Below are positions 1 through 64,000 of a stretch of 64,000 bases of DNA, piece by piece (within the stretch, counting starts at the first letter, position 1; the number at the start of each line of letters is the position of its first letter). Below the pieces are notes generated by a model that was given only the letters and a program-made list of their open reading frames with translations, had not been told where the DNA came from and did not search any database. Location: NCBI GenBank assembly GCA_902619375.1, contig CACNEB010000001.1, positions 62,001-126,000 of the forward strand, given 5' to 3'. The DNA comes from an uncultured Alphaproteobacteria bacterium (GTDB lineage Bacteria > Pseudomonadota > Alphaproteobacteria > HIMB59). The translations under genes and the position numbers were made by a program.

Positions 1-1
1 G

Positions 2-775
2 GGTAAAGAAAGAGCTGATCAATTGTCTAAAGTAAAATTCCAATTGTGCCCTATTTATCTATTTTACGATGATGAAAATATAGATTTAAATCTTGATATT
101 CATCATGATAAAAAACCACTAATAAAGTTTAAATCAGGTAAGTATACTCACTCAATATATAAAACTAGTACTGATTTTACTGGTATAAATTTTAAGGAAC
201 TTTTTGTTGCAGATGGCCATCATAGAATAGAGGGCTTTGCTCAATTAGACGTAAATAAAGATACTAAATTTTTATCTATTGTTTTTCCAAAATCTAAATG
301 CTTAAACCTAGCATATAACAGAAGCATTAAATTCCCAGATACCTACAAAAAAGATTCGTTTATATCTGACCTAAAAACATATTTTCATGTTGAGGAGTTA
401 AAATATCATGAGAAAATAGATCGTTTTTTCGTTATCTACTATCAAGGTAAGTATTTTAAAATAGATTTGAAGAATGATTTTTCTACAAATGGCGCAGATT
501 GTATTGATTTTGGAGAGTTTGTATTGAAGGAAATATTAAATATTCAGGACGAAACAAATGATCAAAGGGTCGAATTCGTCCCACCCACATTAGGTACTGA
601 TTATTTGATTAATCAAGTTGATACGGGTATAACAGATTTATCTACGTTAATGAGACCAGTTAGTATGGATTTAGTAATAGAATACTCTAAGAATTTAAAA
701 TTTATGCCACCTAAAGCTACATGGTTTGAACCTAAACCCCTAGACGGTCTATTTTTTTACGAAATTCTTGAATAA
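2..775 (+). CDS. DUF1015 family protein (5' end cut by window edge)
   Basis: ADGHHR motif typical of DUF1015; the frame is open upstream of the listed TTG to the window edge. Confidence 0.75.
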   Translation, partial: GKERADQLSKVKFQLCPIYLFYDDENIDLNLDIHHDKKPLIKFKSGKYTHSIYKTSTDFTGINFKELFVADGHHRIEGFAQLDVNKDTKFLSIVFPKSKCLNLAYNRSIKFPDTYKKDSFISDLKTYFHVEELKYHEKIDRFFVIYYQGKYFKIDLKNDFSTNGADCIDFGEFVLKEILNIQDETNDQRVEFVPPTLGTDYLINQVDTGITDLSTLMRPVSMDLVIEYSKNLKFMPPKATWFEPKPLDGLFFYEILE

Positions 776-804
776 TACAAAAAATCTAAGGAGAGACATT
801 AAAT

Positions 805-1965
805 ATGCAAAAACCTACCATTAAACCAAACCATCCATACTTTTCCTCGGGGCCTTGTTCCAAAAGACCTGGATGGAAACTAGAAGCTTTAAATGATGCC
901 GTTCTAGGTAGATCGCATAGAGCGAAAAGTGGCAAAGCAAAACTTAATGAGGTAATTGTAAAATCCAAGGAAGTTTTGGAGTTACCAGATGACTATTTAG
1001 TAGGTATTGTTCCCGCCTCTGATACTGGGGCAATAGAAATGGCTATGTGGAGCCTTCTAGGATTAAAAGATGTTGAAGTATGTGGTTGGGAGACTTTTGG
1101 ATTAACTTGGGTAAAGGACATTACAAAGCAACTAAAATTAGAGAATGTAACTGTTCATAAAACAGATAACTATGGAGAGCTTCCTGATTTATCAAAAGTG
1201 AATTTCGATAATGATGTTGTTTTTACATGGAATGGAACAACCTCCGGTGTTTGCATACCTAATGCAAACTGGATACCAGATAATCGGTCAGGTTTGTCAA
1301 TTTGTGATGCTACTTCAGCTGTTTTTGCTATGGACATGGATTTTAAAAAATTAGATGTAGTGACATGGTCATGGCAAAAAGTTTTGGGGGGAGAGGCTGC
1401 GCATGGCATGATTGCGTTGTCACCAAGAGCTGTTGAAAGACTCGAGTCATATGAACCACCTTGGCCAATGCCTAAAATTTTTCAATTAGCAAAAAACAAA
1501 AAGTTTTCCAAAGAAATTTTTGAGGGAGCAACTATTAATACCCCTTCTTTGCTAGCTGCTGAAGATGCTTTGGATGCTTTGAATTGGTGTATTGATATAG
1601 GTGGACAGAAAGAATTAATATCTAGATCAAAAAAAAACCTTCAAGTCATAAAGGAATGGATTGATCAAAGAGATTGGGTTGAGTTTTTAGCTGTTGACCC
1701 AAATACATATTCTTCAACAAGTATATGTTTTAAGTTTACACATCCTGACTTTGTGGCTTTAGATAGTGATAATCAAAAAAAACTTGTAAAAGAAATATGC
1801 TCTACATTAGAGAAAGAGGACGCTGGGTACGATATTAATGCTTATAAGGATGCACCAGCAGGCATAAGAATTTGGGGAGGCGCTACTGTTGAAGCCTCTG
1901 ATATTGAAAAAGTTTTACCATGGATTGAATGGTCTTTTTTTGAAACAATGGGAAGGTATAAATAA
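805..1965 (+). CDS. serC: phosphoserine aminotransferase
   Basis: N-terminal [29 protein letters not shown]-Lys region, about 386 aa alphaproteobacterial form; followed directly by serA. Confidence 0.9.
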
Positions 1966-2906
1966 TGAAGATTTTAATTTCTGATAAGATGAGTGACAAG
2001 GTTGAAGATGTCTTAAAGTCAAAACAAATTGATTATGATATCAAAACCGGGATGTCTCCTGAGGAGCTTAAAGATGTGATTGATCAATATGATGGCATTT
2101 TAATAAGATCTGCAACTAAACTAACTTCAGATATACTCGCTGACTGTAAGAACCTTAAAGTTATTGGTAGAGCGGGAGTTGGTGTAGATAATGTTGACCT
2201 AGATCAAGCAACAAAAAATCGAATTCTAGTGATGAATACACCTCTAGGAAATCTAGAGGCAACAGCTGAGTTAAGTGTTGGTTTAATGTTTTCAGTTATG
2301 AGAAATATTCACCTAGCTAATGACTCAACTCATCAAGGAAAATGGGAAAAACCTAAGTTTCTTGGAACTGAGCTAAAAGGAAAAGTACTTGGAATAGTGG
2401 GCTATGGCAACATAGGCCAAAGAGTTGCTGAAATATGCTCAACAATTGGAATGAAAATTATTACTAATTCTAAATCAGCAAGCGATGATGATTTATTAAA
2501 ATTTAATGTTAAAAAGGTCCCGACAGAAGATTTAATTAAGGAAGCTGATATTATTACTCTTCATACAAAATTAAATGATGAAACAAAATATATGATTAAC
2601 AAAGATACATTATCAACTATGAAACCCACATCAGTGATTATAAATTGTGCTAGGGGTGGTCTTATTAATGAAACTGATTTAAAAGATGCTCTCAATAATG
2701 AAATTATTGCAGGTGCTGCAATTGATGTTTATGAAAATGAGCCTGCAACAGACAATGTAATGTTTGGAACAAAAAATTTACTTCTTACACCTCACTTAGG
2801 AGCATCTTCAAAAGAAGCTCAATCTAATGTTGCTATAGATGTAGCAAACCAAGTTGCTGATTACTTAAAAGATAATAAGATTGTAAATAACGTTAATTCT
2901 TTTTGA
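1965..2906 (+). CDS. serA: D-3-phosphoglycerate dehydrogenase, short form
   Basis: GIVGYGNIGQRVAE NAD-binding motif, NCARGGLINE, PHLGASSKEAQ; next to serC. Confidence 0.85.
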   Translation: MKILISDKMSDKVEDVLKSKQIDYDIKTGMSPEELKDVIDQYDGILIRSATKLTSDILADCKNLKVIGRAGVGVDNVDLDQATKNRILVMNTPLGNLEATAELSVGLMFSVMRNIHLANDSTHQGKWEKPKFLGTELKGKVLGIVGYGNIGQRVAEICSTIGMKIITNSKSASDDDLLKFNVKKVPTEDLIKEADIITLHTKLNDETKYMINKDTLSTMKPTSVIINCARGGLINETDLKDALNNEIIAGAAIDVYENEPATDNVMFGTKNLLLTPHLGASSKEAQSNVAIDVANQVADYLKDNKIVNNVNSF

Positions 2907-3468
2907 TTTTATTTAAATACTCGTAAATTGAAATTTTGGTTAAAACGTTTTGCATAGATTTGTTTTCATTAATTTTTTCTAATTCATTTAGACTTAACTT
3001 AAAAATCTTTATTTCTTCATTTTCATTTCTATTATAGAGTGATTTTAGTTTAATCTTTTCTACTTCAGCATAGTACACATGAACTATCTCATCAGAGTAG
3101 CCTGGAACTGGACAGTATGTTGTTAGTTTGATGAGTTTTTTTGTTTTGACTCCTATTTCTTCTTTAATTTCTCTTTTAATTGCTGTAATTAATGACTCTC
3201 CCCTGTCCACTAATCCACCAACTATTTCATACTTCAATGTTTTATTTCTGACAAAATAAAAAGGTCTAAATTGTTTAATTAAATAAAATTTTTTCTCTTC
3301 CGGGCTAAAACATAGAGCAAATACAACATCTCCAACATTTAATATTTCTCTAAAAATTTTATAGGGTTTAACTTTTTTATTATAACTCTTTACTAAAAAA
3401 TGATACTTCCAAAATTTAAAAAAACCGTTTGATAAAAGTATTTTTTTTATTTTACTTACTTTTTGCAT
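2893..3468 (-). CDS. NUDIX hydrolase (ADP-ribose pyrophosphatase-like)
   Basis: Nudix box GGLVDRGESLITAIKREIKEEIG. Confidence 0.85.
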   Translation of the reverse strand: MQKVSKIKKILLSNGFFKFWKYHFLVKSYNKKVKPYKIFREILNVGDVVFALCFSPEEKKFYLIKQFRPFYFVRNKTLKYEIVGGLVDRGESLITAIKREIKEEIGVKTKKLIKLTTYCPVPGYSDEIVHVYYAEVEKIKLKSLYNRNENEEIKIFKLSLNELEKINENKSMQNVLTKISIYEYLNKIKKN

Positions 3469-3520
3469 ATGATTTAACTATTTGACTATTTATATGACAA
3501 AAGTATATATATTCAATACT

Positions 3521-3597
<77 letters not shown>

Positions 3598-3608
3598 AAT
3601 TAAAAATT

Positions 3609-3917
3609 ATGAAAAAAGTTACGATTAAGCGTCCCTCAAAAACCAATATGCAATCTGGTTTAAAAAAAACTAAAATGTGGATAATAGAGTTTGATTTTGA
3701 TCCCAGTCTTCGAAAAGACGTGTTAATGGGATGGAATAGTTCAAAAAACACCACTAAACAACTAAAGCTAAGCTTCGATAATCTTGATGATGCGATTTTA
3801 TGGTGTCAAAAGAACTCATACCAATACAAAGTTATTGATCAATCCTATAAACAAGTAAAACCAAAGAGTTATGCCAGCAATTTCTCTAATAATAGAAAAA
3901 CTTCTTGGACACACTAG
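3609..3917 (+). CDS. ETC complex I subunit, NDUFS4-like family
   Basis: MQSGLKKTKMWIIEFD...LMGWNSSKNT pattern of the NDUFS4/ETC_C1 family; next to tRNA-Pro. Confidence 0.85.
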   Translation: MKKVTIKRPSKTNMQSGLKKTKMWIIEFDFDPSLRKDVLMGWNSSKNTTKQLKLSFDNLDDAILWCQKNSYQYKVIDQSYKQVKPKSYASNFSNNRKTSWTH

Positions 3918-3990
3918 TAATTAAATATTCATTTTTCAAAATATAATACTATTATCAGTCCATATTTATTAATTAATAAGGGGGAAAGAA

Positions 3991-5166
3991 ATGATTAAGT
4001 TCATTACTACTCTGCTTGCTTTATTCGTGTTTAGCACTTCATACGCTAATGAGGTTAAAGTTGGCATAATTTTAGGTTTTACGGGACCTATTGAATCATT
4101 AACGCCAGGTATGGCGGCAGGAGCTGAGTTGGCATTTAAAGAAGCATCAGACTCTGGCGAATTACTTGGTGGTTCTACAGTTAACTCAATTAGAGCTGAC
4201 TCAACATGCATCGACTCAGCAGCAGCAGCTTCTGCGGCTGAATTTTTGATATCTCAAGGTGTAACAGCCATTATGGGAGCTGATTGTTCAGGAGTTACCG
4301 GTGCAGTTCTTTCAAATGTTGCTGTACCTAATGGTGTACCAATGATATCACCATCTGCAACATCTCCTGCTTTAACTACTGCAGAAGATGATGGTTTGTT
4401 TTTTAGAACAGCACCCTCTGATGCAAGAGGAGGAGAGGTATTAGCTGATATCACTAATGATAGAGGTATTTCAAGTGTTGCTATAACTTATGTTAATACT
4501 GACTACGGTGTTGGTTTAGCTGATGTATACGAAGCTGCAGCTATTGCAAGAGGTATTGAAGTAACTGCTAAAACTGCTCACGAAGGTGATAAAGCAGATT
4601 ACAGTGCTGAAGTAGGTGTACTTTCTTCAGCTGGAGGAGAAGCTTTAGTTGTAATTGGTTACTTGGATCAAGGTGGAAACCAGATTATCCAAGGTTCATT
4701 AGACAGTGGAGCTTTTGACACTTTTGTTCTTTCCGATGGAATGATTGGTGAGTCGTTAACAGATACTTTTGGTTCTGACCTAGATGGTTCTTTTGGTTCT
4801 ATGCCTGGTTCGTTAGGAGCTGGTGCAATGAAATTCAAAGCTTATGCTGAAGCAAATGGAGTAGATCCATCAGTGTATGTAGGTGAATCATATGATGCAG
4901 CAGCACTAATAATGCTAGCTATGTGCAAAGGAAAATCTGATGATAGCGCATCAATAGCAGCTAATATAATGAGTGTAGCTAATGGCCCCGGCACTAAAAT
5001 TTATGCCGGTGAGTTAAAAGAAGGTCTTCATCTTGCATGTTCTGGTTTTGCAGTAGATTACGACGGAGCAACTGATGTTAATTTCACAGAAGTGGGAGAG
5101 GCATTTGGAGCATTCCTTGAAAAAGGAATTGAAGGCGGTAAATTTATCGACGTAGCTCAAAGATAA
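3991..5166 (+). CDS. branched-chain amino acid-type ABC transporter substrate-binding protein
   Basis: signal peptide, VGIILGFTGPIESLTPGMAAGAELA, LivK-type periplasmic binding protein; faces livMHFG-like genes. Confidence 0.85.
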   Translation: MIKFITTLLALFVFSTSYANEVKVGIILGFTGPIESLTPGMAAGAELAFKEASDSGELLGGSTVNSIRADSTCIDSAAAASAAEFLISQGVTAIMGADCSGVTGAVLSNVAVPNGVPMISPSATSPALTTAEDDGLFFRTAPSDARGGEVLADITNDRGISSVAITYVNTDYGVGLADVYEAAAIARGIEVTAKTAHEGDKADYSAEVGVLSSAGGEALVVIGYLDQGGNQIIQGSLDSGAFDTFVLSDGMIGESLTDTFGSDLDGSFGSMPGSLGAGAMKFKAYAEANGVDPSVYVGESYDAAALIMLAMCKGKSDDSASIAANIMSVANGPGTKIYAGELKEGLHLACSGFAVDYDGATDVNFTEVGEAFGAFLEKGIEGGKFIDVAQR

Positions 5167-5175
5167 TTTTCAATT

Positions 5176-5204
5176 TTTAGCCCCATCTCTCTGATGGGGC
5201 TAAA
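5176..5204. terminator. bidirectional terminator-like hairpin between convergent livK-like and livM-like genes
   Basis: perfect 12-bp inverted repeat TTTAGCCCCATC / GATGGGGCTAAA with a 5-nt loop between converging stops. Confidence 0.75.
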
Positions 5205-5220
5205 GATAACAAATAAATAT

Positions 5221-6591
5221 TTAATTTTTAATAATTTTTTCTGGTAGTAATCCTTTGGGTCTGTATCTCATCACCAAAAGTAAGCCTAACCCCATCATTA
5301 AATATCTAAAGTATGGAACACTATTTAAAAGATGTTCTTTAATGTAATTAGTTTCATCTAAATGACTAGTAAATATGTTAATTACGAGAAGAGCGAATGG
5401 GGCAGATTGTATCCAAATAAACCAAACAACAAAACCTCCTAATATAGCTCCATAATTATTTCCTGTACCCCCCAATAAAACCATAACCCATATTAAAAAA
5501 GTATATCTTAAAGGTTGATAACTTGATGGAGTGAAAAGACCATCATAGGTAACTAGCATTGCACCTGCGAAACCAATGATAGCTGATCCCAACATAAAAA
5601 TAAAAAGGTGTTGCTTCACAACATTTTTACCCATCGCTTTTGCTGCCTCTTCATTATCTCTAATAGCTCTCATCATCCTACCCCATGGAGAGTTCAAGGC
5701 TTTTTCAGAAAAATACAGAATTATTAATACTACAGCTAAAAAAATTAGACTAAAGCATAACTTTACAAAAACTCCAGAAGAGGAGATTACAAGTTGGTTA
5801 AGTAAAGAAGCTCTATCATCGAAATCCAAGACATTTGATAGTTTTGAAGAGTTTAAAAACTCAACAAGTTTTATAAACCACTCAGAGTTTTGTAAATCCA
5901 CTTCATACGGAACTGGTCTCTTTAAACCAATGACATTCTTTACACCCCTCGATAGCCACTCCTCATGTTTTACAATTGTTATTATTATTCCAGAGACTAG
6001 TAAGGTTGATATTGCTAAATAGTCAGACCTCAATCCTAAACAAACTTTTCCTACAACAAAAGCTACTAGGGCACACAAAACTGCACCAACAAACCATGAA
6101 AATATAATTGGCAAATTAGCTCCACCTAAAAAACCTGATGTGGCTGCGTTAATTGACTCAATTTTACTGATTGATGGTCCAGCTATAAATTTAAGTAATG
6201 GTATAGATAAAATTATGATAAAGAATATAAAATAATTTTTATATTTATAATTTGGAAGTTTTTTATTAATTATTAAAACACTAAAAACAACTGCTAATAA
6301 AAATAAACCGGATACTAGAATTCCAATACCGCCAGCACTCCAAGCTTCAGGTACAGGGGGAACTGAAATCAAAACAGTTGCTAACCCCCCTATGGCCAAA
6401 AAACCCATTACACCAAAATTAATCAAACCAGCAAAACCCCATTGAATATTTACTCCCATAGCCATTACAGCAGAAATAAGACAGAGATTTAACATTGATA
6501 ATGCAATACCCCATGACTGAAATAAACCTACTAAAAACGTTAAAACAGTCATTACTGAGAAACAAATTTTAAAGTCAGAATTTTTGATCAT
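5221..6591 (-). CDS. livM: branched-chain amino acid-type ABC transporter permease (LivM-like)
   Basis: polytopic; GLRSDYLAISTL and GRMMRAIRDNEEAAKAMGKNV motifs. Confidence 0.85.
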   Translation of the reverse strand: MIKNSDFKICFSVMTVLTFLVGLFQSWGIALSMLNLCLISAVMAMGVNIQWGFAGLINFGVMGFLAIGGLATVLISVPPVPEAWSAGGIGILVSGLFLLAVVFSVLIINKKLPNYKYKNYFIFFIIILSIPLLKFIAGPSISKIESINAATSGFLGGANLPIIFSWFVGAVLCALVAFVVGKVCLGLRSDYLAISTLLVSGIIITIVKHEEWLSRGVKNVIGLKRPVPYEVDLQNSEWFIKLVEFLNSSKLSNVLDFDDRASLLNQLVISSSGVFVKLCFSLIFLAVVLIILYFSEKALNSPWGRMMRAIRDNEEAAKAMGKNVVKQHLFIFMLGSAIIGFAGAMLVTYDGLFTPSSYQPLRYTFLIWVMVLLGGTGNNYGAILGGFVVWFIWIQSAPFALLVINIFTSHLDETNYIKEHLLNSVPYFRYLMMGLGLLLVMRYRPKGLLPEKIIKN

Positions 6592-7598
6592 ATGACTTTT
6601 CCTTTAAAGATACCATTTGGCCTAAAAATAAGAACGACTATTAATATTGCAAAAGAGATCGCAAATTTATAATCAGTAGAGATAAATTGTATTAGTGTGC
6701 TTGGTTCTAAACCCTCAGGCATGATGTATTTAAAAAATTTTTTGTAAGCGTAAGTGAGACCTATTTCAGAAAAAGCTATTAAAAAACCTCCATAGAATGC
6801 TCCTAGAGGGTTTCCGATACCCCCAACAATTGTTGCTGCAAAAATAGGGAGGAGGTTATTAAAATAAGTGAATGGTTTGAAGCTTTTATCTAATCCATAC
6901 AAAGTTCCTGCAATAGTCGCTAAAATTGAAACAATTATCCAGGTCAGTAAAACAATTTTTTTAGGGTCGATACCTGATAGCAAAGCTAAATCCTCATTAT
7001 TTGAATAAGCTCTCATAGATTTACCTGTTTTTGTTTTATTTAAAAAATAAAAAAGTATCGAGCAAGTAATAATAGTTGTAATTAATGTTATCACTTGAGT
7101 TGATTTTAATGCTAGTCCTTCATTCAATCCTGTCATTTGTTTAAATTCTCTAGCTTTCATAATAAACTTATGACCATCCATAAAGTTAATATCGTTTGGT
7201 CCAATGATAATTCTAACAACTGCGTTTAAAACAAACATAATACCAAGACTAACAACTATAAAAGTTACTGGGTCACTTTTTTTATTTCTGTAATATTCAA
7301 ATACCGCTTTATCAAAAAATAAACTCACCACAATTGTCAATAGGATACCAACTGGTAATGCTAGTAAAGCGGTTGGAAGTAAACCAAACGTAATTCCTTT
7401 TGACTGTAAAAACCAAGTAACAAGGATTACAATCATTGTTCCAAAAGCCATCAAGTCTCCATAAGCAAAGTTTGCAAATCTTAAAACACCATAGATAAGA
7501 GTTACTCCAATTGCACCCAAAGCCAACTGTGATCCATAAGTTATTCCAGGCACAATAATAAAGTTTGTGAGAAGTATGATTGAGTTTAAAAAATCCAT
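6588..7598 (-). CDS. livH: branched-chain amino acid-type ABC transporter permease (LivH-like)
   Basis: GVTLIYGVLRFANFAYGDLMAFG, GKSMRAYSNNEDLALLSGI, ATIVGGIGNPLGAFYGG. Confidence 0.85.
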   Translation of the reverse strand: MDFLNSIILLTNFIIVPGITYGSQLALGAIGVTLIYGVLRFANFAYGDLMAFGTMIVILVTWFLQSKGITFGLLPTALLALPVGILLTIVVSLFFDKAVFEYYRNKKSDPVTFIVVSLGIMFVLNAVVRIIIGPNDINFMDGHKFIMKAREFKQMTGLNEGLALKSTQVITLITTIITCSILFYFLNKTKTGKSMRAYSNNEDLALLSGIDPKKIVLLTWIIVSILATIAGTLYGLDKSFKPFTYFNNLLPIFAATIVGGIGNPLGAFYGGFLIAFSEIGLTYAYKKFFKYIMPEGLEPSTLIQFISTDYKFAISFAILIVVLIFRPNGIFKGKVI

Positions 7599-8300
7599 TT
7601 ATCCTCCTAAAAAAGCCTTTCTAATCTCTTTATCATTTAAAAGATAATCGCCTTTGCCTTCGTAAGCATTTTTCCCTGTAACTAGAATATAACCTCGGTC
7701 AGATATTTCTAAAGCTTGGCGAGCATTTTGCTCAACCATTAGTATAGCTATGTTTTGTTTTTTTATATTAAGTATGTGCTCAAATAATTCCGTCATAATT
7801 ACAGGTGAGACCCCTGCAGTTGGTTCATCTAACATTAAAACATCAGGTTCAGTCATTAAAGCTCTGGCAATTGCAACCTGTTGTCTTTGACCACCTGATA
7901 ATTCGCCAGCAAATTGATCTCTTTTCTCTTTAATTATAGGAAATAAATCATACATCTCCTCTAATCTCGTTGATAAATTAATATCATTTAAAAAAGCACC
8001 CATCTCTAAGTTCTCTTTTACAGTTAATTCTGTGAAAATATTTTTAATTTGAGGTACAAAGGATATACCTAGCTTTATTCTATCTTGTGTTTTAAGTTTT
8101 GTTATATCTTTCCCGTCAAGTACGACATTTCCATTTTTTAAGTCAAGTATACCAAGCATTGCTTTCATTGCTGTCGATTTACCAGCGCCATTCGGTCCAA
8201 GAATGGACACAATTTCACCTCTGTTAACGTTAAAAGAGCACTCTTCGATAATGTTTACACCTCCATAGCCACCAGTTAAATTTGAAGCAGAAAAAAACAT
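7599..8300 (-). CDS. livF: branched-chain amino acid-type ABC transporter ATPase (LivF-like)
   Basis: Walker A GPNGAGKST, LSGGQRQQVAIARALM, 233 aa LivF size. Confidence 0.9.
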   Translation of the reverse strand: MFFSASNLTGGYGGVNIIEECSFNVNRGEIVSILGPNGAGKSTAMKAMLGILDLKNGNVVLDGKDITKLKTQDRIKLGISFVPQIKNIFTELTVKENLEMGAFLNDINLSTRLEEMYDLFPIIKEKRDQFAGELSGGQRQQVAIARALMTEPDVLMLDEPTAGVSPVIMTELFEHILNIKKQNIAILMVEQNARQALEISDRGYILVTGKNAYEGKGDYLLNDKEIRKAFLGG

Positions 8301-9076
8301 TATTTTTTTAATCCTTTACCTAAATAAGACTCGATAACCTGTTCATTTGACTTTACCTCTTCAGCAGAGCCTTTAAAAAGTACTGATCCCTCAGCTAAAA
8401 CAATTACAGGGTCACATAGCTCATTTATAAAATTAAAATCATGTTCAATCATACAAAATGTGTAACCTTTATCCTGATTAAGTTTAAAAATTGAGTCACT
8501 TATGTCTCTAAGGAGTGTTTTATTAACTCCTGCACCAACTTCATCTAAAAAAACTATTTTAGCATCTACCATCATTGTTCTGGCCAATTCTAAAAGTTTT
8601 TTTTGCCCTCCAGATAGATTTCCAGCTCTCTCATTCTTAAGGTGTTCAATTTTTAAAAATTTTAATACTTCCATGGCTTTATCTTTGATTAACTCATCTT
8701 CTTTATTAATTTTTTGTCTATTCATCAGCGAATAAAGAAGCTTTTCACCTTTTTGATTACCTGGCACTACCATTAAATTCTCAATAACTGTCATATTTGC
8801 AAATTCGTGTGCAATTTGAAATGTTCTTAATACTCCTAAATGAAATAAGTCGTGCGACTCTTCATTTGTTATTTCAACACCATTATAGAAAACTTTACCA
8901 GAATCCGGTTTAAGATTACCAGTAATTACATTAAATAAAGTAGTCTTACCAGATCCATTAGGCCCAATAATTCCTGTTATAGCTTTATCCTTAATTTCTA
9001 AGGAGCAATTATTTAGTGCAACTAATCCACCAAATGTTTTCACCAAATTTTCGACTTTTATTAAAATATTGTTCAT
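8300..9076 (-). CDS. livG: branched-chain amino acid-type ABC transporter ATPase (LivG-like)
   Basis: GPNGSGKTTLFNVITG, LRTFQIAHEFANMTVIENL, LSGGQKKLLELARTMM. Confidence 0.9.
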   Translation of the reverse strand: MNNILIKVENLVKTFGGLVALNNCSLEIKDKAITGIIGPNGSGKTTLFNVITGNLKPDSGKVFYNGVEITNEESHDLFHLGVLRTFQIAHEFANMTVIENLMVVPGNQKGEKLLYSLMNRQKINKEDELIKDKAMEVLKFLKIEHLKNERAGNLSGGQKKLLELARTMMVDAKIVFLDEVGAGVNKTLLRDISDSIFKLNQDKGYTFCMIEHDFNFINELCDPVIVLAEGSVLFKGSAEEVKSNEQVIESYLGKGLKK

Positions 9077-9139
9077 TTAAAAATTAGTGCATATTAAAGT
9101 AGAAAATATAAAGTTGAAGTGGTAAATATTCCAATAAAT

Positions 9140-9216
9140 GCGCTCTTAGCTCAGCTGGATAGAGCATCTGCCTTCTAAGCAGAGGGTCGCAGGTTCGAAT
9201 CCTGCAGAGCGCGCCA
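9140..9216 (+). tRNA. tRNA-Arg (anticodon TCT)
   Basis: GCGCTCT/AGAGCGC acceptor stem, GGTTCGAATCC T-arm, CTTCTAA anticodon loop, encoded CCA. Confidence 0.95.
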
Positions 9217-9398
9217 TACAAAAGATAAAATTTAAAATATAGAATAGCTTCACACTAAATTGAAATATCCCCAAAAGTAAAGGTTAATCAATTATTTATA
9301 TAAGAATTTCAAACTATAATTATTATAGTAGCCATTATTAATATAAACAAAATAGATGGAAATTTGATCGTTTATGTCAATTAAATTTTATATTAAAG

Positions 9399-10151
9399 TT
9401 AAGCGATTTTGCTAAATAATAATTGTTGTAGTTTTGATTTCTTTAAGATTTTTTCTACCAATATTTTATCATTACTCGTATTAATAGATTGAGTTGATTT
9501 ATTTACAAGAACTATTTTTAATTTATATTTTTTTTTTAAAACTTTAATTTGTTCAATCGACATTTTTTTTTCAATTTTAGATAAAATTGGCGGATTACTA
9601 TAAATTTCATTCAAAATTTCTTTTGGGTAAAGCATTGTTCCTAAAATTTTAAAAATAGAATGTTTTCTAATTTTATTAATATCATTGGGATCTCTAAAAA
9701 GTTGGATCACATACATTTTTGGATCTACAAGGCATTTAACAATATTTAGATCATAAATTTCATTTTTATTGCATTTTGAAGCAAGATTTAAAACAGTTCT
9801 TTTTAAGTCTATTTGATAATCACTTAATTTTGATAGATAACTAGGAAGAATTAAAGGCTCATCTCCTTGTAATAAAATAATTTTTTTATAAGGTAGTTTT
9901 ATAACTATTTCATTAACTCTACTTGATCCATCAAGATGCTTTTTTTTTGAAATAAAGACACTACCATTATTTTTTAAAATAATTTTGGATATTTTTTTAC
10001 TGTTTGTTACAACATGAACATTTTTAACTTTTGAGAGCAAAGCTCTTCTTCTAACATGCTCTATCATTTCTAAATTGTTAATTTTGGTTAATATTTTATT
10101 TGGAAACCTTATAGAATTTAAATGACAAGGAATAAATATCGCTACTGTCAT
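9399..10151 (-). CDS. 3-deoxy-manno-octulosonate cytidylyltransferase-like (CMP-KDO synthetase family)
   Basis: MTVAIFIPCHLNSIRFPNKIL, VVTNSKKI, LLQGDEPLI; internal Met preferred over the ORF-track start. Confidence 0.75.
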   Translation of the reverse strand: MTVAIFIPCHLNSIRFPNKILTKINNLEMIEHVRRRALLSKVKNVHVVTNSKKISKIILKNNGSVFISKKKHLDGSSRVNEIVIKLPYKKIILLQGDEPLILPSYLSKLSDYQIDLKRTVLNLASKCNKNEIYDLNIVKCLVDPKMYVIQLFRDPNDINKIRKHSIFKILGTMLYPKEILNEIYSNPPILSKIEKKMSIEQIKVLKKKYKLKIVLVNKSTQSINTSNDKILVEKILKKSKLQQLLFSKIA

Positions 10152-10156
10152 AGAGA

Positions 10157-10912
10157 TTATTGTGGCAAAACTCCACAATCTAAATTAATTGATTGTCCTG
10201 TTATAGATGATGATTTCTCGGAGGATAAAAACAACACCAAATCAGCAACATCTTTTTCAGAAGGAAGTGCGTTCAAAGATGAATTATTTCTTATAAAATC
10301 TTTAAAAAAATTTTTATTTTTATATGCAGGAGAGTATCTTTTAGAAATTACGTTCATTAATCCTGGTGTTTTAATCAAAACAGGACAAATACCATTAACC
10401 CTAATATTAAATTCTCCTAGTTCCTTACATAAAGATTGTGTTATTCCATTTAAACCAAACTTTGTTGCACAATATACAGAGTTATATTTTGTTCCTCTTT
10501 TACCAGCGATACTTGAAATATTAATTATATTACCATTTTTAAAACGCTTGAAATGTGGTACGAAATTTTTCAATAAAAAAAAAATACTATATAAATTTGT
10601 ATGAAACATTTGATCTAGAAATTTTTTATTAATTTCCGTTACAGGTTTCCACATTGATTGACCAATATTATTTATTAGAATGTCGATTTTTTTATGTTTA
10701 ACTATGATTTTTTTAGCAAGATTATCAACTTGCTTTTCTTTTGTTAAATCTATTTGATACCAGTAAAAATTTTTTTTGAATTTTTTTTTCGGTGCTGTTC
10801 TACTTAACAAAATAGTTTCGTAACCCTCAAAAATATATTTTTCAGCAATTGCTAAACCAATACCTTTGGATGCCCCAGCTATTACTACTTTTTTCTTTAA
10901 ATCGTCATACAT
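10157..10912 (-). CDS. short-chain dehydrogenase/reductase (SDR)
   Basis: GASKGIGLAIAEK, NNIGQSMW, YCATKFG, SSSITGQSINLDCG. Confidence 0.85.
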   Translation of the reverse strand: MYDDLKKKVVIAGASKGIGLAIAEKYIFEGYETILLSRTAPKKKFKKNFYWYQIDLTKEKQVDNLAKKIIVKHKKIDILINNIGQSMWKPVTEINKKFLDQMFHTNLYSIFFLLKNFVPHFKRFKNGNIINISSIAGKRGTKYNSVYCATKFGLNGITQSLCKELGEFNIRVNGICPVLIKTPGLMNVISKRYSPAYKNKNFFKDFIRNNSSLNALPSEKDVADLVLFLSSEKSSSITGQSINLDCGVLPQ

Positions 10913-11676
10913 GAAAAACCACCATCTACTATTACTTCTGAGCCTGTTACAAAAGCTGAGGAGTCTGAACTTAAATATAATACAGCTGAAATCAATTCTT
11001 TTGGATCACCAAATCTTTGTAATGGAGTATGACTTATAATTTTATCTATTCTTTTTTTATCTAAGAAGTTTTTTTTGTTCCATTCAGTTGGAAAAAAACC
11101 TGGTCTTAAAGAGTTTACTCTTACCCCAGACATAGCCCATTCTCTTGCTAGATTTTTAGTAAGATTGGTTATAGCTGCTTTTGAGGCAGAATAGGCGTAC
11201 GCCCTTGACAAAGGTGGATCAGCTGATGTTGACGATATATTAATTATAGAGCCATTTTTATTTTGAACCATAGATCCACCAATTAATTTGCAAGAGATAA
11301 ATACAGAATTTAATTGAGATTCAATTACATCATTCCAATTAGCTAAATCAATGTCTAAGAAATCTTTAGAACTATTTATGCCTGAGCCATTAATTAAAAT
11401 ATCAACTTTACAGATAAGATTTATTTTATCATTTATCTCGTAGATAATTTCATAATTTGTAGTGTCTACACTAAATTTATAAATATTAGGTTTAGTTATT
11501 ATAGATTTGATTTTATTTTCTAATATTTCTAATTTTTCTGCATCTTTATCAATAAGGAACAAATTTGAGCCTAATCTTGCAAAAGCTAAAGCCATTTCAC
11601 TACACAAATGACCACCTGCACCAGTTATTACTACATTCTTATTTTTAAAGTTAAATAATTTATCTATATATTGCAT
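10897..11676 (-). CDS. short-chain dehydrogenase/reductase (SDR)
   Basis: ITGAGGHLCSEMA, NGSGINSS, YSASKAAI, FVTGSEVIVDGG. Confidence 0.85.
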   Translation of the reverse strand: MQYIDKLFNFKNKNVVITGAGGHLCSEMALAFARLGSNLFLIDKDAEKLEILENKIKSIITKPNIYKFSVDTTNYEIIYEINDKINLICKVDILINGSGINSSKDFLDIDLANWNDVIESQLNSVFISCKLIGGSMVQNKNGSIINISSTSADPPLSRAYAYSASKAAITNLTKNLAREWAMSGVRVNSLRPGFFPTEWNKKNFLDKKRIDKIISHTPLQRFGDPKELISAVLYLSSDSSAFVTGSEVIVDGGFSCMTI

Positions 11677-11682
11677 TTAAAT

Positions 11683-12477
11683 TTATTTTAATGAAGCAAT
11701 AGTGTTTTCAACTTGTTCGGCCCATTTCCATAAAGCAAATAAATCAGATCCGAGTACTATAAAATTAAAACCTAAATCTATATTTTTTTTTATGTTCTCA
11801 GAGTTAACATCATTAATCTGTATCCCACAACTGACATTATTTTTTTTACATATATCAGATACTTTTTTACAGTTATTAATTACAATTTCACTGTCTAGTT
11901 GACCAGGAACACCTAAAGAACCTGATAGATCATAAGGGCCAATCATCACAGCATCAATAGTTTGATGAGATAAGATTTTTTCTAAATTCTCAACTCCTTC
12001 TTTATTCTCAATTTGTATCATGAAAGTAGAAGTCTCATTCCAATTAGAAAAATAGTTATCAATTGAAATACCATAATTCTGAGCTCTATTTACCCCAAAT
12101 GTTCTTTGACCAATGGGGGGATACTTAAAACTTTTATATAAAAAATCTACTTCTTTGACACTACTAACTGTTGGAAACATCATTCCATCAGGGCCCGAGT
12201 CTAATAGCGGTTTAATTTGTTCAACGGAATGGGAGACTATACGTGGTATACATGGTACACCAAAAGATTGTGAGGCAGCTATAATTCTTTGAGCTTCACT
12301 AATACTAATTGTAGAGTGTTCCATGTCAATTACATTAAAATCAAAATTAATATTAGAAAATATTTCTGTTATGGATGGATGAGAAAATGAAATCCAACCA
12401 ACAAAAAGTGTTTTTTGTCTGTTTGTTAGTTTATCTTTAAGTTTCTTTCTTAATTGATTATTAAAATTTCTATCCAT
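11683..12477 (-). CDS. HpcH/HpaI family class II aldolase
   Basis: NVIDMEHSTISI, LDSGPDGMMFPTVSSVKEV, MIQIENKEGVENL, MIGPYDLSGSLGVPGQ. Confidence 0.85.
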   Translation of the reverse strand: MDRNFNNQLRKKLKDKLTNRQKTLFVGWISFSHPSITEIFSNINFDFNVIDMEHSTISISEAQRIIAASQSFGVPCIPRIVSHSVEQIKPLLDSGPDGMMFPTVSSVKEVDFLYKSFKYPPIGQRTFGVNRAQNYGISIDNYFSNWNETSTFMIQIENKEGVENLEKILSHQTIDAVMIGPYDLSGSLGVPGQLDSEIVINNCKKVSDICKKNNVSCGIQINDVNSENIKKNIDLGFNFIVLGSDLFALWKWAEQVENTIASLK

Positions 12478-12865
12478 CTATTAAATTATGTAAGTGTATT
12501 ATTCCATAAAGTTTATCATTTTGATCAATAATTGGGACATCCCATATTTTATTTTTTTTCATATAGGTAACTACTTTTTCTTTTGTAAGTTTATTATTAA
12601 TTAAAAAAAATTGTGGCTTTTTATTCATATAATTTGTGATATCGTCAATCAAGATAGCTGAGAGAGGTTTTTGAATTTTTAAAAATATTCTTCTTAAGTC
12701 ACCATCAGTAAAAATACCTGTTAAATTTAAATTTTTATTTGTTATACAAACAGCCCCAATCTTATGAAAGTTCATTAAAGAGATAGCATCATAAACAGTC
12801 GCATTTTCGGTTAGCACAGGAAAATCACCCAACTTAATAATTATTTTTTCAAACTCAACAGACAT
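12470..12865 (-). CDS. stand-alone CBS-domain-pair protein resembling the C-terminal half of KdsD/KpsF arabinose-5-P isomerase, without a SIS domain
   Basis: FHKIGAVCITNKNLNLTGIFTDGDLRR is a CBS motif in KdsD style; no SIS isomerase domain; start placed at internal MSVEF. Confidence 0.7.
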   Translation of the reverse strand: MSVEFEKIIIKLGDFPVLTENATVYDAISLMNFHKIGAVCITNKNLNLTGIFTDGDLRRIFLKIQKPLSAILIDDITNYMNKKPQFFLINNKLTKEKVVTYMKKNKIWDVPIIDQNDKLYGIIHLHNLIDG

Positions 12866-13736
12866 TAGATAGATCCCAATTTTTATTAATTTCAAGAACA
12901 GTTTGGTGCAATCTTATAGCATGGCTTAATAAAGGCTTCAAATCTTTGATATTTAACTGAGTGTATGGATCGGATAAAGCTTTCTCTGGGTTATCATGAA
13001 CTTCAAGAAATAAAGCATTTATCCCAGCTCCAACTGCTGCTCTTACTAATGCAGGTATGAATTCTCTTTGTCCTCCAGATAGATTACCAAGAGATGTAGG
13101 AAGTTGGATAGAGTGAGTTGCGTCATAACAAACAGGTTGTTTTGTTTCGGACATAATTTGAAAGCATCTCATATCATTTACCAACATGTCGTATCCAAAA
13201 AATGTTCCACGATCAGTTAAAAGAATTTGATCATTTCCGAATTCTTTTAATTTTTTGACAGAATTTCTAATATTCCATGGACTCATAAATTGTCCTTTTT
13301 TTAAATTAATTGGTTTTTTTGTTTTGGCAGCTGCTCTTAAAATAGAAGTTTGTCGACAAAGATATGCGGGTACTTGAACCATATCGCAAACGATACCTGT
13401 ATGTTCTGCCCATTCCACACTTGAAAAATCAGAAGTTACTGGAATTTTAAATTCAGATCTTACTTCTTCAAGAATTTTAAGACCCTCATCTATTCCCACT
13501 CCATGAAAACTTTTTGGTGATGATCTACAATCCTTATCATAGCAAGATTTATAAATAAATTGAATTTTTAAATCATCACAGATCTTTTTAATATTTTCAG
13601 CCATATAAAAAGTATGATCTTTTGTTTCTATTGCACATGGTCCTGCAATTAATACTAATGGTAAGTTAGACCCTATTTTTATAGTATCGAAATAATTTCC
13701 ATTTATTGTTAAAATGTCAGTATTGATGTAACTCAT
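12855..13736 (-). CDS. kdsA: 2-dehydro-3-deoxyphosphooctonate aldolase (KDO-8-P synthase)
   Basis: LIAGPCAIETKDHT, FIYKSCYDKDCRSSPKSFHGVGIDEGL, PVTSDFSSVEWAE, DRGTFFGYDMLVNDMR. Confidence 0.88.
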   Translation of the reverse strand: MSYINTDILTINGNYFDTIKIGSNLPLVLIAGPCAIETKDHTFYMAENIKKICDDLKIQFIYKSCYDKDCRSSPKSFHGVGIDEGLKILEEVRSEFKIPVTSDFSSVEWAEHTGIVCDMVQVPAYLCRQTSILRAAAKTKKPINLKKGQFMSPWNIRNSVKKLKEFGNDQILLTDRGTFFGYDMLVNDMRCFQIMSETKQPVCYDATHSIQLPTSLGNLSGGQREFIPALVRAAVGAGINALFLEVHDNPEKALSDPYTQLNIKDLKPLLSHAIRLHQTVLEINKNWDLSNVC

Positions 13737-14040
13737 TTAATTTTAAAAGTCCTAATTCTCTTATTTATAATAGATTGAATGGTTGAGAGGCGCTACCTTT
13801 ATATTTTTATGTTTTACTACCATAGCTAGTAAATAAATTTAAATGAGAGCTAACATATTCAATACTCACAATAAAGATATCCCTTTTATAACATAAGACG
13901 AAATAAACCTAGATTGTAGAGGAGATTTATTCTGTGGGTAATTTGCATAATTAATTATGACTCTAAATTTATAATAATCCGTTGTTAAGGGTCATAATAT
14001 TTCTCTTATGTTTTTGTAGGAATATGACAAATTCAATAAT

Positions 14041-14694
14041 TTATTTTTCAAAAATTGAAATATCTAATTTTTTATAATATTTTTTACAAAAGCTAAAATC
14101 ATCTTCAATATGAAACATTCCTGGAAATGCAATACATTTAACGTTTGCGTTATATGCTGACATAGCACTTTCAATTGAGTCCTCAATTGTTAAACATTCA
14201 TTTTCGCTTACACCCAAATTTTTTAGAGCCTTTAAATAAATATCAGGGTAAGGCTTTACTTTTTTTATTAAATTATTATTTCCTATAAAATTAAAATCTG
14301 TTTTTTCTATTTTTTCATTTAGTGTTTTGAAAATAGCATTTATATTTTCAATAGTTGTTGTTGACGCTAGACCAATTTTAATTTTATTTAATTTGGCATA
14401 TTTAATTACGTCTAAAACACCTTCTCTAGGATCAATAACATTTGAATTTAAAAATCTATTAAAATATTGAGTTTTTAATTCTCTAATCTTTTTTGAGTCT
14501 ACTGTTTGATGATTAATCTTTGCAAAATATTCAACTCTCTTTATTCCTCCTGATTTTTTAAGTAATTTTTTGTAATTACTCTTATCCCAATACCAGTCTA
14601 ATCCTAACTCTTTAAATGCATAATTAAATGACTGTCTTTGAATATCAGACGTTTCTACTAAAGTTCCGATAGATCCAAAAATTATAGCTTTCAT
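14041..14694 (-). CDS. HAD family hydrolase (CbbY/beta-phosphoglucomutase-like)
   Basis: IFGSIGTLVET, GLASTTTIENI, KPYPDIYLKALKNLGV, CLTIEDSIESAMSAYNA. Confidence 0.75.
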   Translation of the reverse strand: MKAIIFGSIGTLVETSDIQRQSFNYAFKELGLDWYWDKSNYKKLLKKSGGIKRVEYFAKINHQTVDSKKIRELKTQYFNRFLNSNVIDPREGVLDVIKYAKLNKIKIGLASTTTIENINAIFKTLNEKIEKTDFNFIGNNNLIKKVKPYPDIYLKALKNLGVSENECLTIEDSIESAMSAYNANVKCIAFPGMFHIEDDFSFCKKYYKKLDISIFEK

Positions 14695-14727
14695 TGAATT
14701 TTTTTAAGAATTTTAAATTAGTTATTT

Positions 14728-15495
14728 TTATTTAGCTGTCCAACCACCATCTACCACTATTGATGATCCTGTAATCATTGATGAACCATTTGATGCCAGA
14801 TATACAACCGCAGTAGCTACATCACTTTCAGTAGCTAATCTACCAAGAGGTATATTTTTTAAAGTTTCTTTTTTAAATTTTTTATTAATAAAAAACTTTT
14901 TTACCATTGGAGTTTCAACAAATGTTGGACAAACAGAATTGACACGAATATTTTTTGAAGCTAAATCCAGAGCCATTCCTTTAGTTAACCCTTCAATACC
15001 AAATTTTGTCATATTGTAAGTACTTCTATTTGGTGCTCCAACTTTGCCTAGCTGAGAGGACATATTAATGATACTTCCTGCAATTGTTTTTCTATTTTTA
15101 GACTTTAACATCTTTCTGGATGCTAATTGTGCAACATGAAAAGATGCTTTCAAATTTAAATCAACCATATAATCCATATCTTCTTTTTTAATTTTGTTAA
15201 AAAACTCAGGTATATTTGTTCCCGCATTATTTACTAAAATATCTAATCTATTAATTTTTGAAAAAACTTCAGTTATTTGATCAAAATCAAATAAATCACA
15301 AACATAAAATTCACATTTTCTTTTTAATTTGTTTATTTCTTTTTTAACTTTAATAAGATCTTTTTCAGTGCGACTTAAAATTATTAAATCAGCACCAGCT
15401 TCTGCTAAAGCAATAGCTGAAGCTCTTCCAATACCTTTACCCGCACCCGTCACAAGTGCTATTTTTTTCTTGAGACTTAAACTTTTTAAATACAT
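14728..15495 (-). CDS. short-chain dehydrogenase/reductase (SDR)
   Basis: VTGAGKGIGRASA, NNAGTNIP, YNMTKFGIEG, MITGSSIVVDGGWTA. Confidence 0.87.
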   Translation of the reverse strand: MYLKSLSLKKKIALVTGAGKGIGRASAIALAEAGADLIILSRTEKDLIKVKKEINKLKRKCEFYVCDLFDFDQITEVFSKINRLDILVNNAGTNIPEFFNKIKKEDMDYMVDLNLKASFHVAQLASRKMLKSKNRKTIAGSIINMSSQLGKVGAPNRSTYNMTKFGIEGLTKGMALDLASKNIRVNSVCPTFVETPMVKKFFINKKFKKETLKNIPLGRLATESDVATAVVYLASNGSSMITGSSIVVDGGWTAK

Positions 15496-16820
15496 TACTT
15501 AGGTTTAATTTTAGATACTGGTTTCCCATAGGCTACATTAATACCACCATATCTTCTTGCTCTAACATTACATTGTTCGGCATGGCCTATAAAACCCTCT
15601 AAATATGATAATCTTGATCCATATTCTGCAATTTTTGTAGCTGCTTCATCGGTTGTAATTTTTTGATAAGTATGAGTTTTTATAAATTTACCAACCCATA
15701 AACCGCCTGTGTATCTTCCAGCTTTTTTTGTCGGTAAAGTATGGTTTGTTCCTATTACTTTGTCACCATTCGCAACATTTGTTCTTGCACCCAAAAAAAG
15801 TGCTCCATAAGATGTCATATTTTTTAAAAACCATTCATCTCTATCTGTCATAACTTGAACATGCTCTGAAGCTATTTCATTAGCTTTCATTAACATCTCA
15901 TCATAACTTTCACACAAAATTATTTCACCATAATCTTTCCAGCTAACACCAGCAGTATCTTTTGTTGGTAAAATTTCGAGCAGTCTATCTATTTCTTTTA
16001 TTGTTTCTGTTGCTAAATCTCTAGAATTAGTAATCATTATTGCAGGTGAATTATAACCATGCTCTGCTTGTCCAAGAAGATCTGTAGCACATATCTCTGC
16101 ATCTACAGTATCATCGCATATAATCATTGTTTCAGTAGGACCAGCAAATAAATCGATACCAACCTTACCAAATAATTGTCTTTTTGCTTCCGCAACGTAT
16201 GCGTTTCCAGGACCAACTATCATATCTACTGGTTCTATGGTTTCAGTTCCAATAGCCATAGCTCCAACACCCTGCATTCCACCTAAAACGTATATTTCAT
16301 GTGCTCCTCCCATTTTCATGGCTGTAACTACAGCAGCATTTGGTTTTCCTTGATAGGGGGGTGTTGTTGCTATTATTCTAGGAACTCCAGCAACTGAAGC
16401 AGTGACTACAGACATATGAGCTGATGCCACCATTGGAAATTTTCCAGCAGGAACATAACAGCCAACAGATTGAACAGGTATATTTTTATGTCCAAGAATT
16501 ACACCTGGTTGAGTTTCCACTTCAATTTCACTTAAACTTTTTAATTGTGCCTCGGCAAACGATCGAACTTGTTTTTGTGCAAATCTAATATCCTCTTTGT
16601 CATTATCAGAAACTTCATCCACTAATTTACTTATTTCATCTTCAGATAATCTAAATGAACTAGGTGAGTATTTATCAAATTTCTCTGATAATTCTCTTAC
16701 ATAGCTATCTCCCTTTAATTCAATTTCCTTTAAAGTATTCTCAACTACTGCTTTAACTTTATTGTTTTCTTCAGCTCTTTGTTTTTCATTTAGGCTTTTT
16801 TTGATAAATTCAACTGTCAT
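15495..16820 (-). CDS. histidinol dehydrogenase-family protein of HpsN (sulfopropanediol dehydrogenase)-like type
   Basis: HisD fold motifs ([55 protein letters not shown]) with [19 protein letters not shown] rather than the biosynthetic HisD C-terminus; no his genes nearby. Confidence 0.7.
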
Positions 16821-16822
16821 TT

Positions 16823-17932
16823 TTATTTCTTATGAACTAATTTGAGCACATCTATTCCCAATTGAAATAAAATATGGACAATATCTATTGGTACCCAATT
16901 TTCCCTAATAAGACCTTCATTATGTAAATAAAAATCCATCACTCTCATAGTAACTAATTTATAAGTAGGTTCATATCCGAGCCAATCACTTGAACCGTGT
17001 GTTGCTTGAATACTGTGCCAACCACCTGTCATAGAGTAATTACCATCACCTATTTCAATGTAATGACCAATTTTCCAATAATTTCTCTCTTTAAACGTTA
17101 ATCTAAATGGTAGCTGATGATGCTCAATAAAACCTTTTAAACCTCTAGCAGTGCCTATACCACATGGTCCGTACCACATCATTTTCGGATGCCAATAATC
17201 TTTTTGAGGGTGGTTAATTAATTTCTGTCTTACACTATCTTTAGTAGCTCCAGTATCAGTTTCTGGTTTTATATCTAAACTTCTTTGCATCGTAAGGCCC
17301 TGATCAAGAGTTCTAGCTGATAAATCAGTATCTAGGTTTTCAAAGGTTGTTCCGTCACCAGTAATAGGTCCTGGCCACATTTCTTCTACACCCAAAGATG
17401 AATTAATTGGCCAAAAACCTGCTTGCCTTATAAAATCCATAATATCAATTAACACATGAGAATTGATTATTTTTTCATTTTCTATTTGATGAACCTCACA
17501 TATTCGTAAATGAATAGTTTTACCATTGGAGGGAACTCCTAACCATGGATTGACAAAAGTGCCAGTCAAATGACCAACAGTTGAGACATAAACCCTATCT
17601 TGAAAACTCCCTCCAATTATTAAATTATCTCTTCTCTCTAAGTCTGGAAAAGAATTCAGTAAAGGTTTCCAAAGGGTATTAATTATTTCATCAATGCCTT
17701 TTATGTGATTTACAGGGTGGAATGCATAGATTTCAGCATCCTCATGATATGCATTCTTTATATTTTGACTTAAATCACTATCTTTGGACTCAGAAATTTT
17801 TTTGAGGAGATTTCTAATTTTTTTTTTATTTAATATATTTTCTTTAGGGTCCAAATTTATAATTTTTGCTCCACTTTTAATTGGAATACCGGTATCAAAA
17901 TTTTTAATTTCGCTCAAGTTATATTGCCTCAC
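16823..17932 (-). CDS. two-domain SnoaL-like / NTF2-like protein (type A)
   Basis: two NTF2-like halves: [25 protein letters not shown]...GHLTGTF and [29 protein letters not shown]. Confidence 0.75.
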
Positions 17933-18017
17933 CTATCTAATATCAATAAATATTACTTTGATTAACTTTATAATTTAAATAATATTTAACAAAATGATAA
18001 AATTTAAAATCTAATTA

Positions 18018-18992
18018 ATGACGCAGGATATCAACAGTCGTTTGGTAAAGTTTAATGAGCTTGTTCCTAGTAAAGTTCCTTTTGTAGAAGGGAAACTTAA
18101 AGGGCATCAAGATAGACTGAACTATTCTATAGTTGGCCCTGGAGTGAGCGAGGATACCAAGCAAAACGTCAAGATAGCTGAAGAACATGGTTTCAATATC
18201 GGTGCAGTAAGTGCCGCTCCAATGAACGGATCGGGACTCCATAGCCACACTACTGCAGAAGTATTTTTGATATTTTCAGGCTCTTGGCGCTTTTATTGGG
18301 GCACAGATGGTAAAGAGGGCGAAGTAGTTTTAAACAAAGGAGATGTTGCTTCATTTCCCACTAATATGTTTCGAGGATTTCAAAATGTTAGTGACGAAAA
18401 TGCATTAATATTTGTTGTTCTAGGAGAAAATGATCCGGGCGTGATAACGTGGACACCAAAAGTTTTAGAAAAAGCAAAAGAGTCTGGAATGGTTTTATTA
18501 AATGATAATACCTTAGTTGATCTTGATAAGAATAAAATTCCAGATGGAAAAGTTGCCCTTGAACCTATTAAAGAAAAAGATCTAGACTCTTTTGATCATT
18601 ACACTTCTGAAGAAATCGAAAAATATGTAATACGTTATGAAAATAAGGATAGATATTTAAAAGATGATGAGCATTATGACTCTAATTCAATTTTAAATTA
18701 CCTTGACCATTTTAATGTTCATAACAAAGATTTTGAGCCAAACATAGACCATAACACAGGTTTTGGTTTGACGATGTTAAAAGGTAATAATGCTCATATT
18801 CATCCGTACACATTAAAAGAGTCTGAAGTTTATTTATGTTTAGAAGGTGAATGGGAAGTAACCTGCAATGATCAAAAAACCATAATTGGACCAAACGACT
18901 CTTTCTCGTCTCCCAGAGGATCAAATAGAAGTTTAAAAAATATTAGTAATCAAGAAGGAAGTATCTTTATTATACGACAAAAAAACCTCTAA
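18018..18992 (+). CDS. two-domain cupin (bicupin) protein
   Basis: HSHTTAEVFLIFSGSWRF...GEVVLNKGDVASFP and HIHPYTLKESEVYLCLEGEWEV...GPNDSFSSPRG. Confidence 0.75.
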   Translation: MTQDINSRLVKFNELVPSKVPFVEGKLKGHQDRLNYSIVGPGVSEDTKQNVKIAEEHGFNIGAVSAAPMNGSGLHSHTTAEVFLIFSGSWRFYWGTDGKEGEVVLNKGDVASFPTNMFRGFQNVSDENALIFVVLGENDPGVITWTPKVLEKAKESGMVLLNDNTLVDLDKNKIPDGKVALEPIKEKDLDSFDHYTSEEIEKYVIRYENKDRYLKDDEHYDSNSILNYLDHFNVHNKDFEPNIDHNTGFGLTMLKGNNAHIHPYTLKESEVYLCLEGEWEVTCNDQKTIIGPNDSFSSPRGSNRSLKNISNQEGSIFIIRQKNL

Positions 18993-18994
18993 TA

Positions 18995-19966
18995 ATGAAA
19001 GGTTTTGATAATAAATTTTTAGATCTACCAGATTATATATTTAAAATAACATATCAAATTTGGGAAAATAAAGATGTTGAGTCAATTAGAGACTATTATG
19101 CTGAGGGTATTCCAGTTAGATCTCCAGACGGTGTAATATATGGCCCTGATGCTGTAGTGAAGGCTACTTATGCCACTTTGAATGAATTTCCAGATCGACA
19201 GTTATTAGGCGAAGATGTTATTTGGATTGGTAATGAAGAACACGGATATTTATCATCACATAGAATTTTATCTAAGGCGACGCATTTAAATGATGGTATT
19301 TATGGAAAAGCTACTGGTAAAACTCTCAAGTATCGAGTAATAGCTGATTGTGCTTGCAAGAATAACAAGGTTTACGATGAATGGCTTGTAAGAGACCAGG
19401 GTGCTATTGTGAGGCAGTTAAACATTGATCCTAAAAAACATGCAGCAAATGTAATTGAAAATCAAGGCGGTAAAGATAAATGCCCAGCTCCCTTTAATAA
19501 CAATACCTCACATGAAGTAAAATATATACAAATACCGATCTCAACAAATAATACCGGAATAGATTATGCTAACATTTTAAAGGAAATATTTAATAATAAT
19601 TTTAACATAATAGATAAAGTTTATGATCGATCAGTCAATCAAGAACAGCCTGGAGGCACAAAAGCATTAGGGGTAGATGAGGTAAAGAGTTTTTGGTCTT
19701 CACTAAGATCTATGTTTCCGGATTCAATATTTAGAGTTGAACATGTAAGCTATTTAGAGGAAAAAAATGAGTATAAAAAGGCATCCATTAGATGGTCATT
19801 AGAGGGAATTCATTCAGGACCCGGATTATTTTCTGATCCTAGTAATGCAAATGTTCATATAATGGGAATATCTCAGGCTGAATTTGGTCCAAGAGGGATC
19901 AAAAATGAGTGGGTTCTGTTTGATGAAACAATAATTTGGAAACAAATTTTATTAAAAACTGGATAA
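18995..19966 (+). CDS. two-domain SnoaL-like / NTF2-like protein (type B)
   Basis: IFKITYQIWENKDVESIRDYYAEGIPV...GPDAVVKATYATLNEFPDRQL...DVIWIGNEEHGYLSSHRI plus a second half GVDEVKSFWSSLRSMFPDSIF. Confidence 0.72.
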   Translation: MKGFDNKFLDLPDYIFKITYQIWENKDVESIRDYYAEGIPVRSPDGVIYGPDAVVKATYATLNEFPDRQLLGEDVIWIGNEEHGYLSSHRILSKATHLNDGIYGKATGKTLKYRVIADCACKNNKVYDEWLVRDQGAIVRQLNIDPKKHAANVIENQGGKDKCPAPFNNNTSHEVKYIQIPISTNNTGIDYANILKEIFNNNFNIIDKVYDRSVNQEQPGGTKALGVDEVKSFWSSLRSMFPDSIFRVEHVSYLEEKNEYKKASIRWSLEGIHSGPGLFSDPSNANVHIMGISQAEFGPRGIKNEWVLFDETIIWKQILLKTG

Positions 19967-19969
19967 CAA

Positions 19970-20671
19970 TTGAAACTACTAACAAAAACAGAAAAGAAAA
20001 TAATTGAATACATTAGAAATTTTGACACTCCAACTATCTCAAATTCACTAGAATTATTAGATCCAACTCTACGATCAAAAGGACACACACAAAAAACAAT
20101 GCATTGTCTAAATCCGAGTTTAAAACCAATTATTGGTTTTGCCAAAACAGCGATTATTACATCCAGAAAAAAGAAAAATACAAATATAATAAAAAATAGA
20201 GATAAATATTACGAGTATATGTTCGAAGGAAACTACCCTAAGATTTGTGTTATCGAGGATAAGGATAAGACAAATACAATTGGTGCATGGTGGGGTGAAC
20301 TTAATGCATCTATACATTTAAATTTTGGATTTGTTGGAGCTATAACAAACGGAGCAATGAGAGATTTACAGGAGATAAATAGAAAGTTTCAAATATTAAG
20401 TGGTGAAATAAGAGTAGGGCATGGATACAATCAAATTCATAAAATTAATTGCAATGTTGATATTTTTAATATGAAAGTAAGACCTGACGACCTTATTCAT
20501 GCAGACATACACGGTGCTGTTATAATAAAAAGAGACTTTTTAATTGAATTACCATTGGCCATTAAAAAAATGATAAAAAAAGAAAAAATAATTTTTGATT
20601 TCTTAAGAAAAAATAAAAAATTTTCGAAAAAACAATTCTTAGATAAGTATAAACAATTTATCAATTCATAA
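19970..20671 (+). CDS. RraA-like family protein (TTG start)
   Basis: DTPTISNSLE, GELNASIHLNFGFVGAITNGAMRD, VRPDDLIHADIHGAVII; RraA/HMG aldolase-type fold. Confidence 0.75.
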   Translation: MKLLTKTEKKIIEYIRNFDTPTISNSLELLDPTLRSKGHTQKTMHCLNPSLKPIIGFAKTAIITSRKKKNTNIIKNRDKYYEYMFEGNYPKICVIEDKDKTNTIGAWWGELNASIHLNFGFVGAITNGAMRDLQEINRKFQILSGEIRVGHGYNQIHKINCNVDIFNMKVRPDDLIHADIHGAVIIKRDFLIELPLAIKKMIKKEKIIFDFLRKNKKFSKKQFLDKYKQFINS

Positions 20672-20676
20672 TTATT

Positions 20677-21807
20677 ATGGCATCTAAAATTTTGACAACA
20701 CACGTTGGTAGCTTACCAAGATCCAAAGAACTATCAGAATATCTCTTTACCAAGGATAAGGGTGAAGAATACAACAAAAAATTATTTGGAAATATTTTAA
20801 GCTCAAATGTTGAACAAATTGTAAAAAGACAACTTGAAGTTGGGTTAGATTTCATAAGTGACGGTGAGATGAGCAAGATTAGTTATGCTACTTATATTAA
20901 GGATAGAATTGATGGTTTTTCAGGAGAAAGTGAACGAAGAGCACCTGCCGATTTAGACGATTTTCCAGACTATAAGGAAAAGTTAGCTATTAGTGGAGGA
21001 ACACCTACTTATTCAAGACCATGTTGCACCAATGAATTAAAAATAAAAGATAATTTTTCTTTGTTAAATGATATTGAAAATTTTAGCAACGCCTTAAAAA
21101 AGTATGGTCATGCAAAAGCATTTATGAATGCAGCATCACCGGGTGTTATTAATGTTTTTATGCCAAATAAATTTTACGCTAGCGATGATGAATATTTAAA
21201 TAAACTCTCTAGTATTATGGCAAATGAGTATGAACAAATTACTAATGCAAATATTCATGTTCAATTAGACTGTCCAGATTTAGCACTAGCTAGGCATATG
21301 AATTTTAAAGATCTATCTGAGGAGGATTTTTTAAAAAAAGCTGAAATGCAAATTGAGTGTTTAAATCATGCTTTAAAAAACGTTGATATTGAAAAAACTA
21401 GAATGCATATTTGTTGGGGTAATTATGAGGGGCCACATACTCATGATATAGCTCTAAAAAAAATATTACCTATAATTTTAAAATCAAAAATTAAATATTT
21501 TCTAATTGAGTCATCCAATCCTCGACATGCACATGAGTGGAAAGTCTTTGAAGAAATTAAATTACCAAAAGATAAAGTGTTAGTACCTGGTGTAATTGAC
21601 TCTACATCTAATTTTGTAGAACACCCAGAAGTAGTAGCTGAAAGATTAATAAAGTATTCAACAGTAGTACCTAAAGATCAATTAATGGCTGGGACTGATT
21701 GTGGTTTTAGTACTTTTGCAGGTTTTGGAAAAATTGATGAAAATATTTGTTATGAAAAGCTTAATGCATTAGTGGAGGGTACTAAACTCGCTTCTAAATT
21801 TATTTAG
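20677..21807 (+). CDS. cobalamin-independent methionine synthase C-terminal-type (MetE-like) protein
   Basis: TTHVGSLPRS, HICWGNYEGPH (His-x-Cys zinc ligands), LIESSNPRHAHEW, MAGTDCGFSTFAG; no N-terminal MetE domain. Confidence 0.8.
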   Translation: MASKILTTHVGSLPRSKELSEYLFTKDKGEEYNKKLFGNILSSNVEQIVKRQLEVGLDFISDGEMSKISYATYIKDRIDGFSGESERRAPADLDDFPDYKEKLAISGGTPTYSRPCCTNELKIKDNFSLLNDIENFSNALKKYGHAKAFMNAASPGVINVFMPNKFYASDDEYLNKLSSIMANEYEQITNANIHVQLDCPDLALARHMNFKDLSEEDFLKKAEMQIECLNHALKNVDIEKTRMHICWGNYEGPHTHDIALKKILPIILKSKIKYFLIESSNPRHAHEWKVFEEIKLPKDKVLVPGVIDSTSNFVEHPEVVAERLIKYSTVVPKDQLMAGTDCGFSTFAGFGKIDENICYEKLNALVEGTKLASKFI

Positions 21808-22804
21808 AATTTTCATTTTTATTTCTCTCAAGTAAATCAATACCCACACATTTTAAAAAATGAAGATGATCAATCAATATCCAATTTTCTGCTATTTTAT
21901 CTCCATCTCTTCTATAAAGGTCAACAACTCTCATCTCCCCTATAAGATCTGTGTCTTGTTTGAAACCCATGTAATTACCTTTTGGTTTCATTTTTAAATT
22001 TGGCCAACCAAACCACCCACCATAATTGCCCTCTGAGTTTTCAAGTATATGTCCGGAGAAATCAATAAAATCTAGATTATCCTCAAAAGGGCCCGTGTGA
22101 CCTTTTAAATAACCTTCATAGGTATATGATGCACCAATACCCCCAGGTCCCCACCATATCATGTCCTCATGCCAGTCTTTATGTAGATCTTGAATTGTTG
22201 TCCTCAACCCCTCACCAATTAATCGATTTGCCATTCTCATTATAAGGTCAAGAGTTTTCTTTCCTTCTATTTCACTTTGTTTATCAAAACATAAACCCTG
22301 ATGTGTTTTAGGCCCTGGATTAAAGCCAATCATCCCCGTTGACTCTGGGACAACTGATAAATTTAAATGTTGCATAAATTTTAAAATGTCTAAAAAAAAA
22401 GCACCTTCTTGTATTTTGTTATCCTCTACTTTATAAAACTCGCAATACCATAACATTACAGTTTTAAAATTTGGTTGAATGTCAAAAAAAGGAAAATTAA
22501 AACTTCCAAGCAAATGTCCCATATTCACAACCCATTTTGAAGAATGATTATCAACTAAATTTGTGCCAGCATAAAAGATATCCATTCTTCTTTGGATAGG
22601 CTTAAACGATTTTTTTATAGGAAACCAAAATTTTGTTGCAAATTCTTCAATGCCTATTATTTCGTTAAAAGGATGCGTACATTTCATATTAAAATTATTA
22701 GATGTGTACTTAGAAATTATTTCAATTAAGTTATTTTCACTAGCATTATCAACTTCATTTATAAAATTTAATACTAATGATTTTTCTTTCTGAAAATCAG
22801 ACAT
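21800..22804 (-). CDS. two-domain SnoaL-like / NTF2-like protein (type A paralogue)
   Basis: NEIIGIEEFATKFWFPIKKSFKPIQRR...GHLLGSF and HEDMIWWGPGGIGASYTYEGYLKGHTGPF, parallel to the 16823-17932 product. Confidence 0.72.
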   Translation of the reverse strand: MSDFQKEKSLVLNFINEVDNASENNLIEIISKYTSNNFNMKCTHPFNEIIGIEEFATKFWFPIKKSFKPIQRRMDIFYAGTNLVDNHSSKWVVNMGHLLGSFNFPFFDIQPNFKTVMLWYCEFYKVEDNKIQEGAFFLDILKFMQHLNLSVVPESTGMIGFNPGPKTHQGLCFDKQSEIEGKKTLDLIMRMANRLIGEGLRTTIQDLHKDWHEDMIWWGPGGIGASYTYEGYLKGHTGPFEDNLDFIDFSGHILENSEGNYGGWFGWPNLKMKPKGNYMGFKQDTDLIGEMRVVDLYRRDGDKIAENWILIDHLHFLKCVGIDLLERNKNENSK

Positions 22805-22899
22805 TAGTCTAATTATAATACAAAAGAAAAAATAATAATATTCATTTTATATAAAATCATTGCTTTGAATTTTATTTAATAGTATTAGTAAATTTATTC

Positions 22900-24039
22900 A
22901 TGAAAAAAACTCTAATTAAAGATTTAAAACCAATCCCTTTAAAAGATCATCATATGCCAAAAAATTTTAATATCTCTCTTAAATCTTATGGTGGAGGTGG
23001 TAATGCTAAATCTTTAAATCCAAACCCTAAAAATTTACCATTTCAGTCAATGCGAGGATTTGAAAAACAATATAAAAATATAATTGATTATATTGTCAGA
23101 ATTACTTACAGCATATGGGAAGAAAAAAATATTGGCTATATATACGATACTTATAGCCCAAAATGTCGTGTTTGGGATGAACTTGGATTGCAATTTGGAT
23201 CTGAAAAAATTGTCTCTGATACAGTTCATACTAATAACGCCTTCCCGAATATTCGATTATATGCTGATGAGGTAATATGGGCAGGAGACGACAAAACTAG
23301 TTTTCATACTTCACACAGAACTATAATTACAGGCACTAATACGGGTTATAGTAATTTTTCCAAACCAACAGGTAAATCAGTTAGATTGTTCTGTATTGCA
23401 AACTGTGTAGCAAAAAATAATGAAATATATTACGAAAATGTTGTTTATGATACTGCAGGTTTAATAAAACAATTAGGCTTAGACTTAAATGAAGTAGCAA
23501 AACAAATTGCTAATAAAGGAAATATTGGTCCATTTGCTCCTGATTTTAGAAATTCAAAACCCAAAAGAAATATTAAAAAGTTAAAGCCTATAAGTTTCGC
23601 TATACCTGATAAAATAAAAAACATTAGAGAATTTGTGCATGCAGTTTTTGATACTATTTGGAATAGAAGAAATTTTTCTGCTATTGATAGCGTTTACACA
23701 AAAAATATTAAATTTGAAGGCTCAACTAGTCGAAAATTTATTGGAATACCTAAGCTTAAACATTTTATTATCTCATTAATTGCATCATTTCCTGATCTTG
23801 CACTTAGTGTTGAAGATCTATATTGGATGGGAAATAGTAAAGATGGTTATTTAGTTTCAATTCGTTGGGGTGCTGTGGGAACTCATAAAGGAAATGGAAT
23901 TTATGGTAAACCATCTAATAAAGAATGTTATCTCTGGGGTATTACACAATGGGAAATTAAAAATAATAAAATTGTAAAAGAATGGACTGGTTTCAATGAA
24001 TTGGCAATCTTAATACAAATTTTAGGGAAAAAAAAATGA
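22900..24039 (+). CDS. two-domain SnoaL-like / NTF2-like protein (type B paralogue)
   Basis: IVRITYSIWEEKNIGYIYDTYSPKCRV...NAFPNIRLYADEVIWAGDDKTSFHTSHR...; parallel to the 18995-19966 product. Confidence 0.72.
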   Translation: MKKTLIKDLKPIPLKDHHMPKNFNISLKSYGGGGNAKSLNPNPKNLPFQSMRGFEKQYKNIIDYIVRITYSIWEEKNIGYIYDTYSPKCRVWDELGLQFGSEKIVSDTVHTNNAFPNIRLYADEVIWAGDDKTSFHTSHRTIITGTNTGYSNFSKPTGKSVRLFCIANCVAKNNEIYYENVVYDTAGLIKQLGLDLNEVAKQIANKGNIGPFAPDFRNSKPKRNIKKLKPISFAIPDKIKNIREFVHAVFDTIWNRRNFSAIDSVYTKNIKFEGSTSRKFIGIPKLKHFIISLIASFPDLALSVEDLYWMGNSKDGYLVSIRWGAVGTHKGNGIYGKPSNKECYLWGITQWEIKNNKIVKEWTGFNELAILIQILGKKK

Positions 24040-24455
24040 ATATAAATGAAAATAAAATACTGTTGCAAAATATGTACGATGCTTTGAATGCACAAGATTT
24101 AGAGGCACAGCATAAATATTGGAACGATGATATGATTTGGCATGGACCTCCAGGCTTTGGCGATATTCACGGTATTGAAAATTTTAAATATAAGGTTCTC
24201 AAACCTTTTTATGCAGCGTTTCCAGACTATCATGTAAAAAATGATATTGTTGTCGCAGAAGGTGAATGGATAAGTGCGACGGGTTATTTAACTGGAACTC
24301 ATAGCGGTACTTATCTAGGAGTAAAACCAACTGGAAAGTCAATTAAAATGCAGTTTTCTGACTTTTGGACAATTAAAAATGGTAAATTTATGGATAATTA
24401 TGTAATGGTCGATAACCATGGTGTTTTTGAACAAATGGGTCTTAGTTTTAAATAA
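24036..24455 (+). CDS. single-domain SnoaL-like / NTF2-like protein
   Basis: LQNMYDALNAQDLEAQHKYWNDDMIWHGPPGFGDIHGIENFKYKVLKPFYAAFPDYHVKNDIVVAEGEWISATGYLTGTHSG. Confidence 0.8.
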   Translation: MNINENKILLQNMYDALNAQDLEAQHKYWNDDMIWHGPPGFGDIHGIENFKYKVLKPFYAAFPDYHVKNDIVVAEGEWISATGYLTGTHSGTYLGVKPTGKSIKMQFSDFWTIKNGKFMDNYVMVDNHGVFEQMGLSFK

Positions 24456-24564
24456 AAAAGAATATCATAATAATTTCCGCGACCATTTCTCTTACATTTT
24501 AATTTTGTTTTATTTAGTATAGTTTTAAAAATAACTTTTTATTAACAAAAAGAAGAGGAAATAA

Positions 24565-25800
24565 ATGAAAAAACTAATAATAGCCCTATTGATCTCTTTT
24601 GCATCTACTAGTGTTTTTGCAGGTAGCCATTCACCTTGTGGTGTAACAAGCGGTTCAATAAATATATTAGCTAACGAATTTACTACATACAGAATTTTTA
24701 TGGATGAAGTAAAAAGTTGTGCTGGACCAGATGCGGATTTTAATGTCACGCACTCTGTTGACCATAATAAATTACAAGTAGCTGCTTTATCAGCAAACCC
24801 TGCTGAATTTTCAGCAAAATTAGTTACTAATGGTTCAATTACACCTTTAATGAATGACGGTTTAATTCGTCCACTAGATGATTTAGTTGCAAAATATGGG
24901 TCAAACTTAAATGATAACCAAAAGATTACAATTGATGGTAAGATTTATGCTGTAGCTTTTATGGCTAATGCACAACATCTTTGGTACAGAGAGAGTATTC
25001 TTAACGATTTAGGCATAGCTGTTCCTTCTACTTATGAAGAAGTAATTGCTGCTGCTGAAAAAATTAAAGCAGCTGGAGTAATGGAAAATCCATATGCAGG
25101 AGCTTTCAAATCGGGATGGAATCTTGGTCAAGAGTTTGTAAATATGTATCTTGGTCATGGTGGTGAGTTTTTTATATCAGGTACTGCACAACCTAACGTG
25201 AATAATGAAAAAGGTGTTGCAGCACTTAATGTTATTAAAAAATTAACTGAGCTAAGTAATCCTGACTTTTTAACACAAGATACTAATGCTGTTAAAGAAG
25301 AATGGGAGTCTGGTAATGTTGCATTAATGCATATTTGGAACTCAGGTGCAGCTTCTTTACTTGATGACGAAGGTGATCAAAATATCAAAGCTGATACACG
25401 ATTAGCACCTTCACCAACTGTGGGCGGTGGAAACAAGCCAGCAACTACTTTGTGGTGGGATGGAATTGCAATTGCAACAAATACATCTGATGAAAACGCA
25501 GAGTCCTCATTTAGAGCTTTGGTTGGAGCCGCTTCATCAACTGATTTAGCAAATAACAACCCAAATGCTACTGTTTGGTTGATTAAAGGTTACACACCTG
25601 GCGATACAGCAGGGCCTGTTGTTGACGCAGCAAGTAGAGGCACAACACCTTACCCTAGTTTTCCACACATGAGCTTAATGCACGGTGCTTTAAGTACAGA
25701 ACTTGTGGAATTTCTTCAAGGTAATGAGTCAGCCGAAAAAGCATTAGCTGATGTTGAAGCTGCTTACATAGCTAAGGCTACTGAGCAGGGTTTTTTATAA
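24565..25800 (+). CDS. carbohydrate ABC transporter substrate-binding protein
   Basis: signal peptide; ITPLMNDGLIRPLDDLV, YAVAFMANAQHLWYRESIL, ATTLWWDGIAIATNTS; UgpB/MalE-type binding protein. Confidence 0.82.
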   Translation: MKKLIIALLISFASTSVFAGSHSPCGVTSGSINILANEFTTYRIFMDEVKSCAGPDADFNVTHSVDHNKLQVAALSANPAEFSAKLVTNGSITPLMNDGLIRPLDDLVAKYGSNLNDNQKITIDGKIYAVAFMANAQHLWYRESILNDLGIAVPSTYEEVIAAAEKIKAAGVMENPYAGAFKSGWNLGQEFVNMYLGHGGEFFISGTAQPNVNNEKGVAALNVIKKLTELSNPDFLTQDTNAVKEEWESGNVALMHIWNSGAASLLDDEGDQNIKADTRLAPSPTVGGGNKPATTLWWDGIAIATNTSDENAESSFRALVGAASSTDLANNNPNATVWLIKGYTPGDTAGPVVDAASRGTTPYPSFPHMSLMHGALSTELVEFLQGNESAEKALADVEAAYIAKATEQGFL

Positions 25801-25822
25801 ACCAAAGCTAATTAATTCTATT

Positions 25823-25852
25823 AAGTGTGGAACTTAGTAAAGTTCCACACTT
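25823..25852 (+). terminator. intercistronic hairpin between ABC binding-protein and permease genes (attenuator/stabiliser)
   Basis: perfect 13-bp inverted repeat AAGTGTGGAACTT-AGTA-AAGTTCCACACTT just after the binding-protein stop. Confidence 0.75.
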
Positions 25853-25870
25853 TATTACAAAAAAAATATA

Positions 25871-26899
25871 ATGCCTCACAGAACTTTCTTTTGGTTTATT
25901 TTACCTACAGCTCTGGCAATGATTTTGTTTATAGGTTTACCAATTGTTTCTAGTTTCTTTCAATCCCTTCATATTGAAAATGAACAGGTTCTTATGGAGG
26001 TGGAAAATTGTGATCCATTTGGGTGTACTACAAATGTTAGAGTAGATGTAGAAGCTACAGAAAAAATAGAGGCTGAAAATCCTTTGGGAAGATTTAATGG
26101 CTTTGGCACTTATACTGATAGAAATCACTTAGCTTTTGATGAAATAGAAGAGGCATGGGATAACACGTCATCAATAGGTGAATTCAAAGATATTGTTTTA
26201 AATCTTCCTTTTTATAAAGCATTATTATTTACATTAACATTTTGTTTTGCTGTTACCCCACCAGTGATAGTATTAGGTTTTATAGTAGCTTTAAGTGTCA
26301 ATACTTTAGCAAAGAGTCTAAAAGGTCTAATTGTATTTGGTACAATTTTACCAATGATTGTAACACCTTTAATTGGTTCTTTAGTATTGTTTTGGATGAT
26401 TGACTCTCAAGGAATAATTGGAGCCAGTATCCAAATTCTTTTTGATGACCCTAATTTGTCTTTAAAAGCCTCGAGTAATTTAACATGGATAACCTTAATT
26501 ATTTATGGAATATGGCATAATACTCCCTTTGCTTTTGTTGTTTTTTATGCAGCCTTGCAGACTGTCCCACAAGATCCTTTAGAAGCAGCCTACATTGATG
26601 GTGCAACAAGATTTGAACGCGTTCGTTTTATCGTTATTCCTCATCTATACCCTGTGGCTACTTTCATAATGCTAATCTGTTTAATGGATAATTTTAGAGT
26701 ATTCGAACCTATTATTGGTTTTTCTGCCGAGGGTGTAGCTCAATCATTATCATGGATGATTTATCAAGACTTAAGAAATGAAAATAAAATGCTTTTTGGA
26801 TCTGCTGGAGCCACGTCAATGTTAACTATATTAGGAATAGCTTTTTTACTTACACCTGTACTAATTAGAACTTGGAAAGAATTTAAAACTGAAAGATAA
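25871..26899 (+). CDS. sugar ABC transporter permease (MalF/UgpA-like)
   Basis: EAAYIDGATRFERVRFIVIPHLYPV EAA loop; polytopic. Confidence 0.82.
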   Translation: MPHRTFFWFILPTALAMILFIGLPIVSSFFQSLHIENEQVLMEVENCDPFGCTTNVRVDVEATEKIEAENPLGRFNGFGTYTDRNHLAFDEIEEAWDNTSSIGEFKDIVLNLPFYKALLFTLTFCFAVTPPVIVLGFIVALSVNTLAKSLKGLIVFGTILPMIVTPLIGSLVLFWMIDSQGIIGASIQILFDDPNLSLKASSNLTWITLIIYGIWHNTPFAFVVFYAALQTVPQDPLEAAYIDGATRFERVRFIVIPHLYPVATFIMLICLMDNFRVFEPIIGFSAEGVAQSLSWMIYQDLRNENKMLFGSAGATSMLTILGIAFLLTPVLIRTWKEFKTER

Positions 26900-27781
26900 A
26901 TGAACCAAACAATCAATAAATATTCAAAACAAATAATAATCGTAAATAGTATCTTTATATTATTTTGGCTTACTATATCAATTTTTCCTTTTATTTGGAC
27001 ACTCTGGGGTTCCTTCAAAGTAAAAGCAGATTTTTTCTCAAGAGCTGATTGGACATATGCTTTAAGTGGTTTTAATACTTTAATTGAAACAGGTGCCACG
27101 ACAACATTTAAAGCGTATTTAGAGTCATGGACAGAGGGCGAATTTGGAAGAGCTACAATGAATACAATGATTGTTACTGTGTCAGTAGTATCAATTTCAT
27201 TGTTTCTTGGAACTTTAGGTGCTTATGCTTTGTCTAGGTCAACGTTCAAATATACTTTTTATATTCTAATTATTGCTTTGATATTTAGAGCTATGCCACA
27301 CATTACTTTAGTATCAGGCTACTTATTTCCTTTTTTCCAATTAAATATATGGGGAATACTTCCAACTACAATTATTGTTTTGGTAGCTATAAACCAACCA
27401 TTTACTCTTTGGTTGCTGTACTCTTTTTTTAAAACTGTACCAAAAGAATTAGATGAAAGTGCTTTGATTGATGGTTGCTCATATTTTCAAGCATTTAGAT
27501 ATATTATTATGCCAGTAATGTGGCCTGGAGTTGTTACGGCAGGTTTATTTAGTATGATGTTGGCGTATAACGATTTTACAGTCACCGCATTGTTACTTAA
27601 TCAGCATAATTATACAATGGTGCCTAAAATTAATGCTTATCTCGGCACAGTAGAATACGGTGGGAATTATATGTGGGCAGTATCAAGTGTTGTTTCTGCG
27701 ACAGCCCCTTTATTTATGATTATATGGTTTTTTCAAAGACAATTAATCAGTGGTCTAACAGCTGGGGCTGTAAAAGGTTAA
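26900..27781 (+). CDS. sugar ABC transporter permease (MalG/UgpE-like)
   Basis: ELDESALIDGCSYFQAFRYIIMPVMWPG EAA loop; polytopic. Confidence 0.82.
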   Translation: MNQTINKYSKQIIIVNSIFILFWLTISIFPFIWTLWGSFKVKADFFSRADWTYALSGFNTLIETGATTTFKAYLESWTEGEFGRATMNTMIVTVSVVSISLFLGTLGAYALSRSTFKYTFYILIIALIFRAMPHITLVSGYLFPFFQLNIWGILPTTIIVLVAINQPFTLWLLYSFFKTVPKELDESALIDGCSYFQAFRYIIMPVMWPGVVTAGLFSMMLAYNDFTVTALLLNQHNYTMVPKINAYLGTVEYGGNYMWAVSSVVSATAPLFMIIWFFQRQLISGLTAGAVKG

Positions 27782-27884
27782 TTTAAGTTATTTAAATTTT
27801 TTAAATCGAAATATCAAAGTATTTTTATTTTATCTGGTACATGTAATTTTAGTAAAATATCCTCTAAAATAATATTTATTATTA

Positions 27885-28739
27885 ATGTCAGAAATTAAAG
27901 CTAAATTAAAATTTACTCAAGATACACTGAAAAAATTAACAGGTAAGAATGTTAGTCATAATGAAATAAAAGATAATTACCTTAAATTATTATCTCACTT
28001 AAAATATAAGAAAACACTTATGATTGCAGGTTCCCAGGGTTCAGGCAAGTCTACTTTATCAGTTCTAATAAAAAAATTTTTTCTAAAATTTTACTCAAAG
28101 AATGTTGTTATATTAAGTATTGACGATTTTTATCTATCATCTTTTCAAAGAATACGATTGGCAAGAAAATTCAACACAGATTTATTTGAAACTAGGGGTG
28201 TACCTGGTACTCACAATTTAAAATTACTCGATAAAGTAATAAATAATTTAATGAAAAAGAAATTTCCAGTATATATTCCTGTCTTTGATAAAGTTACCGA
28301 CAATAAAAAAAATTATAGAAGAAAAATTAGTAAAGTAGATTTGTTAATTTTAGAGGGTTGGTGTGTTGGCTCAAAACCAATCGACATAAAATATTTAAAA
28401 ATGAACATTAATGACTTAGAAAAGAAGAATGACTCTAATTTAATTTGGAGGACTGCATATAACAGTGCCTTAAGTGACTACCAAAAACTTTTTAAAAAAT
28501 TCGATTATTATATATTTATAAAATTTCCAAATTGGGAATTTGTAATTGATTGGAAATATAAACAAGAATTAGATCTTCGATCAATAAAGAGCAATATTCG
28601 TCTGAAAAAAAAGCTCCAACAATTTATCAAATATTATCAAAAATTATCTAAATGGATGTCATTAACTACACCAAGTTATTGTAATGTTTTAATAACTTTA
28701 GATAGAAATCAATCAATTAAAAAAATCACATATAAATGA
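27885..28739 (+). CDS. D-glycerate 3-kinase-like P-loop kinase
   Basis: MIAGSQGSGKSTLS, LSIDDFYLSSFQR, TRGVPGTHNLKLL, LILEGWCVG. Confidence 0.78.
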   Translation: MSEIKAKLKFTQDTLKKLTGKNVSHNEIKDNYLKLLSHLKYKKTLMIAGSQGSGKSTLSVLIKKFFLKFYSKNVVILSIDDFYLSSFQRIRLARKFNTDLFETRGVPGTHNLKLLDKVINNLMKKKFPVYIPVFDKVTDNKKNYRRKISKVDLLILEGWCVGSKPIDIKYLKMNINDLEKKNDSNLIWRTAYNSALSDYQKLFKKFDYYIFIKFPNWEFVIDWKYKQELDLRSIKSNIRLKKKLQQFIKYYQKLSKWMSLTTPSYCNVLITLDRNQSIKKITYK

Positions 28740-29569
28740 AAAGATATCTAATTTTTACTGATCTTGATGGAACTTTACTAGATCATGAAAACTATTCCTT
28801 TGGAGTTAATAAGAAAACGATTTCTACAATTATCAATAATAAAAATGAAATTATTTTTAACACTAGTAAAACATTTAGCGAATGTAAAAAATTACTTAAA
28901 GAATTAAAATTATTAAATATGCCTTTCAGTACTGAAAATGGTGCTGTTATATATTTTCCTAAAATTAGATTTAATAAAATTAAAAACTCATCTTCATTTG
29001 GAAGATATTGGAGTGTTCGAATTGCTAAATTATCTTCAAAGAATTGGTATCAATTTTTAAAACTGAAACAAAAAAAATATAATTTTTTCATTGCCCAAGA
29101 TCTCTCACCAAAGATTTTAAAAAAATACACAAATTTGAATAACACTAATATGATGCTAGATCGTGAGGCAAGTCAAATTATACTTTGGGAAGATAACTTA
29201 ACAAAATTAAAACTATTTAAAAAAGATCTTAAATCTGAAAAAGATGGAGTTTTGATTAAAGGGAGTAGGTTCATGCAAATTTCTTCTATATGCAACAAAA
29301 GAATAGCTAAAAAGCTAATATCTCATGCTTATGATATTCAATTTCGTGATAAACACTCAGTAAATACTATAGCTCTGGGTGACAGTAAAAATGATATTGA
29401 CATGTTAAATTCTTGTAAATACTCCTGCCTGATAAAAAATTCCTCCGACACATATCCAAAATTGCGTCTTAATAAAAAAAATGTTTTTAAATCATCAAAG
29501 ATAGCACCTGACGGTTGGAGTGAAGTCCTGTATAAATTAAATAAAACTTTAGAGAATAAGATTTTTTAA
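28736..29569 (+). CDS. HAD-IIB phosphatase, mannosyl/glucosyl-3-phosphoglycerate phosphatase-like
   Basis: IFTDLDGTLLDHENY, FNTSKTFSECKKLLKEL, PFSTENGAVIY, ALGDSKNDIDML; overlaps the adjacent kinase and precedes GpgS-like. Confidence 0.75.
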   Translation: MKRYLIFTDLDGTLLDHENYSFGVNKKTISTIINNKNEIIFNTSKTFSECKKLLKELKLLNMPFSTENGAVIYFPKIRFNKIKNSSSFGRYWSVRIAKLSSKNWYQFLKLKQKKYNFFIAQDLSPKILKKYTNLNNTNMMLDREASQIILWEDNLTKLKLFKKDLKSEKDGVLIKGSRFMQISSICNKRIAKKLISHAYDIQFRDKHSVNTIALGDSKNDIDMLNSCKYSCLIKNSSDTYPKLRLNKKNVFKSSKIAPDGWSEVLYKLNKTLENKIF

Positions 29570-29571
29570 CC

Positions 29572-30783
29572 ATGCCTGATTTTCATCAAAACGGTGTTAT
29601 AGCTACCCTACATAATTTTAATTCGAAACCTATAGAGGAAATAGAAAAAGAACTTTTAGACTTCTCAAAAGTCTCACCCATGACTTTAATTCTTCCATCT
29701 TTGTATTCAGAATTAGAAAAGCCAGCTTTAACATATATTGTGAATACTTTAAAAAAAGTTAAATACATAAAAAATATTGTTATCGGTTTAGATCAAGCCA
29801 ATAAACAAGAATTTATAAAAGCTAAAAAATTTTTTTCAGTACTTCCTCAAAAAAAATACATCCTTTGGAATGATGGACCTAAATTAAAAAAAATAGATCA
29901 ACATTTATCTAAAATGGACCTTGCTCCTGCTGAAAAGGGGAAAGGAAGAAATATTTGGTACTGTATGGGATTTGTAATTTCTCTGAAAGAGTCAGGATCT
30001 GTTGCAATGCATGATTGTGATATAGTTACCTATGATAAAAATTTAGTGGCGAAACTATTTTACCCTGTTGCTAATCCAAAATTTTCATTTGATTTTTGTA
30101 AGGGTTTTTATCCTAGGGTTGCTCATAAATCCATGAATGGAAGAGTGACAAGGTTACTAGTTACACCTTTAGTTAAATCCTTACAAAAAATGGTTGGATT
30201 TAACGAATATTTAAATTTCTTAGATATATTTAAATATCCTCTGGCTGGTGAATTTTCATTTAAATATAATTTATTGAATGACATAAGAATTCCACATGAT
30301 TGGGGCCTTGAAATAGGAATACTCTCTGAAATGTATAGGAACTTTGCTAATAATAAAATTTGCCAAGTAGATATAGCAGATACCTATGAACATAAACACC
30401 AAGAGGTCTCTAAAAATAATCGGCAAAAGGGTTTATCTAAAATGACAATAGATATTTCTAAAGCTTTATTTAGAAAATTAGCTACCCAAGGTCATGTATT
30501 TTCTAATGAGAAGTTTAGAACACTAAAAGCAACATATTATAGATTAGCCCTTGATATGGTTCAGATTTATAAAACAGATGCAGAGATGAATGGATTAAAC
30601 TTCGATGTCCACAAAGAAGAGGAAATGGTTGAACTCTTTGCACAAAATATTATCGAAGCAGGAAAAATATTCCTAGACTCACCAAGTGAAAATCCAAACA
30701 TACCAACTTGGAGAAGAGTTGATAGTGCTGACCCAACTATTTTAAAATCTTTTAATGATGCCGTCATGGAAGATAACTCCTAA
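29572..30783 (+). CDS. gpgS: glucosyl-3-phosphoglycerate synthase-like glycosyltransferase
   Basis: LILPSLYSELEKPAL, GKGRNIWYCMGF, AMHDCDIVTYD, EFSFKYNLLNDIRIPHDWGLEIGIL. Confidence 0.75.
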   Translation: MPDFHQNGVIATLHNFNSKPIEEIEKELLDFSKVSPMTLILPSLYSELEKPALTYIVNTLKKVKYIKNIVIGLDQANKQEFIKAKKFFSVLPQKKYILWNDGPKLKKIDQHLSKMDLAPAEKGKGRNIWYCMGFVISLKESGSVAMHDCDIVTYDKNLVAKLFYPVANPKFSFDFCKGFYPRVAHKSMNGRVTRLLVTPLVKSLQKMVGFNEYLNFLDIFKYPLAGEFSFKYNLLNDIRIPHDWGLEIGILSEMYRNFANNKICQVDIADTYEHKHQEVSKNNRQKGLSKMTIDISKALFRKLATQGHVFSNEKFRTLKATYYRLALDMVQIYKTDAEMNGLNFDVHKEEEMVELFAQNIIEAGKIFLDSPSENPNIPTWRRVDSADPTILKSFNDAVMEDNS

Positions 30784-32509
30784 AGTGCAAGAAGAATTAA
30801 AAAATAATCTAAACATACATTTCCAAATAATTTACAAGGATATATTAGATCAAAACGAAATTTTGAAACTAATTAATAGAGTTCTTGATTTATTTCAAAA
30901 TAAAGACCTAGGTATTTCTGAACCTAATTGGTCTCAAAAAGATGTTTTCTTAATTACGTATGGTGACTCAATATATGAAGAAAAAAATAATAAATTAAAA
31001 ACTCTAAGCAAGTTCTTAGATAAGTATTGTAAAAAACAATTCAACAATTTACACATTCTACCTTTTTTTCCTTACAGTTCAGATGATGGATTTTCTATAA
31101 CTGATTATGAAGAAGTAAGGTCTGATTTAGGTGATTGGAAAGATATTAAATCACTATCAAAAAATTTTAGGATAATGAGTGATATAGTTATTAATCATGC
31201 ATCTATTGAAAGTAAATATTTTAAATCTTTTATTGAAAATAAAACTGAAACACAAAATTTTTTTATAAAACTTAAAAATAAACAAGGTTATGAACAAGTT
31301 GTTCGGCCTAGAAGCTCAGATCTTTTTAGAGAATTTGAAATTAATAAAGAAATTTATTATTTATGGTGTACTTTTAGCCACGATCAAGTTGACTTTAATT
31401 TTAAAAATCCTGAGGTTTTATTTTTCTTCATAAAGTTAATTCATTTATATCTTCAAAATGGTGTTAGAGTATTCAGGTTAGATGCCATTGCATTCCTTTG
31501 GAAAGAACATGACACCAACTGTCTAAACTTACCACAGACTCATGAAGTTGTGAAATTAATGAGAACACTTCTCAATGCTTTTAGTAAAAATACTTTACTT
31601 ATAACTGAAACAAATTTACCTAATTTAGAAAATCTTAGTTATTTCGGTGAAAACGATGAAGCAAATGCTGTATACAACTTTGCTCTACCACCCTTGCTAC
31701 TGTGGACTCTTGTGATGGGAGATAGCACAGCTCTTCGTAAATGGTCTATGGGCATGCCTCCTGCAAAAGATCATACATCTTATTTCAATTTCATAGCCTC
31801 TCATGATGGTATTGGCCTGAGACCGACAGAGGGAATTTTAACAGAAAAAGAAAGAAATAACTTAGTAGATATCATGACCGATTTTGGAGCAAAAACTACC
31901 AAAAGAAGAAAAACAGATAAGACCGAGACTGTTTATGAAATAAATATCTCACTCATAGATGCTATGAAAGGAACATTTCAAGGAAGTGATCATTTGCAAA
32001 TTGAAAGATTTATTTGTTGCCATGCAATAATGCTAGGACTTGAGGGCATACCAGCATTTTACATACATAGTATTTTGGGCTCTACAAATGACTATGAAAA
32101 GCTAGAGCAAACAAAAAATCATAGATCTATAAATAGAAGATCTTGGAAGTATGATGAAATTGATGGGTTACTTGCAAATACTGATACTTTTAATTCAAAG
32201 ATATATAATCAATTATCAAAATTAATTGAAATTAGAAAAAACCAATCTGCATTTCATCCAAATGCTACACAATTTACATTTAATTTAGGTAAGAACTTTT
32301 TTGGTTTTTGGAGACAAAGTCATGACAAAAGGCAATCAATTTTTTGTGTAAGCAATGTAACTAATGTGTTCCAATATTTAGATTTGTCAGAATTAAATCT
32401 AATAGCATCAAATGAATGGTGGGATTTAATCTCTAATGAGATAATTATTGATATCAAATCAACAATTACTCTAAAGGCCTATCAAACTATGTGGATTACA
32501 AATTACTAA
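30755..32509 (+). CDS. GH13 sucrose phosphorylase-family enzyme, probably glucosylglycerate phosphorylase
   Basis: LHILPFFPYSSDDGFSITDYEEV, MSDIVINHAS, VFRLDAIAFLWKE, LITETNLPN; operonic with gpgS-like; true start may be the GTG near 30785. Confidence 0.75.
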   Translation: MMPSWKITPKVQEELKNNLNIHFQIIYKDILDQNEILKLINRVLDLFQNKDLGISEPNWSQKDVFLITYGDSIYEEKNNKLKTLSKFLDKYCKKQFNNLHILPFFPYSSDDGFSITDYEEVRSDLGDWKDIKSLSKNFRIMSDIVINHASIESKYFKSFIENKTETQNFFIKLKNKQGYEQVVRPRSSDLFREFEINKEIYYLWCTFSHDQVDFNFKNPEVLFFFIKLIHLYLQNGVRVFRLDAIAFLWKEHDTNCLNLPQTHEVVKLMRTLLNAFSKNTLLITETNLPNLENLSYFGENDEANAVYNFALPPLLLWTLVMGDSTALRKWSMGMPPAKDHTSYFNFIASHDGIGLRPTEGILTEKERNNLVDIMTDFGAKTTKRRKTDKTETVYEINISLIDAMKGTFQGSDHLQIERFICCHAIMLGLEGIPAFYIHSILGSTNDYEKLEQTKNHRSINRRSWKYDEIDGLLANTDTFNSKIYNQLSKLIEIRKNQSAFHPNATQFTFNLGKNFFGFWRQSHDKRQSIFCVSNVTNVFQYLDLSELNLIASNEWWDLISNEIIIDIKSTITLKAYQTMWITNY

Positions 32510-32596
32510 TTAAAGATTATGTCTTTTCGACATAAACCTTAAAACTGAGACTTTTTTTCTATTACTTTCATTAAAAAATCTATGTTATATTTTGAT

Positions 32597-33910
32597 ATGA
32601 CCGATCCAAAAACATACAAATTTAACACTAAAACCTTACATAGTGGGCATCAGCCGGATAAAAATTTTGGCTCCCGTGCCGTTCCAATTTATCAAACAAC
32701 ATCATACTTGTTCCAAGACGCAGATCACGCAGCTGCTTTATTTAATCTAGAGGAGGGTGGACATATCTACAGCAGAATATCTAACCCAACTATATCTGTT
32801 CTTGAAGAAAGAGTTGCAGCTTTAGAGGGTGGCTCTGCTGCTTTAGCTACTGCCTCTGGTATGAGTGCAATGATGCTAGCTCTTTTAAATATTTGTAGCG
32901 CAGGAGATCATATTGTTTCTTCATCGCAATTGTATGGTGGATCTTTTAACTTACTGAGACTAACTTTAAAAAGATTTGGCATTGAAACAACTTTTGTTAA
33001 GCCCAGAGACACTGAGGGTTTTAAAAAAGCAATTCAACCAAATACAAAATGTATATGGGGTGAGTTGATTGGTAATCCTGGAATAGAAATTATGGATTTA
33101 CCTGAAATTTCCAAAATAGCAAAAGACGCTGGTATTCCTTTAATGGTCGATGGAACATTTAATACACCATATTTGTGTAATCTTTTTGAATTAGGTGCAG
33201 ATATAATCACACACTCTCTAACAAAATGGATGGCAGGTCATGGCACTTCTATGGGTGGTATCATTGTTGAAAAGGGTGACTTTGATTGGACTAAGGGAGA
33301 TAAGTTTCCAACAATGACTGAACCATATGATGGTTATCACGGTCTTTCTTTTGCAGAAGAATTTGGTCCAGCAGCATTTACTATGAGAGCAAGGGCAGAG
33401 GGCATGAGAGACTTTGGTCCATGTATGAGTCCAACAAACGCATTTAATATTTTAATAGGAATAGAAACTCTTTCAGTGAGAATGGAAAAGCATTTATCCA
33501 ATACTAAAATAATGGTTGATTATTTAAGTAAAAACCCAAGTGTTTCTTGGGTAAATCATCCAAGCTTACCGGATCACCCTGACCATAAAGTTGCTGCAAA
33601 ATTAATGCCCAAGGGCGCTGGCTCAATGATAGCTTTTGGAATTAAGGGGGGCAAAGAAGCTGGTCACGCATTTATAAACTCTCTAAAACTAACATCACAT
33701 TTAGCTAACGTTGGCGACGCAAAATCACTAGTTATTCACCCAGCATCTGCAACTCACTCTCAAATGGATAAAAAATCATTAGAGTTGGCAGGTTTGACTG
33801 AAGACATGATACGTTTTTCTGTTGGCTTGGAAGATATGGATGACATTATTAATGACTTTGAAAATGGTTTCAGAGCATCTCAAAAGCCTAGACTTGTAGC
33901 TTCTAAATGA
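32597..33910 (+). CDS. O-acetylhomoserine sulfhydrylase / methionine gamma-lyase-family PLP enzyme
   Basis: TKTLHSGHQPD, YSRISNPTISVLEERVAALEGG, ITHSLTKWMAGHGTSMGG. Confidence 0.85.
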   Translation: MTDPKTYKFNTKTLHSGHQPDKNFGSRAVPIYQTTSYLFQDADHAAALFNLEEGGHIYSRISNPTISVLEERVAALEGGSAALATASGMSAMMLALLNICSAGDHIVSSSQLYGGSFNLLRLTLKRFGIETTFVKPRDTEGFKKAIQPNTKCIWGELIGNPGIEIMDLPEISKIAKDAGIPLMVDGTFNTPYLCNLFELGADIITHSLTKWMAGHGTSMGGIIVEKGDFDWTKGDKFPTMTEPYDGYHGLSFAEEFGPAAFTMRARAEGMRDFGPCMSPTNAFNILIGIETLSVRMEKHLSNTKIMVDYLSKNPSVSWVNHPSLPDHPDHKVAAKLMPKGAGSMIAFGIKGGKEAGHAFINSLKLTSHLANVGDAKSLVIHPASATHSQMDKKSLELAGLTEDMIRFSVGLEDMDDIINDFENGFRASQKPRLVASK

Positions 33911-34716
33911 AGCTTAAAGTTAATGGAAAAGAGGCATATTACACATCCAGTGGAAGAGAAATAGATAAAAATCAACCCTCGATTGTATTTGTTCACGGTA
34001 GTGGTTTGAGCCACGTCACATGGGTGCTTCAAACAAGATACTTTGCATTTCACGGTTACAATACAATTGCAGTAGATTTGCCTGGCCATGGTGACTCCGA
34101 AGGACCACCATTAAAAACGATTGAGGAGATGGCTGATTGGGTTGCAGACCTATTAACAGCTTTGGGAATTGATAAAGCATCGTACGTCGGTCATTCACAG
34201 GGATGTTTAGTGGGATTAGAATTTGCACAAAGACATCCTGAGAAATTAGATTTACTTGCACTAATCAATGGATCTATGTCAATGAAGATGAACACTGAAC
34301 TTTTAGACTTAGCATTAAATAAAGATCAAAAAGCAGTTGATCTTATGATGGATTGGGTGCATGGACCTTTGGGCCATAAAGGTGGCCATCCTGTTCCAGG
34401 ATTAAGCCATTTAGGTATGGGTGGTCAGCTAGTATCTTCAAATAATGACGGAACTCTTGGTGCAGACTTCAATGCTTGCGATAAATATACTAATGGAGAA
34501 ACTGCTGCTAAAAGTATTAAACACCCAACTTTATGTATCGTAGGCAAACATGATAAAATGACTCCTAAAAAAGTGGGTCTAGAATTAGCTTCAAATATAG
34601 AGGGATCAAAAACAGTTGTTCTAGAAGAGTCTGGACATATGTCTATTTTAGAAACGGCGAGTGAAACTAAAAATATTTTAAAAAATTTCTTTAAAGAAAA
34701 TAGTCGTGCTTCATAA
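33907..34716 (+). CDS. alpha/beta hydrolase
   Basis: VFVHGSGLSHVTW, DLPGHGDSEG, VGHSQGCLVG, catalytic SGHMSIL. Confidence 0.85.
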   Translation: MKLKVNGKEAYYTSSGREIDKNQPSIVFVHGSGLSHVTWVLQTRYFAFHGYNTIAVDLPGHGDSEGPPLKTIEEMADWVADLLTALGIDKASYVGHSQGCLVGLEFAQRHPEKLDLLALINGSMSMKMNTELLDLALNKDQKAVDLMMDWVHGPLGHKGGHPVPGLSHLGMGGQLVSSNNDGTLGADFNACDKYTNGETAAKSIKHPTLCIVGKHDKMTPKKVGLELASNIEGSKTVVLEESGHMSILETASETKNILKNFFKENSRAS

Positions 34717-35050
34717 AGGATCGTGTCACTGTAAAGCTATTGAGTTTGAGATTGACTCTGATCTTGAAAAAATAATGCAATGCAATTGCTCCATTTGTAT
34801 TAGAAAAAATGCAAAAATGATAATGGTTCCTAAATCTAATTTTAAACTTTTAAAGGGAAAAGAAGATCTATCTCTTTATCAATTTAATCTAAACTTAGCT
34901 GAACATTTTTTTTGCAAGCATTGCGGGATATACACTCATCACAATAGAAGAACTGATCCAAACGGTATGGGTATTAATCTAGGGTGCTTAGATGATGTAG
35001 ATCCACTAGACTATGAAGCTGGTCTCAATGACGGAAGAAAACTATCCTAG
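34706..35050 (+). CDS. GFA/CENP-V family zinc protein (GTG start)
   Basis: GSCHCKAIEFEI, CNCSICIRK, FFCKHCGIYTHH Cys ligands. Confidence 0.82.
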   Translation: MLHKGSCHCKAIEFEIDSDLEKIMQCNCSICIRKNAKMIMVPKSNFKLLKGKEDLSLYQFNLNLAEHFFCKHCGIYTHHNRRTDPNGMGINLGCLDDVDPLDYEAGLNDGRKLS

Positions 35051-35072
35051 TCAGATCTTGATTTTAATATAA

Positions 35073-38091
<3,019 letters not shown>

Positions 38092-38095
<4 letters not shown>

Positions 38096-38520
38096 ATTTA
38101 GATATTACAAAATTATCAATTGATGAATTAAAAACATTTAAGAAATTTAATAGAGAATTTTTACCAAAAATTAAAAAATTAGATTTTAATTTTGCTGATA
38201 TGAAAAAAGGAGAATTAATGCTCATATCAACCCCAAAAGATATTATAAAATTTATTAAAAAAACTCCCTCTACCAAAAAGTATAACTTTAAAGATATTAG
38301 ACTAAAATTGGCTAAAAAAAGTAAAGCGGACAATACTTGTCCAGTAACTTTTGGTATATTTCTAAGATTGGCAATAGATTATTCACTTATAGAAACAAAA
38401 TATTTAAAACTTGAATGCCCCAACTTTCCTTTTTGGAGAGTTGAATACGATAAAAAAAGTAATGTTTATAAGAAAATAAGAAATTTTGATAATCTACTTA
38501 AAAAATATGATGGTCATTAA
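38092..38520 (+). CDS. hypothetical protein inside the guaA-end duplication
   Basis: 142-aa ORF, ATG overlapping the guaA stop (ATGA); no recognisable family. Confidence 0.6.
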
Positions 38521-38541
38521 ACTTACACAAAACTTACACAA
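38520..38541 (+). repeat. tandem 11-bp direct repeat AACTTACACAA x2
   Basis: exact tandem copies 38520-38530 and 38531-38541. Confidence 0.8.
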
Positions 38542-38587
38542 TTTAAAAAATAGCTTTAAAATAGTTGATAAACAATGATATTTTTAG

Positions 38588-38610
38588 CATCTACTATTGA
38601 ATGGGAATAA
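38588..38610 (+). repeat. direct repeat copy 2: displaced guaA 3' end, encodes STIEWE-stop
   Basis: catctactattgaatgggaataa; differs from copy 1 only by synonymous GAG>GAA and TGA>TAA. Confidence 0.7.
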
Positions 38611-38614
38611 AGAA

Positions 38615-40105
38615 ATGAAATATTTTATTGTAGTTTTTTTGTTTATTTTTAGTTTTGCTAAAGCTGATAATATTTTACCATTTCAGGCAGGTCAGGGATT
38701 TGATGAGAAATATTTATGGGGAGAGACTAATAGTGATAAAAAAAAATGGCTCATCCCTAAAAAAATTCTTAAAGATCAATTTCTTGCTAAATTATTAGCT
38801 TATGATAAATCACAACCTTGGTTTACTCTGCACGATTTTATAGCGACTGGTGATTTTAATAGAGACGGTGTGCAGGATTATATTGTAACAGTTCTTAATC
38901 TTGATAAGAATTTTAAACAAAAGTTAGATCCAAATCTTGGGATATATGTTTGTAAAGCTGATGAAAACGCTGGTGCTTGTTTAGCAGAGTCCGGAGTAAC
39001 TCAACACAATTATCAAATTATTCTTGGTCAATCAAAAACAGGTAGAGCTAAAGGTAATGAATCTTTTTGGGGTACAGGTCTCATACAAGACAATTTACCT
39101 TTTATTCAAAGTGGAACAGCTCAACCCCTTGTCGCGGACTTTAATGGCGATGGGTGGGATGACATATATTTGGCAGCTGCAGTAAATGATTTTGGGACAG
39201 GTTGTGGGGGTTATCACTCGTATTTTTTATCACAAGCCGAAGGTTTTTTAAAAGAGTCAAGTGCTACGCATATTAATGGAGCAGACTACAATAAAAAGTT
39301 CAAAAGATTTTGTAATTTTTCACACCGAGCTGATGCGGGTGATTTTGATAAAGACGGTGACATGGATATCATTCTTGCCAGTGTTGATTGGAAAGGAAGC
39401 AACGGTGAAATGCTATGTCTAATCAATGACGGTAAAGGCATGATGAAAAGTACCGTTTGTGCAAATCAGTTTGGTTTCTTAGCAAGGCATGCTGACTTCA
39501 ATGGAGACGGCCATATAGATATACTGTCTGGGGGACATAGCTCTGATTGCTTCAATTATCACAACAATTGGGCAGGTCATAATACTAAAAATAAAGAGAG
39601 ACATAATATCAGAATTCTATGGGGTGATGGTTCCAACAAATGGAACACTAAAAACTCAAAAGAAATAAAGAATGTGGGGTATCACACCAAGACTAAAGAT
39701 AAAATTCCACTTTGTAATCCAGTCGGAACTATGATTGCTGATGTTGATAACGATGGAGATATGGACATTGTTGGTTCCACTATTGGTCTAAATTATGTCG
39801 GTGGTTATTTAATTACTTATCTAAATGATGGTGATGGTAATTTTTCTATATATTGGCAACATTCAATTCATAGTGTAACAAAATTTAACAAAGAAAATTG
39901 GCCAAAGTCTGAAGTTGGTCATAATGAAAATGGTTGGTATCTCTCAATACATCCACTAGATGTTAATTTTGATGGACATATTGATTTTATGGTAAATGGG
40001 CATCATTTTGTTAAAGGTAATAACGATGTTTACATAAATAATGGACAAGGATTATTTACCAAAATAGGCAATAAAGAGTTGATGGAATATGCAAAATTGT
40101 TTTAG
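38615..40105 (+). CDS. secreted FG-GAP/VCBS-repeat protein
   Basis: signal peptide MKYFIVVFLFIFSFAKA; repeated DFNRDGVQDY, DFNGDGWDDIY, DFDKDGDMDI, DFNGDGHIDI, DVDNDGDMDI, DVNFDGHIDF. Confidence 0.82.
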   Translation: MKYFIVVFLFIFSFAKADNILPFQAGQGFDEKYLWGETNSDKKKWLIPKKILKDQFLAKLLAYDKSQPWFTLHDFIATGDFNRDGVQDYIVTVLNLDKNFKQKLDPNLGIYVCKADENAGACLAESGVTQHNYQIILGQSKTGRAKGNESFWGTGLIQDNLPFIQSGTAQPLVADFNGDGWDDIYLAAAVNDFGTGCGGYHSYFLSQAEGFLKESSATHINGADYNKKFKRFCNFSHRADAGDFDKDGDMDIILASVDWKGSNGEMLCLINDGKGMMKSTVCANQFGFLARHADFNGDGHIDILSGGHSSDCFNYHNNWAGHNTKNKERHNIRILWGDGSNKWNTKNSKEIKNVGYHTKTKDKIPLCNPVGTMIADVDNDGDMDIVGSTIGLNYVGGYLITYLNDGDGNFSIYWQHSIHSVTKFNKENWPKSEVGHNENGWYLSIHPLDVNFDGHIDFMVNGHHFVKGNNDVYINNGQGLFTKIGNKELMEYAKLF

Positions 40106-40176
40106 TTTTAATATAATTAACTAATATATTTCTTTTTTATACTTCAGATATTGATAAAAAAAACTATTTTATAATT

Positions 40177-41364
40177 GTGAAAGATAAATTTAATAGAATA
40201 GAACGTTTGCCTCCTTATATTTTTGGCGAGATAAATAAACTCAAAGCTAAACTTAGAAAAAATGGGAAGGATATAATTGATTTTGGCATGGGTAATCCTG
40301 ATATGCCTACACCAAAACACATTAGAGACAAACTAAAAGAAGTTACAGATAAACCTGGGACTGGAAGATATTCAGTCAGTAAAGGAATACCTGGGCTAAG
40401 AAAAGCTCAAGCAAAATATTATCAAAAAAGATTTGGTGTAAAATTAAATCCTGATAGTGAAGTTATTGTAACATTGGGCTCAAAAGAGGGCTTAGCTAAC
40501 TTAGCTCAAGCAATATCAACACCTGGAGACATTATTATTTCTCCCAACCCCTCATATCCCATACATCCTTATGGATTTATTATAGCAGGTGCATCATTAA
40601 GACATTTACAGACAATGAAAGACGGAGTTTTTGATCCTGAAACTTATCTTGAAAGATTAGATCGATCTATAAGAAATAGCACTCCATCTCCAGTAGCTCT
40701 AATTGTATCGTTTCCATCTAATCCAACAGCTCAGGTAGTTGACTTAAATTTTTATAGAGAAATAGTTAAGATGGCTTTGAAGTATAATGTTTATGTTTTA
40801 TCAGATCTTGCTTATGCTGAGATATACTTTGATAAGAAACCACCTCCGTCAATTCTCCAAGTAAATAGAGCTAAAGAAATTGCTGTTGAATTTACTTCTA
40901 TGTCAAAAACTTACGCTATGGCTGGTTGGAGAATAGGTTTTGCCGTTGGAAATAAAAAACTAATTGAAGCCTTAACAAAAATTAAATCTTACTTAGACTA
41001 TGGTGCTTATACACCAGTACAAGTTGCAGCAGCAACAGCACTAAATGGTCCTCAAACGTGTGTCTCAAGTATACGAGCAACTTATAGAAGCAGGCGAGAT
41101 GTTTTAGTTGAGTCTATGTCAAGGTCTGGGTGGGATATACCTAGTCCTGCGGCTAGCATGTTTGCATGGGCACCAATCCCTAAAAAGTACCAAAATAAAG
41201 GTTCTTTAAAATTTGCTAAAGATTTAATGGTTAAAGCAGATGTAGCTGTTTCTCCCGGCATTGCTTTTGGTGAATATGGCGAAGGTTTTGTTCGTATAGG
41301 ATTAGTTGAAAACGAGCAAAGAATTCGTCAAGCAGCTAAAAATGTGCGTAATTTAAAGCTTTAG
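40177..41364 (+). CDS. class I/II aminotransferase (AlaC / LL-DAP aminotransferase-like), GTG start
   Basis: IIDFGMGNPDMPTP, SNPTAQV, SMSKTYAMAGWRIGFAVG. Confidence 0.85.
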   Translation: MKDKFNRIERLPPYIFGEINKLKAKLRKNGKDIIDFGMGNPDMPTPKHIRDKLKEVTDKPGTGRYSVSKGIPGLRKAQAKYYQKRFGVKLNPDSEVIVTLGSKEGLANLAQAISTPGDIIISPNPSYPIHPYGFIIAGASLRHLQTMKDGVFDPETYLERLDRSIRNSTPSPVALIVSFPSNPTAQVVDLNFYREIVKMALKYNVYVLSDLAYAEIYFDKKPPPSILQVNRAKEIAVEFTSMSKTYAMAGWRIGFAVGNKKLIEALTKIKSYLDYGAYTPVQVAAATALNGPQTCVSSIRATYRSRRDVLVESMSRSGWDIPSPAASMFAWAPIPKKYQNKGSLKFAKDLMVKADVAVSPGIAFGEYGEGFVRIGLVENEQRIRQAAKNVRNLKL

Positions 41365-41441
41365 ACTAATTTTTACTCATATTTTTAAATCAAATAAAAT
41401 ATTGCTTATATTCTTGATAATTATATAAAACCAACCTTAAG

Positions 41442-42488
41442 ATGATTAACACAAAAAAAATAGGTTCTGTTCTCAAAAACATCAATAATATTGATGAATT
41501 GAGCATTTCAGATGTAATTGATTGTAATCAAGGTCAATTAATTGCTGTTAAAGTAATTTCAGTCAATCCAAATTATAATAAATTGGAGTTAGTCTCTGGA
41601 AGAATTACTGAATTAACTGAGGGAGATATTATTGTTGGTGCGTTGGGTAATAGGATAGCTTCCTCAGGAATGACAGGTTCTGTCCCAACTGAATTAAATA
41701 AACACGATAAAATTCACATTTTAAATCTAGGAGGAGTAATTGGTAATTGTAAAGATTTTAATATTCTTTTGGGGCCGGCTACAGAATGTGAAGTCCTCGG
41801 ATCAATAGTAAATAATAGTAACAAACAATTGAATCTAGTTGATTATTCAAAAATCAATGAAATGAAAATTAAAAATAAAGTACCATCTATTGCAGTTATT
41901 GGAACAGGCATTGACTCTGGTAAAACTACTGTCACATCCTTTATAATCAAAACTCTAAGTAATTATTTTAAGAAAATTAATGCATGTAAATTAGCAGGTA
42001 CCGCTTCACAAAAAGATTTATATTCTTATGAAGATAATGGTGCTTATAAAACATCAGATTTTGTGGATTACGGTCTGCCTAGTACCTGTATGAACGATAA
42101 AAAAACCATACAAAGTTGTTCAACATCAATTATTAGCAATATGTCTGAGGACGCTGAAATAATTCTAATGGAATTAGGTGATGGTTATCATGGCGATTAT
42201 GGAACTAAAGAAATAATTCAAAATACTGATATTACAGAGTCAATTGAAATAATTGTAATTTGCGCTTATGACGTATCAGGAGCAGTTAATATTATAGAAA
42301 ATTTAAAATCAAATAATTTAGATAACAAATTACTGATAATAAGTGGCCCTGTAACTAATAACGTATCTGCTTATAAGCAATCAATTGATAAGTTTTCTAT
42401 ACCTAATTCAGATTTTTTAAATATTTATAATTCAACTAACCATGTCAATGTTTTTGCTAAGATGATTAATAGGATTAATAATGATTAA
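41442..42488 (+). CDS. uncharacterised protein with C-terminal P-loop domain
   Basis: Walker A-like VIGTGIDSGKTTVTS; beta-rich N-terminal half; next gene overlaps its end. Confidence 0.6.
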   Translation: MINTKKIGSVLKNINNIDELSISDVIDCNQGQLIAVKVISVNPNYNKLELVSGRITELTEGDIIVGALGNRIASSGMTGSVPTELNKHDKIHILNLGGVIGNCKDFNILLGPATECEVLGSIVNNSNKQLNLVDYSKINEMKIKNKVPSIAVIGTGIDSGKTTVTSFIIKTLSNYFKKINACKLAGTASQKDLYSYEDNGAYKTSDFVDYGLPSTCMNDKKTIQSCSTSIISNMSEDAEIILMELGDGYHGDYGTKEIIQNTDITESIEIIVICAYDVSGAVNIIENLKSNNLDNKLLIISGPVTNNVSAYKQSIDKFSIPNSDFLNIYNSTNHVNVFAKMINRINND

Positions 42489-43473
42489 AGTAGGCATAAT
42501 TGGAGCAAATGGTTATTTAGGTGTTGAGTTAATACGAATTCTCTCTGTTCATCCTGAAGTAAAATTATCAAAAATCTTTCAAAGAGAAATGGAAATAGAT
42601 GAGGAATTTCCACATTTACAGTCATTAAATATGAAAGATTTACAGACATCTAATCTTGATGATTTTAAAAATCTCGATTGTGTTTTTTTATCATTACCTC
42701 ATGGTTCAGCTCATGAATATGTCAAAAAATTATTATCAAAAGTTAAAATTATAGACCTGAGTTCTGATTTTAGAATTTCTAATCAAGAGGATTATATCAA
42801 ATATTACAAATCAAATTTTGATGCTGATATTCAAAGTAAGTTTCAATATGGATTTATTGAAAAATCAATTGAAGATATAAAAAAATCCTCAAACATATCT
42901 AATCCTGGTTGTTTTGCATTAACGGCTCAACTATCTTTATTACCATTTCAATCTATAATTAAAAAAGTATCTATTACTGCTATTACTGGATCAAGTGGTG
43001 GTGGTAAAAATCCTTCTATGAAAAATCATCATTCTACAAGGTCTAAAGATATTTTTTCATATAATATTAATTCACATCGACATTTAGCAGAAATTTATCA
43101 ATCTTTTCCAAATTTAAAGGAGACTCTATCATTTGTGCCTCTGTCGGGCCCTTTCTCTCGAGGTATATATCTAACAAGTCACATTGAAACATATGAAGAT
43201 GCAACTTATGAGTCCTTAAATTCTAGTTTAATAGATTGTTTTAAATCATCTCCTTTCATTAGAGTACAAAATAATGCTAAGCTCTCTAATGTAGTAGGTT
43301 CAAATTATTGTGATATTTCACTTTCTTATAAAGATCAGAGGCACTTCGTTTTAGAGGCTTGTTTAGATAATTTAGTAAAGGGTGCTTCAGGTAACGCTGT
43401 TGAGTGTATGAATATAATTTTTGATCTTGATCAATCATTAGGATTGAAACAAATGATACCGTTATATCTATAA
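42481..43473 (+). CDS. N-acyl-gamma-glutamyl-phosphate reductase-like (ArgC/LysY family)
   Basis: IIGANGYLGVELIRIL, SNPGCFALTAQLSLLP, ITGSSGGGKNPS, SHRHLAEI. Confidence 0.82.
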   Translation: MIKVGIIGANGYLGVELIRILSVHPEVKLSKIFQREMEIDEEFPHLQSLNMKDLQTSNLDDFKNLDCVFLSLPHGSAHEYVKKLLSKVKIIDLSSDFRISNQEDYIKYYKSNFDADIQSKFQYGFIEKSIEDIKKSSNISNPGCFALTAQLSLLPFQSIIKKVSITAITGSSGGGKNPSMKNHHSTRSKDIFSYNINSHRHLAEIYQSFPNLKETLSFVPLSGPFSRGIYLTSHIETYEDATYESLNSSLIDCFKSSPFIRVQNNAKLSNVVGSNYCDISLSYKDQRHFVLEACLDNLVKGASGNAVECMNIIFDLDQSLGLKQMIPLYL

Positions 43474-44321
43474 TGAAAAATCAAAGTTTTTACCAATCAA
43501 TATTACAAAATTCCATACTAGTTATTAAAGTTAGTGGTAAAATTTGTGACAATGAAGGTAGTATAGATAATGTTATAAGTGACATTAAAGAATTATTAAA
43601 CTCTATTTCGAAGTTAAAAGTTGTTTTAGTCTTTGGATTTGGACGACAGCTAGATAACTATATGATCAATGTACATGGTATTGAGCCAAAAAAAATAAAT
43701 GGTAGAAGAGTAACATCTCCTACAGACATAGAGGCAGCCAAAAAAATATCTGGTCAAATTTTAATAGATATTTTTAGCTTGAGTTCACGATATAATATCA
43801 GAAATTTTCCAATTCCTATTTCAAAGAAAGACTTTATTGCAGCAAAAAGAAGAGATGTAGTTGATGATATTGATTATGGTCAAGTAGGGGACGTCGTTTC
43901 AGTTGATGCTTTACAAATTAAAAACTTATTTAAAGAACATGATATGATAATTATGCCAAGTTTAGTTTTAGATAAAAATACATCTGAAGTATTAAATGTT
44001 AATGCTGACACCATTGCTACTGAATTAGCAATAAACCTCTCAGCTAGTAAACTAATTTTTATCTCTGATGTCCCTTTTATCAAAGATACACAAGGGGAAA
44101 GAATTTCTGCAGTTGATGAAAATATGGCAAGAAAACTATTTGATGAGAAAATCATTTCTAATGGGATGGTTGTAAAAGTCGAAAACTCATTAAAAGCTCT
44201 AAATCAAGGTGTTCAAAAAATTCATATTATAAGTGGCGAAATAAAAAATGCTCTTATAAATGAGTTAGAGACAGAAGAGGGTATTGGTACTGTATTTCAA
44301 AAACAATCTTTAGATTATTGA
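43473..44321 (+). CDS. amino-acid kinase family, N-acetylglutamate kinase (ArgB)-like, divergent
   Basis: LVIKVSGKIC, HGIEPKKINGRRVTSPTDIE, LNVNADTIATELAINLSASKLIFISDV; usual GGG/PQI glycine motif appears as GFGRQ. Confidence 0.75.
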   Translation: MKNQSFYQSILQNSILVIKVSGKICDNEGSIDNVISDIKELLNSISKLKVVLVFGFGRQLDNYMINVHGIEPKKINGRRVTSPTDIEAAKKISGQILIDIFSLSSRYNIRNFPIPISKKDFIAAKRRDVVDDIDYGQVGDVVSVDALQIKNLFKEHDMIIMPSLVLDKNTSEVLNVNADTIATELAINLSASKLIFISDVPFIKDTQGERISAVDENMARKLFDEKIISNGMVVKVENSLKALNQGVQKIHIISGEIKNALINELETEEGIGTVFQKQSLDY

Positions 44322-44322
44322 A

Positions 44323-45477
44323 TTACAACGATTGAGTTATAATCTTTATTGCCTTTCTTATTTCTCCAGTTGAAACAGTCAAAGGAGGTGTAAGACGAAT
44401 TATATTCCCTTGAATTAGAGTTGAAATAAGCCCATTTTTTGACATTTTTTCATATGTTTTTAATGCGATTTGATTATTTTTAAACTCTACACCAGCCATA
44501 AGACCCAAACATCTTGTATCAACTATTTTATCTTTGTGTAAAAGGTGCATTTTTTTTATTAGAGAAGATAATAAATTACCATTAATCAGTACTTTATTTA
44601 AAAAACTTTTATTATTTATGGTTCTAAAAACGTTATATGAAACTCTTGTCTGAAGCATACCACCTCCAAAAGTTGAGCCATGAAAACCAGTAGAAATAAT
44701 TTTGGATATATATTTTTTTACTATGGTAGCACCTATGGGAATTCCTGATCCTAGGCCTTTTGCAGAGGTTATGATATCTGGATTGACACCGTAGTGTTTG
44801 TAAGCAAATATTTTACCAGTTCGACCTATACCACCTTGTATTTCATCCCCGATAAGTAAAATTTTCTTATTTTTACATATCTCTTTTATAGCTTTTGCAA
44901 AATTCTTACTGCAAATATTTATACCTCCGTCTCCCTGAACAAATTCTATTATGATTGCTACTGTTTTTTTATTTACTAATTTTTTTAGATCAGAGATATC
45001 ATTAAACTTGCAAAATTTTACTTTTCCAGGAACAGGACCAATATTAGATTTATATTTTTTATTACTACCGACGGATAAAGCCCCAATTGTTCTCCCATGA
45101 AAAGAGGAGGTCATTGCGATAATCTCATCTTTACCATTTTTACTACCATAATTTCTCGCAATTTTTAAAGCAGCCTCAATACTTTCGGCACCAGAGTTAG
45201 AAAAGAATACATCTCCTTTATTGGAATTATCAGATAGTAACTTAGATAATTTAGTTTTAAATTCATGTATTTGTGATCCTGATAGATGAGTAATTCCTGT
45301 TTTTAGTTGAGCTTTTAGGCTATTTTTAATTATAGGATGATTATATCCAAGAGAATTAACAGCAACCCCTGCAGAGAAATCTAATAATTTTCTTTTATCA
45401 GAGGTGTATAAATAACAACCATTGCCCTTTACCACTCTGAAATTACTAAACTTGTAAGTTTTTAATAAGTTATTCAT
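44323..45477 (-). CDS. acetylornithine aminotransferase-like (ArgD family)
   Basis: LLDFSAGVAVNSLGYNHP, FSNSGAESIEAALKIAR, LIGDEIQGGIGRTGK, SAKGLGSGIPIGA. Confidence 0.85.
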   Translation of the reverse strand: MNNLLKTYKFSNFRVVKGNGCYLYTSDKRKLLDFSAGVAVNSLGYNHPIIKNSLKAQLKTGITHLSGSQIHEFKTKLSKLLSDNSNKGDVFFSNSGAESIEAALKIARNYGSKNGKDEIIAMTSSFHGRTIGALSVGSNKKYKSNIGPVPGKVKFCKFNDISDLKKLVNKKTVAIIIEFVQGDGGINICSKNFAKAIKEICKNKKILLIGDEIQGGIGRTGKIFAYKHYGVNPDIITSAKGLGSGIPIGATIVKKYISKIISTGFHGSTFGGGMLQTRVSYNVFRTINNKSFLNKVLINGNLLSSLIKKMHLLHKDKIVDTRCLGLMAGVEFKNNQIALKTYEKMSKNGLISTLIQGNIIRLTPPLTVSTGEIRKAIKIITQSL

Positions 45478-45522
45478 GTTTTTTTTTACGTATATTTTTA
45501 AAAAAAAAGTAAATTTTGATTG

Positions 45523-46416
45523 TCAAAATCTCCACTGGCTTATTTTATTCATAAGAAAATCTCTAAAAGCTATTAATTTTAAACTTCCTTTTAGATTTTC
45601 ATGATAAACCATATGAACATCGTAACTTGGTCCTTCTATATCTGGTAATACCTTAACAAGATGGGCTTTATGTTGAGCCATATAATCAGGTAATGCGGCC
45701 AAACCTGCACCAGTTTCAACGGCTACTAATAAACCATATAGATTATTAATTGTAATATGAGGTCTTCTATTTTTTTGGTTTTTTTTAACACCAGTCTTCA
45801 GTATCCAATTGGTGTCAGAAAGGGGGGATGGTTTTCCAATGCCATATGTAATTAATCTATGAGTATTAAGTTCTGATCTTCTCAAAGGCATACCCATTTC
45901 ATTTATGTAATTCGCTGATCCGTAGATATGGTATTTGATTGTTGCTATGTGCTTTGAAACCAAATCTAAATGTCTTGGTTTTCGCATCCATAAACCAATA
46001 TCATAATCTTGGCGCAGCATATCTTGCTCATCTTCAGAATAGTTTAGTTTAAGATTAATTTCTGGGTATTCATGAATAAATTCATTGATTCTTGGGCTTA
46101 ACCACATCGATCCAAAAGCAACTGTAGTATTAATAGAGAGGTTGCCAGTGGGAACTGACTTATATTCAACTATCTTTTTTTCTATAGAATTTAAATCAGC
46201 AAAAATTTTTTCAGTTTCTTCAAAAAGATAGGAACCCTGCTCTGTGAGAGTTATACCTTTTGTGTGTCTTTTAAATAATTTGGTTTTTAAACTATGCTCA
46301 AGAGATTGAATTTGTCTAGTAATAGCAGATTGACTAAGGTGAATAGTATCCATAGCTCTAGAGATGCTACCTGCCGTAGCTACGTGATAAAATGTTTTAA
46401 GTCTATCCCAATCCAT
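45523..46416 (-). CDS. LysR family transcriptional regulator
   Basis: N-terminal HTH FYHVATAGSISRAMDTIHLSQSAITRQIQSLEHSLKTKLFKR. Confidence 0.88.
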   Translation of the reverse strand: MDWDRLKTFYHVATAGSISRAMDTIHLSQSAITRQIQSLEHSLKTKLFKRHTKGITLTEQGSYLFEETEKIFADLNSIEKKIVEYKSVPTGNLSINTTVAFGSMWLSPRINEFIHEYPEINLKLNYSEDEQDMLRQDYDIGLWMRKPRHLDLVSKHIATIKYHIYGSANYINEMGMPLRRSELNTHRLITYGIGKPSPLSDTNWILKTGVKKNQKNRRPHITINNLYGLLVAVETGAGLAALPDYMAQHKAHLVKVLPDIEGPSYDVHMVYHENLKGSLKLIAFRDFLMNKISQWRF

Positions 46417-47677
46417 TAATAATTGTACTTAGATCCCCGTTTAATATCAGAATGTCTATTAAATAATATTTTTTTGAAGATTTCAAATCTAATAAAATGT
46501 TATTAGCATCATTTAATTCATTCTTACTTTCAATAAGTTGTGTAATATCTATTTTTTGGGCTTTATATAAAATTTCATTTCCTTGTAATTTTAATTCTAA
46601 GCTATCAATTATTTTTTCTTGGTTGTTTATTTTATTTAAATAAAATTCATAATTATTCCAAGACTCTAAGTAAGTATTAAGTAAGTCTCTCTTTAAGTCC
46701 TTATGTTCTAATAATTTTTTTTGATAATTATATTCCTCAATATCAAAATTATTTTCATCTTTAAATCCGTCATAAATAGGAACACTTAGAGATAGTGACA
46801 AGGATGAGGATCTTCTATGATCAATTACTGCAGAATAATTATCACTCTCACTTAGGGAAAAAGTTAGGTCAACAGAAGGTCTCAAATCTTTTTTGCTCAT
46901 CTCTAGTTCAGGTAAATATGTATTTTCAATAAAAGTGAGATATTGACCATAAGAGGAATTCATCAATTCTGAAAACAATTTCTTGCTAATTTGTGCGTTA
47001 GATACGTCTATCACATAATCAAAATTTACATCTTCATCATATATATCTAGATCAAGTAACTTACTAACTTGAAGCATTAAATTATCTATTTTTCTATCAT
47101 AATCTAAAGACACAGATTTTGCCTCTAATAGTTCATTTTCTAGATCTAATACCTCTGTTTTTGTAATTCTGTTTGCCTTAAATAATATTTCAGCCTCTAG
47201 TACTTTTTTTCTATAAAATTCTAAACTTAGTTGTTGATTTTTCTTTTTAAAGACTAATGTCTGTAAATTACTATAACCGTTTAGTAGTTCTTTGATTAAT
47301 AACTCTTTTTGATACTCTCTAAGATAATCAAAAGCTTGATTTCTAGTTTGTGTAGTTATTAAATTTAACTGACTAAATCCACCGTTATAGAGGTTAACCG
47401 TAGCGCTTAATGTATGAGTATCTGCGTTTACTGTAGAAGTAGAGTTAGTGCTAGTTGTACTATTTGAAAAAGAAAATGAATAATCTATTTCTGGTATATA
47501 GAGTGTATCAGCTAATTCTAAATTTTTATCGTCAATCAAATTATCATACTTAAATTGAGAGTTTGTTTCATTTTTTTTGACAAGGATTTTTATTAAATCA
47601 GTTATTTCATAGGATAAAATACCCTTTGAAAAAAATAAAAAGAATGTGCTTAAAAAAATTATTTTGATTTTTGCCAT
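46403..47677 (-). CDS. TolC-like outer membrane efflux protein
   Basis: signal peptide, long heptad-rich helices, TLSATVNLYNGG and LSLSVPIYDGF OEP repeats. Confidence 0.75.
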   Translation of the reverse strand: MAKIKIIFLSTFFLFFSKGILSYEITDLIKILVKKNETNSQFKYDNLIDDKNLELADTLYIPEIDYSFSFSNSTTSTNSTSTVNADTHTLSATVNLYNGGFSQLNLITTQTRNQAFDYLREYQKELLIKELLNGYSNLQTLVFKKKNQQLSLEFYRKKVLEAEILFKANRITKTEVLDLENELLEAKSVSLDYDRKIDNLMLQVSKLLDLDIYDEDVNFDYVIDVSNAQISKKLFSELMNSSYGQYLTFIENTYLPELEMSKKDLRPSVDLTFSLSESDNYSAVIDHRRSSSLSLSLSVPIYDGFKDENNFDIEEYNYQKKLLEHKDLKRDLLNTYLESWNNYEFYLNKINNQEKIIDSLELKLQGNEILYKAQKIDITQLIESKNELNDANNILLDLKSSKKYYLIDILILNGDLSTIINGLG

Positions 47678-48432
47678 TCTCTCTCCAAATTATTCAAATT
47701 CCATTTTAATTTTTTTTTGTTCATTATTTTTTCCATTTTTTTAAATCTTTTCTCAAATTTCCTATTAGAGTCTCTAATAACTGTTTCAGTATCAAGTCCT
47801 AATTTTCTTGATAAATTAATACAAGAAAATAATAAATCTCCTAATTCCTCTTTAATTTTTCTCTTATTATTAATCTTCATTTCATTTGAAAGCTCATTTA
47901 ATTCCTCTTTTACCTTCTTCAAGGTTCCATTTGCATTTTTCCAATCAAATCCCTCTTTTGCAGCTCTTTTTTGAAGCTTAAGTGAACGTGTAACAGCAGG
48001 GAGATTTACACTTACACCATCTAAAACAGATTTTGCACCTTTCTTCTTTCTTTCAAATTTTTTTTGTGTTTCCCAAAAATCATTTACATCTTGAACGGTT
48101 TTAATTGACTCATCGCGCATAAAAATATGAGGATGACGAGATTTCATTTTTTTTATACTTGTATCAATTACATCTTCAATTGAAAATTTCTTTTTTTCAG
48201 CAGCAATAACTGAGTGATATATAACTTGTAGTAATAAATCGCCAAGTTCTCCTTCTAGCTCTTTGTTATTATTTGACTCAATTGCTTCGATAACTTCATA
48301 TGCTTCCTCTAAAGTATACTTTGCTAATGATTTGGAAGTTTGTTGTATGTCCCATGGACATCCATTTTTGGGATTTCTTAGTCTCTTAACAACATTAATT
48401 AAATCATTTAATTTGTTCTTTTTTTTTACCAT
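47659..48432 (-). CDS. mazG: nucleoside triphosphate pyrophosphohydrolase
   Basis: LRNPKNGCPWDIQQTSKSLAKYTLEEAYEVIEAI, ELGDLLLQVIYHS, EELGDLLFSCINLSRK. Confidence 0.93.
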   Translation of the reverse strand: MVKKKNKLNDLINVVKRLRNPKNGCPWDIQQTSKSLAKYTLEEAYEVIEAIESNNNKELEGELGDLLLQVIYHSVIAAEKKKFSIEDVIDTSIKKMKSRHPHIFMRDESIKTVQDVNDFWETQKKFERKKKGAKSVLDGVSVNLPAVTRSLKLQKRAAKEGFDWKNANGTLKKVKEELNELSNEMKINNKRKIKEELGDLLFSCINLSRKLGLDTETVIRDSNRKFEKRFKKMEKIMNKKKLKWNLNNLEREWQKSK

Positions 48433-50177
48433 GCTAATGCCTGTGCTTGAAATATTTGACTCTTATAACTTCTAATATCTGCATATGCATCATAAATTTT
48501 ATCTTGTTTTCTAGCGCATAAAATAAAACCTTCGCTCCAGTCTGTAGTTTTAAGGCATTTATGTCCTTTTTTATTTAGTTGGGAAATATAGGGTGAAAGC
48601 CGCTCTTCCAATAATAATTGTTTCAAATTTGGATCATGTGGGTGAAAAAAAGCAGGTAAATGCTCTGATGAAACTCTTGGTTCATTTAATGCTTGGTCAA
48701 TAGACTTATTCGAAAATATATAATTCATTAAAAATTGTGCTTGCCATTGATCTTGAGCGTCACCACCCATTGTCCCACAACTTAAAATCTCTTTCTTTTT
48801 TTGATTGATAATTAAAGTAGGACTCAATGTTGTCCTTGGTTGTTGTTCAGGTGCTATAAAATTTACGTGACCTGGTTTTGATAAATAAAATGTCATTAAT
48901 CTATTACCTAAGGGAAATCCCAATTCATTAATCACTTCATTAGATCTTATCCATCCACCACTTGGTGTACACGAAATTGCATTATTATCTTTATCTATAA
49001 TACTTATATGAACAGTGCCAGCTCCCCATGGTTTAATGTCATTTTCTATTGGAAGTAATGATTTATTGGATAGGGGGCTACCAGGAATTATAGAGTCAAT
49101 TGCCTTCTCTTTAATTAATTGCATTCTTTTATTAAGGTAAGAGTCATTTAATAGGTGATTGGCTTTGATTTTTGAATTGTACTTACCAGTGAAATACATC
49201 TCTCTGTCAGCAAAAGTTAATTTTAAAATTTCTGTAAATTTATGAATATCACCAGCTGAATTAAGTGATTTAATTTTCTGTTTGTTGAGCATTTTCAACA
49301 TCATTAAACTAGTTAATCCTTGTCCCCAGAAATTAGTTTTATGAACTTGATAATCACCATATTTTTCTGAAATTGTTTTTTCAAATATGACATTAAAGTT
49401 TTCAAAATCCTCTTTTGAAAGAAGCCCTTCATTTTTTTGTGAATATTTTAAAATTGAGTTTGCAACATCGCCTTTGTAAAAAGCATCATGTAATTTATTA
49501 AATTTATTATTTCGAGATCCTGTGATTTTTTTTTCGTAATTTCCAAGATAATCTATTAAGTTTGTGTAAGCCGAATTTCTAAATAAACTTCCTAATTTTG
49601 GAATTTTATTATTTTTTAAATATAATTTTGCAGAATTTTTCCACTCTTTTATAAATTTACCTTTTAGACTTTTTAAGCCAAATTTATTTTGGTTTATTAT
49701 TCCAGTGTGTAAAGGATATCCTTCTTTTGCGTATTCTTTAGCATATTTAGAAATAGTCCTAAAATCTAGTTTGCCATATAATTGTAACATTCTAAAAATA
49801 CTAGAAAATGCTGCTGGAACTCCAGCACATAATATTCCCTCATCAGGAACTTCTGTGTATCCTCTTGTAACTAAATTTAAAAAATTAAATTTTTTAGGAG
49901 ATATAGTATTTCCATTTAAGACAAGAGGACTTTGGTCTTTAGGCTTTAAAATCATTACTCCTTCACCTCCCATGCCAAACATTTGAGGATTTACAAGCCC
50001 TTCAACTAACATAGCTCCAGCTGCAGCATCAAAGGCATTACCTTTATCATCATTTAAAATATTATGTGCAGTAATTGATGATAAATTTGAATGAGTTGCT
50101 ATGGCACCGTTAGTTCCAGAATAACTTGGTATAAAACTGTTAGAGCTATTATTTTCTATTCTATAAGATCTATTCAT
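48426..50177 (-). CDS. ggt: gamma-glutamyltranspeptidase
   Basis: NDDKGNAFDAAAGAMLVEGLVNP, GAGTVHISIIDKDNNAISCTPS catalytic Thr region, SPTLIINQKKKEILSCGTMGG. Confidence 0.85.
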   Translation of the reverse strand: MNRSYRIENNSSNSFIPSYSGTNGAIATHSNLSSITAHNILNDDKGNAFDAAAGAMLVEGLVNPQMFGMGGEGVMILKPKDQSPLVLNGNTISPKKFNFLNLVTRGYTEVPDEGILCAGVPAAFSSIFRMLQLYGKLDFRTISKYAKEYAKEGYPLHTGIINQNKFGLKSLKGKFIKEWKNSAKLYLKNNKIPKLGSLFRNSAYTNLIDYLGNYEKKITGSRNNKFNKLHDAFYKGDVANSILKYSQKNEGLLSKEDFENFNVIFEKTISEKYGDYQVHKTNFWGQGLTSLMMLKMLNKQKIKSLNSAGDIHKFTEILKLTFADREMYFTGKYNSKIKANHLLNDSYLNKRMQLIKEKAIDSIIPGSPLSNKSLLPIENDIKPWGAGTVHISIIDKDNNAISCTPSGGWIRSNEVINELGFPLGNRLMTFYLSKPGHVNFIAPEQQPRTTLSPTLIINQKKKEILSCGTMGGDAQDQWQAQFLMNYIFSNKSIDQALNEPRVSSEHLPAFFHPHDPNLKQLLLEERLSPYISQLNKKGHKCLKTTDWSEGFILCARKQDKIYDAYADIRSYKSQIFQAQALAW

Positions 50178-50246
50178 TACAAATAATAATTTTAAGACAC
50201 TCCATAAGTTATTTCTTTTTTAAAAGATTGCATTATAAAGTTATAT

Positions 50247-50684
50247 ATGACCTGGAAGTTAATATCAAAATCTTCATACTCACAACTACTTGGAGAGTTA
50301 GAAACAAAATTAGAAAACAATCAACATAAGTATAGAATGACAGTTTCTGACAAGCATTTAAATTCTGGGAACTTTGCCCATGGTGGCTTTTTAATGTCTT
50401 TTTTGGATAATGTTATGGGTAATGCTGCCTATAAGTCATTTGGTAATAGACCATGTGTAACAATATCAATGAATACTCACTTTACTTTTTCTGCACAAAA
50501 AGGAGATGAGCTCATTGGAATTCCATCTATAGAGAGAATGACAAAAACACTTTGTTTTGTTAAATGCCAAGTATTTTCAAATAATGAAATTATTGTTTCA
50601 GGCAATGGTATTTGGAAGTTAGTTAAAACATCATCTATGAAAACTGTAAAAGACAAAAAATTAGATGACGATGGTGGTTGGTAA
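50247..50684 (+). CDS. PaaI-type hotdog thioesterase
   Basis: LNSGNFAHGGFLMSFLDNVMGNAAYKSF, GDELIG, VSGNGIWKLV. Confidence 0.78.
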   Translation: MTWKLISKSSYSQLLGELETKLENNQHKYRMTVSDKHLNSGNFAHGGFLMSFLDNVMGNAAYKSFGNRPCVTISMNTHFTFSAQKGDELIGIPSIERMTKTLCFVKCQVFSNNEIIVSGNGIWKLVKTSSMKTVKDKKLDDDGGW

Positions 50685-50708
50685 TAATTTAATAAATTAT
50701 AATTAATA

Positions 50709-51851
50709 TTGAAGATACAGATATCAGAAATTACTGCATGTAAGGCACTTTTTTTCTCTATTTCTTTTTTTGTGGGCCTTTGGGCAATTAGAATTCCAGA
50801 TATAAAAGATCAAATAAATGTTGACTATAGTGGTATGGGATATCTTTTTGTAATTTTTTCAATTGGCTCTGTTCTGACAATGATAGCCATGCCAAAAATA
50901 ATGCAACTCTATCCATCAAAAAAAATATCTCTTTTATCTGGATTTTTAATTTGTCTTTTATGGATGCTCATACCTTTTGCCCACTCATTCACATTAATGG
51001 CAATACTTAGTCTTATCTTTGGCGTTTGTTATGGACTTTTTGAAGTAATTCTTAATGTCCAAGCCACTTCTTTAGAAAAAAAATTAAATAAACCGATGCT
51101 GTCAGGCTTTCACGCATTTTGGAGTATTGGACTGTTGTCTGGATCGTTGTTAACAAGTTTATTCTTAGAATTTAAAATTAGTTTTTTTATAAATTCTCTT
51201 GTTTATATTGTTTTTTTAGCCCCATTAATTTTTTTTAGTAGTTTAACTATAGAAAATAATAAATCAGATCCATTATCTTTTTTTTCAATTTTTTTTAGTT
51301 GGCCCTTATTTCTTATAATTTTGGTTGTATTAGCTATCACGGCAGTTTTTTTGGAAGGGGGGACCGACTCCTGGGGGTCTTTATACATGAGAGATTACAT
51401 TAATGCAGACGGTTTCAATATTGGACTTGCTGCAATAGCCTTTAATGGAAGTATGGTTTTTGGAAGACTAATAGGAGATAAATTAAAACAAATGTTTGGT
51501 ATTTATAATTTTCTTGTTTTCTCAGTTTTAGGTTCATTAGTTGGTTCGTTAGTAATTGCATTTAGCAGTTCTTTATTTTTTGCGATAATTGGATTTATCA
51601 TAGCTGGTTTTTGTGTTTCTTCTGTTATTCCAATTTGTTACACGTATGGGTCCTCTATTAAAGGTGTTGACCCCACTGTCGGTATTTCAATTATTACAAT
51701 AGGCACATATGGGGTTTTCATGATAGCGCCTCCTACATTAGGTTATGTTGCAGATATGATAGGTATAGAATTTGTATACACACCAATGTTTATACTTTTT
51801 TTCATAGCAAGCATCATTGTAATTTTTCAAAAGAAATTATTCAAAAACTAA
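50709..51851 (+). CDS. MFS transporter (TTG start)
   Basis: about 12 hydrophobic segments; FFVGLWAIRIPDIKDQI, GFHAFWSIGLLSGSL, GRLIGDKL. Confidence 0.78.
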   Translation: MKIQISEITACKALFFSISFFVGLWAIRIPDIKDQINVDYSGMGYLFVIFSIGSVLTMIAMPKIMQLYPSKKISLLSGFLICLLWMLIPFAHSFTLMAILSLIFGVCYGLFEVILNVQATSLEKKLNKPMLSGFHAFWSIGLLSGSLLTSLFLEFKISFFINSLVYIVFLAPLIFFSSLTIENNKSDPLSFFSIFFSWPLFLIILVVLAITAVFLEGGTDSWGSLYMRDYINADGFNIGLAAIAFNGSMVFGRLIGDKLKQMFGIYNFLVFSVLGSLVGSLVIAFSSSLFFAIIGFIIAGFCVSSVIPICYTYGSSIKGVDPTVGISIITIGTYGVFMIAPPTLGYVADMIGIEFVYTPMFILFFIASIIVIFQKKLFKN

Positions 51852-52720
51852 TTTTTTTTTAAAATTAATATATTTCCAAATAGAACAAGAAACGACCCAA
51901 TGTATAAATTTAAGTTCCATATCATACCTTCAAATATTGTAGAAATAATTAGTGCTATAAGTGGCATTATTATTGCAATGTACGCTGCATCATTGGCACC
52001 TATATTTTTTATTACTGAAAGATAAAGAATAAAACCGAATACACTTCCAAAAACAGATAAATATAGTAATGATATAATATACTTATAACTAAAATCAAAA
52101 TTTAATTCAGTACCAGTTATTAAAAGATAAATTAATAGTGATATAGAGCCATACAACATCCCATATCCTGTAACGACAACAACATTCAATTTAATTTTAG
52201 AGGTATACTCTGAAATTAAGTTACCAATAGATGCAAAATAAGTTGCCAATACACCAAGTAAAATCCCAATACTTGTGCTCTTTGATAATTCAAAATTAAT
52301 AATTTCATCATAAAATATGAAAAGTAATCCTAACGTTCCAATAAAACCTCCAACCAAAGTCATAATTTTTGGAAATTTACCTTTAAAAATAATATTATTA
52401 ACAACATTCATAAATAATATTGATGAAAAACAAAGAGCTACAAACCCACTAATTAGATGAACTGTGGATAGGTAAAACAATACATAGTTTATATTAAATA
52501 ATGATATACCTAGAGCAGCTATAAAAAAATGCTCCTTTAGAGTAAATTTAAGATTTATTTTTTTAAATATACAAAATATTAAAATTATTATTGATGATAA
52601 AAAAAACCGGTAAAAAACTGATGTCATTGGATCAACAATGCCAAGTTGAAATTTAATAATATACCAGGTAGGCCCCCAAACTATTAGTGTTGAAATAAAT
52701 AAAAATATTGTATTGTTCAC
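51848..52720 (-). CDS. EamA/DMT-family transporter (GTG start)
   Basis: about 10 hydrophobic segments; WGPTWYIIKFQLGIVDPMTSVFYRFFLSS. Confidence 0.8.
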   Translation of the reverse strand: MNNTIFLFISTLIVWGPTWYIIKFQLGIVDPMTSVFYRFFLSSIIILIFCIFKKINLKFTLKEHFFIAALGISLFNINYVLFYLSTVHLISGFVALCFSSILFMNVVNNIIFKGKFPKIMTLVGGFIGTLGLLFIFYDEIINFELSKSTSIGILLGVLATYFASIGNLISEYTSKIKLNVVVVTGYGMLYGSISLLIYLLITGTELNFDFSYKYIISLLYLSVFGSVFGFILYLSVIKNIGANDAAYIAIIMPLIALIISTIFEGMIWNLNLYIGSFLVLFGNILILKKN

Positions 52721-52722
52721 TT

Positions 52723-53208
52723 ATGCCTTCTTTTGATGTTGTCTCGTCACCAGATATTCAAGAAATTGATAATGCCATCAATAATACAAAAAGAGAAGTT
52801 GATAATAGATTTGACTTTAAGAACACTAATTCAACAATCGAACGAAACGATTTTGCTATTACAATAGAGACAACGGACAATACTAAATTAACTCAATTTA
52901 ATGATATTTTAAAAAATAATATTGTAAGAAGAAAAATAGATCCAAAATTTATACACCTAAAATCAACTGAAACAGCTTCTGGAAACAGGGTAAGACAATT
53001 TATTGATATTTTGAATGGAATATCAAAAGAGGACTCAAAAAAAATAACAAATCTTGTAAAATCTTCAAAAGCAAAAGTTCAAGCTTCAATTAATGGAGAT
53101 GAAGTAAGAATTACTGGAAAGAAAAGAGATGATCTACAATCAATGATCGAATTGTTAAAATCAAGTGATATTAAAATTCCTTTACAGTTTCAAAATTTTA
53201 GAGATTAA
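52723..53208 (+). CDS. yajQ: YajQ family nucleotide-binding protein
   Basis: MPSFDVVS...EIDNAINNTKREVDNRFDFKN, VQASINGDEVRITGKKRDDLQ, LQFQNFRD. Confidence 0.92.
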   Translation: MPSFDVVSSPDIQEIDNAINNTKREVDNRFDFKNTNSTIERNDFAITIETTDNTKLTQFNDILKNNIVRRKIDPKFIHLKSTETASGNRVRQFIDILNGISKEDSKKITNLVKSSKAKVQASINGDEVRITGKKRDDLQSMIELLKSSDIKIPLQFQNFRD

Positions 53209-53716
53209 TCACTTCCATAGTCGTAAAGTCAATTAATCGCACAGTCGTAATTGTTTTTAAAAATTTAATACAATCCTCTGTTTTTACTTGAATTGTTTTA
53301 GTGTTGTCTAGTGGGTGAAAATTGCATAATTCATGATCATTGATTTTTTTATCTAAGTAAAAACTTACATCCTTATCTACATTATTAATTAAAGAGTAGG
53401 GACTAACAGAACCTGGTTTGACTCCAAGTTTATCATATAAATAATCTGCACTTCCAAAAGAGAGATTTCCTTGGCACTTTATAATGTTTTTGATAATTTT
53501 TAGGTCTACTTCAGTGCTATCTAAGCATGAAAGTAAGAAAAAATTTCTCTTTTTGTCCCTCAAAAAAAGATTTTTTGTATGCGCACCTTGCATATTCAAA
53601 TCCGATTTTAATTTGCTAGACTCTTCAACAGTAAAAAAAGCCTCGTGTTCAAAAAGTTTATATTCAACTTTTTGATCATTAAGTGCGGCTAATAAACTTT
53701 TTGCTTCTAATTTCAT
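53198..53716 (-). CDS. YbaK/ProX-type prolyl-tRNA deacylase domain protein
   Basis: HEAFFTVEESSKLKSDLNMQGAHTKNLFLRDKKRNFFLL, LSFGSADYLYDKLGVKPGSVSPYSLIND-like region. Confidence 0.83.
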   Translation of the reverse strand: MKLEAKSLLAALNDQKVEYKLFEHEAFFTVEESSKLKSDLNMQGAHTKNLFLRDKKRNFFLLSCLDSTEVDLKIIKNIIKCQGNLSFGSADYLYDKLGVKPGSVSPYSLINNVDKDVSFYLDKKINDHELCNFHPLDNTKTIQVKTEDCIKFLKTITTVRLIDFTTMEVINL

Positions 53717-53753
53717 TTTTATTTATAAAGTGTTATCTTATTTATATAAAAAT

Positions 53754-54836
53754 ATGAAAAAAAAAATTAATAGAAGAAATTTTATTAAAAAAGCTTCAAT
53801 TCCTGTATTGGGTGCAGCTGCACTTTCTAGTTTTAATGTACACGCAAGCACCATAACAGAGTTGAATATGGTCACATCATGGCCAGAGAATTTCCCTGGT
53901 ATAGGTTTAGGTGCAAACAGGTTGGCTCAGCGAATTGAGAACTTATCTAATAAAAGAATAAAAGTTAATGTTTACTCAGCTGGTGAATTAGTCCCACCGT
54001 TTGGAGTGTTTGATGCCGTATCATCTGGAACAGCTGATATATATCACTCAGCAGAGTTCTATTGGGGTGGAAAGAACAAAGCTTATCCTTTTTTTGCAGC
54101 AGTACCTTTTGGAATGACTGCCGAAGAATTTAACTCTTGGATATATTCAGGCAATGGTCAAGTACTATGGGATGAATTAGGTTCGAATTTTAATATAAAA
54201 CATTTTTTAGTCGGCAATACTGGATCTACATTATTTGGTTGGTTCAAAAACGAATTAAATAGTCTTGAGGATGTTGCTAAACTCAAAATAAGAAGCCCAG
54301 GTATGGGAGGAGATCTATTAAAGACTATGGGGGCAACTTCTATAAATATACCAGGAGGTGAAATTCTTCAGTCTTTAGCAAGTGGTGCTATAGACGCTGC
54401 AGACTGGTCCAATCCAGTTATGGACTTAGCTTTTGGTTTTTATAAAGTAACAAATTACTGTTATTATCCAGATTTTAAAAAACCTACAGTTTCTATTTCA
54501 TTAGGAATGAATTTAGATAAATGGAACTCTTTTGATAATGAAGCTAAGAGCATCATCGAGTATGCTTGTCAGTCAGAAAATCAAGAAATGTTGTCTGATT
54601 TTATGTACAAAGAGGTTGTGGCTATAAATAAATTGAGGTCACTGGGTGTAGAATTCAGGCAACTACCTAATGATATTGTTATTGAAGCCAAAAAAAATAT
54701 CAATGGTGTTTTAGATAATTATACAGATACCTCTCTTGGAAAAAAGATTAGGGATGATTATTTTCAATTTTTAGGTTTAAGAACTTCATATAAGGACTTT
54801 GATATTTCTAACTATTTGAATTTTAGAAAAATTTAA
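53754..54836 (+). CDS. TRAP transporter substrate-binding protein (DctP family, Tat signal)
   Basis: NRRNFIKK twin-Arg signal; WPENFPGIGLGANRLAQRIENLS, IRSPGMGGDLLKTMGATSINIPGGEILQSLASGAIDAADW. Confidence 0.83.
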   Translation: MKKKINRRNFIKKASIPVLGAAALSSFNVHASTITELNMVTSWPENFPGIGLGANRLAQRIENLSNKRIKVNVYSAGELVPPFGVFDAVSSGTADIYHSAEFYWGGKNKAYPFFAAVPFGMTAEEFNSWIYSGNGQVLWDELGSNFNIKHFLVGNTGSTLFGWFKNELNSLEDVAKLKIRSPGMGGDLLKTMGATSINIPGGEILQSLASGAIDAADWSNPVMDLAFGFYKVTNYCYYPDFKKPTVSISLGMNLDKWNSFDNEAKSIIEYACQSENQEMLSDFMYKEVVAINKLRSLGVEFRQLPNDIVIEAKKNINGVLDNYTDTSLGKKIRDDYFQFLGLRTSYKDFDISNYLNFRKI

Positions 54837-54838
54837 TA

Positions 54839-55408
54839 GTGTGTGGAAGATATTCGCTTAATCTTAAAGATAATCACTCTTCTTTTAAGAGTGAAACTAT
54901 AAATAACTTCAAATCAATATTTGATTATAAAAATGAAGATATTTGCCCTTCTAATAAAGCACCTATTGTCTTTACTCTAAACTCTAAATTTGTATTTAAA
55001 CAATCAAATTGGGGTTTGTCATTTGATTGGCTTCCTAAAGGAAAAACACTTTTCAATATTCGATCAGAGACAGTTCACGAAAAATCTTTCAGTAATAGTC
55101 TTATAACAAATAACCGCTGTTTAGTTCCTTTTAGTAGTTATTTTGAATGGATGAAAACCCATGAATTGAAAGAAAAATATAAATTATTTACCAAAACACC
55201 AGTCAGTTTTTTTGCAGGTGTCTATAAACTAATAGAAGATACTGTATATTTTTCAATTTTAACTAAATCCTCACTGGAAAATGTAGAATTTATTCACAAT
55301 AGAAACCCGGTCATTATTAATAAAAATAATGTAAGAAAATGGTTTTCGAACAGTTATGAAGAACTATTAGAATCTTCTGATGCCATAAATTATGAGTTAT
55401 TGAAATAG
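54839..55408 (+). CDS. SOS response-associated peptidase (SRAP/YedK/HMCES) (GTG start)
   Basis: MCGRYSL with catalytic Cys2, NIRSETVHEK, RCLVPFSSYFEWM. Confidence 0.88.
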   Translation: MCGRYSLNLKDNHSSFKSETINNFKSIFDYKNEDICPSNKAPIVFTLNSKFVFKQSNWGLSFDWLPKGKTLFNIRSETVHEKSFSNSLITNNRCLVPFSSYFEWMKTHELKEKYKLFTKTPVSFFAGVYKLIEDTVYFSILTKSSLENVEFIHNRNPVIINKNNVRKWFSNSYEELLESSDAINYELLK

Positions 55409-55627
55409 TTATTTTCTAAATTTAAAGAACGATAAAAGCTTTTCGATACCTGAAAAATGTTCCTCTAGTCTAGAATAAACTTTATCTATTTTATTTATAT
55501 GACCGTCTAATCTCTCATAGAGGTTATCAATTTTCTTATCAAGTTTGTTTAGCTTACTGTTTAGCTGTTTTATGCTATCAGAGTCGCTTGTTTTTGACTG
55601 CTTTTTTAACTTAATAACTTTGTTCAT
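55409..55627 (-). CDS. small coiled-coil hypothetical protein
   Basis: 72-aa heptad-rich ORF (LNSKLNKLDKKIDNLYERLDGHINKIDKVYSRLEEH). Confidence 0.5.
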   Translation of the reverse strand: MNKVIKLKKQSKTSDSDSIKQLNSKLNKLDKKIDNLYERLDGHINKIDKVYSRLEEHFSGIEKLLSFFKFRK

Positions 55628-55679
55628 ATTTAAAATATATTAAATTTCTGATTTGTTTAAAGTATGACAAAACAACGCT

Positions 55680-56483
55680 TTAGGTAAATCTTAAATCAAC
55701 TTCAGGTATCCAGTTTTTAAGCTTTTCAATACGATTTTTGGGGGAAGGGTGTGTAGATAAAAACTCTGGTGGTGCGTTTCCTTTTTGTACTTCAGCCATT
55801 CGCTGCCAGACTTTATATGACTCATGATTATCGTATTTGGCCATTGTCATAAAAGCCAAGCCTAAATAGTCAGCCTCCGATTCTTGTAATCTGTTAAAAG
55901 GTAAAGATAGACCTAAATTTACTAAATAATCATCAGCTGAGGTACTCGAAAGAGCACCCTCTAAGGCAATATCCAAGATAGTAGTGCCTACATTTATTGC
56001 TAATGCTTGACTAGCCCTTTCAACACTATGGCGAGCAACCGCATGAGCAATTTCATGCCCCATTATTGAGGCCAAACCATCATTATTAGCAGCAACATCT
56101 AAGATACCTGTATAAAATGCTATTTTACCACCAGGCATACACCAAGCATTAAGTGTGTCCTTGTCATCAATTAAGATAAATTCCCAATTATAATTTTTTA
56201 TAGAGTCTGACTGACCCATTTTTAAAAAATACTCTTCTACTGACTCTGTAACTCTGAGACCTACCTCTCTTACTGCTCTAAAATTTTGCCCAGACTCTAT
56301 TAAATTTTCTTGTTTTTTGACTTGTTCGTAGGCTTGAAGAGCTTGTTTGTTGATACTTTCATCTGAAATAATAGAGAGTTGTTTACGATTTGTAATAGCT
56401 ACCTCAGTACAAGAAGGTAAAAATAAAGGTGCACAACAAGCACATGATAATTTTTTAATAAAATCTCGTCTTTTAAGATTCAT
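55680..56483 (-). CDS. M48 family metalloprotease, putative Tat/lipoprotein
   Basis: RRDFIKK, LPSC lipobox, GHEIAHAVARHS zinc motif, ESEADYLGLAFM, FLSTHPSPKNRI. Confidence 0.87.
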   Translation of the reverse strand: MNLKRRDFIKKLSCACCAPLFLPSCTEVAITNRKQLSIISDESINKQALQAYEQVKKQENLIESGQNFRAVREVGLRVTESVEEYFLKMGQSDSIKNYNWEFILIDDKDTLNAWCMPGGKIAFYTGILDVAANNDGLASIMGHEIAHAVARHSVERASQALAINVGTTILDIALEGALSSTSADDYLVNLGLSLPFNRLQESEADYLGLAFMTMAKYDNHESYKVWQRMAEVQKGNAPPEFLSTHPSPKNRIEKLKNWIPEVDLRFT

Positions 56484-56512
56484 GGTATTAATATAATCAA
56501 AAAGATATTCTT

Positions 56513-57355
56513 ATGACAACCTGTTATATTAACGGAAAATATAAACCTTTAAATCAATCGTATGTCAGTGTAACAGATAGAGGTTTTCAATTCTCTGATG
56601 GGGTTTATGAGGTCATTGCTGTATTCAAAGGTGAATTAGTAGATTTAAATCTTCATTTAAACAGATTGTTTGTTTCATTAAAAAAAATGAATATGAAAAT
56701 TAAACTCAATAGAAATCAAATTATTAGTATCACCAATAAAATCAAAAAATTAAATAATTTAAAAATGGGTATTATTTATATTCAAATTACAAGAGGGGAT
56801 CAAAACCCAAGGGAACATAAATACCCTGATAAACTTAAGCCTAATATTATTATATACTCAATTAATAAAAACTTTGAATATTTAAATAAGTTAGCACTAA
56901 AAGGTGTAAAAACATCTCTTTATCCAGATATAAGGTGGCATAGGTCAGATATTAAAAGTATTTCTCTATTAGGTAATGTTCTAGCTGCAAATCATGCTAA
57001 AAAGAATAAATCACATGAAGCAGTATTATTTGATAATAGAAATATGATAACTGAGGGTAATTCTTCAAGTATCTGGATTATAAAAAAAAATAAATGTATT
57101 ACGCACCCACTTAACTTTAGAATTTTAAAAGGATGTACAAGGCATAAATTAATATCAATCTTAAAAAAAAATAAATTTAAATTTGAAGAAAAAAAATTTT
57201 CTATCAAATCTCTTCTTTATGCAGATGAAGCATTCATGACAAGTGCTACTAATTTTGTAATGCCCATAGTTAAAGTTGATAAATTTACTATTTCAAACGG
57301 TAAGCCCGGTCTAAATACATTGAAGTTTCGTAATTTATTTATCAACGCAATATGA
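56513..57355 (+). CDS. D-amino-acid aminotransferase-like (class IV PLP)
   Basis: VSVTDRGFQFSDGVYEV, HLNRLFVSL, ITEGNSSSIWII, ADEAFMTSATNFVMPI. Confidence 0.85.
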   Translation: MTTCYINGKYKPLNQSYVSVTDRGFQFSDGVYEVIAVFKGELVDLNLHLNRLFVSLKKMNMKIKLNRNQIISITNKIKKLNNLKMGIIYIQITRGDQNPREHKYPDKLKPNIIIYSINKNFEYLNKLALKGVKTSLYPDIRWHRSDIKSISLLGNVLAANHAKKNKSHEAVLFDNRNMITEGNSSSIWIIKKNKCITHPLNFRILKGCTRHKLISILKKNKFKFEEKKFSIKSLLYADEAFMTSATNFVMPIVKVDKFTISNGKPGLNTLKFRNLFINAI

Positions 57356-57927
57356 TCTATAGACTTTTTCTTTTATTATTTTTGTTACCTATTACAGCTT
57401 ACGCAAAAATTAATACAATTTACTTAGCTGGTGGTTGTTTCTGGTGTGTTGAGGAGGTTTATGAAAAATTAAAAGGTGTAATTGACGTTCGATCTGGCTA
57501 TTCAGGAGGTCATGTAGAAAATCCAACTTATCAAGAAGTTGTCAAGGGTGATACAGGCCATATAGAAGTGGCTGAAATTATTTTTGACTCAGATATTGTT
57601 AGTATAGACACAATAATTAGGACTTTCTTTTTAAACATTGATCCTTTTGATGGTGCAGGTCAATTTTGTGATAAAGGTTATTCTTATAAAAGTGCTCTTT
57701 TCAGCAATGATCAGAATGTTAAAGATAGATTTAACTTTTACATAGGTAAAATTCAGGAAAATCACAAACAGAATGTTGAAACATTGATCTTACCTTTTAA
57801 AAATTTTTATGTTGCAGAGGAATATCATCAGGATTATTACAAAAAAAATCCAATAAGATATACATATTACAAGTACAGTTGTGGAAGAGAACAGAGGATT
57901 AAACAATTAAAAATTAATTTAGGATGA
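57352..57927 (+). CDS. msrA: peptide methionine sulfoxide reductase A
   Basis: YLAGGCFWCVEEVYEKLKGVIDVRSGYSGG, FFLNIDPFDGAGQFCDKG. Confidence 0.92.
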   Translation: MIYRLFLLLFLLPITAYAKINTIYLAGGCFWCVEEVYEKLKGVIDVRSGYSGGHVENPTYQEVVKGDTGHIEVAEIIFDSDIVSIDTIIRTFFLNIDPFDGAGQFCDKGYSYKSALFSNDQNVKDRFNFYIGKIQENHKQNVETLILPFKNFYVAEEYHQDYYKKNPIRYTYYKYSCGREQRIKQLKINLG

Positions 57928-58583
57928 TTAAAATCTTATTATTATTTTCAATTGTAGCTATATGTATCTTTGTTTTCTTTGGTAATCAATTATCGTCTCG
58001 TTATAAAAAATATTTAATTATTTCATTAATAATAATTCTAGGATGTTTTTTAATTTTTTCAGGAAAATTAAATTTCCTACCTGTTGCCTTAGCTCCTGCT
58101 TTACTTTTTTTTCGAAGGATCTCATCATTATTAACTATATTAAACTTGTTTTCGCGATCTTCTTTTGGAAGTAAGTTCAAACCAAAAATTAATACGAAGT
58201 ATTTACAAATTGAAATTGTGTTACAATCACGTCAAGCTACAATTCATATTATAGAGGGAGTTTTTAAAGGCCGTTCTTTTTCCTCTCTATCTCAAAATGA
58301 GGTATCGAAGCTCTTAGAGGAACTAAAAACAAAAGACCCACGTGGATTTAATATTTTAAATGTAATTATTAGTCAAAATAAACAATCAACATCCTCTTCA
58401 GACAAATCACAAATGACAGAGGAGGAAGCGCTATCAGTTTTGGGTCTTAAAAAAGGAGCTTCTGATGATGATATTAAAAAATCATATTATGACTTAATGA
58501 AGAAGTTCCATCCTGATAAAGATGGTAATAATTATTTATCTAATTTAATAACTGAAGCAAAAAATAAGCTTTTAAATAGTTAA
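57924..58583 (+). CDS. membrane-anchored J-domain protein
   Basis: N-terminal TM segments; C-terminal J domain with HPD (DDIKKSYYDLMKKFHPDKDG). Confidence 0.82.
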   Translation: MIKILLLFSIVAICIFVFFGNQLSSRYKKYLIISLIIILGCFLIFSGKLNFLPVALAPALLFFRRISSLLTILNLFSRSSFGSKFKPKINTKYLQIEIVLQSRQATIHIIEGVFKGRSFSSLSQNEVSKLLEELKTKDPRGFNILNVIISQNKQSTSSSDKSQMTEEEALSVLGLKKGASDDDIKKSYYDLMKKFHPDKDGNNYLSNLITEAKNKLLNS

Positions 58584-58609
58584 TTTTAATCTATAAGACA
58601 TCTATCTCA

Positions 58610-60427
58610 ATGAACGATATTAAGAATCTTGCAATCATTGCTCATGTTGATCATGGGAAAACTACTCTTATTGATAATTTATTGAAGCAATGTGGAATTT
58701 TTAGAGATAATCAAGAAATATCAGAAAGAATTATGGACTCTAATGATTTAGAAAAAGAGAGAGGCATAACTATTTTAGCAAAGCCTACCTCTATAATTTT
58801 TCAAGATACTCGAATAAATATAATCGATACACCTGGACATGCAGATTTTGGTGGTGAAGTAGAACGTGTCTTATCAATGGTTGATGGTGTTATCTTGCTT
58901 ATTGACTCTTCAGAAGGTCCAATGCCTCAGACAAAATTTGTTTTAGGAAAGGCTTTAAAACAAGGACTTAAGCCGATAGTAGTAATCAATAAAATCGATA
59001 AATCTGACTCAAGACCAGATGATGTGTTAAACGAAGTTTTTGATTTATTTGTCTCACTTGATGCAAATACTCAACAATTAGATTTTCCAGTTTTATATGC
59101 ATCAGGTAGAAGTGGATGGTGTGTTAATGATTTGTCAGATGATAGATCCAGCCTAACGCCTCTGTTAAATAAAATTATTAATCATGTACCATCACCAGAT
59201 GTTGATAATACTAGACCTTTTGCAATGTTATCAACACTTTTAGAGTATGATCCATACTTAGGAAGATGTCTAATTGGAAGAGTAGAGCAGGGATCTGCAA
59301 AAATAAACGACAGCGTTCATGCTTTAAACTTATCTGGTAAAATCATTGAAACTGGAAGACTTACTAAACTTTTAAAATTTGAGGGAACTAAAAAAATAAC
59401 TGTTAACTCAGTTAACACTGGAGATATAGTTTGTATAGCAGGTTTATCAATCACATCAGTATCAGACACCATTTGTTCAACTGATATAGAAACACCAATA
59501 AAATCTACACCAATAGATCCTCCTACTATGTCAATAAACATTATGGTTAATGACTCACCATTAGCTGGAACTGAAGGTAAAAAGGTAACATCAACTTTAA
59601 TAAGAAATAGATTAATAGCTGAGGCTGAGACAAACGTTGCTATTACCTTCTCAGAAAATCAAAATAAAGATTCATTTGAAATTGGAGGAAGAGGTGAATT
59701 GCAATTAGGTGTTTTAATAGAAACCATGAGACGAGAGGGTTTTGAATTATCTCTTTCTAGACCTAAAGTAGTTTACAAAGATGTAGAGGGGACAAAGTGT
59801 GAACCCTATGAAGAGGTAACGATAGATGTAGATGAAGAGTTTTCTAGTATAGTTATTGATAGCATGAATCAAAGAAAAGCTGATATGTTAGACATGAGAA
59901 AATCTGGAATTGATAAAACAAGGTTATTATTTATTGCCCCCTCTAGAGGACTAATTGGCTATCAAAGTAAGTTTTTAACAGACACAAGAGGAACTGGTGT
60001 ATTAAATAGAGTGTTTCACTCGTATAAACCATTTAAAGGGGAGATTACAGAGAGAAGGGCGGGCGCGTTAATTTCCACAGGAAACGGTAAAGCAATAGCT
60101 TATGCTATTTGGAAGCTTCAAGATAGAGGTGTAATGTTTGTTAAACATCAAACACCTGTTTATCAAGGTATGGTAGTCGGTGAGCATACTAGAGATAATG
60201 ATTTAGAGATAAATGTTCTAAAAGGAAAACAATTAACTAATGTCAGAGCATCTGGGTCTGATGAGGCCGTAAATTTAACTGCTCCTAGGATGATGTCACT
60301 TGAGGAAATGATGACCTATATCAATTCTGACGAATTATTGGAGGTTACTCCTAAAAACTTAAGACTAAGAAAAAGGTATCTTGATCCAAACGAGAGAAAA
60401 AAATTTTCCAAAGTTGGAAATTATTAA
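58610..60427 (+). CDS. typA: translational GTPase TypA/BipA
   Basis: [67 protein letters not shown]. Confidence 0.96.
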
Positions 60428-60947
60428 AACTTAATAATTTATATTAAATATTTATAATAAAATACTGTATTTACGTATTAATTTTTAAATTTATTATATA
60501 TTACATCTAGAAAGAAAAAAACAAATAATCTGACTAAATCAAAAATAAAATAGACATAAAATGAGTTATTAAGAATAAATATTGAAAATTAATTTGATTT
60601 TGAAGGAATAAAATAAATATTCACACATTTTATCTAATTAAATAGCAAATTAGAGCACTAAATTAAGTGATAGTTAACATCACTTGCCAATAAAACTATC
60701 AAAACAGTTACTCCAATCTGTGATTTCAAAAAAACAATTAAAAAGCATTAAAACTGGACAATTTTAGGTAAAAAAGCTTATGTAAATTGCGACACTCACA
60801 AAATTTTTTAAAAATTTGGATTTTGAGTTGAAATATTATCAATATTTTTTTTAGTAAATCAATAGTCAAATTCATAAAATTACTAAGGGATTTATACTTA
60901 ATAAAATTTCAATATACCTAAAAACGTAAAAAAATTGAAAATAGACA

Positions 60948-61541
60948 TTATTTTGAAAGCCATTTTATGGCATCTTCACATCTGTCGTCTCCCCAAAAAA
61001 CCTCATTTTCAACGATAAATGTGGGACTTCCAAAAATGCCTTTATTTTTAGCCATTTCTGTGTTTTTTAAATATTTTTGTTCAATTTCGTCTGTTTGAGC
61101 TTGTTTTATTAAACTATCTGAATCAAGTCCAATTTCTTTAAGAGTAGAACTCAGATTTGGCTCTGATCCAGGCTCCAAATGGTCTAAAAACCACTTTTTA
61201 TAGGTTAAAATAGTATATTCTTCGATCCACCCTTGATCTTTTCCCAAAATTGCAACTTTGTTAGCTAAATCGAACTCTTTAAGTGGGTAGGGAGCAGGTA
61301 CTTTTGCATCAAATCCATAGAAGTTAGCTCTTCTCTGAACATCCCGCCACATATAATCAATCTTATCTCTTTTTTTTTCAGCCATAAAAGGGACATTCTC
61401 CATTTCAATCATTCTTGATCTCACACTGAAAGGACACCACTCAAATACAACCTCATTTTCAGCCTCTATGAGCGCTAATCTTTGTGTGGAGAGGTAAGTA
61501 TATGTACTTCCAATTGAGTACCAGAATTCAATTTTTCTCAT
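60948..61541 (-). CDS. DsbA-family 2-hydroxychromene-2-carboxylate isomerase-like
   Basis: IEFWYSIGSTYTYLSTQRL, GIFGSPTFIVENEVFWGDDR. Confidence 0.85.
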   Translation of the reverse strand: MRKIEFWYSIGSTYTYLSTQRLALIEAENEVVFEWCPFSVRSRMIEMENVPFMAEKKRDKIDYMWRDVQRRANFYGFDAKVPAPYPLKEFDLANKVAILGKDQGWIEEYTILTYKKWFLDHLEPGSEPNLSSTLKEIGLDSDSLIKQAQTDEIEQKYLKNTEMAKNKGIFGSPTFIVENEVFWGDDRCEDAIKWLSK

Positions 61542-61622
61542 AGGTTCTACCTTAGCTGAAATAATTAAAATTATTATTAAAAATAAGTGATCTGGTCACA
61601 TCTGTCGCATGTATAAAAGGCC

Positions 61623-61895
61623 ATGAAAAACATGTTTATGCAAATTTACAGTGGAGTCATGGACGCTGACTGGAATCCTCTAAGAAAAATACCTAGTGTG
61701 GCCCTTAGACACCTAATTATGCAACTTTTGGCTTGGATGTGGTGTATAATTTTTTCACTATATTTTGGCTCTTTTTTGATTTTTGGCATCACAGCTAGCG
61801 CACATTTTCTTCTTATTTTTGGAACTTTTATGACAGCGGCTACTTTTGCAACTGCTCCAAAAATTGTAAAATCTAAGTATAATAACAGTAAATAA
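61623..61895 (+). CDS. small predicted membrane protein
   Basis: 90-aa ORF with two hydrophobic segments. Confidence 0.55.
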   Translation: MKNMFMQIYSGVMDADWNPLRKIPSVALRHLIMQLLAWMWCIIFSLYFGSFLIFGITASAHFLLIFGTFMTAATFATAPKIVKSKYNNSK

Positions 61896-61909
61896 TATAC
61901 TGTTTTTAC

Positions 61910-62368
61910 TTACATTTTACACACATCAACTTCAATAGCACTAGTTAATCTTATTAGCCTTTTTGTTTGAATTTTCACAGAACTATTGGTAGATCCTGCT
62001 GCTGGTATAACGATGTCAAAGTTAATTAAGGACTTATCGTAATATATATCTAGTTTATTTGGTAATCCAAAAGGACAAACTCCGCCAATAGGGTGAGAGG
62101 TGATTTGCAATGTCTCGTTGGCAGTCAGCATTTTTGCCTTTTTTTTGAAGAAATTCTTATATTTTTTATTATCGATTTTTACATCTCCAGAAGTCATTAA
62201 CAAAATTGGCTTTTCTATAATTAAAGCAATTGTTTTAACTATTTGCCCTTTCTTAACATTATGAGCATTTGCAGCTTGTTCAACAGTTGCTGTAGACTCT
62301 TTAAATTCCAATATCTCTAGGTCAGGGGCTATAATTCTAAGATTTTCTTTGACTGATTTTATTGACAT
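61910..62368 (-). CDS. YbaK/EbsC-type aminoacyl-tRNA deacylase domain protein
   Basis: STATVEQAANAHNVKKGQIVKTIALIIEKPILLMTSGD, HPIGGVCPFGLP. Confidence 0.85.
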   Translation of the reverse strand: MSIKSVKENLRIIAPDLEILEFKESTATVEQAANAHNVKKGQIVKTIALIIEKPILLMTSGDVKIDNKKYKNFFKKKAKMLTANETLQITSHPIGGVCPFGLPNKLDIYYDKSLINFDIVIPAAGSTNSSVKIQTKRLIRLTSAIEVDVCKM

Positions 62369-62407
62369 TTAGACATCTATTTGTTGCATAATATATATTA
62401 TAAGAAT

Positions 62408-63190
62408 CTAGATTGTTATTTTAAGTCCATCGTAAGCTGGATGTATATGATTATTAAACAGTTTTCTATATTCTGTTTCATAATCAATATGGGCAGTCAT
62501 ATGACTAAGAAAAGTTTGTTTTGCATTAACTTTTTTCGCCCAATCAATTACTTCAGAATAACTGGCATGAGATGGGTGTTCATCATATCTTAAACAACCA
62601 AGAAACCAACATTGAATGCCTTTGATTCTATCTAAATAATCCTCATCATAAAAATACTTAATGTCTAAATTATAAGCTATTTTATTATCAAAAATGAAAC
62701 CGTAGGAGTCAATATTTCCATGATTTTGTCGAATAATCTCAATTTTAAAACCCTCAATCTCAGTATTGTTCCCATTAAGAACGTTAGCATTTAAAATGGG
62801 TTCATAACCATGGGTGGATGACTTTGAAAACAAATAAGAAAAGCTAGTTTGAAGAGTCTCTAAAGTTATTTTATCAGCATAAATTGGTATTTTTTTTCTA
62901 TTTATCATTGAAATAGTCCTTAAATCATTAATTCCATGTATGTGATCAGCATGGGAATGTGTATAAATAACTGAGTCAACATTATTAATTTTATTGTCGA
63001 TTAACTGTTTCCTTAAATCAGGGCTAGTATCAATTAGTATTGTTTTTCCTGCTTTTTTTAAAAGTATTGAAGGTCGTGTTCTTTGGTTTTTAGGATTTGA
63101 TTTATCACAATTACCCCAAATGTCGTGAGATAAAGGGACTCCAAAACTTGACCCACATCCTAATATATTTATTTCAGTTTTTTCAGTCAT
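62408..63190 (-). CDS. MBL-fold metallo-hydrolase (PhnP-like)
   Basis: LGCGSSFGVPL, YTHSHADHIHGINDLR, LSHMTAHIDYE. Confidence 0.87.
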   Translation of the reverse strand: MTEKTEINILGCGSSFGVPLSHDIWGNCDKSNPKNQRTRPSILLKKAGKTILIDTSPDLRKQLIDNKINNVDSVIYTHSHADHIHGINDLRTISMINRKKIPIYADKITLETLQTSFSYLFSKSSTHGYEPILNANVLNGNNTEIEGFKIEIIRQNHGNIDSYGFIFDNKIAYNLDIKYFYDEDYLDRIKGIQCWFLGCLRYDEHPSHASYSEVIDWAKKVNAKQTFLSHMTAHIDYETEYRKLFNNHIHPAYDGLKITI

Positions 63191-63965
63191 TTATTTTAAA
63201 AAGCTTTTTATAATTGTAAGTACTAATTTCGCATGTATTAATGTAGTCGTTTCCAGTAATTTCACAATATTTCTCAACTATAATTTTTAAATAGCTTGGT
63301 TTATTAATTTTACCTCTTAAAGGATCAGGTGTAAGATAAGGACTATCAGTTTCAAAAATTATTTTTTTAATTGGTAGTATTTTAATTGTATCTCTTAATT
63401 TATTGGCATTTTTGAACGTAATAATGCCTGACAAAGAAAAAAAACAACCTAAATCAATACATTTTTTTGCAAATTCTTCACTTCCAGTGAAACAATGTAT
63501 AAGAATATCACCTATTTTTTTTGAGTATTTAGTTAAAATTTTAATCATATCCTCTTCAGCATCTCTCATATGAATTATACACGGTAAATTATAAAAACTA
63601 GCTACATCTAAATGTATCTCTAAGCTTTCTATTTGCTTATTTTTAGGAATATCATAATGATAATCCAAGCCTGTTTCCCCTATTCCAACAATTCTATCTT
63701 TAAATTTTTTAATATTTTCATTTAATAGAGTCTTTATTTCCTCAGGTTTAATATCAAGAGTATTATTTGGGTGATGACCTAAAGTGATATCGACAAATTT
63801 AAAACCTTTAATTAAATTAATATCTCTCTGAAACTCGTATATATTAGAATTTATACTTAAAATTCGCTCTATGTTATTTTCTTTAGCATCTTTACAGACA
63901 TCTGATACTGAATTTTTAAGTAATTCATGACCAAAATTCACATGACTGTCTATTAAATTACTCAA
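63183..63965 (-). CDS. tatD: TatD family DNase (TTG start)
   Basis: LIDSHVNFGHELL, GIGETGLDYHYD, HMRDAEEDM, IFETDSPYLTPDPLRGKINKPSYL. Confidence 0.9.
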   Translation of the reverse strand: MSNLIDSHVNFGHELLKNSVSDVCKDAKENNIERILSINSNIYEFQRDINLIKGFKFVDITLGHHPNNTLDIKPEEIKTLLNENIKKFKDRIVGIGETGLDYHYDIPKNKQIESLEIHLDVASFYNLPCIIHMRDAEEDMIKILTKYSKKIGDILIHCFTGSEEFAKKCIDLGCFFSLSGIITFKNANKLRDTIKILPIKKIIFETDSPYLTPDPLRGKINKPSYLKIIVEKYCEITGNDYINTCEISTYNYKKLFKIND

Positions 63966-64000
63966 TTTTAGTAAATAAAGGTTCAGGTTGTCGTATTTTT
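63958..64000 (-). CDS. metG: 3' end of methionyl-tRNA synthetase (truncated by window)
   Basis: minus-strand frame reads ...KIRQPEPLFTKIE-stop, overlapping the tatD start; metG-tatD-MBL order is common in proteobacteria. Confidence 0.65.
   Translation of the reverse strand, partial: KIRQPEPLFTKIE

Follow-up and report, generated by a model that had tools for sequence, protein, structure and literature searches.

Paired two-domain SnoaL proteins in a putative catabolic island of a HIMB59 alphaproteobacterium

Introduction

The SnoaL/AknH/IdmH polyketide cyclases, together with the single-domain "ester cyclases" (PF07366), are the first point of comparison for five proteins encoded in a 64-kb window (the whole stretch of DNA analyzed in this study) of an uncultured alphaproteobacterium. 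Four of these proteins, A, A', B and B', contain two SnoaL domains and the fifth, S, contains one. Each half of the tandem proteins shares the fold of the known cyclases (Foldseek matches 3kkg, 6hnn and 1sjw), and they have the T-H-x-G motif as well as the terminal Asp of the family in common. What sets the tandem proteins apart from the known family is the fusion of two domains, which have lost residues to different extents. Their genomic context is of a catabolic type rather than a polyketide biosynthesis cluster, as the neighbouring genes encode an importer, dehydrogenases, a cupin and an RraA-like protein, with LacI regulators in relatives. Moreover, S scored only 27.8 bits against the SnoaL methyl-ester cyclase model NF033407 (cut-off 200), and A, B, A' and B' gave no match to it. 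On these two grounds, subfamily score and gene context, a polyketide cyclase role was rejected.

SnoaL-like folds arranged in pairs are also found in the polyether epoxide hydrolases Lsd19 and MonBI-MonBII, which were the best Foldseek matches of the A model. Lsd19, of lasalocid, carries in one chain two catalytic domains that perform different ring closures (PMC8827043). However, the identity of these proteins to A is only ~10–13%, and the Foldseek alignment of the A model with the Lsd19-type over both domains gave an rmsd of ~17 Å over ~333 columns (TMq 0.30); the domain arrangements of A and Lsd19/MonBI-MonBII thus do not appear to superpose. Unlike in the Lsd19/MonBI-MonBII systems, no epoxidase partner was found among the annotated genes of the clusters that were read.

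An alpha-glucoside ABC transporter, i.e. the same kind of importer gene as in the island, was reported in the AEGEAN-169/HIMB59 clade (PMC10308909), to which the window organism probably belongs. SnoaL proteins and histidinol dehydrogenase are unmentioned in the main text of that paper, and therefore the transporter is not tied there to these genes.

Results and discussion

Gene content of the island

The island (18.7 kb, positions 9217–27884) carries two gene modules, M1 and M2, as well as KDO-like sugar genes. Its left edge is a tRNA-Arg(TCT) gene (9140–9216, forward strand) recognized with ARAGORN. The island is missing from the same site in two genomes of the same genus, G032 (locus L253) and G027 (L257), where the ABC gene corresponding to position 8300, the tRNA-Arg gene and the right-flank gene at 27885 are adjacent. 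No other copy of the tRNA-Arg 3' end, i.e. an attachment repeat, was found within the window, and the island has no foreign base composition (GC 0.303 vs 0.306).

Module M1 has the organization HDH-A/cupin-B-RraA-MetE-like. Its genes on the reverse strand encode (i) an SDR oxidoreductase (14728–15495; Pfam adh_short), (ii) HDH, a HisD/HpsN-like Zn/NAD alcohol dehydrogenase (15495–16820; Pfam/TIGR00069) and (iii) the two-domain protein A (16823–17932; two Pfam SnoaL stretches, AF2 model and tree). Those on the forward strand encode (iv) a bicupin protein (18018–18992; two Pfam Cupin_2 stretches), (v) the two-domain protein B (18995–19966; two Pfam SnoaL stretches, AF2 model and tree), (vi) an RraA-like protein of an aldolase/decarboxylase family (19970–20671; Pfam PF03737) and (vii) a core-MetE-like protein of the cobalamin-independent methionine synthase II family (20677–21807; Pfam Meth_synt_2), which scores far under the methionine-synthase equivalog cut-offs. 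The SDR shares 81–84% identity with SDRs encoded beside HDH in same-genus loci and 34–43% with those in clusters of other families, while homologues of the bicupin protein (28–40%) adjoin B in many relatives.

Module M2 (A'-B'-S-sugar ABC importer) comprises A' (21800–22804, reverse strand), assigned by its score to A and its place in the A' clade, and three loci on the forward strand. These encode B' (22900–24039), assigned by its score to B and by the tree and distinguished by a 50-residue N-terminal extension, S (24036–24455; Pfam SnoaL, E 1.7e-24) and an AglEFG-like sugar ABC importer composed of a binding protein and two permeases (24565–27781). S shares 58% identity with its counterpart in a Phaeobacter plasmid module and 32–38% with S proteins of other families. 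The importer was recognized by its homology to the M2 transporter of Ruegeria conchae (55/64/60%), and its binding protein gave weak matches to several sugar-binding proteins in the PDB, with no single substrate indicated.

Two families of two-domain SnoaL proteins

All five ORFs (A, A', B, B' and S) were confirmed at these positions of the window. PF07366 (SnoaL) matched two stretches in each of A, A', B and B' and one in S, with scores (A 62, B 73, A' 37, B' 80 and S 87 bits) above the curated cut-off of 28.4. The sequence-only reading had recognized two duplicated architectures among these proteins, A/A' and B/B', and both pairs proved to be real. A and A' align over their full length with 143 bits and 28–31% identity (28% over 334 aa), and B and B' with 172 bits and 32–33% identity (32% over 328 aa), against ≤60 bits for unrelated SnoaL proteins (the controls were ORFs from 18 loci). 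The A-type and B-type motifs on which that reading was based are visible in the alignments, as is the W-x-G-P-x-G-[IF]-G motif in S.

Comparison of half-domain profiles paired the cognate halves, N with N (A_N-A'_N 232–237; B_N-B'_N 314–319) and C with C (A_C-A'_C 217–225; B_C-B'_C 193–197). Because the profiles match in this way, each fusion predates its duplication. A halves compared with B halves scored only 12–75. A-type and B-type proteins are separate families and not variants of one protein. The C-half of A is nearer to the single-domain S (190–194) than to its own N-half (67–75).

Predicted folds and candidate active-site residues

The AF2 models of A (pLDDT 87.5, pTM 0.88) and B (pLDDT 91.7, pTM 0.89) run twice through the same order of helices and strands, with one alpha+beta barrel per half, and match SnoaL structures in the PDB with TMt of ~0.7–0.8. 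Each tandem protein is predicted to consist of two fused SnoaL folds.

The sequence-only reading had proposed the conservation of candidate catalytic His and Asp residues as a check. The family Asp near the domain end was found in A (14/14 N-halves and 13/14 C-halves), in both halves of A' (21/21) and B (27/27) and in S (13/13), the exception being B', with 17/19 in the N-half and 9/19 in the C-half, where Asn occurs in the clade of the window protein. The family-conserved His, Glu and Asp are retained together in both halves of B (26–27 of 27 sequences), in the C-half of A and in the N-half of A', while neither half of B' retains them completely. From their conservation and position, these residues may have an acid-base role, and their uneven retention fits enzymes specialized for steps in succession or in parallel, and not a set of redundant copies.

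Not all NTF2-like proteins are enzymes. The tandem-SnoaL proteins could likewise bind an imported metabolite, or serve as scaffolds for it, without catalysis, as the many paralogues in one cluster and the substitutions in B' of the A'/B' modules (Asn replaces Asp in the C-half and, in most cases, His in the N-half) might suggest. Such a role is nevertheless unlikely, given the intact residues in both halves of B and an Asp that is kept in every N-half, and nearly every C-half, of A and A'.

Distribution and co-occurrence of A-type and B-type proteins

Among 289 alphaproteobacterial genomes, B was found in all 21 that carry A (Fisher p 5e-29, a value that ignores kinship among the genomes). The recurrence of A-type with B-type proteins, one part of the proposal of a functional A+B unit, was thus upheld. 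A broken copy in G007 (L122/L147) was left out, because frameshifts, which may be due to sequencing error, interrupt many genes at that locus. A' and B' lie close together repeatedly (Phaeobacter, Octadecabacter, Ensifer E-60 and R. conchae), but B' is often missing where A' is present, and there are also B'-type proteins without any A. The surroundings of A/B in many families include LacI regulators, ABC importers, dehydrogenases and aldolase-type and hydrolase genes.

Beyond the Alphaproteobacteria, related gene sets are present in Vibrio, Pantoea and Deinococcus; the haloarchaeon Halobellus has a relative with A alone.

The absence of any A without B in the 289 genomes, and the adjoining A' and B' genes on several plasmids, would be expected if A and B formed an obligate heteromeric enzyme and A' and B' a second one, and a complex of MonBI and MonBII, of related fold, has been deposited (9kw6). 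This arrangement is quite unlikely, because there are genomes with a B-type protein and no detectable A (G065, G281 and G297, in whole-genome searches). On the stretches that were inspected, Sinorhizobium medicae, Roseibium and Deinococcus also have B-type without A, and plasmids of Halobellus and Vibrio europaeus have A-type without a two-domain B. Moreover, the A and B genes of the window lie in divergent orientation.

The HisD-like dehydrogenase

HpsN recognizes its sulfonate with a G-R-Y-A/S-H motif that includes the sulfonate-binding His126, while the corresponding motif of HisD is G-S-A-P-L (PMC11382572). The nearest PDB entry to HDH is HpsN (8v35, E 8e-110), and the Zn-site and catalytic motifs of both enzymes (QAEHG, SEH and GDK..G.NH) are kept. 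HDH passes the broad TIGR00069 cut-off, yet it lacks the HisD motif. At the sulfonate-recognition position it has G-K-F-P-M, and most cluster HDHs of other families have G-K-[FY]-P-[MLI] (exceptions: loci L124–L126), a third signature that differs from those of HpsN and HisD. As HDH lacks the signature of a dihydroxypropanesulfonate (DHPS) dehydrogenase, it is probably a member of a third HisD-like subclass.

Degradation of DHPS or another C3 sulfonate via an HpsN-type dehydrogenase is therefore not favoured and very unlikely: HpsN is the closest solved relative and the adjacent HDH of one relative (L126) does have G-R-Y-A-H, but the His126 motif is replaced in the window HDH and in most of the others (PMC11382572), and no sulfolactate lyase (SuyAB) was annotated in the clusters read.

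Origin of the pairs and separability of the modules

In the trees, support is 100/100 both for the A' clade, which has 21 rows, and for the split between B and B'; these groups take in many families, Vibrio and, for B', Deinococcus. These splits, common to families and phyla, are not younger than the genus, and by the trees A/A' and B/B' are ancient clades, older than the alphaproteobacterial families. The window B' clusters with a protein of a Phaeobacter piscinae plasmid (60–61% identity) and not with its own B. The window is a junction of two modules that occur apart elsewhere: M1 and M2 are both present in Ensifer E-60, Octadecabacter and R. conchae, while the P. piscinae plasmid has M2 without M1.

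A recent duplication in place of an A+B unit, the other part of the earlier proposal, would account for one A-type and one B-type protein in each half of the cluster, but it is ruled out by the trees and extremely improbable also in view of the low identity within the pairs (merely 28–33%) and the separate occurrence of M1 and M2.

Proposed pathway

The region as a whole is best explained, with moderate probability, as an accessory catabolic island of two independently inherited modules. On this reading, it would serve to break down a polar compound taken up from outside, and the tandem-SnoaL proteins would be acid-base enzymes whose halves kept different candidate active-site residues. The importer would take up this compound, which probably bears hydroxyl groups; general acid-base chemistry on its carbon skeleton (aldol-type cyclization or opening, dehydration or isomerization) would fall to A, B, A' and B' together with S; the dehydrogenases would oxidize alcohols, and the RraA-like protein, or a hydrolase in relatives, might split the product.

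The breadth of the MetE-like, RraA and bicupin families counts against this pathway, as does the imperfect A'-B' linkage, with B' in just 2/9 genomes carrying A' among the 289.

Conclusions

No description of the A/B module was found in the literature searched. We tentatively suggest a catabolic pathway not described there, possibly combining tandem-SnoaL sets, whose halves are complementary in active-site residue loss, with a third HisD-like subclass in Alphaproteobacteria; Vibrio, Pantoea and Deinococcus would hold related sets, and Halobellus a form with A alone. Genes filed merely as "ester cyclase" form a set that is conserved, moves horizontally and is linked to nutrient uptake in bacteria of the ocean and in rhizobia of the soil. 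Should the pathway prove real, a part of dissolved organic matter would be used via chemistry so far undescribed, and the fused domains with residues in opposite halves would constitute a natural series on paired active-site specialization.

Homology and domain architecture of the SnoaL proteins

The sequence-only reading recognised two paired architectures among the two-domain SnoaL proteins, A (16823-17932) with A' (21800-22804) and B (18995-19966) with B' (22900-24039), next to a single-domain protein, S (24036-24455). All five ORFs are present at these coordinates and match Pfam-A SnoaL (PF07366) over the curated cut-off. In pairwise BLAST, A and A' scored 143 bits (28% over 334 residues) and B and B' 172 bits (32% over 328 residues), whereas the same proteins reached at most 60 bits against ORFs from 18 control loci that encode unrelated SnoaL proteins. 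The cited motifs are also visible in the alignments. Both pairs are thus closer to each other than to unrelated SnoaL proteins, contrary to the outcome named as refuting, and the pairing is confirmed.

Nine domains (both halves of A, A', B and B', and S) were compared by hhalign, using profiles built from their relatives. In both families N-halves paired with N-halves and C-halves with C-halves, these four cognate pairs being the top-scoring ones: 232-237 (N) and 217-225 (C) for A/A', and 314-319 (N) and 193-197 (C) for B/B'. The two halves of B' were moderately similar to each other (163-169), and those of A (67-75) and of B (55-57) weakly so. Halves of A scored 12-75 against halves of B. Since the cognate halves score highest, the fusion in each family is judged to predate the A/A' and B/B' splits, and the same profile scores indicate that A-type and B-type proteins are separate families. 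The C-half of A is nearer to S (190-194) than to its own N-half, so A may have arisen by fusion of an S-like domain with a more distant one.

AlphaFold2 models of A (mean pLDDT 87.5, pTM 0.88) and B (91.7 and 0.89), made from alignments of 14 sequences, each contain the SnoaL helix/strand order twice. In Foldseek searches of the PDB, the B model matched single-domain SnoaL proteins (e.g. 3kkg and 6hnn), and none of the 50 hits listed spanned both halves. The top matches of the A model were Lsd19 (3rga), a two-domain polyether epoxide hydrolase, and the MonBI-MonBII complex (9kw6), with an rmsd of about 17 Å over some 333 columns; the domains therefore match one by one, whereas the predicted domain arrangement appears not to.

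Two separable gene modules

One member of each pair lies in each half of the cluster, and duplication of a functional A+B unit had been proposed as one explanation. Trees were computed for the A family (60 rows) and the B family (49 rows), with midpoint roots and a few long branches flagged. The A' clade (21 rows, support 100/100) covers many alphaproteobacterial families and Vibrio, and the B family divides into 19 B'-type and 30 B-type rows (100/100). The window A' pairs with a Ruegeria conchae protein (100/97) and B' with a Phaeobacter piscinae plasmid protein (98/97), while the window A and B cluster with their own orthologues, apart from A' and B'; local duplication thus cannot account for these groupings.

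Instead, as the neighbourhoods of relatives show, the window cluster is the sum of two gene sets. Module 1 comprises a HisD/HpsN-like dehydrogenase (HDH), A, an SDR, B, a bicupin, an RraA-like protein and usually a MetE-like protein, joined in other families by LacI, an alpha/beta-hydrolase and an ABC importer; module 2, to which the Ruegeria partner of A' belongs, comprises A', B' and an AglEFG-like importer, usually together with S. The modules lie about 5 kb apart in Ensifer adhaerens E-60, are separated by a transposase fragment in Octadecabacter arcticus and occupy one plasmid, about 120 kb apart, in Ruegeria conchae. The Phaeobacter piscinae plasmid carries module 2 (its S gene 58% identical to that of the window) without module 1. 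Conversely, G211 (a 96% complete genome) and locus L125 have module 1-type genes with no B' nearby, and a search of the whole G211 genome found only its B. Gene order is not rigid: in several families A' adjoins module 1 without B', and no A accompanies the B'-type genes in the stretches of Sinorhizobium, Roseibium and Deinococcus that were inspected.

An SBP56-type selenium-binding protein, of a family that includes methanethiol oxidases, adjoins the Phaeobacter module 2 (L241:4635-6032) and a Marinovum module 1 cluster (L240:17361-18758), where DMSP-breakdown genes follow. In G007 (CM1_5m.P70; L122/L147), the same cluster has many frameshift-split genes, through decay or sequencing error, with A, cupin, B and RraA intact.

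Distribution and genomic location

Within the genus, A-family and B-family matches were each found in 31/52 genomes, many of which are incomplete, so that some absences may represent missing data. Among 289 Alphaproteobacteria genomes, at the thresholds used, the A family occurred in 21 and the B family in 24; B was present in all 21 A-bearing genomes, three genomes (G065, G281 and G297) having B without A (Fisher p = 5e-29, uncorrected for shared ancestry). Searches confined to public plasmids returned 53 records for B and 60 for B', some of them weak matches, and 23 each for A and A'. Carriers include Roseobacteraceae, rhizobia, Vibrio, Pantoea, Deinococcus, Priestia and the archaeon Halobellus. 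The inspected Halobellus limi plasmid stretch (L242:10911-17304) holds four consecutive A-type genes as well as genes for a single-domain SnoaL and a MetE-like protein, with an ABC importer nearby and no two-domain B.

In G032 and G027, of the same genus, the counterpart of window gene 8300, tRNA-Arg(TCT) and the counterpart of gene 27885 stand next to one another, whereas an island of 18.7 kb separates the tRNA from gene 27885 in the window. No tRNA 3'-end repeat was found elsewhere in the window, and GC content does not differ between the island and the rest of the window. The module also occupies other sites, as the different flanking genes in G012 and G015 show. The left part of the island (9399-13736; GC 0.276, below the 0.32 of the SnoaL modules) holds KDO-like sugar genes, named by eye from sequence: a KdsA-like synthase, a CMP-KDO-synthetase-like protein, an HpcH-type aldolase and two SDRs.

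The dehydrogenase

The closest solved structure to the window HDH is HpsN, which is told from HisD (G-S-A-P-L) by a G-R-Y-A/S-H motif whose His binds sulfonate (PMC11382572). The window protein reads G-K-F-P-M at this position, and most cluster HDHs G-K-[FY]-P-[MLI], with the other zinc and catalytic motifs retained; by this motif it probably represents a third subclass. At L124-L126, A adjoins another HisD-like protein, 46-47% identical to the window HDH and reading G-R-N-N-Y in L124, G-R-Y-N-N in L125 and the HpsN signature G-R-Y-A-H in L126 (AG-461-B13; L126:1396-2682). In stretches of Pantoea (L250), Roseibium (L251) and Ensifer Corn53 (L252), a B'-type gene has two hisD-like genes in its vicinity, one HDH per stretch reading G-R-Y-P-[IL]; the first two stretches also contain an annotated amidase.

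Candidate active sites and proposed function

A family Asp near the end of each half is conserved (N-half and C-half) in A (14/14, 13/14), A' (21/21, 21/21) and B (27/27, 27/27), as well as in S (13/13). It falls to 17/19 and 9/19 in B', where Asn replaces it in the C-half of the window, Phaeobacter, Octadecabacter, Ruegeria, two Ensifer and two Deinococcus copies. Both halves of B also retain the T-H-x-G His (26/27 and 27/27) and the Glu preceding the Asp (27/27 twice). The full set is confined to one half in A (C-half, 12-13/14, the Glu position being Ser or Ala in the N-half) and A' (N-half, 19-21/21, the His being lost in the C-half), and is found in neither half of the window B'. By family resemblance, His, Glu and Asp would be catalytic.

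Comparison of the binding protein points to no single substrate. The importer, the LacI regulators of relatives, the dehydrogenases, the aldolase-family protein and the hydrolases together suggest that a polar compound is taken up and degraded, a reading that we favour slightly, any particular reaction being less certain. The importer would bring in this compound for breakdown, and, judging from the neighbouring genes and the chemistry of the family, the SnoaL proteins most likely perform acid-base steps on its carbon skeleton.
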